A DNA stretch of 34,124 bases from a virus: positions 1-34,124 of the IMG/VR virus record IMGVR_UViG_3300032083_001321. One strand, given 5' to 3'. Under the pieces are notes generated by a model. The model was not told the DNA's origin. It worked only from the letters and a program-made list of their open reading frames with translations, and did no database searches. The translations under genes and the position numbers were made by a program. Shown piece after piece: positions 1 through 34,124 of this stretch. Every line of letters starts with the position of its first letter. Within the stretch, counting starts at the first letter, position 1.

Positions 1-303
1 TGCTCCATTTGACGATGAACCATACTTTGCTAGTTTCATCAAAGCATTCGCTTCTGCGTGTAGCACCTCTTTTTTCGTAGTGGATACAGCACGAAGAGTA
101 TCATAGTCTTCACAGAGATTAGGCATTCCAGTTGGCATACCGTTCCATCCCATAGAGATGATACGTTCATCTTTGACGATTACACAACCCACCTTACGAC
201 GCTTTGCGTGAGACATTTCTGCAACACGATATGCAATGTCCATATACAGGCGGTGATATTTTTCTTCTTTGTGTGCGACCTCTTCAGCCGCAGAATAAAC
301 CAT
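1..303 (-). CDS. dCMP/cytidine deaminase family protein, partial at window edge
   Basis: The zinc-dependent enzyme deaminates dCMP to dUMP and so feeds dTMP synthesis. I translated 101 residues from ATG at 303 to the window edge; the C-terminal part lies outside. Visible are the substrate-loop motif GWNG (residues 52-55) and the zinc/catalytic motif HAEAN (82-86), whose His binds zinc and whose Glu is the proton shuttle. The second zinc motif (PCxxC) would be beyond the edge and cannot be checked. It is the last visible gene of the operon that starts near 1262 and follows a 71-aa coiled-coil gene by 5 bases. Phage dCMP deaminases are typically about 150-190 aa. Family assignment is firm; dCMP rather than another deoxycytidylate substrate is inferred from the phage context and the RNR genes nearby. 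Confidence 0.85.
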   Translation of the reverse strand, partial: MVYSAAEEVAHKEEKYHRLYMDIAYRVAEMSHAKRRKVGCVIVKDERIISMGWNGMPTGMPNLCEDYDTLRAVSTTKKEVLHAEANALMKLAKYGSSSNGA

Positions 304-308
304 TTTTA

Positions 309-524
309 TTATCCCTTCTCAATCAAATATGTTTTCAAATCGACGACGTTTTCATCATTGATCATTCGAATGATGATATTCGTTACATCGATATCCATTT
401 GAAGCATCTTCATCTTCTCCTGTAGTTCTATTAACTCTTCTTGATAGTATTTCAACTCCTTCTCTTTTTTTAGACGAGATGCGATAAGTTTATCAAGAAT
501 GATTATGTTAGTTTCTTCAGACAT
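309..524 (-). CDS. small coiled-coil protein, unknown function
   Basis: This 71-aa protein is rich in Lys, Glu, Ile and Leu, and residues about 15-45 show a heptad-like pattern (KKEKELKYYQEELIELQEKM) typical of a coiled coil. It has no signal peptide or membrane segment and I do not recognise the family. Its ATG overlaps the stop of the upstream SleB-like gene by one base (TAATG), so translation is probably coupled. It sits between a wall hydrolase and dCMP deaminase in an operon read from the promoter at 1269-1297. The overlap and coding continuity support a real gene; function is unknown. Confidence 0.6.
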   Translation of the reverse strand: MSEETNIIILDKLIASRLKKEKELKYYQEELIELQEKMKMLQMDIDVTNIIIRMINDENVVDLKTYLIEKG

Positions 525-1096
525 TAGCGACTATAGAAGAGGTGGGCACCAATGCGCTGCTGGAATGTGTATGCTGCTGCCCAATATGGCTCAACGTAAT
601 GAGCATGATACCAAAGAGAATTATTAGTGTTATCGTATGCGTTATCATTATCTGGTCCTTCTTCTTCACGATTCATCATTGCGACTAGTGCGATAAGAAA
701 GTCTTCCTCATAAGCAGCAGCATCTTTAATTCTATCTGACTTACCATCGCAGTACCAAGAGAACTGGCATTTGTTGCGAAGTGGGTTGCCATTCGAATCT
801 CTCACTGCTTGATAAACAACTCCACAGATTGTATCTGGAAACGATTTATCTCTGGCACGATTGATAACCACGTTAGCGATCGCTTCTTTCTCATCGTCTT
901 CTTGGTGCCTTGCTTCGAAGTATATGTTAGTCGCAAGACAATGTGCTTGGTCAATCACAGATGCGTCAGTCGTTTCATATACTATACGAAATTGCTTATC
1001 TGGATTACTAGCAGTGCTTCTATCAGCAACGAGAGCGTAGGTCACCGCAGCCACCAGAGCAATCACGGATACCTTGTATGCTTTATTCATCACCAT
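524..1096 (-). CDS. SleB/CwlJ-type cell wall hydrolase with N-terminal signal anchor
   Basis: This 190-aa protein belongs to the Hydrolase_2 (SleB/CwlJ) peptidoglycan-hydrolase family, which cleaves wall glycan. Residues about 7-24 form a hydrophobic helix after a Lys, so the protein is exported or held as a signal anchor, with the enzyme domain in the periplasm. Family landmarks are NIYFEAR (57-63, with Glu61 the likely catalytic acid), ANVVINR (74-80), CGVVYQ (91-96) and CQFSW (110-114). There are two candidate starts, Met1 and Met3; the first gives a 14-base overlap with the 50-aa gene upstream. It is the best endolysin candidate in the window, yet it lies behind a sigma70-like early promoter and about 9.5 kb from the spanin genes. 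Family call is strong; its role in lysis rather than another envelope task is inferred. Confidence 0.82.
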   Translation of the reverse strand: MVMNKAYKVSVIALVAAVTYALVADRSTASNPDKQFRIVYETTDASVIDQAHCLATNIYFEARHQEDDEKEAIANVVINRARDKSFPDTICGVVYQAVRDSNGNPLRNKCQFSWYCDGKSDRIKDAAAYEEDFLIALVAMMNREEEGPDNDNAYDNTNNSLWYHAHYVEPYWAAAYTFQQRIGAHLFYSR

Positions 1097-1235
1097 ACCA
1101 CCAATCCATTTCGTTGAGATAATCGTTTATCTGTTCGAGGGTCACCTCGATGATGTTATCTACACACGCCACGCTTTTGATATACTGCTGCATACCAAGG
1201 TCGATTTGGTCGTGAGAGGTGTAGTCAAACTTCAT
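1083..1235 (-). CDS. 50-aa hypothetical protein
   Basis: I translated this small gene by hand. It starts MKFDYTSHDQIDLGMQQ and ends EMDWWYGDE, 50 aa. The ATG at 1235 has a Shine-Dalgarno AAGGA about 9 bases upstream. An in-frame ATG at 1262 would give 59 aa but falls at the expected transcription start of the promoter at 1269-1297 and has no ribosome site, so I reject it. The stop lies inside the start of the SleB-like gene (14-base overlap). The protein is acidic with no membrane segment, and I do not recognise the family. As first gene of its operon it should be made early. Confidence 0.6.
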   Translation of the reverse strand: MKFDYTSHDQIDLGMQQYIKSVACVDNIIEVTLEQINDYLNEMDWWYGDE

Positions 1236-1268
1236 CTTCGAATCCTTCTTTGCTCTGTTCATATCTAT

Positions 1269-1297
1269 AATATAAGCACTCTGACAGCAAATGTCAA
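1269..1297 (-). promoter_or_regulatory. sigma70-like early promoter P1
   Basis: On the minus strand TTGACA (1292-1297) and TATATT (1269-1274) are separated by 17 bases, a near-consensus host sigma70 promoter. Runs of A and T (1313-1325 and about 1301-1316) lie just upstream of the -35 box and could act as an UP element. It would drive the 50-aa gene, the SleB-like hydrolase, the coiled-coil gene and dCMP deaminase. The same layout recurs at three other places in the first 10 kb. Confidence 0.78.
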
Positions 1298-1316
1298 CGG
1301 TTTTTTCAAAAAAAGA

Positions 1317-1706
1317 TTATTTTTTTGCACCCCGTCGAAACGCTTCTCGCTCAAGGCGCTTTTGCTCTAGATGTTCACGATGCTTGATACCACGCTGACA
1401 AGCATCATATGCGCCAGGATTGGTTATGTAGTCATTGCATTCGTGTTCTTGAGGGTGCGGAAGGTGATGAGCAGGCGGCATATGGACAACGGTCTTAGGC
1501 TGGTCCATATTCTCACCTACTTTAGAGCCTACAACGGCACCGAGAACAGCACCACCCACAGTGGCAATACCTCTACCAGAACCCTTGCCGATAGTGTTAC
1601 CGAGAAGCCCTCCAGCAACACCACCGATAACTGTACCGCTATCTTGGTTTGTCACACAAGCAGAAACTGCAAGAGCGAACGTAACAGTGAAAAGTATTTT
1701 ACGCAT
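1317..1706 (-). CDS. glycine-zipper outer-membrane lipoprotein (SlyB / 17 kDa antigen-like)
   Basis: This is a 129-aa lipoprotein. The N-terminus has a short hydrophobic signal ending in the lipobox AVSAC with Cys17 as acylation site. Residues about 24-65 carry Gly-rich, small-residue periodicity (GGVAGGLLGNTIGKGSG, GGAVLGAVVGSKVG), as in the glycine-zipper 2TM domain of Rickettsia 17-kDa surface antigens and SlyB. The C-terminal half is His/Pro-rich, then charged (two Cys at about 89 and 103), and ends in a basic helix. The start codon overlaps the purS stop (TAATG). Such domains sit in the outer membrane or periplasm and are normally bacterial, so a phage copy made from an early promoter suggests envelope alteration. 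Domain call is good; biological role is unknown. Confidence 0.72.
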   Translation of the reverse strand: MRKILFTVTFALAVSACVTNQDSGTVIGGVAGGLLGNTIGKGSGRGIATVGGAVLGAVVGSKVGENMDQPKTVVHMPPAHHLPHPQEHECNDYITNPGAYDACQRGIKHREHLEQKRLEREAFRRGAKK

Positions 1707-1951
1707 TAGATTTCCATTTCTATTTCGTAGTCTTCGATTACAGAGTGAGCAAGCAATCCATCACACATTTCTCTGACCCGCTGTTTAGCGATTGCTGGGT
1801 CATCAATATCAACATCAACTTCGATAAACTTGCCTTGACGGATTTCATTTACACCAGTGATACCCGCTTGACTAAGAGTCATTTCAACTCCTTTGCCATG
1901 CGGGTCACGAGTGACAAATGGCTTCAAACGAATAAAGACATTTGCTTTCAT
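1706..1951 (-). CDS. purS: PurS subunit of phosphoribosylformylglycinamidine synthase
   Basis: PurS is the small subunit that joins PurL and PurQ to form the FGAM synthase of the fourth step of purine biosynthesis in bacteria that use the split enzyme. The 81-aa protein is the normal PurS length. It shows the family pattern: a first strand followed by DPHGKGVE (17-24), a middle Gly-x-x-x-Val-x-Glu-Ile-Arg-Gln-Gly-Lys stretch (33-42), then FIEVDVD and a C-terminal helix and strand ending in acidic residues. No purL or purQ is visible here, so it probably acts with host subunits. It lies between the DUF932 gene (4-base gap) and the lipoprotein gene (TAATG overlap) in the operon behind promoter P2. 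Gammaproteobacteria carry a fused PurL without PurS, so this gene argues for another host group. Confidence 0.8.
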   Translation of the reverse strand: MKANVFIRLKPFVTRDPHGKGVEMTLSQAGITGVNEIRQGKFIEVDVDIDDPAIAKQRVREMCDGLLAHSVIEDYEIEMEI

Positions 1952-1955
1952 TACT

Positions 1956-2906
1956 CTACTCAGCGTCAGCGTATTCTAACGCCTTCTCTAGAGCATTCAT
2001 CTTCTTCTTTTGGTTCGCACCAAACCAAGCAGACTGCATCCGAGTATCGTTTGAGCGACCAGCAACGTGATCAGTGAAGTAGGTCACTGCATTGTAAGCA
2101 GTCCACCAAGAGCCTTCAGCATACTCAGCACCGGGCTGAGTCTCCATCAGGCTACGAACAGTCTCACCCGTGCGAGTGAGGTCGCCCTCCGTACCAGTCT
2201 TAGTACCGAACAGTTCAGTGAGATACTCATCAAGAGAAGGAGCATTGTAACGCTTCGAACCAAGATACTGAGCCATCTCACGATACTGATCCATCTTGCT
2301 GTGAGCGATACCAAGAGTAGCCTTGACGCTTTCAGCATCAAACGCTTTACGGTGGTTCAACTTTACAGCATTCTCAGCAGTCTTACCGAGAGAGTATGTC
2401 AGCGTATTGTTACACACCACACGGATAGGAGTGAAGCGAATATCAATCGACTTGCCATACTGATGAGGGTTAGAGAAGAGCAGGAACGATTCGACTTTAT
2501 CTCCATTAAAGAGTTCAAAGTCATCCTCGACCTTGGCGAGCGCCCAAACAATCTGACCATCTTTAAGAGAGCCAGCAGTGTGCATCTTCATATCACCTGC
2601 TTCAACAAACTCATTGAAGAACTCAAACGCTTCAGAGTTCTGCACTGGGTTCCAGTTAGCACCAACCTGAGTTAGCACCTTACTGTCAATGTCACGCACG
2701 AGCGCTTTTGAACCAGTCGGAATCTTCTCACCATTGAACTCGACGAAAGATTCGAGTTCTTCAACACGCCAGTCGAGACCAGCAAGGGACATCATGTCCA
2801 TAGCAGAAGTGTCTTCAGGCACTGCAACACCCAGACCATGCCAAGGAACATCCCCAACATATGCCATCTGCGCTTCACCGTTTACGATTTCAAGTTCGTG
2901 AGCCAT
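1956..2906 (-). CDS. DUF932 (phage/plasmid-like) protein
   Basis: This 316-aa protein matches the DUF932 / phage-plasmid-like family. Recognisable parts are the N-terminal PWHGLGV (21-27), the central stretch with FTPIRVVCNNTL (about 158-169) and a C-terminal segment with Trp-rich SWWTAYNAVTYFTDHVAGR. Members are common in phages and plasmids and have no settled function; some occur near replication or anti-defence genes. The ATG at 2906 lies 35 bases from the -10 box of promoter P2, with GGAAGAAAG-like purines as ribosome site, so it is the first gene of its operon and likely abundant early. It is acidic and lacks a membrane segment. Family confidence is high; function is unknown. Confidence 0.82.
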   Translation of the reverse strand: MAHELEIVNGEAQMAYVGDVPWHGLGVAVPEDTSAMDMMSLAGLDWRVEELESFVEFNGEKIPTGSKALVRDIDSKVLTQVGANWNPVQNSEAFEFFNEFVEAGDMKMHTAGSLKDGQIVWALAKVEDDFELFNGDKVESFLLFSNPHQYGKSIDIRFTPIRVVCNNTLTYSLGKTAENAVKLNHRKAFDAESVKATLGIAHSKMDQYREMAQYLGSKRYNAPSLDEYLTELFGTKTGTEGDLTRTGETVRSLMETQPGAEYAEGSWWTAYNAVTYFTDHVAGRSNDTRMQSAWFGANQKKKMNALEKALEYADAE

Positions 2907-2940
2907 TTTCTTTCTTCCTTTTCAATCATTCAATATACAT

Positions 2941-2969
2941 ATTGTAACAGTTTTCAAAACAAAAGTCAA
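2941..2969 (-). promoter_or_regulatory. sigma70-like early promoter P2
   Basis: On the minus strand TTGACT (2964-2969) and TACAAT (2941-2946) are 17 bases apart. A/T runs at 2971-2998 directly upstream resemble an UP element. It drives the DUF932 gene, purS and the lipoprotein gene. Confidence 0.78.
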
Positions 2970-2997
2970 CCACTTTTTTGAAGTTTTTTTAAAAAAA

Positions 2998-3435
2998 TTA
3001 TTCCTCACCGTCGAGAATGGATAGAAACTCATTATAATATGTGATTGGATCTGTCCCAAAATCTTCCATTGGAATAACTTCTTCAATGTTATTGTGTAGG
3101 GGGTGTTGGTTTCCTTGCATTCTCATGATTAAGGCTTTCGTGCATTCTACCATCAGAGCAGCATCATACCCTAGCTTCTCATTCTTGTTGATATTGAATC
3201 CCATATCTCTTAGCGAACCTAGCGTCTGCACAAGAACTTCAGTGGCAATGTCAATCGCTACTTCAATCTGCTCCTCTTTGATTCGCTTGTGTAGCTGTTC
3301 TCTATTCTGAGGAGGCTCGAAGTCTGGTGACGTTCGTTTTGGAAAGAGAATGACGTTGGATGCAATGGTTTCATTATCCAACGTAAACTCCACCTCGCCA
3401 ATTTCTGGGTCATCTGGTGTAAAAGTAATATCCAT
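2998..3435 (-). CDS. hypothetical acidic phage protein
   Basis: This 145-aa acidic protein begins MDITFTPDDPEIGEVEF and has a predicted helical core (about 45-110) with no signal peptide or membrane segment. I associate similar proteins with T4-like marine phages but cannot name a function. It is the last gene of the operon from promoter P3. Its stop lies just upstream of the A/T tract of promoter P2. Its first codons form part of the first copy of a 41-base tandem repeat, so the repeat array makes up its leader and ribosome-binding region. Confidence 0.7.
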   Translation of the reverse strand: MDITFTPDDPEIGEVEFTLDNETIASNVILFPKRTSPDFEPPQNREQLHKRIKEEQIEVAIDIATEVLVQTLGSLRDMGFNINKNEKLGYDAALMVECTKALIMRMQGNQHPLHNNIEEVIPMEDFGTDPITYYNEFLSILDGEE

Positions 3436-3530
3436 TATTGTCTCCTATATCGCTCATAGTTAAAAGTAATATCCCTTATTCTCTTCTATATCGCTCATAG
3501 TTAAAAGTAATATCCCTTATTCTCTCCTTC
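3421..3530 (-). repeat. 41-base tandem repeat (about 2.7 copies) in a gene leader
   Basis: Units begin at 3421, 3462 and 3503, each 41 bases long and nearly identical, the last one partial. A related piece (CTCCTATATCGCTC) recurs at 3771-3784, at the end of the 231-aa gene. Read on the minus strand, each unit contains a short ATGAGCGATATA start followed by GGAG or GAAG and then the DNA around the start of the 145-aa gene (GGATATTACTTTT). The array therefore looks like local duplication of a gene junction (end of one gene, ribosome site, start of the next). The middle unit encodes a 12-codon mini-ORF ending in TAA. Confidence 0.85.
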
Positions 3531-3548
3531 ACATTAAGTTTTACTTAT

Positions 3549-3758
3549 TCAAGTAATATCTGGCATCTTTGTCAACCAAGTCGATCCAGATTTGTTAAGG
3601 TATGGGCCAGATATTACAGTTTGAACAGCGTAACCCCTACCATAGCTACGAATCATTCCTTTCGGTGCATATTTTTCCATATGTGCCACAGCATCTCTAC
3701 GGTCTTTAAAATATGCTACACCTTTATACTCTTTAACTTCGTCAGTGTGATTCATCAT
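3549..3758 (-). CDS. 69-aa hypothetical protein
   Basis: This 69-aa soluble protein begins MMNHTDEVKEYKGVAYF, with a basic, aromatic-rich middle (KGMIRSYGRGYAVQTVISG) suggestive of a small alpha/beta domain. No family is recognised. A GGAG ribosome site lies upstream of the start at 3758, itself within a piece of the sequence duplicated in the 41-base repeats. The last codons (GATATTACT, then TGA) match the first codons of the downstream gene (GATATTACT), which may have seeded the duplication. It lies between the 231-aa gene and the repeat array in the P3 operon. Confidence 0.6.
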   Translation of the reverse strand: MMNHTDEVKEYKGVAYFKDRRDAVAHMEKYAPKGMIRSYGRGYAVQTVISGPYLNKSGSTWLTKMPDIT

Positions 3759-3764
3759 TCTCTC

Positions 3765-4460
3765 CTATATCGCTCGTAGTAAAACACAGTCACCATTGAT
3801 ACGACCTGTTGCAACACCTGGCTTTGTTTTGATTTCACTAAACGCTTTGATAGAACGAAGTTTAGTAGACATTAGCACACTACTAAGAGCATCTTCTGGT
3901 TTGCGAATTTTCTTCTTGAAGGACTTCTCCTCATCAAAGTTCTGTAAGGTCGTACCCTTTACAGATAGCTTCTCGCCCTCCTTTGCTTGGTAGATAAACA
4001 AGTCACGATACTTTGTATTGAAAACAAATAGTATCTCGCTCTGAGGAATGACGATAGGATCAATGCTATTCAGCTTGAAGTCTCCATCAGATTGCTTGTA
4101 TTTAAGTTTCGAAACAATCTTCTCGGATGACACCTTGCGCTTCACACGCACCTTCTTCTTGCTTGCAGCATAAGAATTAGCGTCTTCGACAAGAGTGGTC
4201 ACAAATGCGAGAAACTTCTTTCGTTGTGGGAGTTTGAGATAATCGTATGCTTCAACGAGATCAGGAGTTTTATCCTCAACCAACTCTCGTAGTTCTTCCT
4301 GCAAGCGAGAATAATATTCAGCAATCTTAGCTGCATACTTCTTTGCTGGCTTCAGAACAATCAGCCTACGATACAGGCTGAATTTCGACTTATCGAAATC
4401 GTCGATGGCATTTTCACATTCGCACATCAGTTGATCATAAGTCATTTGAGATTTGCTCAT
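3765..4460 (-). CDS. conserved T4-like phage protein of unknown function
   Basis: This 231-aa protein is mostly helical in its first half (about 1-110, many Tyr, Lys, Glu). A basic linker (KKKVRVKRK) follows, then a beta-rich C-terminal domain from about 125 with ILFVFNTKYRDLFIYQA. I chose the ATG at 4460 because AAGGA lies 7 bases upstream of it; an in-frame ATG at 4466 abuts that ribosome site. No catalytic motif is recognised. It is the first gene behind promoter P3, which suggests early abundant expression. I recall similar proteins in marine T4-like phages but no proven role. Its end (codons for Arg-Ala-Ile, stop, GGAG) is the source-like sequence for the 41-base repeats downstream. Confidence 0.7.
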   Translation of the reverse strand: MSKSQMTYDQLMCECENAIDDFDKSKFSLYRRLIVLKPAKKYAAKIAEYYSRLQEELRELVEDKTPDLVEAYDYLKLPQRKKFLAFVTTLVEDANSYAASKKKVRVKRKVSSEKIVSKLKYKQSDGDFKLNSIDPIVIPQSEILFVFNTKYRDLFIYQAKEGEKLSVKGTTLQNFDEEKSFKKKIRKPEDALSSVLMSTKLRSIKAFSEIKTKPGVATGRINGDCVLLRAI

Positions 4461-4489
4461 CGTCATTCCTTTTCGTTTCTGATATATTT

Positions 4490-4518
4490 AATATAATCAT
4501 TTTAGAAACGAATGTCAA
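4490..4518 (-). promoter_or_regulatory. sigma70-like early promoter P3
   Basis: On the minus strand TTGACA (4513-4518) and TATATT (4490-4495) are 17 bases apart. A-tracts lie immediately upstream (4520-4537). The stop codon of the upstream GIY-YIG-like gene (TGA at 4515-4517) is embedded in the -35 box. It drives the 231-aa, 69-aa and 145-aa genes. Confidence 0.78.
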
Positions 4519-4931
4519 CCCTTTTTTAAATTTTTTACATGAGAACGGTGAATTTTGCAGTTTATGATGCCATTTAGATATGAGTTATCTAGCAGAACGT
4601 TTCTATCAAACTGCTCTTTTGCTTCTAGATAACCCATCTCTCCCTTAGTCTTACAGAGGTAAAGAATATCACGGCGAAAAGCGTCTCTACCATTCTCTAG
4701 TAGAAGACTCTTCACCAACTCAGAACTACCAAAATAGTCTTGCCAATCGGATTCAACTATCTTGCGTCTTTTGCGAGTCTTACCTTTGAGTGGTGGTAAG
4801 GTCTTCTTAGACCAAAATAGCTTCTTACCAACATACTTTTTATCAGTATCTAATTGTGTAATAATATAAACGAATCCAATATAATCTTCAGGTATATCTA
4901 AGAATTCTTCACCATTGTAAAACCATGTTAT
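4515..4931 (-). CDS. GIY-YIG-like endonuclease-family protein, apparent AUA start
   Basis: Translation in this frame gives about 138 aa whose N-terminus reads TWFYNGEEFLDIP and then IGFVYIIT...KKYVGKK, a GIY-YIG-type nuclease core (the Gly-x-Val-Tyr and Tyr-Val-Gly strands). Downstream come the typical FGSSELVKSLLLENG helix and an acidic EAKEQF that could hold the catalytic Glu. The frame has no AUG, GUG or UUG upstream of these motifs; the first usual start (TTG at 4718) would remove the whole core. An ATA codon at 4929-4931 lies exactly 8 bases after AGGAG and overlaps the upstream stop as ATAA. I therefore call AUA as the start, giving an M/I-TWFY N-terminus. The protein may be a free-standing endonuclease, as in T4 seg genes, or a domesticated relative. 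Stop is certain, start unusual. Confidence 0.62.
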   Translation of the reverse strand: MTWFYNGEEFLDIPEDYIGFVYIITQLDTDKKYVGKKLFWSKKTLPPLKGKTRKRRKIVESDWQDYFGSSELVKSLLLENGRDAFRRDILYLCKTKGEMGYLEAKEQFDRNVLLDNSYLNGIINCKIHRSHVKNLKKG

Positions 4932-5068
4932 TCTATCGTCTCCTCATCAATCAATGCATCATCTCCGCAGAATGGGCAATAGAGAACGTCATCATATAGT
5001 TCGTGTTTGATAGTGAATACCGCTCCACACGAATCGCAAGTATGCTCTACATTATATTCATCATCCAT
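4928..5068 (-). CDS. small zinc-ribbon protein
   Basis: This 46-aa protein has two CxxC pairs, CDSC (11-14) and CPFC (31-34), spaced as in zinc-ribbon domains, and an acidic tail. The start ATG at 5068 overlaps the 3' end of nrdB by 8 bases and follows a GGGGACAG purine run. An in-frame start at 5119 would lie far inside nrdB and is rejected. Its stop TAA overlaps the ATA start of the GIY-YIG-like gene. Small zinc ribbons are common in T4-like phages and can bind nucleic acid or RNA polymerase, but no role can be assigned here. Confidence 0.65.
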   Translation of the reverse strand: MDDEYNVEHTCDSCGAVFTIKHELYDDVLYCPFCGDDALIDEETIE

Positions 5069-6026
5069 TACTCTGTCCCCAAACATCTTCCCAAGAGCCA
5101 CTGAGTGCTGCGGTAGCATAGTCGGTAGAACGATTCTCGAAGAAGTTTGTATGAGTAGGAGCGTTAATCATTTCCTCTACCCACGGAAGAGGATTCTTCT
5201 TGATTTTGAAAATACCTTTCATACCCATAGAAATCAAACGACGGTCAGCGATGTAACGAATGTACTGCTTGACTTCTGCTGCTGTGAGATTTTCCATCTC
5301 GCCCATCTGAAACGCTAGGTCAACGAAATCATCTTCAAGTTCCACCATCTTCTCAGCGATAGAGTAGATTTGACCCTTCGTGTCATCATTCCAAACTTCT
5401 GGATTCTCTTCAAGATATGAACGAAACAGAGCAATGATGCCTTCGGCGTGCATCGTTTCATCAACGATAGACCATGTAACAATCTGACCCATACCCTTCA
5501 TCTTACCATGACGAGGAAAGTTCAGTAGCATAATGAATGAACTGAACAGTGCGAGACCTTCAGTGAATGCAGAGATTGCAGCCATCTTGACTGGTAGCAC
5601 TGCTTCATTGTCTACCTTTGCCATAAAGTACTCATGCTTCTCACGCATTGCATCATACTCTAGAAACTCATTGTATGTGCTTTCTGGCATACCAAGAGTT
5701 TCGATTAGATGTGAATACGCAGCGATATGGATTGCTTCACGAGCAGCAAATCCCATAAGCATCATACGGACTTCTGGTTGAGGAAAGTGTGGCAGGTAGT
5801 TTTTAACGTAACCACCTGCCACGTCGATATCAGATTGCGTAAAGAACCGAAAGATTTGTATAAGAAAATATTTTTCGGCGCTTGATAAACGATTACGCCA
5901 GTCTTTAATATCTTCCATCATCGGTACTTCACCATGCAACCAATGAGATTGCTCGTGCTTTAACCATAGATCATACATTTTAGGATAGTTAAATGGCTTA
6001 AAATAAAGCCTCTCATCGGTTAGCAT
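5061..6026 (-). CDS. nrdB: class I ribonucleotide reductase beta subunit
   Basis: NrdB carries the di-iron centre and tyrosyl radical that start ribonucleotide reduction in NrdA. The 321-aa protein shows the metal ligands Asp66 (QSDIDVAG), Glu97 and His100 (REAIH), Glu156 (EGLALF), Glu190 and His193 (DETMH). The radical Tyr104 lies four residues after His100, as Tyr122 does in E. coli. It is shorter than E. coli NrdB (about 375 aa). The genes for NrdA, glutaredoxin and three small proteins lie directly upstream in one transcription unit, so the reductase and its reductant are made together. The reaction makes dNDPs for phage DNA synthesis. Assignment is firm. Confidence 0.95.
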   Translation of the reverse strand: MLTDERLYFKPFNYPKMYDLWLKHEQSHWLHGEVPMMEDIKDWRNRLSSAEKYFLIQIFRFFTQSDIDVAGGYVKNYLPHFPQPEVRMMLMGFAAREAIHIAAYSHLIETLGMPESTYNEFLEYDAMREKHEYFMAKVDNEAVLPVKMAAISAFTEGLALFSSFIMLLNFPRHGKMKGMGQIVTWSIVDETMHAEGIIALFRSYLEENPEVWNDDTKGQIYSIAEKMVELEDDFVDLAFQMGEMENLTAAEVKQYIRYIADRRLISMGMKGIFKIKKNPLPWVEEMINAPTHTNFFENRSTDYATAALSGSWEDVWGQSNG

Positions 6027-6033
6027 ATGTTTT

Positions 6034-6195
6034 TTAGCCCTTCATGATTAGTGTATATGCGCCATAAGCAAGAGCGCAACCAGCGACAATCTTAACAACT
6101 GTTACTGGCAATAGAAGCAGTACAAGACCACCGACAACCATTACAGTGCCGTCTAGTGTAGTACGCTCTGACAATCTATCTTTAAACCATTGCAT
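6034..6195 (-). CDS. 53-aa membrane protein
   Basis: I translated this small gene by hand. It starts MQWFKDRLSERTTLDG, then has a long hydrophobic region (about 17-50: VMVVGGLVLLLLPVTVV followed by a second short hydrophobic stretch) and ends MKG. An AGGAG ribosome site precedes the ATG at 6195. The topology suggests one or two inner-membrane passes with a soluble basic N-terminus. It sits between another small membrane protein and nrdB. I recall similar tiny proteins in marine T4-like phages, with no known role. It could affect the membrane early in infection or be a holin-like protein; neither can be shown. Confidence 0.65.
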   Translation of the reverse strand: MQWFKDRLSERTTLDGTVMVVGGLVLLLLPVTVVKIVAGCALAYGAYTLIMKG

Positions 6196-6206
6196 TGTAG
6201 TTCTCC

Positions 6207-6356
6207 TTATTTTTTGATTGGAGTTGAGGTTTCGGGTACTGTAGCTGCTGGTACTGACTTCTCTACAAACGAACCTTTAATATCAGCTCCAAATATATAC
6301 ACAACACCAACAACGACTGCTACGAATACCAGTCCAGCAATAACGATTTTATTCAT
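6207..6356 (-). CDS. 49-aa single-pass membrane protein
   Basis: This hand-translated protein starts MNKIVIAGLVFVAVVVGVVY, a membrane helix or uncleaved signal, followed by a short soluble tail ending STPIKK. The start at 6356 is chosen because GGAG lies 6 bases upstream; an ATG 6 bases earlier has no room for a ribosome site. It overlaps the end of the glutaredoxin gene by 8 bases. Function is unknown. Together with the 53-aa protein downstream it forms a pair of tiny membrane proteins inside the RNR operon. Confidence 0.6.
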   Translation of the reverse strand: MNKIVIAGLVFVAVVVGVVYIFGADIKGSFVEKSVPAATVPETSTPIKK

Positions 6357-6588
6357 CGCCATCTCCTTTCTTTAAGAGGTTTATGCTCTCTTTGAGACCA
6401 GTATAACCTCCTGCTAGTAGTTTTTCATTAACAAAAATCTGAGGGACTGTACGAAGATTGTGTTCAGCCATGAGGTCAAAACTATCAGCCAAGTCAACCT
6501 CGGTATAGTCTAACCCATTATCCCTCAGAAGTTTCTTTGCGGCTTCACAATAAGTACACCAATCTGATGTAACTATTTTAATTTTCAT
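6349..6588 (-). CDS. grx: glutaredoxin
   Basis: This 79-aa thiol oxidoreductase most likely re-reduces ribonucleotide reductase after each cycle. The active site is Cys11-Thr-Tyr-Cys14 (WCTYC), the cis-proline motif is TVPQIF (about 48-53), and the glutathione-site GGYTG lies at about 61-65. Length is normal for phage and bacterial glutaredoxins. It overlaps the 170-aa upstream gene by 11 bases and the next small gene by 8 bases, within the nrdA-nrdB unit. The context supports the role as NrdAB reductant. Confidence 0.93.
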   Translation of the reverse strand: MKIKIVTSDWCTYCEAAKKLLRDNGLDYTEVDLADSFDLMAEHNLRTVPQIFVNEKLLAGGYTGLKESINLLKKGDGDE

Positions 6589-7090
6589 CTACAACTCTTT
6601 GATCGTCTCCAGAGCGAGGCTTCAATGCTCTCCCATTGAGATTTTTAATCATAATTCCAACCAATTTCCTTTTAACTGTTGAGATAGGATACTTCGCTGT
6701 TTCAGAATCAACCATAATCAAAAACAACTCATTGATAGCCTGTTCAGCTTCAGTAGACACTTTATTTGGTGGTACAATATTTGATGTGATGCAACCCTTA
6801 TTATAGCAACGAAGTTTCCATGCTAGGTAGTCATATGTAGTGTATGCCTTTCTAGCAAAATCAATATCAAGCAACATCTTTAGTCCAGGCGCCATAGGCA
6901 TTCTGTCTGGCTTATAGATGAACCCTTCAGGTACAGTGAGACGAACCCACCTATAAGGATGCACACCAATCTCTTTCAGCGTCGGCACAAACTTTTTAAT
7001 CGCCTTATCTTCAAACGATAACTTCTCGGTTAGTTCATAGCCATTCTTTTGCATATTCCAAGAAGTTTTCGTATCATCAGTCATAAACAT
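6578..7090 (-). CDS. 170-aa hypothetical protein in RNR operon
   Basis: This 170-aa soluble protein has no motif I recognise. It contains an aromatic, basic middle (VHPYRWVRLTVPEGFIYKPD, then a helical region with DYLAWKLRCYNKGC, about 85-98) and a basic C-terminus. The start at 7090 has GGAG 8 bases upstream. It lies between nrdA and glutaredoxin, overlapping the latter, so it is co-transcribed with dNTP-synthesis genes; a role in nucleotide metabolism or RNR control is possible but only inferred from position. Confidence 0.65.
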   Translation of the reverse strand: MFMTDDTKTSWNMQKNGYELTEKLSFEDKAIKKFVPTLKEIGVHPYRWVRLTVPEGFIYKPDRMPMAPGLKMLLDIDFARKAYTTYDYLAWKLRCYNKGCITSNIVPPNKVSTEAEQAINELFLIMVDSETAKYPISTVKRKLVGIMIKNLNGRALKPRSGDDQRVVDEN

Positions 7091-7109
7091 TATAACTCTC
7101 CTTTAATCA

Positions 7110-8900
7110 TCAACCTTCGCAGGCAATACAATCTTCACCCATAGCGATAGCAGACATATCTAGTTCTTGAATAACTTGTCTTTCAATACGACGAGACACT
7201 TTGTCTGCTTTACCAATCTTCTCAGACCGACAATAGTACATCGTCTTCAGACCCTTTTTCCACGCTAAGAAATGAACAGCGTGTAAGTATTTCACATTTG
7301 CATCTGGTCGAAAGAATACATTCAAAGACTGTGCTTGGTCAATAAACATCTGTCTATCAGCAGCGTGTTCGATAACCCATCGCTGGTCAATTTCCATTGC
7401 TGTCTTATATATATCTTTTTCGTAATCAGAAAGAAACTTCACATGCTGCACAGAACCTTCGTGTGCAATTATCGATGACCAAACTCTATCATAGTTGATC
7501 GAAGGGTCTTCATCAATCTTTTTCTTGATTAAAGCGTCAAGAAACTTATTTTTATTTAGAAATGCACCACTTAGTGTGTCTTGCCTGTATGCATTAGCTC
7601 TCCAAGGCTCGACAGAAGGAGATGTATTGCCCATAATGATGGAAGAAGATGCATTAGGAGCAACAGCCATAACATGACTGCAACGACGACCAGTGCCCTT
7701 AGCATCAGGTGCTTCTCCTCTACTAGTACCAAGTTTTATATTCGCTACGTCTAACCCTTCTCTAATGTGCTTGAAGATACGCATATTGTAAGACTTTGCC
7801 ATAGCAGATTCAAATGGTAGACTATTCTTCTGTAGAAAAGCGTGAAATCCAAGAGCGCCTACACCAACTGAACGCTCACGCATAGCAGAATATTTAGCTC
7901 TTGAAACAAAGTCGGGTGCATCATCAATAAACTTTTGCAGTACATTATCAAGCATCTCTAGAACGTCTTGAAGAAACATATCGTTCTGTGACCACTCATC
8001 AAAGTGTTCTAGGTTCAACGAAGACAAGCAACAAACAGCAGTGCGGTCGTTGTCTGTAGGTAGTGTAATCTCAGAGCAGAGATTGGATTGTCTAACCTTC
8101 AAACCCTTGTCTTTGAGCCAAGATGGAAGCGCTCTATTTGTAGTGTCAATATAGTGAATGTATGGCTCACCGGTCTGCATACGCATTTCAAGAATACGTT
8201 GCCACAACTCACGAGCAGGCACAATTTCTTTAACCTCATCACTATTTGGTTCTTTGAGTTCCCAGCTATCATCTGCATTAGGATCAAGCATAGACTTCTC
8301 TACAAGATTCATAAACTTGTCTGAGATGTTAATACCATGATGAAGATTGAGACAACGGAAGTTTTGGTCTCCAGTTGGCTTTCTCATCTCAAGGAATAGA
8401 AGAATATCTGGATGGTCGATATCAAGATAAGCAGCATAAGAACCACGACGAGTCTTACCTTGACGATATGCAAGAGAAGAAGCGTCATACATCTTTAGAT
8501 GTGGGAGGACACCCGTAGACTTATCACCAGCAGAACGAATGCCAAACCCAACACCCACACCACCGCCAAGCATACTAAGCCAGTTAGTTTCAGAAAGCGT
8601 ATCAACTAACCCCTCCGCAGTATCTGGAATCCAATTCAAGTAGCATGATATAGGCAATCCTTTCGACGATTTACCGTATGATAGAATAGGTGTAGAATAA
8701 CTTAGCCAATGATTTGATGAGTATTCATATAGCCTTTGAGCGTGTTCAATATTAGAACCAAATGTTTTAGAAACAAAAGCAAATCGTTCTTGTGGACTTA
8801 GTTCATCCTCTTTCATATACGATTCTTTGAGACGACGAATTCCCAAATCATCGAACAACTGGTCTTTATTCGGGCTAACAGTGATACCCATATGTTCCAT
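7110..8900 (-). CDS. nrdA: class I ribonucleotide reductase alpha subunit, no ATP-cone
   Basis: NrdA reduces ribonucleoside diphosphates to deoxy forms. In the 596-aa protein the active-site triad is Asn273, Cys275, Glu277 (SNLCSEI). The redox cysteines are Cys86 (PISCYL) and one of Cys290/291 (AVCCLSSLN). The family signature NTSPSVEP and the radical-path pair in TMYYCRS are present, and the C-terminus has the thiol shuttle Cys591-x-x-Cys594. The usual class Ia length is about 750 aa; here the N-terminus begins just before the catalytic core and the ATP-cone allosteric domain is absent. The overall-activity site that dATP uses to shut down such enzymes is therefore missing. The start at 8900 has an AAGGGAAT ribosome-like site. 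It is the first RNR gene, 11 bases after the primase gene. Confidence 0.95.
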   Translation of the reverse strand: MEHMGITVSPNKDQLFDDLGIRRLKESYMKEDELSPQERFAFVSKTFGSNIEHAQRLYEYSSNHWLSYSTPILSYGKSSKGLPISCYLNWIPDTAEGLVDTLSETNWLSMLGGGVGVGFGIRSAGDKSTGVLPHLKMYDASSLAYRQGKTRRGSYAAYLDIDHPDILLFLEMRKPTGDQNFRCLNLHHGINISDKFMNLVEKSMLDPNADDSWELKEPNSDEVKEIVPARELWQRILEMRMQTGEPYIHYIDTTNRALPSWLKDKGLKVRQSNLCSEITLPTDNDRTAVCCLSSLNLEHFDEWSQNDMFLQDVLEMLDNVLQKFIDDAPDFVSRAKYSAMRERSVGVGALGFHAFLQKNSLPFESAMAKSYNMRIFKHIREGLDVANIKLGTSRGEAPDAKGTGRRCSHVMAVAPNASSSIIMGNTSPSVEPWRANAYRQDTLSGAFLNKNKFLDALIKKKIDEDPSINYDRVWSSIIAHEGSVQHVKFLSDYEKDIYKTAMEIDQRWVIEHAADRQMFIDQAQSLNVFFRPDANVKYLHAVHFLAWKKGLKTMYYCRSEKIGKADKVSRRIERQVIQELDMSAIAMGEDCIACEG

Positions 8901-8911
8901 TTCTTATTCCC

Positions 8912-9916
8912 TTATATCTTTTTCCATGTGACGAGTCTCATCTCAGCTTCTAATCCTCTATATGAATTACTATCTATAATAAGTTGAATGTCGGCAGATT
9001 TCATCCCGTTGATTATCATTTCATTTATATCTTTGCCTGGAGTGTCAGGCCACATACATACTCTATATTTCTGTTGTACACACCTCTCCATCTTCTCAAC
9101 AATCTGCTTGTTTCTTGGCTCATTATCAAACACGATAGTAGCATTTTCAGGCTTCAGTAGCGTGTTAAAAGATGCACCAGCCATCGCAATAGAGTTATCT
9201 AGAAACAGACTATCAATTGGTCCTTCAACGACTGTATACTTGCTATTATAGTCTAAATCTTGTAGCCCGTATACCTTTTCTTTAGATTCATCCAGCATAA
9301 TAGTTATATATCTAAGCTGGTCTTTATCGAACGCTCGACCTTGAAATCCAAACACCTCTCCTCTAGCATCTATAAATGGTAGTACAAGTCGAGAGTGTTC
9401 TCTCATCTCTAGTTTGCCTGGTACTAGAGAGTTGACGTACTCAACAAACTTTGAAGCGTAGTATAATTTATAATGCTTGTTTGTGGGGATTTTGCGAGAC
9501 TCAACATACACTCTTGCCTTGTGATTAGGCATCAGTTGAGAAATCTTTTTGAGTTTTAGAAGAGGCGAACCTTTCTTACGAAACTTAGGTGTTTTAAAGT
9601 TTAGCGCTTTAGGCTCTTTCTTCTTAGTCGATAGCTTCTCAAGACCATGCTCTGCAACATAATCGTTGTATAGCATAGGATCAACTACTTTGAGAAAGTA
9701 TCGAAGATTATGACTCGCATTGCAATTATGACAATAGAACACAGTCAATTCATGACTCTTTTCGAGTATCCACCCACGAGCCTTCGTCTTCGATTTTTGG
9801 GAATCACCGCAGATAGGACAACGACAGTTGACCCTGTATGGGTGCATAGACTTTACACTGAATCTCTCTAGTCTATTTGACAAGAGATTAGCGAACTTCA
9901 TATCAATAGGATTCAA
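8912..9916 (-). CDS. 61: DNA primase, T4 gp61-like
   Basis: The primase makes RNA primers for lagging-strand synthesis and works with the gp41-type helicase encoded at 32206-33621. At 334 aa it is close to T4 gp61 (342 aa). The N-terminal zinc finger has CRCPIC (31-36) and CHNC (62-65). A TOPRIM-like catalytic core follows, with VVEGPIDSL and, further on, IVFDNEP acidic motifs for metal binding. The start is TTG at 9916: AAGGA lies 9-10 bases upstream, whereas the next in-frame ATG at 9901 has no ribosome site. It is the first gene behind promoter P4 and is followed by nrdA. Confidence 0.88.
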   Translation of the reverse strand: MNPIDMKFANLLSNRLERFSVKSMHPYRVNCRCPICGDSQKSKTKARGWILEKSHELTVFYCHNCNASHNLRYFLKVVDPMLYNDYVAEHGLEKLSTKKKEPKALNFKTPKFRKKGSPLLKLKKISQLMPNHKARVYVESRKIPTNKHYKLYYASKFVEYVNSLVPGKLEMREHSRLVLPFIDARGEVFGFQGRAFDKDQLRYITIMLDESKEKVYGLQDLDYNSKYTVVEGPIDSLFLDNSIAMAGASFNTLLKPENATIVFDNEPRNKQIVEKMERCVQQKYRVCMWPDTPGKDINEMIINGMKSADIQLIIDSNSYRGLEAEMRLVTWKKI

Positions 9917-9949
9917 TTAACTCTTCCTTACATCAACAGCAATAAAGCT

Positions 9950-9977
9950 ATTATACAGCATATGTAGGGAATGTCAA
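9950..9977 (-). promoter_or_regulatory. sigma70-like early promoter P4
   Basis: On the minus strand TTGACA (9972-9977) and a consensus TATAAT (9950-9955) are 16 bases apart. It lies in the gap between the holin-like gene and the primase gene. It should drive primase, nrdA, the 170-aa gene, glutaredoxin, two small membrane proteins, nrdB, the zinc ribbon and the GIY-YIG-like gene. Confidence 0.8.
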
Positions 9978-9978
9978 C

Positions 9979-10395
9979 CTAAAACATGGCAGAAATGTCA
10001 ACCTTGGACATTAAAAATCCAATAGCAGCGGCAGAGGCGATCACACCATACTTCCACTTTTCAAGCATGATGATACGTTTCTCGTGCTTTTCGAACATTG
10101 TTTTGACAACTTTAAACTCTGCTACGATAGAGTCGTAGTTGCGCTCCATCGTGTGATTGAGATCATCACGCAATTCTGAAATTCGTTTGTGGGTGATGCT
10201 GATGCTTTCATCTTGATTTTCAATACGAGTTTCATGCACAGCCAACAGCTTTGAAATATGACTCGAAACTTCAGCCATTTTTTCAATCGCTCTATCTAGT
10301 CTATCAACTAGAAGTCTATTGGTTTCAACTGTAGTTTTGATACTACTCACCTCACTTTGAAGTTTGCTTAGTTGATTCTGATTCTGATTCGTCAT
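9979..10395 (-). CDS. coiled-coil protein with C-terminal membrane helix, possible holin
   Basis: This 138-aa protein has a long coiled-coil region (about 5-110, many Ser/Glu/Arg heptads) followed by one membrane helix near the C-terminus (YGVIASAAAIGFLMSKV). Similar layout is seen in XhlA-type and other single-pass phage lysis proteins. It lies directly downstream of the o-spanin gene, overlapping it by 44 bases, so a role in lysis (holin or anti-holin) is plausible. No family signature confirms this. It could equally be a membrane-anchored virion or replication protein. Confidence 0.6.
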   Translation of the reverse strand: MTNQNQNQLSKLQSEVSSIKTTVETNRLLVDRLDRAIEKMAEVSSHISKLLAVHETRIENQDESISITHKRISELRDDLNHTMERNYDSIVAEFKVVKTMFEKHEKRIIMLEKWKYGVIASAAAIGFLMSKVDISAMF

Positions 10396-10765
10396 CTGCT
10401 GGTTTAATCGCTTTCTCGTAATAGAGGATAACTTCCTTTTGTTGGCGAATGTATCGTTCCAACTCGGATACGTTTAGTGCTAAGTTTTGATATCCACGAA
10501 TAGAAAATGCAACAATAGCGAGTTGACCGTTTTCATTTCTGAACTCTTCCAAAAATTCATCAATGTTCTTTTCACTTACAACTCGAATATCAACGTCATA
10601 CAGTTCAATTGGTTTTGGCGGGGCCGCTTCCTGAATCTGCTTTGACTGGTACTCCGTCTGCGTTACTATCTTTGCTGGCAGCGGCTTTCTCCCGGTCGAG
10701 CATCCGCTGGCGAGCATCGTTACCGCTAAGAGACTCAATACGAGCCCAAACTTTTGTAGTTGCAT
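10352..10765 (-). CDS. o-spanin (Rz1-like outer-membrane lipoprotein)
   Basis: The o-spanin joins the i-spanin across the periplasm and fuses inner and outer membranes in the last step of lysis. The 137-aa protein has a lipoprotein signal with lipobox LASGC and Cys22 as acylation site, then a Pro/Lys-rich mature start (GRKPLPAK). The start lies inside the i-spanin gene in another frame (161-base overlap) and the gene runs 253 bases past it, an overlapped spanin arrangement. It is longer than lambda Rz1 (60 aa), with an extra soluble region (about 55-137) containing RRVVSEKN-like basic and acidic segments. The identification rests on signal type, position and overlap. Confidence 0.8.
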   Translation of the reverse strand: MQLQKFGLVLSLLAVTMLASGCSTGRKPLPAKIVTQTEYQSKQIQEAAPPKPIELYDVDIRVVSEKNIDEFLEEFRNENGQLAIVAFSIRGYQNLALNVSELERYIRQQKEVILYYEKAIKPADDESESESTKQTSK

Positions 10766-11093
10766 TTGTCATCCTCTCTTCAAGATTCTTCGGGTCTTTT
10801 AGCGCATCTTTCGATAGGTCACGCTTCGATAGAACCTTTCGCAGCTTGTCTTGCTGCTCAGTTGCTTTTGTGAGATTACTTTGAAGTTCTTTGTTCAGTG
10901 CTTGTTGCTGTTGAATGTCAGCATTCATCTGTTTGATCGTCGCTTGAGATGTTTCAACAGCCTGCTCTAGCTTCGCTTGATTCTCAGCATAGATGGCCAG
11001 ACGCTCTTGTGTGTCCTCATAATACATGAACCCACCATAGCCAACACCACCCAGAACACCCATAAGAACAAAAATTAAAATGAAAATAGGCAT
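10605..11093 (-). CDS. i-spanin (Rz-like inner-membrane protein)
   Basis: This 162-aa protein has an N-terminal membrane helix (about 2-22, MPIFILIFVLMGVLGGVGYG) and a periplasmic coiled coil (about 28-90) rich in Gln, Lys and Glu, the classic Rz layout. Its C-terminal third overlaps the start of the o-spanin gene in another frame. With that protein it would span the periplasm and fuse the membranes after the wall is degraded. It overlaps the 161-aa upstream gene by one base (TAATG). The call rests on topology plus the nested partner; sequence identity to Rz is low, as is normal for spanins. Confidence 0.8.
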   Translation of the reverse strand: MPIFILIFVLMGVLGGVGYGGFMYYEDTQERLAIYAENQAKLEQAVETSQATIKQMNADIQQQQALNKELQSNLTKATEQQDKLRKVLSKRDLSKDALKDPKNLEERMTNATTKVWARIESLSGNDARQRMLDREKAAASKDSNADGVPVKADSGSGPAKTN

Positions 11094-11578
11094 TATTTAA
11101 CTCCTTGAAGTTCTTTCCGCTTCAATAGCTTCTTCTGTGACTTCTTAGATACCACTGGATCATCAGGCGGCAGACCAGCAACATTGCCACTGCCAGCAGC
11201 ATTAGCAATCTCTTCAAAACGAAGATTGATATCATCCTCTGAGAGCGTCGTATAATGCTTCATGAATCCTTCTTCAAGAATCTTATCAGAAGTGTCTTCA
11301 GTATAGAGTTTACCCTCTTTGACAAGATATAAAGCAGCAGCATATGAACCCAATCTCGTTTTACCGCCAGGCACCTTCTCAACTAGTCTTTTTAGTTTTA
11401 GAATCATTAAATCGTATAGACCAAACGCATCTCGTTCTTTAATTGTGCGTAAGTCTTTTCTGCTCTTTAGGAGATTGCCACGCTCATCGATTATTCCACG
11501 TTTGTACGCTTCCCACTCATTGAAAGGAGTGGCAAGTCTTTTAACCATGTTGTATACGAGAAATAAATCGACAATCAT
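11093..11578 (-). CDS. conserved T4-like phage protein of unknown function
   Basis: This 161-aa protein starts MIVDLFLVYNMVKRLATPF and continues with KWEAYK-like and DAFGLYDLMILKLKRLVEKV segments that I associate with a conserved protein of T4-like marine phages. The C-terminal part has a flexible Gly/Pro-rich linker and a basic tail (KKSQKKLLKRKEL). It has no catalytic motif or clear membrane helix. It is translationally linked at both ends (TAATG with the 124-aa gene and with the i-spanin). The position next to lysis genes suggests late expression. Confidence 0.7.
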   Translation of the reverse strand: MIVDLFLVYNMVKRLATPFNEWEAYKRGIIDERGNLLKSRKDLRTIKERDAFGLYDLMILKLKRLVEKVPGGKTRLGSYAAALYLVKEGKLYTEDTSDKILEEGFMKHYTTLSEDDINLRFEEIANAAGSGNVAGLPPDDPVVSKKSQKKLLKRKELQGVK

Positions 11579-11952
11579 TAGATGTTCCTAATCTTCTCTA
11601 TTACATTTGCATCCATCGCTATGTCAGTACTTAGCACACGTTTTTTGTTGTATGCTACAAAGTCAGGCATAAAGTTAAGTTTCAGGAGAAACGGCTTTAG
11701 AACTTTTGTATGTTCTTCTAGTTTTAAAAATAAGATATTTGTCGCTGCTAAACCAAAACAGTTGTAGAGGACTATAATATGGTTGAGTATTAGCCGTTCC
11801 TTTAATTCACCTGAACTTTCATAACGATTGAAGAGTCGCTTGAGATACTGTATACGTTTCAGATCGTCCTCGAACTCTTCATAACTTGAACACTGCGGAT
11901 TCTCATAGTACTTCGCTGCGTATAGTAAAAACGTTTCTTCAGTTAGTTCCAT
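11578..11952 (-). CDS. conserved T4-like phage protein of unknown function
   Basis: This 124-aa helical protein contains ERLILNHIIVLYNCFGLAAT (about 52-71), a stretch that I recall as conserved in many T4-like marine phages. No catalytic motif, signal or firm membrane helix is seen. It is followed by the 161-aa gene with a one-base TAATG overlap, and it lies after the Ig-like virion protein gene with a 25-base gap. I cannot assign a function. Confidence 0.7.
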   Translation of the reverse strand: MELTEETFLLYAAKYYENPQCSSYEEFEDDLKRIQYLKRLFNRYESSGELKERLILNHIIVLYNCFGLAATNILFLKLEEHTKVLKPFLLKLNFMPDFVAYNKKRVLSTDIAMDANVIEKIRNI

Positions 11953-11977
11953 GATAAATCCACAGTGTTACAAATAA

Positions 11978-12553
11978 TTATGATACAGTAATTGTACCTG
12001 CTGCTGTTCCAATAGCACTTGAGTTAGTGATAGTGGAGTTAGTAGAAGTACCAGCATCCTTGATAGTACCACTATTTAGAGCAAGAGCATTGGTGCCGAT
12101 AGATACAACGTCTGTTGCAAGTAGTTCGCCTGATGACCATGTATGCGTAAATACAAGTTCGTTTGTACCTGTACCAGAAGCATATGGCAGAACGATATTA
12201 ACACTGGTGCTAGTACCAGCGCTATCATTCGTTACAGTTAGCTGTGGTGTACCACCAGTGGTATTAACATCAACTTCTTCGTTGAAGCGAACACGAACTG
12301 ATAGAGGAGCAGCGGTATCTGCTGCGATTGCAGTTGTGATGAATTCGATTTCAGTGATATCAGCAGCACCAATACCAACAGCTTGACCGCCGATGGCAAC
12401 TAGAACTTCTGGTTGGGCGCTTGCATTGCCGTTACCAGAAAGACCAGGCTCTGCAACCCAACCAGCGGATGTAGCATAGACCTGCTTCTTCTGTGCGTCT
12501 GTTAAATACTTTGGTTTTGCTTCGTCAGCATCTGATGTACCCCAGAGTGCCAT
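11978..12553 (-). CDS. probable virion protein with Ig-like/SwmB-type domain
   Basis: This 191-aa protein has an N-terminal region MALWGTSDADEAKPKYLT typical of structural proteins of T4-like marine phages. A Thr/Ser/Asp-rich beta domain follows (about 70-190) with PLSVRVRFNEEVDVNTTGG-type strands, like bacterial Ig or SwmB adhesion repeats. The composition is low in Lys and aromatics, as in surface beta proteins. It may be a head decoration, fibre or whisker protein that binds carbohydrate or other surfaces. It lies in the late minus-strand cluster, 27 bases after the dockerin-like gene. Virion role is inferred. Confidence 0.6.
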   Translation of the reverse strand: MALWGTSDADEAKPKYLTDAQKKQVYATSAGWVAEPGLSGNGNASAQPEVLVAIGGQAVGIGAADITEIEFITTAIAADTAAPLSVRVRFNEEVDVNTTGGTPQLTVTNDSAGTSTSVNIVLPYASGTGTNELVFTHTWSSGELLATDVVSIGTNALALNSGTIKDAGTSTNSTITNSSAIGTAAGTITVS

Positions 12554-12580
12554 GGCGTATCTCCTTCTTGAGTTTTGTAA

Positions 12581-13123
12581 TTACTTTTTAGCTTCAGCTT
12601 CTTTTTTCTTCTTCGCTTCAGCTTCTTTTTCGCTATCAGATTTGCCAAACCTATCTCTCATTGGCGTCATTGATCGACTGACGACGCCATATGACTTAGC
12701 TTCTTTTTTAGCGATAGCCTTACCGATTGCCTTACGGCGCATTTTAAGATACTTATCAGAATCGTCTACGTCACCATCGTTGTCGATGTCGGCATCGTCT
12801 TTTCCAACAGGGTCCATACCATCACCGTCATCAGTCTTCTTAGTGACTTTTGCAAATTTTTCATCCATCTTCTTTTTCTTACTCGAATGAAGATGTGCTT
12901 CTGATTTTGTCACTTTAACAGATTCAACTGCTACATTGTTTTCAATACCATGTTCGAACATGATATCATAATGAGTTACAAAACCTGTGCCGTCTTCCTG
13001 TTCTACGATGGTGTGCATTTCAGGAATACATCTTCCAGCACCCCACTCCTCATGAACAACGTGACTTGCACAATCATGTTTCAAAGCCTTTTCAACATTC
13101 CCCGAATCAATATCTTTAGCCAT
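12581..13123 (-). CDS. late phage protein with EF-hand/dockerin-like calcium motif
   Basis: This 180-aa protein has an N-terminal domain (about 1-75) rich in His and Glu. A charged linker leads to an acidic calcium-loop motif DADIDNDGDVDDSDKYL (about 110-126), as in EF-hands and type I dockerins. The C-terminus is basic and ends in a short repeat of EAEAKK type. I recall the same acidic motif in other T4-like marine phage proteins. A late promoter TATAAATA lies about 80 bases upstream of the likely start. It overlaps the cupin-like gene by 8 bases. A structural or assembly role is possible; no enzyme motif is visible. Confidence 0.62.
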   Translation of the reverse strand: MAKDIDSGNVEKALKHDCASHVVHEEWGAGRCIPEMHTIVEQEDGTGFVTHYDIMFEHGIENNVAVESVKVTKSEAHLHSSKKKKMDEKFAKVTKKTDDGDGMDPVGKDDADIDNDGDVDDSDKYLKMRRKAIGKAIAKKEAKSYGVVSRSMTPMRDRFGKSDSEKEAEAKKKKEAEAKK

Positions 13124-13385
13124 CTGAATATTCCTTTATCTTAATTTTTAACTTGTTCTTACCTTTATGAAGACGATGAAACGTTTCTTTAGGTATGAAT
13201 ATTGTATTTGAACTATTTATACTAAATGGTAAGTCGTTGTCGTATTGAAACATCCAACCATCACCTTCAATAACTTCTACAAGTCTATCTGTCTCATCAC
13301 GGTGCCATTCGAGTTCAGTCGTATCATCGTCGAACTCACGAATCCAAACACCACCTTCTTTTTCATAATCTACATACGGCTTCAT
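13116..13385 (-). CDS. cupin-like small protein
   Basis: This 89-aa protein has the layout of a single small cupin barrel: WHRDETDRLVEVIEGDGW (about 27-44), then FQYDNDLPF, IFIPKETFHRLHKG (about 62-75) and a final beta strand. In cupins the first motif supplies metal-binding His and Glu, and the second supplies a His after Pro-x-x-x-x-His. Here His28, Glu31 and His70 are candidate ligands. Similar proteins occur in T4-like marine phages without known substrate. It overlaps the dockerin-like gene by 8 bases and contains the late promoter for that gene. Confidence 0.62.
   Translation of the reverse strand: MKPYVDYEKEGGVWIREFDDDTTELEWHRDETDRLVEVIEGDGWMFQYDNDLPFSINSSNTIFIPKETFHRLHKGKNKLKIKIKEYSDG
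13214..13221 (-). promoter_or_regulatory. T4-type late promoter
   Basis: TATAAATA on the minus strand is an exact match to the T4 late promoter, read by RNA polymerase with phage late sigma gp55 and gp33. It lies inside the cupin-like gene and would start RNA near 13208, 85 bases upstream of the dockerin-like gene. Confidence 0.65.
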
Positions 13386-13388
13386 ATT

Positions 13389-13925
13389 TTACCACCAAGA
13401 ACTAGGATTATCTACTTGCATACCAAGCATCTTAGCATATCGTGGTAGACGACACGCCCAATAAGATGGCTTTGTTTTATCGTTTCTCGTATCACATTTA
13501 TGTCTTGCAGCGAATGACTTTCTAGCAGCAACATCATTGATCTTAGCTTTAAGACCCGTTGTGTCACCCCAAGTAACTTTCTTTACATTACCTGTAGACG
13601 GGTCTTTCACATACACATAGAACTTCTTTGGACCACCACGTTTTGGCTTGTTGAGTTCTGGTTCAGCTTCTTCGACAAGGGGGCAATCAAGAGGAACTTC
13701 TTCTCCTTGATAGTCTGCCATCTCACCGAGGTCAGTTTCTAGAATTTGAGCATCGAGTGAAGATACATTTAATGCACCATCTTTATAGTATTGTCTTGCT
13801 TCACGAAAGAATTGAAAGTAGCTTTCTGAAAGTGGACGATACACATTATCTATAAGTGAAATATCGTTTGCTTCCATAAACCACATGGCTTTCTCTACAT
13901 CCGCATGTTGCCCAAACTTTATCAT
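13389..13925 (-). CDS. T4-like phage protein with conserved Cys/His C-terminal module
   Basis: This 178-aa protein has an acidic N-terminal half and, from about residue 93, the module KKFYVYVKDPSTGNVKKVTW followed by FAARHKCDTRNDKTKPSYWAC. I know this module (a DUF5872-like domain) from marine phage proteins and from environmental sequences. It keeps His-Lys-Cys-Asp and Tyr-Trp-Ala-Cys motifs that may bind metal or nucleic acid. The protein ends in Trp-Trp. Its stop is 3 bases from the cupin-like gene and its start overlaps the giant mosaic gene by 4 bases (ATGA). Likely made late with the mosaic protein. Confidence 0.65.
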   Translation of the reverse strand: MIKFGQHADVEKAMWFMEANDISLIDNVYRPLSESYFQFFREARQYYKDGALNVSSLDAQILETDLGEMADYQGEEVPLDCPLVEEAEPELNKPKRGGPKKFYVYVKDPSTGNVKKVTWGDTTGLKAKINDVAARKSFAARHKCDTRNDKTKPSYWACRLPRYAKMLGMQVDNPSSWW

Positions 13926-16900
13926 TGACCGGGTGTGTCCTTTTTATACTTAGCGTTCAACTCATCTGTACCTTCTTCGCCTGCACCATATTCTTCATCG
14001 ACCAATTTAGCGAGTAGTCTAGGGTCTAGTTTGAGATTATTCATGCGAATGACTTCTGCTGCCCAATAAGAATTAGAATGTCTTCCAGTTTTATCTTTCT
14101 CTTTTTCTTTTTTTACGAGTTTGGCAGCTTGTTTGTATTTGTCTTTATTTAACATAAAGCCTATTCTAGATTCGTCTACATCATCTGAAGATTTAAATCC
14201 AGCCTTTACTTGTTGTTCTTGAAACATCGTATCGCTAATCATAGCATTAAACGCTTCATTCACATCATCTGTTGCGGTATCACATTGCCCGCAACAATCT
14301 GGTGTTCCACACTTATCATGATCAACTTCTTCTTTCTCTTCTTTAACGTCTTTCACATATTCGGCAATCTTATCTATATGACTCTGTATATAGTTATGCT
14401 CTTCTTCTTTATCCATTGTCTTAGCCATTGACATGATCTGAGCAGCAATCTTTTTTGCGGTATCCAAATCATCTTGTGTAGCTGTTTCTGTTTCAATGAC
14501 TTCCTTTTCAATGCCAAAAAGAGTATCGTGTAGTTTGGCAGATTTAACAACTTCGTCAGTAGGCTCTAGCTTCTTATATAGAGCAACAGCACTTGGACAC
14601 ATATCAAAATGCTTTGTTTCAAAATCACCTACTTGTATGTTCTCACGATTATCTTCTTTTAATGCAGCATCAATCTTTGCACGAATGCTTGGGGATAGTT
14701 CTTTATAATGATAGAGGCGTTTGCTATCTGGACCATGTTCTGCACCAGTATAAACTTCTCCTTCATAAGCATGTTGGTCGCCATCCCATTCTTCACCATT
14801 CTCTAGATAATGACCATCTGTTCTCCAACTATTTGCTTCTTTCATACCACGCTGTTTTTCTGCTTGTGCAGCACGAATCCATTGTTTCGCTGCTGACCTC
14901 TTGGGAGTTTTCTTCACCCACGCTGACATTCTTTTATATGCAGACATTGTAGCAGCATCAAAATCTCTCACGCCTTCTGAATTATCAATTACGATGAAGT
15001 CTTGCTTAAACTTTTTTTGGAATCTACCAATGTTGCGCTGAACAGCATCCCACATCTTCTCAACTTGATCTTCGGGTAATGTGCGTTCACGTTTTTTGTT
15101 ACGAGCCTGTGCAGTTTTAAGGTCTGTGTTGACAAATATCATTGCAATATCATAACCAAGTTCTGTAAGTTCGTCAGCCTGTCTTTTAATCTTAGTATAA
15201 TCTTTACCCGTGCCATCAATGACAAGCCCTAAACGACCATTTAAGGCGAGTTTTTGTTTCATACCTGTAAGTGCTACCGCACGGGCACGAACCTCTTGAC
15301 CTTTAGGTGAGAAGATATCTTCAGGTGTTGGTTTCAACCCAACCTTCTTCAGTTGTGCTTCAAACGCATCATCAGAATTAATTAGCTTCAATCCTAAAGC
15401 AGTCAATGCTGTTTTACCAACAACAAATGATTTGCCTGACCCCGGACCACCAGCAAGAAATACAGCTTTGAAGATGCCTGGGTCATTCACACCTTCATCA
15501 ATATCAACTTCTTCTTTTCTGTTTGTTGCTTTTGTATCTGCTAATCTAGCACGATCCATTATAGCATCGTGTTTCTTTTTATCAGCTTCTTTTTCTCTTT
15601 TGATTGCTGCTCTTGCAGTATCTACAGCACCTTCACCAAGGTCAACTTCTTCACCACGAACTTTAGCGGCTAGGTCAGCATCAGCTTTACCCCATGTACC
15701 CTTTCCTTTTGTTATGAAAGAGTTTACACGAGCATATGCCCATTGCTCTTGACCAGCGCCAGGGCGATGACCAGTTCTCCAAGCAGCCATACCTCTATCA
15801 TAGACCTTCTTGAGAATACCATAGGGAATACCAGACTTCTCAGACTTTTTTTTTAATCCCTCAAGAGATTTTTCTACAATCACTTCTTCGAACATCTCGT
15901 TCAAAACATCATTGAGCATATAGTCAACTTCTTCGATGAAACCCTTCTCATCAAGTTCAACTGGTTTTACCATGTTGACCCTATAACGCTTGAAACGCTG
16001 GTCATGCTTGACTGTGTTCTCTTTACCAAACATTTGATGATAGCGCTTTGTATGCTTTGAAGTCTTCGTCTTAGCATCAGAGTCGCCAGCGTGTTTATCT
16101 GGATAAGCAGATGGGTCATCACTATCTTTCTCAGCAGCTTTTCTAAACTGAGCATCACGCTTCTGCTTTGTAGACTTAGCAAGACCGCTGTGATACTTAG
16201 CTGGTTGAGAACCCTCTCTATCACCAATATCTTTGTCTTCTCTTTCAAAAAGATTTTCAAACTCTTCGTTGACGCTTTCTACTGTTACAGACATGAAGTC
16301 TGGCATATCATCAAGATAGATAGCATAGCCACCTCTCTTCTTAGAGTCTTGATATGTGAGATGTGCTTTACGACCCTTTGATGACTTTGTGATTTTCTGA
16401 ACGACCATCTTATCGCTTTCAGATGGCACTTTTGTCTTTGGGTCTACAATGCCGCCCATCTTGTATTGGCGTTCGCTTTTACTAACTGTGATAGTGTCAC
16501 CCTTTTTGACTTCAGGTGCAACTGCTTCGTTCACACTTTCTTTAGCTGGTCCACTTCTGACCTTTGCAAGTCTTTCTTTTTCAGCTTGCTTCACTTTTTG
16601 AAATTGCTTTTTAGCAATCTTCGCAATCAGACCCTTCTTCTTTTCAACCTTCTTGTCAATAGACATTTTTTCTGATGGAGAAAGATTTTTATAATCTGTG
16701 CCTTTAGCGCCAGCAACTTTCTTTCTGATAACCTCAATTGCTTTTTTACGAGAACGAAGTTTCAACTTCTCAGGTGACGCCATCTTCTTTGCAGCAATCT
16801 TACGACCACGCATAATCTTAGATTTAGCTTTCTTAAAGGCCATCGCTCTCTTTCTACGAGCAGCGACACTGAGAACAGCTTCGAACATCAAGTCTTCGCC

Positions 16901-17560
16901 AAGCTCTTGTTCCATCTCTTCAGCAATCTTCATACCATCTCTGACCGCTTGGTACACCTTACTTGCAGAACTCTGTAGCTTCTTAGGAAGACCAGACTTG
17001 AATGCTTTCTCATCACCAGCAGCAGCAGCGGCTCGCATCTTAGATGCAGACATACCAGCCACACCTTCAGCATCTGGATCACGCTCGCCAGCAGAGACGA
17101 CTTCAATAGAGTCGAACGTGTAGTCTTTACCGTTGTATTTGTTGAGTAGGGTTTTAAACTCTTCAACTCTGTCTGAACCTGCAACCATAATCAGTTTTGT
17201 ATGACCCATGTCTTCTAGCTCTTTAGCAACCTGCATAAGCGTCTTTGAGCGAGACTTCATAACCATATTACCAAATGCTTTCTTTGCGAGAGCAATCTTA
17301 GTAGCATATGGCAATGGATTCTTATTTGAATCGTATGATTGTGAGAGATAGAGATGTGGCATCGCATTGTTCTGTTTTGCGACTGCATTGATTTTGGCAA
17401 CGAGTTTTTCGTGACCAATCGTGGGAGGATTCATCCTTCCAAACGAGAATACCGCTGTTGGCGATACATCTTCTTCTAGCTTGGGATTGATTTCAATCGT
17501 ATTCTTTACGACAGCATCATTCTTCTTCTTGTCCTTTTTGGACTTCTTCTCATCTTCCAT
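13922..17560 (-). CDS. 1212-aa mosaic protein: nucleotidyltransferase plus P-loop kinase modules
   Basis: This giant protein is a chain of modules. Residues about 35-200 form a cytidylyltransferase/NadM-like domain with GRMNPPTIGH (41-50, HxGH-type motif) and GMSASKMR (169-176). A highly basic helical module covers about 230-335, and an SH3-like small beta module 350-426. A charged module lies at 445-530, and one with GILKKVYDRGMAAWRTG at 565-635. Residues 695-880 hold a P-loop kinase (Walker A GGPGSGKS, 704-711) like zeta/polynucleotide kinases. After 905 come an acidic region with a Cys cluster (CGTPDCCGQC, 1084-1093) and a final basic module. Acidic linkers such as ESVNEAV, ESVNEEF, EEVDIDEG and DDVNEAF separate the modules. 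A late promoter lies at 17611. It may be packaged with DNA or processed, but that is inference. Confidence 0.8.
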   Translation of the reverse strand: MEDEKKSKKDKKKNDAVVKNTIEINPKLEEDVSPTAVFSFGRMNPPTIGHEKLVAKINAVAKQNNAMPHLYLSQSYDSNKNPLPYATKIALAKKAFGNMVMKSRSKTLMQVAKELEDMGHTKLIMVAGSDRVEEFKTLLNKYNGKDYTFDSIEVVSAGERDPDAEGVAGMSASKMRAAAAAGDEKAFKSGLPKKLQSSASKVYQAVRDGMKIAEEMEQELGEDLMFEAVLSVAARRKRAMAFKKAKSKIMRGRKIAAKKMASPEKLKLRSRKKAIEVIRKKVAGAKGTDYKNLSPSEKMSIDKKVEKKKGLIAKIAKKQFQKVKQAEKERLAKVRSGPAKESVNEAVAPEVKKGDTITVSKSERQYKMGGIVDPKTKVPSESDKMVVQKITKSSKGRKAHLTYQDSKKRGGYAIYLDDMPDFMSVTVESVNEEFENLFEREDKDIGDREGSQPAKYHSGLAKSTKQKRDAQFRKAAEKDSDDPSAYPDKHAGDSDAKTKTSKHTKRYHQMFGKENTVKHDQRFKRYRVNMVKPVELDEKGFIEEVDYMLNDVLNEMFEEVIVEKSLEGLKKKSEKSGIPYGILKKVYDRGMAAWRTGHRPGAGQEQWAYARVNSFITKGKGTWGKADADLAAKVRGEEVDLGEGAVDTARAAIKREKEADKKKHDAIMDRARLADTKATNRKEEVDIDEGVNDPGIFKAVFLAGGPGSGKSFVVGKTALTALGLKLINSDDAFEAQLKKVGLKPTPEDIFSPKGQEVRARAVALTGMKQKLALNGRLGLVIDGTGKDYTKIKRQADELTELGYDIAMIFVNTDLKTAQARNKKRERTLPEDQVEKMWDAVQRNIGRFQKKFKQDFIVIDNSEGVRDFDAATMSAYKRMSAWVKKTPKRSAAKQWIRAAQAEKQRGMKEANSWRTDGHYLENGEEWDGDQHAYEGEVYTGAEHGPDSKRLYHYKELSPSIRAKIDAALKEDNRENIQVGDFETKHFDMCPSAVALYKKLEPTDEVVKSAKLHDTLFGIEKEVIETETATQDDLDTAKKIAAQIMSMAKTMDKEEEHNYIQSHIDKIAEYVKDVKEEKEEVDHDKCGTPDCCGQCDTATDDVNEAFNAMISDTMFQEQQVKAGFKSSDDVDESRIGFMLNKDKYKQAAKLVKKEKEKDKTGRHSNSYWAAEVIRMNNLKLDPRLLAKLVDEEYGAGEEGTDELNAKYKKDTPGQ

Positions 17561-17610
17561 ATTTTCTCTCCAGGTTTTCCTTAGACTTGACTGGTCTATG
17601 ATATGTTGAT

Positions 17611-17618
17611 TATTTATA
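17611..17618 (-). promoter_or_regulatory. T4-type late promoter
   Basis: An exact TATAAATA on the minus strand. RNA would start near 17605, 45 bases before the start of the 1212-aa gene, with a TGGAGAG ribosome site in between. It is the likely source of the late cluster from 17560 down towards the lysis genes. Confidence 0.75.
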
Positions 17619-17629
17619 CAAAAAAAGAC

Positions 17630-17657
17630 TTGACTATTTTTGCAAACGTAGTATAAT
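17630..17657 (+). promoter_or_regulatory. sigma70-like promoter pointing antisense into the sugar cassette
   Basis: On the plus strand TTGACT (17630-17635) and a consensus TATAAT (17652-17657) are 16 bases apart. No plus-strand gene follows; transcription would run antisense into the 3' end of the GT25 gene and the rest of the sugar cassette. It could make an early antisense RNA or be a chance match in AT-rich DNA. Confidence 0.45.
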
Positions 17658-17672
17658 AGCGTTATCGCTCAT

Positions 17673-18371
17673 TCATGCATTAGTAAATGTTGTTGATTTC
17701 AATCTTTGCGTATCTGTGTAGTATGTCTTAGTAACACCAAGAAATGGAAAGAGTTGTTGACATATCAATGCATCATTGGGCCACATTCCATGATCATAAG
17801 CAGCACCAATGATTTGATCTGCTCCTTCTGGTTTAATGACATATGCTGAAGCACCAGCAATACCTTGTGGAACTTCCATACTATCAATCACTGGGCAATC
17901 AACGAGTGGTCCAGGCGCTGTTTGCACTACAGAATGAAAGCGACCATCAAGCCTTGTATTTCCTCTCGGCTCATTGATACCAATCACTTCATAATCTGAG
18001 TCAATCACATATTGAGCGTCAAACTTACGAAGAAACTTAGCATCGTGTTCTAGAATTAGAATTGGTTCGCTCTCTTCTACACACTTCTTCCACAGATAGT
18101 AGTGGCTCATAGCACAGGCATAACGACGCTTTGGTGGTCCTCCATAATAATGAAACTTCATCTTGAGTTTCTCATTGTATACACGACCACTGTCTGGCCA
18201 AGTCCACTTCAAGCCTTCTTTCTCCATATGCTCATCGACATTATCTGCTACGATAGCATCAAACCTTTCGATTGTAAAGTCATTTCCAACATTTTCTGAT
18301 GACTCAACGAGAGTTTTGTATCCACCCTCAGATAGGGCATGGTCTTTCATTACGATTGCAAAGCATTTCAT
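17673..18371 (-). CDS. glycosyltransferase family 25-like protein
   Basis: GT25 enzymes add sugars to lipopolysaccharide or to collagen-type proteins. The 232-aa protein shows the family layout: a conserved YACAMSHYYLWKKC stretch (84-97, compared with cALSHi.lW in GT25) and then the metal-site strand ILILEHDA (104-111), where the usual EDD reads EHD. Near the C-terminus GIAGASAYVIKPEGA resembles the family acceptor-side loop. It is the last gene of the sugar cassette, overlapping the upstream gene by 4 bases (ATGA). A second GT25-like protein begins the cassette (24687-25409). The exact donor and acceptor are unknown. Confidence 0.75.
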   Translation of the reverse strand: MKCFAIVMKDHALSEGGYKTLVESSENVGNDFTIERFDAIVADNVDEHMEKEGLKWTWPDSGRVYNEKLKMKFHYYGGPPKRRYACAMSHYYLWKKCVEESEPILILEHDAKFLRKFDAQYVIDSDYEVIGINEPRGNTRLDGRFHSVVQTAPGPLVDCPVIDSMEVPQGIAGASAYVIKPEGADQIIGAAYDHGMWPNDALICQQLFPFLGVTKTYYTDTQRLKSTTFTNA

Positions 18372-19111
18372 CTTTCTAAATTCACTCCTCCATAAACGCT
18401 TGTGTGTATAGTTCCGCCATATGGTTTACTCATTACTTGCCACCATCCCCATTCAGCACCTAACAGTTGACGTTGCTCGTGCAAATCATATACCAGACTC
18501 GTATCTAATTGCTCTCTAGTATGTATGATTAAATTATCTGCGAGTTGTTCAAACCAGTCTGTATGTTGATTTATATCTTCTGTTTTGGGTACCATATGAC
18601 CTTTTGTATTGCGAAAATCATATTTGTTTAGACCACTGGTTCTAATCATGAAACCAACTGGACCTTCATTGAGTGCAACATCATACCATGACTCAAAGTC
18701 AAAATTTGGATTGATTGAGCAGTCCCATCTTGTTCTGATGTAGAGGTCATAATCATTTGGTATCTTATCGAAGAGATTGCTGTAACCAATTATTTGCTTG
18801 TTGCCGTGAAGCGTTTTATCACCATCGGTTTTAGTTCTTCTATACCAATGATGCTTTGGACTTCTAGTTGGCTTTGGGTCAAATATAGGATGATATTCCA
18901 TAATTGGTTCTGGTGTAGTGAAAAAGTTACCACTGCGATACTCTAATGGAATTTTGTTAAGTTCAGTATCCCATGTGTGATAATACATATCTGCTTTGAA
19001 TTTATTTTTCATTTCCAATAAATTAGAAGACACGCTAACTGGTCGGCGTCTTACACCATTGCCACCAACATTATTTCTATACAGTCCAGATATTCCAATT
19101 GCTATCTTCAT
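18368..19111 (-). CDS. putative glycosyltransferase-like protein, sugar cassette
   Basis: This 247-aa soluble protein has the N-terminal MKIAIGISGLYRN start typical of a nucleotide-sugar or surface-sugar enzyme, and the conserved stretch LFDKIPNDYDLYIRTRWDC (about 113-131). I associate that stretch with glycan-cluster proteins of phages and bacteria. There the DYDLYIRTRWD strand resembles the DxD-type donor site of GT-A folds. The ATGA overlaps on both sides show it is part of the 12-gene unit. I infer a glycosyltransferase or related sugar-handling role; no family is certain. Confidence 0.55.
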   Translation of the reverse strand: MKIAIGISGLYRNNVGGNGVRRRPVSVSSNLLEMKNKFKADMYYHTWDTELNKIPLEYRSGNFFTTPEPIMEYHPIFDPKPTRSPKHHWYRRTKTDGDKTLHGNKQIIGYSNLFDKIPNDYDLYIRTRWDCSINPNFDFESWYDVALNEGPVGFMIRTSGLNKYDFRNTKGHMVPKTEDINQHTDWFEQLADNLIIHTREQLDTSLVYDLHEQRQLLGAEWGWWQVMSKPYGGTIHTSVYGGVNLER

Positions 19112-19590
19112 CGTGATAAGTTCACATAATATGGAGCATCATCATACAATATCTCTTTAAACTTTGATTCCATATCATCAGCATCTATGGGCCATAATTT
19201 CTTTATGTTTTTGAATCCGCTCATATGCTCTTTGTCATCGTGTGCCCAATGTGACGGTCCTAACCAGTCATAATCGTAGTCTCTACCTGCACCAAATAAC
19301 TTGACAGGAATCTTATCAACATCTAATTGATTTCGTATAAACTCGAATGGTCTGTAGATTGTAAAGGGCGTCATAGAATATACAATAGGAATTTTCTTCT
19401 CAAGTGCCATACCAACTGCTGCGCCAACCATCAGTTGTTCAGCAGCACCCACATTAATAAATCTGTCTGGGTATGTCAGTCTGTGCTGGTCGAATTGTTT
19501 CCATCCAAGGTCACCAGCAACAATCACGATGTTCTCGTTGATAGCCATTTCGTGATATAGCAGTTCTGTGAATTTTTTACGAACGCTCAT
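19108..19590 (-). CDS. transketolase-like protein, pyrimidine-binding half
   Basis: This 160-aa protein is the second half of a split thiamin-diphosphate (ThDP) enzyme, the pyrimidine-binding (Pyr) domain. The catalytic Glu is Glu51 in FINVGAAEQLMVGAAVG (45-61), which activates the cofactor. Downstream are the IPIVYSMTPF strand and a histidine-rich active-site segment (GPSHWAHDD). The C-terminal domain seen in full transketolases is absent. It overlaps the upstream gene for the PP half by 14 bases, so both halves are made together and should assemble into one active enzyme. It would transfer a two-carbon ketol unit to or from a sugar phosphate; the substrate is unknown. Confidence 0.85.
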   Translation of the reverse strand: MSVRKKFTELLYHEMAINENIVIVAGDLGWKQFDQHRLTYPDRFINVGAAEQLMVGAAVGMALEKKIPIVYSMTPFTIYRPFEFIRNQLDVDKIPVKLFGAGRDYDYDWLGPSHWAHDDKEHMSGFKNIKKLWPIDADDMESKFKEILYDDAPYYVNLSR

Positions 19591-20218
19591 TGTCTATCTC
19601 TTTCAATCCTTTAAGATATTGTTCTTCACTCATCTTCATATAATGAGCATCGATACCAGCTAGAAACGACAGTTCATTTACCTTCGTTCTGTGAAAACAT
19701 ATATTGGGCAAGAACGCTCTACATCTTCTCTCTAGATAATTTACATCAACCGGGTCATAGCAGGCATAGCCATTAGCATTGACATGAACCTCTATATTTT
19801 GTAGATTTCGTTCGTGTATAAGTCTCAATGCTTCCCAAACAGAACCTTCTGCACACTCACCATCTGTTATAGTGACATAGACGTTTTTGTGTGGGCTTGC
19901 GATTGCTGCACCAACTGCAATCGTTATCCCTTGTCCGAGACTACCCGTTGAGCAGTAGATTTTGTTTTCAACATCTAGATTTGGATGACCCAGATGCTTT
20001 TTCACAAGAGCATCAGCATCAATACCATGATATTTTTCTAGAATACAATACAATGCATACGCAGCATGACCGTTTGATAGAACAAATATATCATCTTTTT
20101 TCATACGACTGTGTATATCATCGATGATATCAATACACGAAAAGCAACTACCTACATGCTCTTCTTGATGGTCATATAGTAGTTTCAACAGTCTTTTTCG
20201 TAGCTGCTTATCTCTCAT
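19577..20218 (-). CDS. transketolase-like protein, diphosphate-binding half
   Basis: This 213-aa protein is the N-terminal (PP) half of a split transketolase. It has SNGHAAYALY (48-57), the loop STGSLGQG (90-97) and the ThDP/metal motif TDGECAEGSVWEA (118-130) with Asn147 or Asn149 downstream. Canonical enzymes have GDGExxEG, so Thr replaces the first Gly here. At 213 aa it is at the short end for this half. It pairs with the 160-aa Pyr half downstream (14-base overlap). Split transketolases of this type occur in surface-sugar clusters and in pentose pathways. The cassette context favours making an unusual sugar skeleton. Confidence 0.85.
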   Translation of the reverse strand: MRDKQLRKRLLKLLYDHQEEHVGSCFSCIDIIDDIHSRMKKDDIFVLSNGHAAYALYCILEKYHGIDADALVKKHLGHPNLDVENKIYCSTGSLGQGITIAVGAAIASPHKNVYVTITDGECAEGSVWEALRLIHERNLQNIEVHVNANGYACYDPVDVNYLERRCRAFLPNICFHRTKVNELSFLAGIDAHYMKMSEEQYLKGLKEIDNERS

Positions 20219-20912
20219 TCACTTGCTCCAAATCTTCTGGTGTGCCCAGAATTTCATGCTTTGTATTAACATCTACACCAACTTTCAGTCCCTCCATTAT
20301 TAACAGGTTGAATGTTGGTGCGATGTAAAACTCTCCTTTGGTTCTCATATTATTACTTATCATATACTCAGCACAATGAACGAACATTCTACCCACACTG
20401 AAATAGTATAAACCACCAATAGCCATATCACTGATAACTTCTTTTTCAGCAGTCTCAGTTACAAACCCAGCTTTATCTAACTTTACATAGCTATGTGCTG
20501 GGCTTGTAGAGTTGAACACACATACCATTCCTTGATATTTCTCATCAATATCTTCAGGTACTATTTGTGGTTCAAAATAACAATCTGGCGTAAAGATGAT
20601 AAGTGGTTCATCAGTATTGATATAATCTTTTGCTAACATACAAGTACTCAAAGCACCATCAGTTAATGTCTCTGCGACAACAAACTTAGCGTCTGGATAT
20701 TTCTCTAATAGCTTTTCTTGTATATTGAAATCATCAATGTGGTCTCGCCGTACAACGAATATCATATTGCATTGGTCTAACTTGACCGACTCAAGCGACC
20801 TTTCAATAATTGTCTTACCATTTGTTTTGATAAGAGGTTTTGGTAACTCGTACCCTTTATCAACAAACCTTTGTCCATTGCCAGCGATTGGTAAAAGTAA
20901 GTTATATTTCAT
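20208..20912 (-). CDS. sugar nucleotidyltransferase
   Basis: This 234-aa enzyme would activate a sugar phosphate as a nucleotide sugar. The Rossmann-like nucleotidyltransferase motif is LLPIAGNGQRF (6-16) with PKPLI (24-28), as in glucose-1-phosphate and related NTP-transferases. The acidic strand FTPDCYF (about 108-114) is in the usual metal-site position. It overlaps the transketolase and PfkB-like genes by 11 bases each. Together with a kinase and a phosphatase in the same unit it resembles heptose- and KDO-type activation routes, but the sugar and nucleotide are not known. Confidence 0.82.
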   Translation of the reverse strand: MKYNLLLPIAGNGQRFVDKGYELPKPLIKTNGKTIIERSLESVKLDQCNMIFVVRRDHIDDFNIQEKLLEKYPDAKFVVAETLTDGALSTCMLAKDYINTDEPLIIFTPDCYFEPQIVPEDIDEKYQGMVCVFNSTSPAHSYVKLDKAGFVTETAEKEVISDMAIGGLYYFSVGRMFVHCAEYMISNNMRTKGEFYIAPTFNLLIMEGLKVGVDVNTKHEILGTPEDLEQVNER

Positions 20913-21570
20913 CTGTCAATACCTTAATCGTGTTCTCGTGTGCATAATCTAATGCATTGTCTATATTATCTTCCATCAACATAGATGAAATAAAGCAAGC
21001 AGCAAACGTATCGCCAGCACCCAAAATATTTATGTTCTTGATTACATCATTCGTCTTTGTGATGTTTCTATTACCATCTGACGAATAGCTACCGCCTGGG
21101 TAATGTAGAATAACCCAACCTTTTACTAACGATGCAAGTTCTTCAACATCACAATCAATGTCTTCGTCTGATATGAAAAGATAATCTATATGCTTGAGTT
21201 GCTCATGAATAACCATACTGCCCGCTGTCGTATCTGCTGATATGATACCAGACTTTATATCAGATATGAATGACGTATCTTTCAGTTGATTGAGATACAT
21301 AATGTGATGCCAGCGTGAATTCACTATTTCCGGAGTTACGCATCTTGTGTTTAGATTTCCTCTACCAACACGTTGACTCATACATTCATCTACTAGAATG
21401 ATTGCATCACCTATAGCGCATGGATTCAACTTTACTTTAAGAACATTATTAATCTTCTTAATCGCAATCCAGAAGTTAGCGATTGCACCCAAAGATATGC
21501 TCTCTTTGAAATCTTTAATGATATGGTCTACTGTAAGATGCCCGTAAAGCGCTAAATCGTATAGATTCAT
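20902..21570 (-). CDS. PfkB-family sugar kinase
   Basis: This 222-aa kinase of the ribokinase/PfkB family has the hallmark NILGAGDTFAACF near the C-terminus (about 181-193), whose Asp is the catalytic base and whose Gly-Ala-Gly-Asp binds the phosphate. The usual N-terminal substrate lid is short: normal members are about 300 aa. The overlaps (4 bases with the phosphatase gene, 11 bases with the nucleotidyltransferase gene) show one translation unit. It would phosphorylate a sugar or sugar phosphate, as HldE-N does with heptose-7-phosphate. A reduced but probably active enzyme. Confidence 0.78.
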   Translation of the reverse strand: MNLYDLALYGHLTVDHIIKDFKESISLGAIANFWIAIKKINNVLKVKLNPCAIGDAIILVDECMSQRVGRGNLNTRCVTPEIVNSRWHHIMYLNQLKDTSFISDIKSGIISADTTAGSMVIHEQLKHIDYLFISDEDIDCDVEELASLVKGWVILHYPGGSYSSDGNRNITKTNDVIKNINILGAGDTFAACFISSMLMEDNIDNALDYAHENTIKVLTDEI

Positions 21571-22112
21571 TTCATTTCTGCACTCGCTAGTTCCTTCGTA
21601 TCTAACTCTAACACCTCTTCCATAGACGCTTCAATGATCCATTCTTCTGATGCAATATCGTATAATTCAACGATGACACCTTCGCCACCCTTCGACTGTA
21701 GTACTCTGTGTGCTGCTTCTTTTATCGTGTTTGGAGCATCAGATGGACAGAACGACCAATCTAAAACTTCAAACATCGACAGGTCAAAATAGTCATCACC
21801 GACAAATGCCATTTGACCTCTATCAAGATTATACATTTCAGAAAAAGTGTCCAGATGCTTTGACTTATCTAGGCTGAAGTTGTTGTCTCTCGTGCAGAAG
21901 AATGGAATGTTTCGCTTCTCTGCCATTGTACGATTCCACTCATCACCTGATATCATCACAACATCTATCCCTGCTGCTATGAACCTCTTGATTGCAGTGA
22001 AGTCCTTACACATGAACTCTTTATATACTGGTGTGTGGTCTTTATCATATACCTTCACGCCTTTTGTTAGCACACCATCCACATCAAGTATTAGTAGTTT
22101 AATTTGATCCAT
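21567..22112 (-). CDS. HAD-family sugar phosphatase, KdsC-like
   Basis: This 181-aa enzyme resembles KDO-8-phosphate phosphatase (KdsC) and related HAD type C0 enzymes. Motif I is LDVDGVLT (9-16) with the nucleophile Asp10 and general acid Asp12. Motif II is VVMISGD with Ser55, motif III includes Lys83 or Lys85, and motif IV is VGDDYFD (104-110). Length matches KdsC (about 180 aa). It lies between the GDPD-like gene and the PfkB gene. In the cassette it most likely removes a phosphate from the sugar intermediate before or after kinase action, as in heptose and keto-sugar routes. Confidence 0.88.
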   Translation of the reverse strand: MDQIKLLILDVDGVLTKGVKVYDKDHTPVYKEFMCKDFTAIKRFIAAGIDVVMISGDEWNRTMAEKRNIPFFCTRDNNFSLDKSKHLDTFSEMYNLDRGQMAFVGDDYFDLSMFEVLDWSFCPSDAPNTIKEAAHRVLQSKGGEGVIVELYDIASEEWIIEASMEEVLELDTKELASAEMK

Positions 22113-22566
22113 TTTTATATGCCTCTACATAGTCTGAACAGATGCCACCATATCCTTTAACGTCTTGGTTATGAACTTCTGGCATTACAACAATTGCTCT
22201 GCTTCTATTTCTATATGATATTTCTTTATTGGGTAGACACCAGATATTATTTCTAGAAGTTAGTGTGTAGTCATCTTCTTGGTGCCAAAAATATTGAAAT
22301 TGTGAGTGAACATGCTTTGACATTTGATACAATGCTTTGTCGTTTTTACAATGTATCCATAGCCTTGGTGTTGCTAGAAACTGAGAATAAATGGGATATT
22401 GTGGATAGTCATGACCAAGAAACCATCCCCATTTACGATCATGATCATACCACACATCAATCTCACAATCGTATCCTTGTGCTAAAGCACTTTGAATATA
22501 CTCAACGCTATTTTCAAACTCTGGGTTGGGTCCGGCTATGTTTCCACGATGTGCAATGTATATCAT
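22099..22566 (-). CDS. glycerophosphodiester phosphodiesterase-like protein, short
   Basis: This 155-aa protein matches the N-terminal part of the GDPD family: HRGNIAGPNPEFENS (6-20, with His6-Arg7), CEIDVWYD (35-42) and GHD (51-53). These carry the first catalytic and metal residues. Usual GDPD enzymes are about 240-300 aa and close a TIM barrel, so this is either a minimal version or lacks part of the barrel. It is flanked by methyltransferase and phosphatase genes with overlaps of 4 and 14 bases. I know similar short proteins from marine surface-glycan clusters. It might act on a phosphodiester in a glycan or membrane lipid; substrate unknown. Confidence 0.7.
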   Translation of the reverse strand: MIYIAHRGNIAGPNPEFENSVEYIQSALAQGYDCEIDVWYDHDRKWGWFLGHDYPQYPIYSQFLATPRLWIHCKNDKALYQMSKHVHSQFQYFWHQEDDYTLTSRNNIWCLPNKEISYRNRSRAIVVMPEVHNQDVKGYGGICSDYVEAYKNGSN

Positions 22567-23192
22567 TTTTCTATCTTTACGATATAACTATCTGGCATAC
22601 GAGACGGTCCCCTCAAATCAATCTTTGTCACCTTATATTGATTTATTGCTTTTGCAAAACCGTCCCAAAGTTCTAAGTTATAACGCTCTGGTCTATCTTT
22701 AATCCACTGATGTGACCACTCATTTTCTGTCATGATATCAAGTGGCCAAACGTCTTCTACATAGAAGATGCCATCATCTTTTAGAAAGCCGATAAGATTT
22801 TCAAACGTCTTTGTGTTTGCTTCTGGTGTGTGAAGACCATCATCGATGATGAAATCAAATTTGACATTACCCCATGCAGATTTGATATCACTATAGATGG
22901 GGAGTGTAGAGTCCGCTTTCAGCCAATGAACTCTTTCGTGCTTCAGTATGGAGATTTGCTCTGGTGTGATTCGTGTTGAGCCATCAGGCCAAGTGAAGAT
23001 ATCAATACCATAGACTTGAGCATTTGGAAAGTAATCTACCCACGAAGAGTGACTGCTTCCTTTATGAATACCAACTTCTAAGATATTGATTGGGTCATTT
23101 CTTCGTGGCTCAAAGTCTTTAGCATATACTTCATAGTAATGATGCCTGTCTTTGTCACAAGAGTGTTTTCTAAAGATTTCATTAAGTTTCAT
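22563..23192 (-). CDS. SAM-dependent methyltransferase, sugar cassette
   Basis: This 209-aa class I methyltransferase has the SAM-binding loop ILEVGIHKGSS (37-47), then the acidic strand VYGIDIF (60-66) that would bind the ribose, and a DFIIDDGLH strand (about 114-122). The sequence is closest in feel to sugar and antibiotic O-methyltransferases (CmcI/macrocin type) in which DGxH motifs position a metal. It overlaps the sulfotransferase gene by 11 bases. Likely to methylate a hydroxyl on the cassette sugar. Confidence 0.82.
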   Translation of the reverse strand: MKLNEIFRKHSCDKDRHHYYEVYAKDFEPRRNDPINILEVGIHKGSSHSSWVDYFPNAQVYGIDIFTWPDGSTRITPEQISILKHERVHWLKADSTLPIYSDIKSAWGNVKFDFIIDDGLHTPEANTKTFENLIGFLKDDGIFYVEDVWPLDIMTENEWSHQWIKDRPERYNLELWDGFAKAINQYKVTKIDLRGPSRMPDSYIVKIEK

Positions 23193-23886
23193 TGCTCAAA
23201 GCCCAATAGTTTTTAGTTGCACTGCTATCAAAATCGTATCCCCAATAATCAATATCTTTTTGATACAAGTCTGCCACAATTTGAATCGTCTGTGGTGTAT
23301 ACATTTCTTGATAAGTCTTCTTGTTCACATCAGTGACGTTACGGGCACGAGTCATTTCTTCTATGCCCAAATACTTACAGATTTCGTCGTTGAGATGCTC
23401 TAGTCTTATGATATCACATCTAACAACATCATTCTCATCACACACATGGTCGTAGACTGGCGTCCAGTGTCTGATTGCTCTGTGCCACATATACTCAACA
23501 TCAATCCATTTATGTCTCTCTTCTAGAAACGCTTCAAACGATGAAACATCTACATAATCTTCTGATAAGTTTTTTTCAACAAATCTACCCTTATAAGCGA
23601 ACCAATACTTCGACACAACTCTATCCCACGGGTTTCTAGCAATAGCAAATGCAGTCATCTTACTTGTTACATCAGGATGAACATCTCTCCATCTACCATG
23701 CTCAAGCCCTGGGTCTCTTGTATGACCAGTCTCAATCATCTTTCGTTTTACGTTGTCGATATATTGACTTGACTTTAGATTTGTTCTGTCAACTATCTGA
23801 ACGTATGGTTTGAGAGGACCACTGAGTGCTGGCCACCTGATTGTCATACCACCATTTTTTGGTATGTGAATAAACAGTTTCTTCAT
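23182..23886 (-). CDS. sulfotransferase (PAPS-dependent)
   Basis: This 234-aa enzyme has the two classic PAPS-binding motifs: IHIPKNGGMT (6-15, 5' phosphosulfate loop) and AIARNPWDRVVSKYWF (81-96, 3' phosphate loop). It belongs to the carbohydrate sulfotransferase group (Sulfotransfer_2 type). It would move a sulfate from PAPS to a sugar hydroxyl. PAPS must come from the host because no cysC/cysND gene is visible. It overlaps its neighbours by 4 and 11 bases within the sugar unit. Sulfation is unusual for a phage product and suits a marine setting. Confidence 0.88.
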   Translation of the reverse strand: MKKLFIHIPKNGGMTIRWPALSGPLKPYVQIVDRTNLKSSQYIDNVKRKMIETGHTRDPGLEHGRWRDVHPDVTSKMTAFAIARNPWDRVVSKYWFAYKGRFVEKNLSEDYVDVSSFEAFLEERHKWIDVEYMWHRAIRHWTPVYDHVCDENDVVRCDIIRLEHLNDEICKYLGIEEMTRARNVTDVNKKTYQEMYTPQTIQIVADLYQKDIDYWGYDFDSSATKNYWALSNET

Positions 23887-24686
23887 ATCCCAAGGATTCC
23901 TTTGATAGCGTTCATGTCTTCGCCTTTACCACCTAAGTGATCCTTGAGAAAGAAGTGAACGAAGTGTGCTTCTGGAATCTTGCTGTCTTCAGCACCACGA
24001 TACAAAGCGTTCCATCGCCAGTCCATATGCTTGACATTAGCACCGTCTTTACGAAGCCAATAGTTCAATAGCACTTGGTCTGTCGAGTAGCGAAACAAAC
24101 CAATGCCATCTACAAGGTCTTTGAACAGTGGTCGATGAATGAACTTCTCAGGCTCTTTATACTCAGGAACATACTTACGAATCGAGTTGTTGAATAGCAT
24201 CATACCCATATTCATAAACCCAGCACCGTCTTCGTTCCACTGCCAGTCAACATCATTGCATGGCGCTTTCTTGAACATATCGCCAGAGTATCCTCGAATC
24301 TTTCTTCGATGATTGTGAGAGAGTGGTAGGTCTCTTTCTAGCACACCACCCCAATCATACTCTGGTGGCAAGTCATCAAAGATGTTTGGCGCTGATTCAC
24401 GAATGTAAATGTCTGAGTCGATAACAGCAATCTGGTCATAATCATCTAGATATGTGAATGCCCACTCCTTCTCGAAGATTGGTAGATAGCCTGCTTCTTT
24501 CATCAATCCAATCTTGTTACGCTCAGTACGAGCCATCTCTGGATTGATACGAAGTTTAGGTTCTCTCATAATCACATGGTCGATACCATACTTCTCGCAA
24601 TACTTCGCTGCTGACTCTGTACATAGATCATACAGATTACTTTGCCCACGAATAGGAATATAGATTTGAAATAACAATCGTTTCAT
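23883..24686 (-). CDS. GT-A-type glycosyltransferase (GT8-like)
   Basis: This 267-aa protein has a GT-A donor site: AFTYLDDYDQIAVIDSDIYI (about 76-95) ends in the Asp-Ser-Asp (DxD) that holds the metal and nucleotide sugar. Downstream GFMNMGMMLFNN (about 156-167) is the typical acceptor-side strand of GT8-like enzymes, and a C-terminal HFFLKDHLGGKG may close the site. It follows the first GT25-like gene directly. It would add a sugar to the glycan made by this cassette; linkage unknown. Confidence 0.78.
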   Translation of the reverse strand: MKRLLFQIYIPIRGQSNLYDLCTESAAKYCEKYGIDHVIMREPKLRINPEMARTERNKIGLMKEAGYLPIFEKEWAFTYLDDYDQIAVIDSDIYIRESAPNIFDDLPPEYDWGGVLERDLPLSHNHRRKIRGYSGDMFKKAPCNDVDWQWNEDGAGFMNMGMMLFNNSIRKYVPEYKEPEKFIHRPLFKDLVDGIGLFRYSTDQVLLNYWLRKDGANVKHMDWRWNALYRGAEDSKIPEAHFVHFFLKDHLGGKGEDMNAIKGILGI

Positions 24687-25409
24687 TTAAATACCACCAC
24701 CCTTTTTCTCTCCTAGATTTTCTTTTGATATGTAGTTCTCTTTGAAAGACTCCAATATAGGTTGATAATTATCAACTGCTGACTTGCCCCAGATAGTTGA
24801 TTGTCTCAACCAACCAAGACTTGCTATTGGGTCTGTGATAAACAGCTTAACATTACCACGGCTATTGTCTGTTAGAAAGAACTGATTGTCAATATGATTG
24901 ATTCTCTTACCACTGTTTACGTTCTCTAGCAATGTGTTTGCTGTGGTCGCAGTAAGAGCGTATGCGTGAGCGCCACCGTGTCTTCGCCTCTCTTCTAATC
25001 TTGAAGGAGGTCCGACCTTTTCGTGATTATAGTTTTCGGGGTCTTTAACTTTATATCCTAGACAAACAAGTGCATTGTCTGGTATATCGATATCTACTTT
25101 GTGAAGTAGAACCGCATCATGCTCTAAAATAATCGCACAATCATTCTCTTGACGTATCTTGTGCCACAGAAGAAAGTGACCTGCTGTCGCCATAGCAGGT
25201 TTACCCTTTGTGCTTGGCTTCTTATTGTCAAACTTAACGCCTTGCTTTTGAACGTATTCCCAAGGGCTATCATTGTCTTCGGTTGGTTGAAGACCCTCAA
25301 AATACTCCCAAGGCATTCCTATTTTATCACAGGAATCAGCAGCAGTCTTTGCATACTCATTTGATATATCTGTATCGATTTTTAATATATACGCTTTCTT
25401 TGGTTTCAT
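24687..25409 (-). CDS. glycosyltransferase family 25-like protein, first gene of the cassette
   Basis: This 240-aa protein starts MKPKKAYILKIDTD. It has GHFLLWHKIRQENDCA (77-92) and AIILEHDAVLL (92-102), again with EHD in place of EDD, and a C-terminal SLGWLRQSTIWGKSAVDN, as in GT25. The ATG at 25409 has GAGG upstream. An in-frame start at 25454 lies only a few bases after the late promoter and is rejected. It shares the Glu-His-Asp donor motif with the cassette's last gene (17673-18371), so the two GT25 members frame the cassette. Donor and acceptor are unknown. Confidence 0.76.
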   Translation of the reverse strand: MKPKKAYILKIDTDISNEYAKTAADSCDKIGMPWEYFEGLQPTEDNDSPWEYVQKQGVKFDNKKPSTKGKPAMATAGHFLLWHKIRQENDCAIILEHDAVLLHKVDIDIPDNALVCLGYKVKDPENYNHEKVGPPSRLEERRRHGGAHAYALTATTANTLLENVNSGKRINHIDNQFFLTDNSRGNVKLFITDPIASLGWLRQSTIWGKSAVDNYQPILESFKENYISKENLGEKKGGGI

Positions 25410-25457
25410 AACAATCCTCACATACAAAAATAGGGCTGACACGTCAAGCATCAACCC

Positions 25458-25465
25458 TATTTATA
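25458..25465 (-). promoter_or_regulatory. T4-type late promoter of the sugar cassette
   Basis: An exact TATAAATA on the minus strand, with RNA expected to begin near 25452, some 43 bases before the first GT25 gene. No other promoter is seen upstream of the 12 overlapping genes, so the cassette is probably a late operon of about 7.8 kb. Confidence 0.75.
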
Positions 25466-25484
25466 ATTCTTTATGAGAGATATT

Positions 25485-25649
25485 TTATCGACTTCTGCGT
25501 TCTGCTAATAGTCTAGTATAAATCTGTTCTACCTCTTTACGATGAGTTGGACCCAGTGCATACATACCTAACATTTGATTACAAACATTAATCTGACGAT
25601 CTACTACCCAGTTATCCATTTTCTTTTTGAAATATGTTTTTACTGACAT
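25485..25649 (-). CDS. 54-aa hypothetical protein with structured leader
   Basis: I translated this protein by hand: it begins MSVKTYFKKKMDNWVVDRQI, is basic and helical, and ends AERRSR. The ATG at 25649 follows AGGAG by 8 bases. The stop lies 19 bases from the late promoter of the sugar cassette. The leader is unusual: an intrinsic terminator sits about 30 bases upstream, and an 8-base element upstream of that terminator is the exact complement of this gene's ribosome-binding site. This implies control of translation or of transcription. No family is recognised. Confidence 0.6.
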   Translation of the reverse strand: MSVKTYFKKKMDNWVVDRQINVCNQMLGMYALGPTHRKEVEQIYTRLLAERRSR

Positions 25650-25676
25650 GGTTAAAACTCCTACGTTTTCAATATT

Positions 25677-25713
25677 AAAAAAGCAAGAAACCCTTTCGGC
25701 GTTTCCTGCTTTT
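25677..25713. terminator. intrinsic terminator, bidirectional-capable
   Basis: A stem of 10 base pairs (AGCAAGAAAC at 25682-25691 with GTTTCCTGCT at 25701-25710, one G-T) is capped by a C-C/G-G extension around TTTC. It is flanked by A runs on one side and T runs on the other, so it can stop transcription in either direction. On the minus strand a run of six U follows. It ends the ligase-like gene unit and, if used, the candidate small RNA. Confidence 0.82.
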
Positions 25714-25763
25714 ATTTAGTGTGTAGGAGTCATAATCAGATAGTACATTTTTGCTTATCTGAT
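25677..25763 (-). ncRNA. candidate small structured late RNA / attenuator leader
   Basis: A late-like element CATAAATA (25769-25776, one change from TATAAATA) would start RNA near 25763. The RNA would open with a hairpin: ATCAGATA at 25756-25763 (read on the minus strand) pairs with TATCTGAT at 25735-25742. A single-strand ACTCCTAC (25723-25730) follows, and the terminator at 25677-25713 ends it, about 87 bases in all. ACTCCTAC is the exact complement of GTAGGAGT (25657-25664), the ribosome site of the 54-aa gene. This is a prediction from sequence; the promoter is one base off consensus. Confidence 0.38.
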
Positions 25764-25791
25764 AGAACTATTTATGCAATGTGACATGCTG

Positions 25792-27021
25792 TCATTTCTG
25801 CCAACCCTTCTGCACGTCAGCAGAGAAGTTAGCGTGGCTAAACTGAAGTCTATCAACTAGCTTTACAGCATTGCCTTTCATTCTATCTACAGCAACGAAA
25901 CCTTCTTGACCCGTAACTTTGTATCCATCTTTTGTAGAGAGTAGAGTGTTGATTGTAGCTGCTTGGTCCATCTTCTTGATGATGATTTCCTTTGCTTGCA
26001 CAATCTTATCCATCAGGTCAAAAATCAGTTTAACTTTTTTACTATCAGTCTTTGCAAAGTATTCCATAACAGATGCTTGACGACCACGGACACCAGACTT
26101 ACCCTTCTCTGTCTTACGCTTGCCTTCTTCTTTTCCAAAGTAATCCATGAGATACTTCATAAGGTCTTTCGTTAGTTTTGTCGTGTTTCCCATTCTCTCA
26201 CCAGCACGAACTTTTGTGTTGAGGAATGTTTTTGTTCTCATAAGAAGTTCGTCGTTGTCTGAAATACCATTGAGTGTAGCACGGTCAATCTTATTGAAAA
26301 TCTTACCTGCGTCTGATAGGATTGCTGTAATCGCAGCAGTCTCTTTTTCTGTCATCATAGCTTTACCAGAAACATCACGATATACGGCGTCGGTAGAGAA
26401 CACTCTAGATGTGTCTGTCAGAGTTTGTGCAATTGGCTTCGCAAAACTTGCTCGCATTGTTTCAAATGAGTCACCCGTGTAAGTAGTATGCCATACGACA
26501 CCGATCCTGGCTCGTGCAATCTGACGACCCAATGGAGTGTCTTTTGGTACAGCGTAAACAATGGTATTAGGATGAAAAGTAATGTGCTTGACACCATTAT
26601 AGGTAATGTCTTTCGTGTCACCTTTGGTAAAGAGAAGGTCACCTTGAACGACACCTGTGATACCCAATTTTGAAAACTCTTGTAACGAAGCCTTAAGTTT
26701 ATCTGCCAAATCGCCAGACGTGTCTGCATCAATATCAGCTTCTGTCTTATATACCTTTGGGTTCTTGTTAAAGATGCCCTTCTTGGCAACGAAAAATTTG
26801 TTATCATTTGGATCAATCCCTGCAAATACGGCTGGAGCGCCGTCCCATTTCACTGTAGCGTCTACTGTAGTCTTGGCATCACCTGAGAGCATATCACGAA
26901 GCGAGCGTAGAAAGTTAATCGCTTCACGAGCGCCATTCACGCCGCCATTGAGAACGTTGTCCTCAATATGCTCCATATGAGTATTCTTTTGTTCTATGAG
27001 GTAGGAGTTAAAGTTTTTCAT
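25792..27021 (-). CDS. T4-like phage protein with ligase-like KxDG nucleotidyltransferase motif
   Basis: This 409-aa protein resembles a conserved protein of marine T4-like phages (I recall DUF6267). After a short tail-like N-terminus it has VKWDGAPAVF (57-66), which matches motif I of the ATP/GTP-dependent ligase and capping enzyme superfamily (KxDG, adenylated Lys58). It then has FFVAKKGIF (77-84), GVVQGDLLF (123-131) in the position of motif IV, and NTIVYAVP (152-159). The C-terminal half is helical. An enzyme activity (nucleic acid joining, capping, or adenylylation) is possible but not demonstrated in this family to my knowledge; it may be a packaged or structural protein. It is followed by a terminator at 25677 and preceded directly by the 308-aa gene. 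Confidence 0.68.
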   Translation of the reverse strand: MKNFNSYLIEQKNTHMEHIEDNVLNGGVNGAREAINFLRSLRDMLSGDAKTTVDATVKWDGAPAVFAGIDPNDNKFFVAKKGIFNKNPKVYKTEADIDADTSGDLADKLKASLQEFSKLGITGVVQGDLLFTKGDTKDITYNGVKHITFHPNTIVYAVPKDTPLGRQIARARIGVVWHTTYTGDSFETMRASFAKPIAQTLTDTSRVFSTDAVYRDVSGKAMMTEKETAAITAILSDAGKIFNKIDRATLNGISDNDELLMRTKTFLNTKVRAGERMGNTTKLTKDLMKYLMDYFGKEEGKRKTEKGKSGVRGRQASVMEYFAKTDSKKVKLIFDLMDKIVQAKEIIIKKMDQAATINTLLSTKDGYKVTGQEGFVAVDRMKGNAVKLVDRLQFSHANFSADVQKGWQK

Positions 27022-27947
27022 TATATTTTACTCGATTTCCTAGAGTTTGCTGGTTGAATAACTAAACGTGCCCCTTTAATTCCATAATTACTTCTGTCAC
27101 CTTTATATATTGCCATAAAGACTGGTGCATACCCGCCTGTCATTATTTCGCCGTTGACTGCTGTGTGATTAGAAGTTAATTCATAATAGTCTTTCTTTTT
27201 AGTCAATTTGATTGGACCTTGTAGCAACAATGTAACATTTTGTCTACCCATAGAAGATCCAAATTTATTACCATATACTGACATATTGGCTAATTTGCTG
27301 TCTACAATTTTTCTACTCACCGTGGTTTTTCGTGGCATAACGCCACCAAATTTTGCCTTTACATCTTCAACAAATTTTTTCGATTCTGGATGATTTGCTA
27401 TATTTGGTTCAGACCTTTTGCTCATTCCGCCCCATTGCTGAAAATGTTTTGATGTTGAGCCGTCTTTATGTGAAATCCAAACAATCTCTTCGCCTTTCAG
27501 ATTAAGAAGATGAAAATCAGACTTAGGAGTGCCGGGTGTTGTTGCCGCACCTGCTACATTGTAATATAAGCTGCCAATTTTAATTGGTATCTCCATTAAA
27601 TCTTCATTTGTTAATTCTGTTTGTATTTGATTTTGTAGAGAGGTGAGTTGAGCATCTTCTTTTGCTGTTCCGCCAATTCCACTACCAGGAATAGGTTTAA
27701 AATACAATTTTAGATTATTAACAAAATCGACAACTGGTTTACCAGCATCTAAACCAATTGTTGCCATCTTACCACCTAACTTATTAGCAACTTTTTCTGC
27801 GGCAGACATTCTATCCTTCGCAGGTACAAGTATTTTCAAACGCCTGCTAGAGATTTTTTTAATATTTTTGTAACCCATTTCTTCAATAGATGCTTGCAAA
27901 TCTTCTAAATTTTGTTGTTCTGCAATATATTGTTTTAATCCAAGCAT
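27021..27947 (-). CDS. 308-aa phage protein, possible PD-(D/E)xK-type fold
   Basis: This 308-aa protein starts MLGLKQYIAEQQNLEDL at 27947, where AAGGAC lies upstream; a longer frame start at 28046 is upstream of the late promoter and is rejected. The N-terminal domain (about 15-70) reads like a small alpha/beta domain. The middle has KSDFHLLNLKGEEIVWISHK (about 134-153), where an Asp followed by a strand with Ser-His-Lys resembles PD-(D/E)xK nuclease cores. FQQWGGMSKR follows. I recall similar proteins in other T4-like marine phages. The nuclease idea is inference only. It ends adjacent to the ligase-like gene, which may be a functional partner. Confidence 0.6.
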   Translation of the reverse strand: MLGLKQYIAEQQNLEDLQASIEEMGYKNIKKISSRRLKILVPAKDRMSAAEKVANKLGGKMATIGLDAGKPVVDFVNNLKLYFKPIPGSGIGGTAKEDAQLTSLQNQIQTELTNEDLMEIPIKIGSLYYNVAGAATTPGTPKSDFHLLNLKGEEIVWISHKDGSTSKHFQQWGGMSKRSEPNIANHPESKKFVEDVKAKFGGVMPRKTTVSRKIVDSKLANMSVYGNKFGSSMGRQNVTLLLQGPIKLTKKKDYYELTSNHTAVNGEIMTGGYAPVFMAIYKGDRSNYGIKGARLVIQPANSRKSSKI

Positions 27948-27975
27948 AGGTGAGTCCTTACAATCTCTCTTTCGT

Positions 27976-28212
27976 CTATTTATACGAACATACTTTCTTA
28001 CCCAGAGCCTCTGCTTCGTGAAAACTCTTACGAGTGTGTAGTGCAACTAGATTATCGTTCTTATAGATGAACGTGTGAAAGACTTCTGGTTTAGCCCATA
28101 CCATTGTCCTGAGCGTTTGTACCCAGTTTAGATTATATTTCTTCAACATCTCAGCATCTTTATGCCATTTGAGATTATACTTCGCTTGTTCGACCCGATA
28201 TGTTTTCTTCAT
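27976..28212 (-). CDS. 78-aa hypothetical protein
   Basis: This 78-aa basic protein begins MKKTYRVEQAKYNLKWHKD, is rich in Lys and aromatics, and carries LVALHTRKSFHEAEALGKKV near its end. No domain is recognised. Its ATG overlaps the stop of the TTG-start gene (ATGA). It is the last of three small genes behind a sigma70-like promoter at 28613, so it is probably early, and its stop overlaps the late promoter of the next unit. Confidence 0.6.
   Translation of the reverse strand: MKKTYRVEQAKYNLKWHKDAEMLKKYNLNWVQTLRTMVWAKPEVFHTFIYKNDNLVALHTRKSFHEAEALGKKVCSYK
27977..27984 (-). promoter_or_regulatory. T4-type late promoter
   Basis: An exact TATAAATA on the minus strand, 30 bases upstream of the 308-aa gene start. 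It overlaps the end of the 78-aa gene and should drive the 308-aa and ligase-like genes up to the terminator at 25677. Confidence 0.75.
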
Positions 28213-28376
28213 CGGTTAATCCTTTCATATACATCCTTGACCATGAAGTATGGCACACCAGAGAGAAGTTCAGCAGTTTCTAGCATACGAGTCTCACTAA
28301 ACTCTTCCCGACCACTCTCTAGAATACGAGCCTCGTCAATCGCTTCGGTAGCAAGTTCTTTTACTGTTTTTTCCAA
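28209..28376 (-). CDS. 55-aa acidic hypothetical protein, TTG start
   Basis: I found this gene by reading the frame. It begins with TTG at 28376, 7 bases after GGGAG, and encodes a 55-aa acidic helical protein (EKTVKELATEAIDEARILE at residues 2-20) ending VYERINR. It overlaps the upstream 74-aa gene by 16 bases and the downstream 78-aa gene by 3 bases (ATGA). These overlaps and the ribosome site support translation. Function is unknown; a small antagonist or regulator of a host protein would suit its early position. Confidence 0.6.
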   Translation of the reverse strand: MEKTVKELATEAIDEARILESGREEFSETRMLETAELLSGVPYFMVKDVYERINR

Positions 28377-28585
28377 GTATTATCTCCCAAGCCTTTTGTC
28401 AATGCGTCAAGTAGTTTTGAAAATTTCATCATAGCCTCTTCGCTTTCATCAATACCAGCAGGAATACACAAGGCTCCATTTGGGGTTGATTTGATTATTT
28501 CGACGACAGCTTTTCTACAAGTTATTTCATCTGGGTATGTGATAGTACCTCCACTTAATAATGCGCTGATTAGTATCCATTTCAT
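28361..28585 (-). CDS. 74-aa small exported or membrane-anchored protein
   Basis: This 74-aa protein has a short hydrophobic start (MKWILISALLSGGTIT) that could be a signal peptide, then two Cys (Cys23 and Cys40) that may form a disulfide in the periplasm, and a helical acidic C-terminus. A GGAG ribosome site lies 8 bases upstream of the ATG at 28585. It is the first gene behind the sigma70-like promoter at 28613. No family is recognised; export is inferred. Confidence 0.6.
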   Translation of the reverse strand: MKWILISALLSGGTITYPDEITCRKAVVEIIKSTPNGALCIPAGIDESEEAMMKFSKLLDALTKGLGDNTWKKQ

Positions 28586-28612
28586 CTTAGTCTCCTATTA
28601 TCATTCTTATAG

Positions 28613-28641
28613 AGTATATACTATTCGAGGTCGTTTGTAAA
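28613..28641 (-). promoter_or_regulatory. sigma70-like early promoter P5
   Basis: On the minus strand TTTACA (28636-28641) and TATACT (28613-28618) are 17 bases apart. It drives three small minus-strand genes. The plus-strand late promoter begins only 10 bases away, so this is a compact divergent control region. Confidence 0.65.
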
Positions 28642-28650
28642 GTCTTTTTG

Positions 28651-28658
28651 TATAAATA
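28651..28658 (+). promoter_or_regulatory. T4-type late promoter of the exported-protein operon
   Basis: An exact TATAAATA on the plus strand. RNA should begin near 28664, 35 bases before the first gene of the plus-strand operon (28699-31798), with AGGATTGATGAG ribosome sequence between. Confidence 0.78.
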
Positions 28659-28698
28659 AGAACATGAAATACGATTAAATTATATTAGGATTGATGAG

Positions 28699-29244
28699 AT
28701 GAATAGATTTATCATTGCTTTGTTTGCTTTGATTTTTGCGTCCTCGGTCGCACATGCACAAACAGAAGATAAGATAACGACGGATAACACGAGTAAGATT
28801 GATTCTGAGACTACGGTTAAATCTCCTCCGCCGTCTGCTATTTCTCCCAATATCAATACCTCAAATTCTGATTTGTGTACGATTGGTGTTTCTGGCGCTG
28901 TTCAGACACAGATTCTAGGTCTGTCTGCTGGTAAGACTGTACGAGATATGAACTGCGAGAAACTGAAGAATGCTAAAACGCTATATGATATGGGAATGAA
29001 AGTTGCTGCTGTATCTGTGATGTGTCAAGATAAACGAGTGTTTGATGCTATGATGCACGCCGGAACACCTTGTCCATATGATGGTAAGATTGGTGTTGAA
29101 GCTAAAGCAGCATGGCAAGACGATGAGGCGTTGCAGCCAAAAGAAGAGAATACAGTTAGGAGTGTAATGGAAGATGATAGCACGATTACCCTTATTGGTG
29201 GCGGCATTGTTCTCGGCTTGCTTGCCATTCTCAGCCTACTCTGA
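28699..29244 (+). CDS. exported membrane-anchored protein, marine phage family
   Basis: This 181-aa protein has a signal peptide (MNRFIIALFALIFASSVAHA) with a likely cut after Ala20. A Ser/Thr/Pro-rich linker follows, then a conserved domain (about 57-140) with DLCTIGVSGAVQTQILGLS, RDMNCEKLKN and AGTPCPYDG carrying four or five Cys. It ends in a C-terminal membrane helix (TLIGGGIVLGLLAILSLL). I know this Cys-containing family from T4-like and other marine phages, where no function is established. It would sit in the periplasm held by its C-terminus. The last 71 bases overlap the next gene in another frame. First gene of a late operon. Confidence 0.75.
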   Translation: MNRFIIALFALIFASSVAHAQTEDKITTDNTSKIDSETTVKSPPPSAISPNINTSNSDLCTIGVSGAVQTQILGLSAGKTVRDMNCEKLKNAKTLYDMGMKVAAVSVMCQDKRVFDAMMHAGTPCPYDGKIGVEAKAAWQDDEALQPKEENTVRSVMEDDSTITLIGGGIVLGLLAILSLL

Positions 29245-30022
29245 GACAAAAACTGCTACGTCTGGAAATGCAGCAGACGGTCAAACAGTATGGGACATGC
29301 AAACGATATTACCACCTGAAACGGGTCTTATCGTAAATCAAGTACATTATAACTATACAGTAACAAAGGTTAGGGAAGACGACTTTACAGTAACGATTCA
29401 AAACGAAAGAGTTGGTGGCGGTGAAAACATCTTTGAAAGCACAGATGTTTGGTCTGGATTAGACGGTAACACGATTGATAAGAATATACCCGTTGCAAAT
29501 TTACCAAGGGAGATATGGGGTGATGGAAGTCTGACTACAACTGGAGAAGGAACAGTATCAGATGCTAACGTTCGCTACAGTTATATTTTTGACGACTGTC
29601 TTGATCCACTGACGAACCCGTTATGCCCACAAGATGAGCCACCAGAATTGCCTGTGATTGTAAATCCGTTTGATTCAGATGAAGTGCAGGATGCTCTTGC
29701 AGACAAAGTAGACGTAGATGATGAAGATGATGAACGTAAAGATGATGAAGAGAATAGTTTAGAAGACAAGGAAAAGAGAAGACAATTAGCACAAGAGAAC
29801 AATCCATTACTAGTCAATGCGGCGCAACTTTCTGCACTGTTTGATCAAATGTCTCTTGTTCCTAAATTTGATTCGTATTACGCTGCTGATATACAAGGTG
29901 GCACCTATGAAGAAACTATTGAGTTAAAAGATGGTACATTACCTGATAACAGAAGGGCAATGAGAAGCCTCGCTAAAGACCAAAAGTTTGAAACAATCAT
30001 TAGGTCACAGTACGACAAATAG
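29174..30022 (+). CDS. exported protein with acidic low-complexity segment
   Basis: This 282-aa protein has a signal peptide (MIARLPLLVAALFSACLPFS, cut near AYS-E). A beta-rich domain (about 30-150) contains VWDMQTILPPETG and a Thr/Ser-rich strand pattern. It is followed by a Pro-rich linker, an acidic run (about 175-200: DVDDEDDERKDDEEN), and a helical C-terminus with the ERTLP-like basic end. Its first 71 bases lie in a different frame within the preceding gene's membrane-anchor codons. No family is recognised. It is likely periplasmic or surface-exposed and co-made with the other exported proteins. Confidence 0.68.
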   Translation: MIARLPLLVAALFSACLPFSAYSETKTATSGNAADGQTVWDMQTILPPETGLIVNQVHYNYTVTKVREDDFTVTIQNERVGGGENIFESTDVWSGLDGNTIDKNIPVANLPREIWGDGSLTTTGEGTVSDANVRYSYIFDDCLDPLTNPLCPQDEPPELPVIVNPFDSDEVQDALADKVDVDDEDDERKDDEENSLEDKEKRRQLAQENNPLLVNAAQLSALFDQMSLVPKFDSYYAADIQGGTYEETIELKDGTLPDNRRAMRSLAKDQKFETIIRSQYDK

Positions 30023-30033
30023 GAGATAAAAAT

Positions 30034-30546
30034 ATGGCTAAGAGAACAATAGGTTATTTTTTAGCAATCGTTGGAGCAGTATTTGCAAGTCAAACACTCG
30101 CAAACGAAAATGCACCAATCACAGGAACAGTAGAGTCTAAGTGTGTAATCTTTACTGAAACACAAGGTGTATATGGCACACCACTCGCAAGCAGACTTTC
30201 TACTACTGCGGCAGATGGTGGCGTTCAACCAATCATTCGTTATGACGTAGCACTTGCTGATGCGTTCAAAGGAAAAATAACATTTCCAAGTGAATTTTCA
30301 AGTTCACCAAGCCTAACAGATACTCTAGCATTCACAGGGAATGTTGAAGTTCATAGTGTATCTGATACTGGAATGGCGGACTATGACACTAACAAAATAA
30401 CATTCAACAACACTCACGAATATGATTTGACGGTTGCTGGTACAACTAAGTTCAAAATCTCTTCACAGGTAGACTACGGTAACAGTAAGGCTTTCCCTGC
30501 TGGTACATATACAACACTTGTAAATGCGGAGTGCATTGCAAAATAA
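30034..30546 (+). CDS. exported fimbria/adhesin-like beta protein
   Basis: This 170-aa protein has a signal peptide (about 1-23, cut near LANE) and a mature beta protein. It starts APITGTVESKCVIFTETQGV and ends TYTTLVNAECIAK, with Cys at about 37 and 167 that would close a disulfide. The Thr/Ser/Gly-rich strands and paired terminal Cys are typical of pilin-like and spore-coat U type domains. A GGAG ribosome site precedes the ATG. It is followed by a candidate chaperone-like protein. A pilus or surface-fibre subunit is a reasonable guess, but no donor-strand motif is identified. Confidence 0.6.
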   Translation: MAKRTIGYFLAIVGAVFASQTLANENAPITGTVESKCVIFTETQGVYGTPLASRLSTTAADGGVQPIIRYDVALADAFKGKITFPSEFSSSPSLTDTLAFTGNVEVHSVSDTGMADYDTNKITFNNTHEYDLTVAGTTKFKISSQVDYGNSKAFPAGTYTTLVNAECIAK

Positions 30547-30557
30547 GGTAGGACATT

Positions 30558-30929
30558 ATGAGAATTGTAATTTTAGCAGCAGCGTTATTGTTTTCTTTTA
30601 GCGCTGCTGCCCATGAAATGACACCGGCATACTTGAAGATTGAACAATCTGAAGTGACTGATGTATATGCTACAGAGATTAAGATGTACAACAGAAGAAG
30701 TGATGTTGATTACTATCAGATATCTGTGTTCGATAGCGAGTGGAATAAACTTCCATTTGCATCATTTCAACGACTATTCAAACTTCCTTATACGAAAAGA
30801 AAAACGATTAAGGTATATTTTCAAAAAGAAGTTGTTGATAAAGTCGTATATGTTTGTACAAAATCTAAGTTGTATAAGGGAGCAGGAACATTCGTATCGT
30901 CACGAATATGCTCTAAAGTGAAACGATGA
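30558..30929 (+). CDS. exported small Ig-like protein, possible periplasmic chaperone relative
   Basis: This 123-aa protein has a signal peptide (MRIVILAAALLFSFSAAAH, cut after Ala18). It then has a beta-sandwich-like domain with TPAYLKIEQSEVTDVYATEIK and DVDYYQISVFDSEW, a basic strand near PYTKRKTIKVYFQKE, and two late Cys (about 100 and 118). The strand order resembles the N-terminal Ig domain of fimbrial chaperones but at less than half their length, so it cannot be a full chaperone. It is followed by the next gene with a 4-base overlap (ATGA). Role unknown; association with the pilin-like protein upstream is inferred from order. Confidence 0.6.
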   Translation: MRIVILAAALLFSFSAAAHEMTPAYLKIEQSEVTDVYATEIKMYNRRSDVDYYQISVFDSEWNKLPFASFQRLFKLPYTKRKTIKVYFQKEVVDKVVYVCTKSKLYKGAGTFVSSRICSKVKR

Positions 30930-31309
30930 AATACTTTATAGCATTGTTCGCATTGCTATTCAGCTTTAATGCATATAGTCAATCTTTAAACTTGAGTATA
31001 CCAAGTGCGCCAAGCAACTTTGGAAGTGATAGATTTCGTGCTGGTGATTTAGATTGTCAAAACTCTATTGGCTCTGCAACAAACCTTGAGTTTGGTGTTA
31101 CAGGCATTCAAAGAGGTGATCCACAATTTGATGACAGTTCGCCAGACGTTGGTGTGTATGCAAGAATTGTGATACCACTTGGCGCAAGACCAAAGTCAAG
31201 AGTCAACTGTAATACTCTTTATCAACTAGAACTATCAAAGAAACGATTAGAAATACTCAAACTTGAGAGGGAACTCAACCAACTGAAAGCATTGCAGTTT
31301 GAGGATTAG
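30926..31309 (+). CDS. exported protein with C-terminal coiled coil
   Basis: This 127-aa protein has a signal peptide (MKYFIALFALLFSFNAYS, cut before Gln19) and a central domain with RFRAGDLDCQNSIGSATNLE (37-56) and GVYARIVIPLGARP. A C-terminal coiled coil (LELSKKRLEILKLERELNQL) follows. I recall this type of protein in other marine phages with the same order of neighbours. The VYARIVIPLG strand resembles the terminal strands of outer-membrane or pore proteins, but this is weak. It starts within the end of the preceding gene and is followed, 9 bases after its stop, by the membrane/coiled-coil gene. Confidence 0.66.
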   Translation: MKYFIALFALLFSFNAYSQSLNLSIPSAPSNFGSDRFRAGDLDCQNSIGSATNLEFGVTGIQRGDPQFDDSSPDVGVYARIVIPLGARPKSRVNCNTLYQLELSKKRLEILKLERELNQLKALQFED

Positions 31310-31318
31310 GAGAGAATA

Positions 31319-31798
31319 ATGGCAGAAGTAGAAATTGCTGGTATGAAGTTGAAAGGGGGCAAGATGATGGTCCTCTTTACAGTTCTATCTACTCTTGCAG
31401 GTGGTCTATGGGCTGGCTTTGAGTTCTACAAAGACTATATGGACATGAAAGAGATTGTTGAGAACATCGATATACAAGCAATCAAAGCAGACAACGCTCT
31501 TGTGGTGACGAAACTAGAAGAGGCAATAGACTATACCAGAGATATTAAACAAGGGTTGAAAGACGACATCATTCGTATGGAAAAGGTAACGGATGATACC
31601 AATCGTAGAATGAAAGTTCTTCAGAGAGATATTGATCTTCGTATGAGAGAACTGTCAGACCTTTCTCGTGAGTCTGAGAAGGATGCTAGAGATACTATGC
31701 GTGAAACAGAGGATCGTATAGATGGTAAGATGGAAAAGCTAGATGCGAGTCTAAGAAAGACCCTTCAAGAAGCGCTTGACAATCCTCTAACAAAATAA
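31319..31798 (+). CDS. inner-membrane coiled-coil protein, possible holin or anchor
   Basis: This 159-aa protein has one N-terminal membrane helix (about 15-34, KMMVLFTVLSTLAGGLWAGF) followed by a very long charged coiled coil (about 45-155). It has no signal cleavage site. The same order (membrane helix then coiled coil) is seen in i-spanins and in some holins. In my recollection similar proteins occur at this place in T4-like marine phages. An AGGAG ribosome site precedes the ATG. It could anchor the exported operon's products to the inner membrane or take part in lysis. It is the last clear gene of the operon. Confidence 0.66.
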   Translation: MAEVEIAGMKLKGGKMMVLFTVLSTLAGGLWAGFEFYKDYMDMKEIVENIDIQAIKADNALVVTKLEEAIDYTRDIKQGLKDDIIRMEKVTDDTNRRMKVLQRDIDLRMRELSDLSRESEKDARDTMRETEDRIDGKMEKLDASLRKTLQEALDNPLTK

Positions 31799-31832
31799 AT
31801 TTAAAAAAGTTTTGTTTTAAGTAAGTTTTTCG

Positions 31833-31840
31833 TATAAATA
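31833..31840 (+). promoter_or_regulatory. T4-type late promoter of a short transcript
   Basis: An exact TATAAATA on the plus strand, 34 bases after the stop of the preceding operon gene. RNA should start near 31846 and stop at the terminator at 31979-32008, a transcript of only about 160 bases. Confidence 0.72.
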
Positions 31841-31860
31841 GATCACTAGGGTGCGTGTTA

Positions 31861-31980
31861 GTGTATTCAAAGGAGTACAAGAGGCAAGTGTTAAGATCAA
31901 GTCGATCCAAAGCAAGGAAAAGTCGTTGTCGCCCATATGGGCCGCTGGGGTTGCGTTCGACCACGTTACTAGGGAAATAA
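31861..31980 (+). CDS. possible 30-39 aa Arg-rich peptide (GTG start)
   Basis: One frame runs from GTG at 31861 or GTG at 31888 to TAA at 31978-31980, giving a 39-aa or 30-aa peptide. The segment LRSSRSKARKSRCRPYGPLG (from residue 2 of the short form) and the end TTLLGK are strongly basic with a single Cys. AAGGAG lies 12 bases before the second GTG. The stop is directly followed by the terminator stem, as would be expected of a complete mini-mRNA. No ATG is available. It might bind nucleic acid, such as packaged DNA or host RNA. The call rests on position and layout only and is weak. Confidence 0.35.
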   Translation: MYSKEYKRQVLRSSRSKARKSRCRPYGPLGLRSTTLLGK

Positions 31981-32008
31981 AAAGCCGCCTCGTAAGAAGC
32001 GGCTTTTT
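31979..32008. terminator. bidirectional intrinsic terminator between convergent genes
   Basis: GCCGC (31984-31988) pairs with GCGGC (31999-32003), flanked by A5 and T7 runs that extend the stem and provide the U tract in both directions. It stops plus-strand late transcripts from the exported-protein/short-transcript unit and minus-strand transcripts from the helicase unit. Both flanking stop codons (TAA at 31978-31980 plus, TAA at 32009-32011 minus) abut it. Confidence 0.9.
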
Positions 32009-32206
32009 TTATATCTCGTCGTCAATTGAAAGTGGTGGTATCGCACGAGTGAAGAAGTTAGGAGTCATACCATCAAATCCCTTACCAAGATTTAACCCTC
32101 TACATACCTCATTCGCTCGCCTTCGACTTTTGAAAGTCATTATGATGTTTTGTTCGTTTTCTATTAGCGCATACTCATCCTCTTTGCGTTCTACTTTGTA
32201 CGACAT
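32009..32206 (-). CDS. 65-aa hypothetical protein following the helicase gene
   Basis: This 65-aa protein begins MSYKVERKEDEYALIENEQN and has a basic segment (SRRRANEVCRGLNLGKGF, about 27-44) and an acidic end. It looks like a small alpha/beta domain of mRNA- or DNA-binding type, but no family is certain. The ATG at 32206 overlaps the stop of the helicase gene by one base (TAATG), and its own stop abuts the terminator. I recall a small protein of this kind behind the helicase gene in marine T4-like phages. Confidence 0.65.
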   Translation of the reverse strand: MSYKVERKEDEYALIENEQNIIMTFKSRRRANEVCRGLNLGKGFDGMTPNFFTRAIPPLSIDDEI

Positions 32207-33621
32207 TATGCAAAACTAGCCTTCCATATATTTTTACCATATTTTTTAGGAAGGGTTGAGTCTTTCTCTTGTTCATCCCATCGTTCACCGTATGAACTAT
32301 TGCTCATAACTGGTGTATCGTCTACCATACCATCTTGTGCTGATTGCTCTACATTGTAGAACCTCATTCTCGAACGGTCGATACCAATCACAAAACGCTT
32401 GTTCGAATTTGGATCGCCCCATCGATTTTTCAACTGCTTAATCATAATCTGACCAAGTTGTTCTAGTTCTTCAGTAGCAATCAGAGCGACCATAAAGTCA
32501 GCGGTAGCAGGCAGACCAAACGATTCAGAAGTATCTTCAAGACCAACATCAGAACTGCTGAAGCCAGAGCGTGTAGTCTGAGTAGCAGATACAATAGGAA
32601 CATCATGCTCTACAGCAAGACCACGAAGTTCTTCAGCAATGGACTTGATTAGTGTGTACGAGTTTGCCATAGCGTTTGCTTTGATACGACTGCTTGTACA
32701 GATGTTCAGATAATCAATATAGATGATATCTGGTGTGAAGTTCTTCTTGAGTTTCAGTTCGTTCAGTAGATGACGGAAATGACCTGAACCAGCAGATGCT
32801 GTTGGATATTCTTTGACAATCAATTTACCTGGAGTTTTCGTCTTCAGTCGATTGACTTTCTTTTCAAAAACATCTTTTGGCATCATATGAATCTCATCAA
32901 TAGAAGCATCAAGCAGATTTGCATCGATGCGTTCAGCAATTCGTTCTTCAGCCATTTCTAGTGTGATGTACAATACGTTCTTACCGTGCATCAGATTGCT
33001 TGCAGCAAAATGACACATAGCAAGAGACTTACCCACGCCGGTGCCAGCAAGAATGATATTGAGAGATTTACGAGGAAGACCACCCTTCGTAATGGTATTT
33101 AGCAGTTCGATATCAAACTCAATTCTTGCTTCTTTACGATGATAGAACTCATATCGTTCATCAACGTTCTCAAGAAAATCATGGCCGACGCTATTGTCGA
33201 ATGACACACCCAAAGCATCTTGAAGTAGCTTGGGTATAGAGCCTTTGTCTAGCTTGCTATCATTGGAATCCATAACACCAATCGATGTTCGAATCGCATT
33301 GTAGAGTGCTTTGTCTTGACAGAAGGTCTCGGTCTTATCAAGCAGCCAGTCTTCGCTGTTCTTATCATCATACGACAGTTCATTGATTGTTTTAGAAACA
33401 ACTTCAAACTGTTCTTCTGATACACTACGAGACTCTTCCAACGAAAGACGCAGAGCATCCTTCGTTGGCACAGAGTTGTAGTCTTTGATATAGGTATCAA
33501 TAGTGCGATAGATTAACTTGTTCTCTAAACTATCAAAATATTCTTCTTCTAAAAACGGTAATACTTTCCTCGTATATTCTTCATTATGTAATAGACTCCC
33601 TAAAATGAGAGGTTCAATCAT
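32206..33621 (-). CDS. 41: replicative DNA helicase, T4 gp41-like (DnaB family)
   Basis: Gp41 is the hexameric 5'-3' replicative helicase that works with primase (gp61-like, 8912-9916) on the lagging strand. The 471-aa protein is of the usual length (T4 gp41 is 475 aa). The N-terminal domain (about 1-140) is helical. The RecA-like core has Walker A LAGTGVGKS (191-199), then VLYITLEMAEERIAERIDAN (about 210-229) and the Walker B region IIYIDYLNIC. SATQTTRSGF is the motif 3/4 region. The C-terminal end has an Asp/Glu-rich tail. It lies downstream of uvsX and the PAAR gene, with the same uvsX-41 order as in other T4-like phages. Confidence 0.93.
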   Translation of the reverse strand: MIEPLILGSLLHNEEYTRKVLPFLEEEYFDSLENKLIYRTIDTYIKDYNSVPTKDALRLSLEESRSVSEEQFEVVSKTINELSYDDKNSEDWLLDKTETFCQDKALYNAIRTSIGVMDSNDSKLDKGSIPKLLQDALGVSFDNSVGHDFLENVDERYEFYHRKEARIEFDIELLNTITKGGLPRKSLNIILAGTGVGKSLAMCHFAASNLMHGKNVLYITLEMAEERIAERIDANLLDASIDEIHMMPKDVFEKKVNRLKTKTPGKLIVKEYPTASAGSGHFRHLLNELKLKKNFTPDIIYIDYLNICTSSRIKANAMANSYTLIKSIAEELRGLAVEHDVPIVSATQTTRSGFSSSDVGLEDTSESFGLPATADFMVALIATEELEQLGQIMIKQLKNRWGDPNSNKRFVIGIDRSRMRFYNVEQSAQDGMVDDTPVMSNSSYGERWDEQEKDSTLPKKYGKNIWKASFA

Positions 33622-33638
33622 GTAATATTCCTTCTATA

Positions 33639-33911
33639 TTAACCACCAACAAATACATTTGCTACACCATCGGCTCGTTCATGACCACAACTATCAGCAT
33701 CACCCTTTCTATTTACAGGCTCGCCTTCAGCAATCACTGTCGAACTTCCATTCTTAGTAACTGGTGCCGCATGAACAGCAATACCATGGCCAGCTACAGG
33801 GTCATCATCAGTTGCCACAAGTTTTCCCGCTGCATACACAGTTTGTACGCTTGTTGACGTAACAGCAGCACCCGCTGTATTTGTTAGAGTGAGAGTATGT
33901 ATATCAGGCAT
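33639..33911 (-). CDS. PAAR-type tail spike-tip protein
   Basis: This 90-aa protein has the composition and strand repeats of PAAR proteins: N-terminal strands with TLTLTNTAGAAVTSTS, then DDDPVAGHGIAVHAAPV, and a C-terminal NRKGDADSCGHERADG (about 67-82). The late His and Cys residues could bind the metal at the tip. T4 gp5.4 is the homologous cone on the membrane-piercing spike. The start overlaps the uvsX end by 8 bases (ATGCCTGA). A structural gene between two replication genes is unusual; in T4 the PAAR protein is in the tail cluster. Confidence 0.75.
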   Translation of the reverse strand: MPDIHTLTLTNTAGAAVTSTSVQTVYAAGKLVATDDDPVAGHGIAVHAAPVTKNGSSTVIAEGEPVNRKGDADSCGHERADGVANVFVGG

Positions 33912-34124
33912 CTAATGTTTCCTCGTCTGGTGCAAACATTGCATGTTCTCCAATCGTATACCGACTCTTAATATACTCTGAAAAGTCAGTGGTTGTAAAC
34001 ATATTTGTCCAAAATTGTCCATTATCTTGAATGTCTTTTGCTCGCTTCTTCTCACCAACAAGTTCACCAGTTTCACGATCTACAAGTTGATACCAACCAT
34101 TCGAAGGCTTCGCTAGATAGTTCG
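33904..34124 (-). CDS. uvsX: UvsX-like RecA-family recombinase, C-terminal part (partial)
   Basis: Translating in the frame that ends in TGA at 33904-33906 gives a 72-residue C-terminus. It contains SNGWYQLVDRETGELVGEKK, DNGQFWTNMF and DFSEYIKSRYTIGE, followed by an acidic end (PDEETLDA). This matches the C-terminal part of T4-like UvsX (GFYxxVD and KRAKD-type segments) and the position (uvsX then helicase 41) is conserved. UvsX is the strand-exchange protein of recombination-dependent replication. The ATPase core lies outside the window, so the call rests on the C-terminus and order. Confidence 0.72.
   Translation of the reverse strand, partial: NYLAKPSNGWYQLVDRETGELVGEKKRAKDIQDNGQFWTNMFTTTDFSEYIKSRYTIGEHAMFAPDEETLDA

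Follow-up and report, generated by a model that had tools for sequence, protein, structure and literature searches.

Marine T4-like phages carry islands of LPS and O-chain genes. Those of cyanomyophage P-SSM2 provide a system for comparison (PMC2984593), and the LPS genes of pelagimyophages have been read as putative O-chain modifiers (PMC7029224). Both kinds of island contain glycosyltransferases and sugar-synthesis genes and are thought to change the host surface (PMC7029224, PMC2984593). Phage surface-sugar genes are usually catalogued singly, as glycosyltransferases. Here we analyzed a 34,124-nt stretch of viral DNA (the window), from a marine T4-like phage, that carries an island of this type, with genes for glycosyltransferases and for sugar synthesis clustered together. 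The cassette occupies positions 17673 to 25409, consists of 12 minus-strand ORFs and is bordered by two conserved genes:

13922-17560, minus strand: conserved 1212-aa gene, downstream border, cytidyltransferase-like at its N-terminus and containing a kinase domain of zeta-toxin type
17673-18371, minus strand: GT25-family glycosyltransferase, 232 aa (Glyco_transf_25, E 1e-13)
18368-19111, minus strand: putative transferase, 247 aa, without Pfam, NCBIfam or PHROG family; profile likeness to a recurrent core-locus family
19108-19590, minus strand: TktC, pyrimidine-binding half of a split transketolase, 160 aa (Transket_pyr, E 3e-14)
19577-20218, minus strand: TktN, thiamine-diphosphate-binding half of the split transketolase, 213 aa (Transketolase_N, E 5e-11)
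20208-20912, minus strand: sugar-1-phosphate nucleotidyltransferase, 234 aa, lacking the RpiB domain of its relatives (PHROG 3980, E 2e-51)
20902-21570, minus strand: short PfkB-type sugar kinase, 222 aa (PfkB, E 0.001; GAGD motif)
21567-22112, minus strand: KdsC-like HAD phosphatase, 181 aa (TIGR01670, E 1e-22, below cut-off)
22099-22566, minus strand: mini-GDPD-like protein, 155 aa (conserved catalytic-type residues, AlphaFold model)
22563-23192, minus strand: methyltransferase (Methyltransf_24, 27.8 bits against a cut-off of 26.3)
23182-23886, minus strand: sulfotransferase (Sulfotransfer_2, E 3e-12; PHROG 3347, E 6e-15)
23883-24686, minus strand: 267-aa protein with a DSD motif found by reading the sequence only, possible glycosyltransferase, no family
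24687-25409, minus strand: GT25-family glycosyltransferase, first gene of the operon (Glyco_transf_25, E 7e-8)
25792-27021, minus strand: conserved phage gene DUF6267, upstream border (DUF6267, E 4e-107)

The spacings between consecutive ORFs are -4, -4, -14, -11, -11, -4, -14, -4, -11, -4 and 0 nt, that is, ten overlapping junctions and one that abuts. The original prediction of 12 overlapping minus-strand genes was thus borne out, as were its split transketolase, PfkB kinase, KdsC-like phosphatase, nucleotidyltransferase, sulfotransferase and GDPD-like protein. Its description of the cassette as complete did not hold: the isomerase domain is missing, neither RpiB nor any other sugar-phosphate isomerase being found in the window, and Pfam and NCBIfam family searches revealed no export or polymerisation gene in the cassette. 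The window holds no known RNA (Rfam) and no tRNA (ARAGORN).

The gene content on either side of the cassette is shared with other phages. The DUF6267 gene is 47% identical to that of phage Melnitz and 40% to that of HTVC008M, and the 1212-aa gene has homologues at the same place in both. The cassette exactly fills the junction between these two genes, which is closed (empty) in Melnitz, and in viral contigs other sugar cassettes are found in or next to the same junction. Judging from these arrangements, the DUF6267/cytidyltransferase junction is a recurrent insertion site.

Four of the enzymes (KdsC-like phosphatase, PfkB kinase, nucleotidyltransferase and mini-GDPD) form a core. The HAD phosphatase scores 80.8 bits against TIGR01670, under the curated cut-off of 107 bits that identifies KdsC, and its profile matches, together with the likeness to KdsC structure 1j8d (E 7e-15), place it as KdsC-like. 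The nucleotidyltransferase matches PDB entry 4evw (E 9e-22), and alignment with its fused relatives shows that the RpiB part is missing. The PfkB match is weak on its own, but is backed by a longer relative, which scores E 2e-15, and by the GAGD motif, invariant in 11 relatives. The GDPD-like protein matched no Pfam family; its AlphaFold model (pLDDT 93) has GDPDs as its top four PDB matches (Foldseek probability 0.92-1.0, TM 0.50-0.60), with E values, for this protein of 155 aa, of 0.004-0.02 and none below 0.001, and an alignment of relatives displays conserved positions of catalytic type (H-R, E-N, E-x-D and H).

In order to place the core among other viruses, we used a set of 80 IMG/VR loci obtained from a scan with the nucleotidyltransferase-RpiB fusion (NTase-RpiB), which represent 34 lineages at <80% identity. 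The core is present in nearly all of them (KdsC in 77, PfkB in 78 and GDPD in 75 of the 80 loci), with KdsC, PfkB and NTase consecutive in 65. The relatives in this set carry the nucleotidyltransferase as a fusion with an RpiB isomerase, whose domain exceeds the curated TIGR00689 cut-off. The transketolase pair accompanies the core in the window and in 14 of the 80 loci; KdsC, PfkB and NTase are retained in all 12 Tkt-bearing relatives compared, and the RpiB fusion, absent from the window, in 11 of these 12. A single-sequence KdsC scan of IMG/VR retrieved the window's own contig only. Around a Maricaulis MAG, searches covering 385 genomes from one class and 398 from one phylum gave no match that spanned both parts of the fusion: NTase and RpiB parts turned up at separate places in the class, and the phylum, searched with a strict limit, yielded NTase parts only. 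Therefore, within this small sample, the fusion looks viral. No description of a split transketolase or of the present core in phages was found in the open-access literature, and the core appears almost unannotated across dozens of viral lineages.

Both transketolase halves find their best PDB match in the enzyme of Carboxydothermus hydrogenoformans (6yaj, 6yak), which is likewise encoded by two genes. The TktC profile aligns with residues 35-193 of the 341 of chain 6yaj (E 2e-21), and TktN with 6yak (E 3e-17). The phage halves measure 213 and 160 aa, versus 309 and 341 aa in the bacterial enzyme; the C-terminal domain is lacking, as is the end of the N chain. Indeed, Transketolase_C matched neither half nor any other cassette protein, and the 6yaj alignment stops at residue 193. 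The D-G-E...N motif and three His motifs of TktN are invariant, the pyrimidine half carries the Glu of the thiamine-diphosphate site, and the positions aligned with true transketolases are kept, including the final Arg of TktC. This stripped two-gene transketolase may supply a ketose phosphate.

From the observed gene families, operon structure, conserved core, insertion site and late-type motif (see below) we infer substrates, reaction order, timing and acceptor as follows, with a confidence slightly better than even: a late-transcribed phage operon would make a nucleotide-activated sugar and transfer it to a surface glycan, with sulfation and possibly methylation. TktN/TktC would transfer a two-carbon unit from one sugar phosphate to another and thereby form a ketose phosphate, which an RpiB-type isomerase, absent here and presumably provided by the host or from elsewhere in the genome, would convert to an aldose phosphate. 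The PfkB enzyme would then phosphorylate C1, the KdsC-like phosphatase strip the distal phosphate, and the nucleotidyltransferase make the NDP-sugar, to be attached by both GT25 enzymes, perhaps together with two further transferases, and decorated by the sulfotransferase. Against this reading stand the weak PfkB and methyltransferase assignments, the two putative transferases without a family and the missing isomerase.

The NDP-heptose pathway runs from a ketose phosphate through isomerase, kinase, phosphatase and nucleotidyltransferase (GmhA, HldE or HddA, GmhB, HldE or HddC). The core of the relatives follows the same step logic, but with other families: the isomerase is of RpiB type rather than GmhA, the PfkB protein fails the HldE kinase model, the HAD phosphatase is KdsC-like, and the nucleotidyltransferase is RmlA/GlmU-like and not HldE-like. 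In the window, moreover, the cluster contains no isomerase.

An alternative role for the transketolase pair, which we consider decidedly unlikely, is to extend a nucleotide-bound keto sugar by a two-carbon branch, as in branched sugars of yersiniose type, with the KdsC/PfkB/NTase core making a separate sugar in parallel. The pair adjoins reductases in MAG and single-cell contigs, as well as an RfbH that passes its curated cut-off in one locus (L018); it is missing from most core loci, and its C-terminal domain is missing, so its activity may have changed. However, neither a dehydratase nor a reductase for keto sugars is encoded in the cassette, the pair comes immediately after the NTase in 10 of the 14 pair-bearing loci, the residue positions of true transketolases are kept, and in another locus (L022) the pair lies beside HldE-like kinase and nucleotidyltransferase genes.

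Four glycosyltransferase-like proteins had been proposed, of which the first and last genes match GT25, while 18368-19111 and 23883-24686 match no family searched. The 247-aa protein shows an hhalign probability of 97% to a family present in 43 of the 80 core loci; its AlphaFold model, made from two sequences, was unusable (pLDDT 31) and was set aside. Sulfation is plausible. Sulfotransferase-like relatives in viral loci form a cluster chained by single linkage and mixed in family, the count of which is not evidence. The methyltransferase lies just past its cut-off, and such a weak assignment makes methylation of the sugar a guess. The predicted late sugar-making operon is supported by its families, its viral core and its late motifs, but not in its completeness or its methylation.

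Three features bear on the timing of expression:

17611-17618, minus strand: late-type octamer TATAAATA, 51 nt upstream of the start (17560) of the gene downstream of the cassette
25428-25462, minus strand: terminator-like hairpin overlapping the promoter octamer (15-pair stem and T run; -19.8 kcal/mol, z -6.05)
25458-25465, minus strand: late-type promoter octamer TATAAATA, exact, 49 nt before the ATG at 25409

The exact T4-type late promoter motif reported before the first gene was confirmed, at a proper distance from it. The claim that it is the only promoter holds for this motif inside the cassette; sigma-70-like matches are no commoner than chance. The octamer is found six times in the window, versus 2.0 expected, and five of the six, correctly oriented, are located 30-91 nt ahead of a gene start, a placement for which approximately 5.5% of positions qualify; permuted octamers gave a mean of 0.5 such sites, and none tested exceeded three. 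Orthologues of both flanking genes in other contigs carry TATAAATA or CATAAATA at -35 to -42. As five gene starts in the window have a late-type motif ahead of them, late expression of the cassette is likely. Gene starts in two module-bearing contigs (G009 and G011) show no enrichment of TATAAATA, and late control is therefore not general among core carriers. We note that gp55 is absent from the window.

The cassette octamer sits in an arm of the hairpin, which the first reading of the sequence had missed. It could have arisen incidentally, as part of a terminator's A-rich arm, with transcription of the cassette coming from read-through or from an early promoter that escaped recognition. The overlap with the 5' arm of a strong hairpin followed by a T run agrees with this, but the four other window octamers at gene starts have no such hairpin, read-through from upstream would be halted by it, and a transcript beginning a few bases past the octamer escapes the arm and folds weakly. 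We give this explanation little probability, and retain late transcription as the preferred one.

The acceptor is a separate question. The late promoter had been taken to suggest that virions or late cell surfaces receive the sugar. A preference for virions does not follow, since late products of T4-like phages can alter the envelope as well; the sequence picks neither. T4-like phages also glycosylate DNA, and the transketolase and RpiB reactions touch ribose metabolism, which would allow the cassette to act in nucleotide metabolism or in the glycosylation of phage DNA instead of building a surface glycan. This is very improbable: neither a DNA glucosyltransferase nor a hydroxymethylase family was found in the cassette, the DNA glucosyltransferases of T4 appear earlier than its late genes, and GT25 with a sulfotransferase better fits a surface glycan.

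More serious, though unlikely, is the possibility that the phage attaches the sugar to proteins of its own virion, the transferases acting on structural proteins as capsid and tail assemble. Late expression would coincide with that assembly, and family searches found no flippase, polymerase or ligase among the cassette genes, so the enzymes could act in the cytoplasm on proteins; one GT25 protein also weakly matches PHROG 61, annotated as a 2OG-Fe(II) oxygenase family. Late timing does not select the acceptor, however, the cassette does not adjoin structural genes in the window, and the marine myophage precedent is a putative O-chain change (PMC7029224). GT25 is described as an LPS biosynthesis family (Pfam match), and we regard a host envelope glycan of LPS type as the more probable acceptor.

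A bolder proposal, which we offer tentatively and rate as improbable, is that NTase-RpiB, PfkB, the KdsC-like phosphatase and mini-GDPD constitute a viral NDP-sugar pathway of aquatic T4-like phages, making a sugar that the host lacks and adding it, late in infection, to virions or to the dying cell's envelope. If so, progeny would carry, or leave behind, a virus-specific sulfated glycan. A core that stays fixed in dozens of viral lineages, and whose reaction order can be predicted, recasts the vague purpose of phage LPS genes as a question of definable product, timing and acceptor.

The core is carried by two cultured Synechococcus phages, Bellamy and SynMITS9220M01, which likewise have the KdsC-like phosphatase and the nucleotidyltransferase; in Bellamy they form a single run with the short PfkB and a gene of GDPD-like type. 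Unlike in the window, their nucleotidyltransferase is fused to RpiB, a class II aldolase lies nearby, and Bellamy has no transketolase pair; the genes are annotated only as phosphatase or hypothetical. Compared with the pelagimyophage and cyanomyophage islands, the present cassette is a single coupled operon that joins the four-enzyme core to a split transketolase and a sulfotransferase, is located at the DUF6267/cytidyltransferase junction and is preceded by a late-type promoter.

The cassette (17673-25409) consists of twelve ORFs, all on the minus strand and in the same direction, with ten overlapping junctions (4, 11 or 14 nt) and one at which the genes abut. Pfam, PHROGs and NCBIfam named two GT25 glycosyltransferases, both halves of a transketolase (TktN and TktC), a sugar-1-phosphate nucleotidyltransferase (NTase), a KdsC-like HAD phosphatase and a sulfotransferase; the methyltransferase assignment was barely made. 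The PfkB assignment of the window protein is weak, but draws support from longer relatives and from a GAGD motif that is invariant. The GDPD-like protein of 155 aa matches no Pfam family, and its predicted model (pLDDT 93) first matches glycerophosphodiesterases, with modest scores. No family match was obtained for the proteins encoded at 18368-19111 and 23883-24686, the first of which can be aligned with a family recurring beside the core, and the cassette has no recognisable flippase, polymerase or ligase. The original prediction had described the cassette as complete, which is wrong as seen, since its NTase lacks an isomerase domain and none is present elsewhere in the window.

KdsC, PfkB, NTase, TktN and TktC are common to 12 IMG/VR relatives found by a search from the transketolase (the window's own contig excluded). 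Eleven of the 12 carry a GDPD-like gene, and 11 an RpiB/LacAB isomerase domain, which is fused to an NTase (E 5e-31, TIGR00689 cut-off passed). A scan with this fusion yielded 181 relatives, and among the 80 loci read we found KdsC in 77, PfkB in 78, the mini-GDPD in 75 and the transketolase pair in 14. Thinning to 80% identity left 34 loci, with KdsC, PfkB and the mini-GDPD in 33 each and the pair in seven. Whole-fusion matches among public phage genomes were limited to Synechococcus phages Bellamy (two records) and SynMITS9220M01, where the proteins are annotated as phosphatase or hypothetical; no match covering both parts was found in 783 sampled bacterial genomes. At five bacterial loci (L202-L205, L210) the same NTase family adjoins a GDPD-like gene, a HAD gene or a small cupin, which suggests that some of the module has a counterpart in cells.

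The window is a virus record of IMG/VR, and several of its backbone genes (gp41, DUF6267 protein, cytidyltransferase-like gene, S-layer-type protein, primase and ribonucleotide reductase) have collinear homologues in Methylophilales phage Melnitz and Pelagibacter phage HTVC008M. The Melnitz DUF6267 gene overlaps its neighbour, a homologue of part of the 1212-aa gene found downstream in the window, and in HTVC008M a single 170-aa gene lies at this junction, whereas in the window it is occupied by the 7.7-kb cassette and one 54-codon ORF (25650-25487). Sugar cassettes that differ from this one but share its core occupy this junction in 11 IMG/VR contigs (L148-L156, L165, L166), with DUF6267 upstream in ten, the cytidyltransferase gene downstream in six and both in five; in seven more (L173-L175, L178, L179, L187, L189) a cassette lies immediately upstream of DUF6267. 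Since these 18 contigs are mutually related, independent insertions number fewer than 18. In several transketolase-bearing contigs (L006-L013) the island lies near a gene that, by eye, reads like late sigma factor gp55, a genomic place different from that in the window. The downstream gene (13922-17560, minus strand) combines three parts in one ORF, namely an N-terminus resembling cytidyltransferases, a stretch of DUF5824 and a kinase domain of the zeta-toxin/AAA_33 type; in Melnitz and HTVC008M these parts are split across two or three genes.

Five plus-strand genes (28699-31309), preceded by TATAAATA at 28651, lie between gp41 and the DUF6267 operon. At least four of their products begin like signal peptides, as judged by eye; Pfam gave no match for four and one weak DUF6488 match. 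Their place is reminiscent of that of the CsgF/CsgG 'curli' genes which Melnitz and the pelagimyophages carry (PMC7029224, PMC9004378).

The window contains six copies of TATAAATA, where two are expected, and five of them are correctly oriented and placed 30-91 nt upstream of a gene start; about 5.5% of window positions qualify as such a placement, and permuted octamers average 0.5 such sites. In other contigs, TATAAATA stands at -40 to -42 before the DUF6267 gene, and CATAAATA at -35 to -38 before the cytidyltransferase gene. Late expression of the cassette is thus likely, judging from these motifs. The cassette's own octamer is located in a hairpin resembling a terminator (z -6.05), on its 5' arm.

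Octamer-hairpin units upstream of the cassette
25428-25465, minus strand: late-type octamer within terminator hairpin, before the cassette
25640-25780, minus strand: two further xTAAATA-plus-hairpin units around the 54-codon ORF (CATAAATA at 25776, ACTAAATA at 25720)

In T4, transcription starts a few bases downstream of the late promoter octamer. A start at this distance would give a new RNA devoid of the 5' arm and thus of the hairpin, as indicated by folding of the shortened RNA, while RNA arriving from upstream would fold the hairpin and terminate. We hypothesize that this arrangement insulates the cassette. T4-type phages have promoter-stem-loop cassettes, and the units listed could be a regulatory unit resembling them.

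Regarding the acceptor, a host envelope glycan is preferred because of precedent (PMC7029224) and the way the GT25 family is described; glycosylation of the virion is a less likely alternative.

Each transketolase half matches the split transketolase of known structure from Carboxydothermus and retains the cofactor and histidine positions of the alignment; the C-terminal domain, however, is absent from the phage pair. In MAG contig L022, the same pair adjoins HldE-like kinase and nucleotidyltransferase genes, hinting at a link to heptose; in other relatives its neighbours are reductases or RfbH, an association pointing to branched sugars and against that link. The pair lies within sugar clusters containing HldE-like genes or RfbH and a reductase in L022 (2992-11430), L018 and L019, MAG contigs labelled Planctomycetaceae, Maricaulis and Thaumarchaeota, some of which may themselves be viral.

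The NDP-heptose pathway proceeds through isomerase, kinase, phosphatase and nucleotidyltransferase. Since the core would follow this order of reactions, its substrate is likely a ketose phosphate and its product an NDP-aldose, to judge from the enzyme classes; the optional transketolase pair may either produce this ketose phosphate or remodel it. The enzyme families of the core differ from those of the NDP-heptose pathway.
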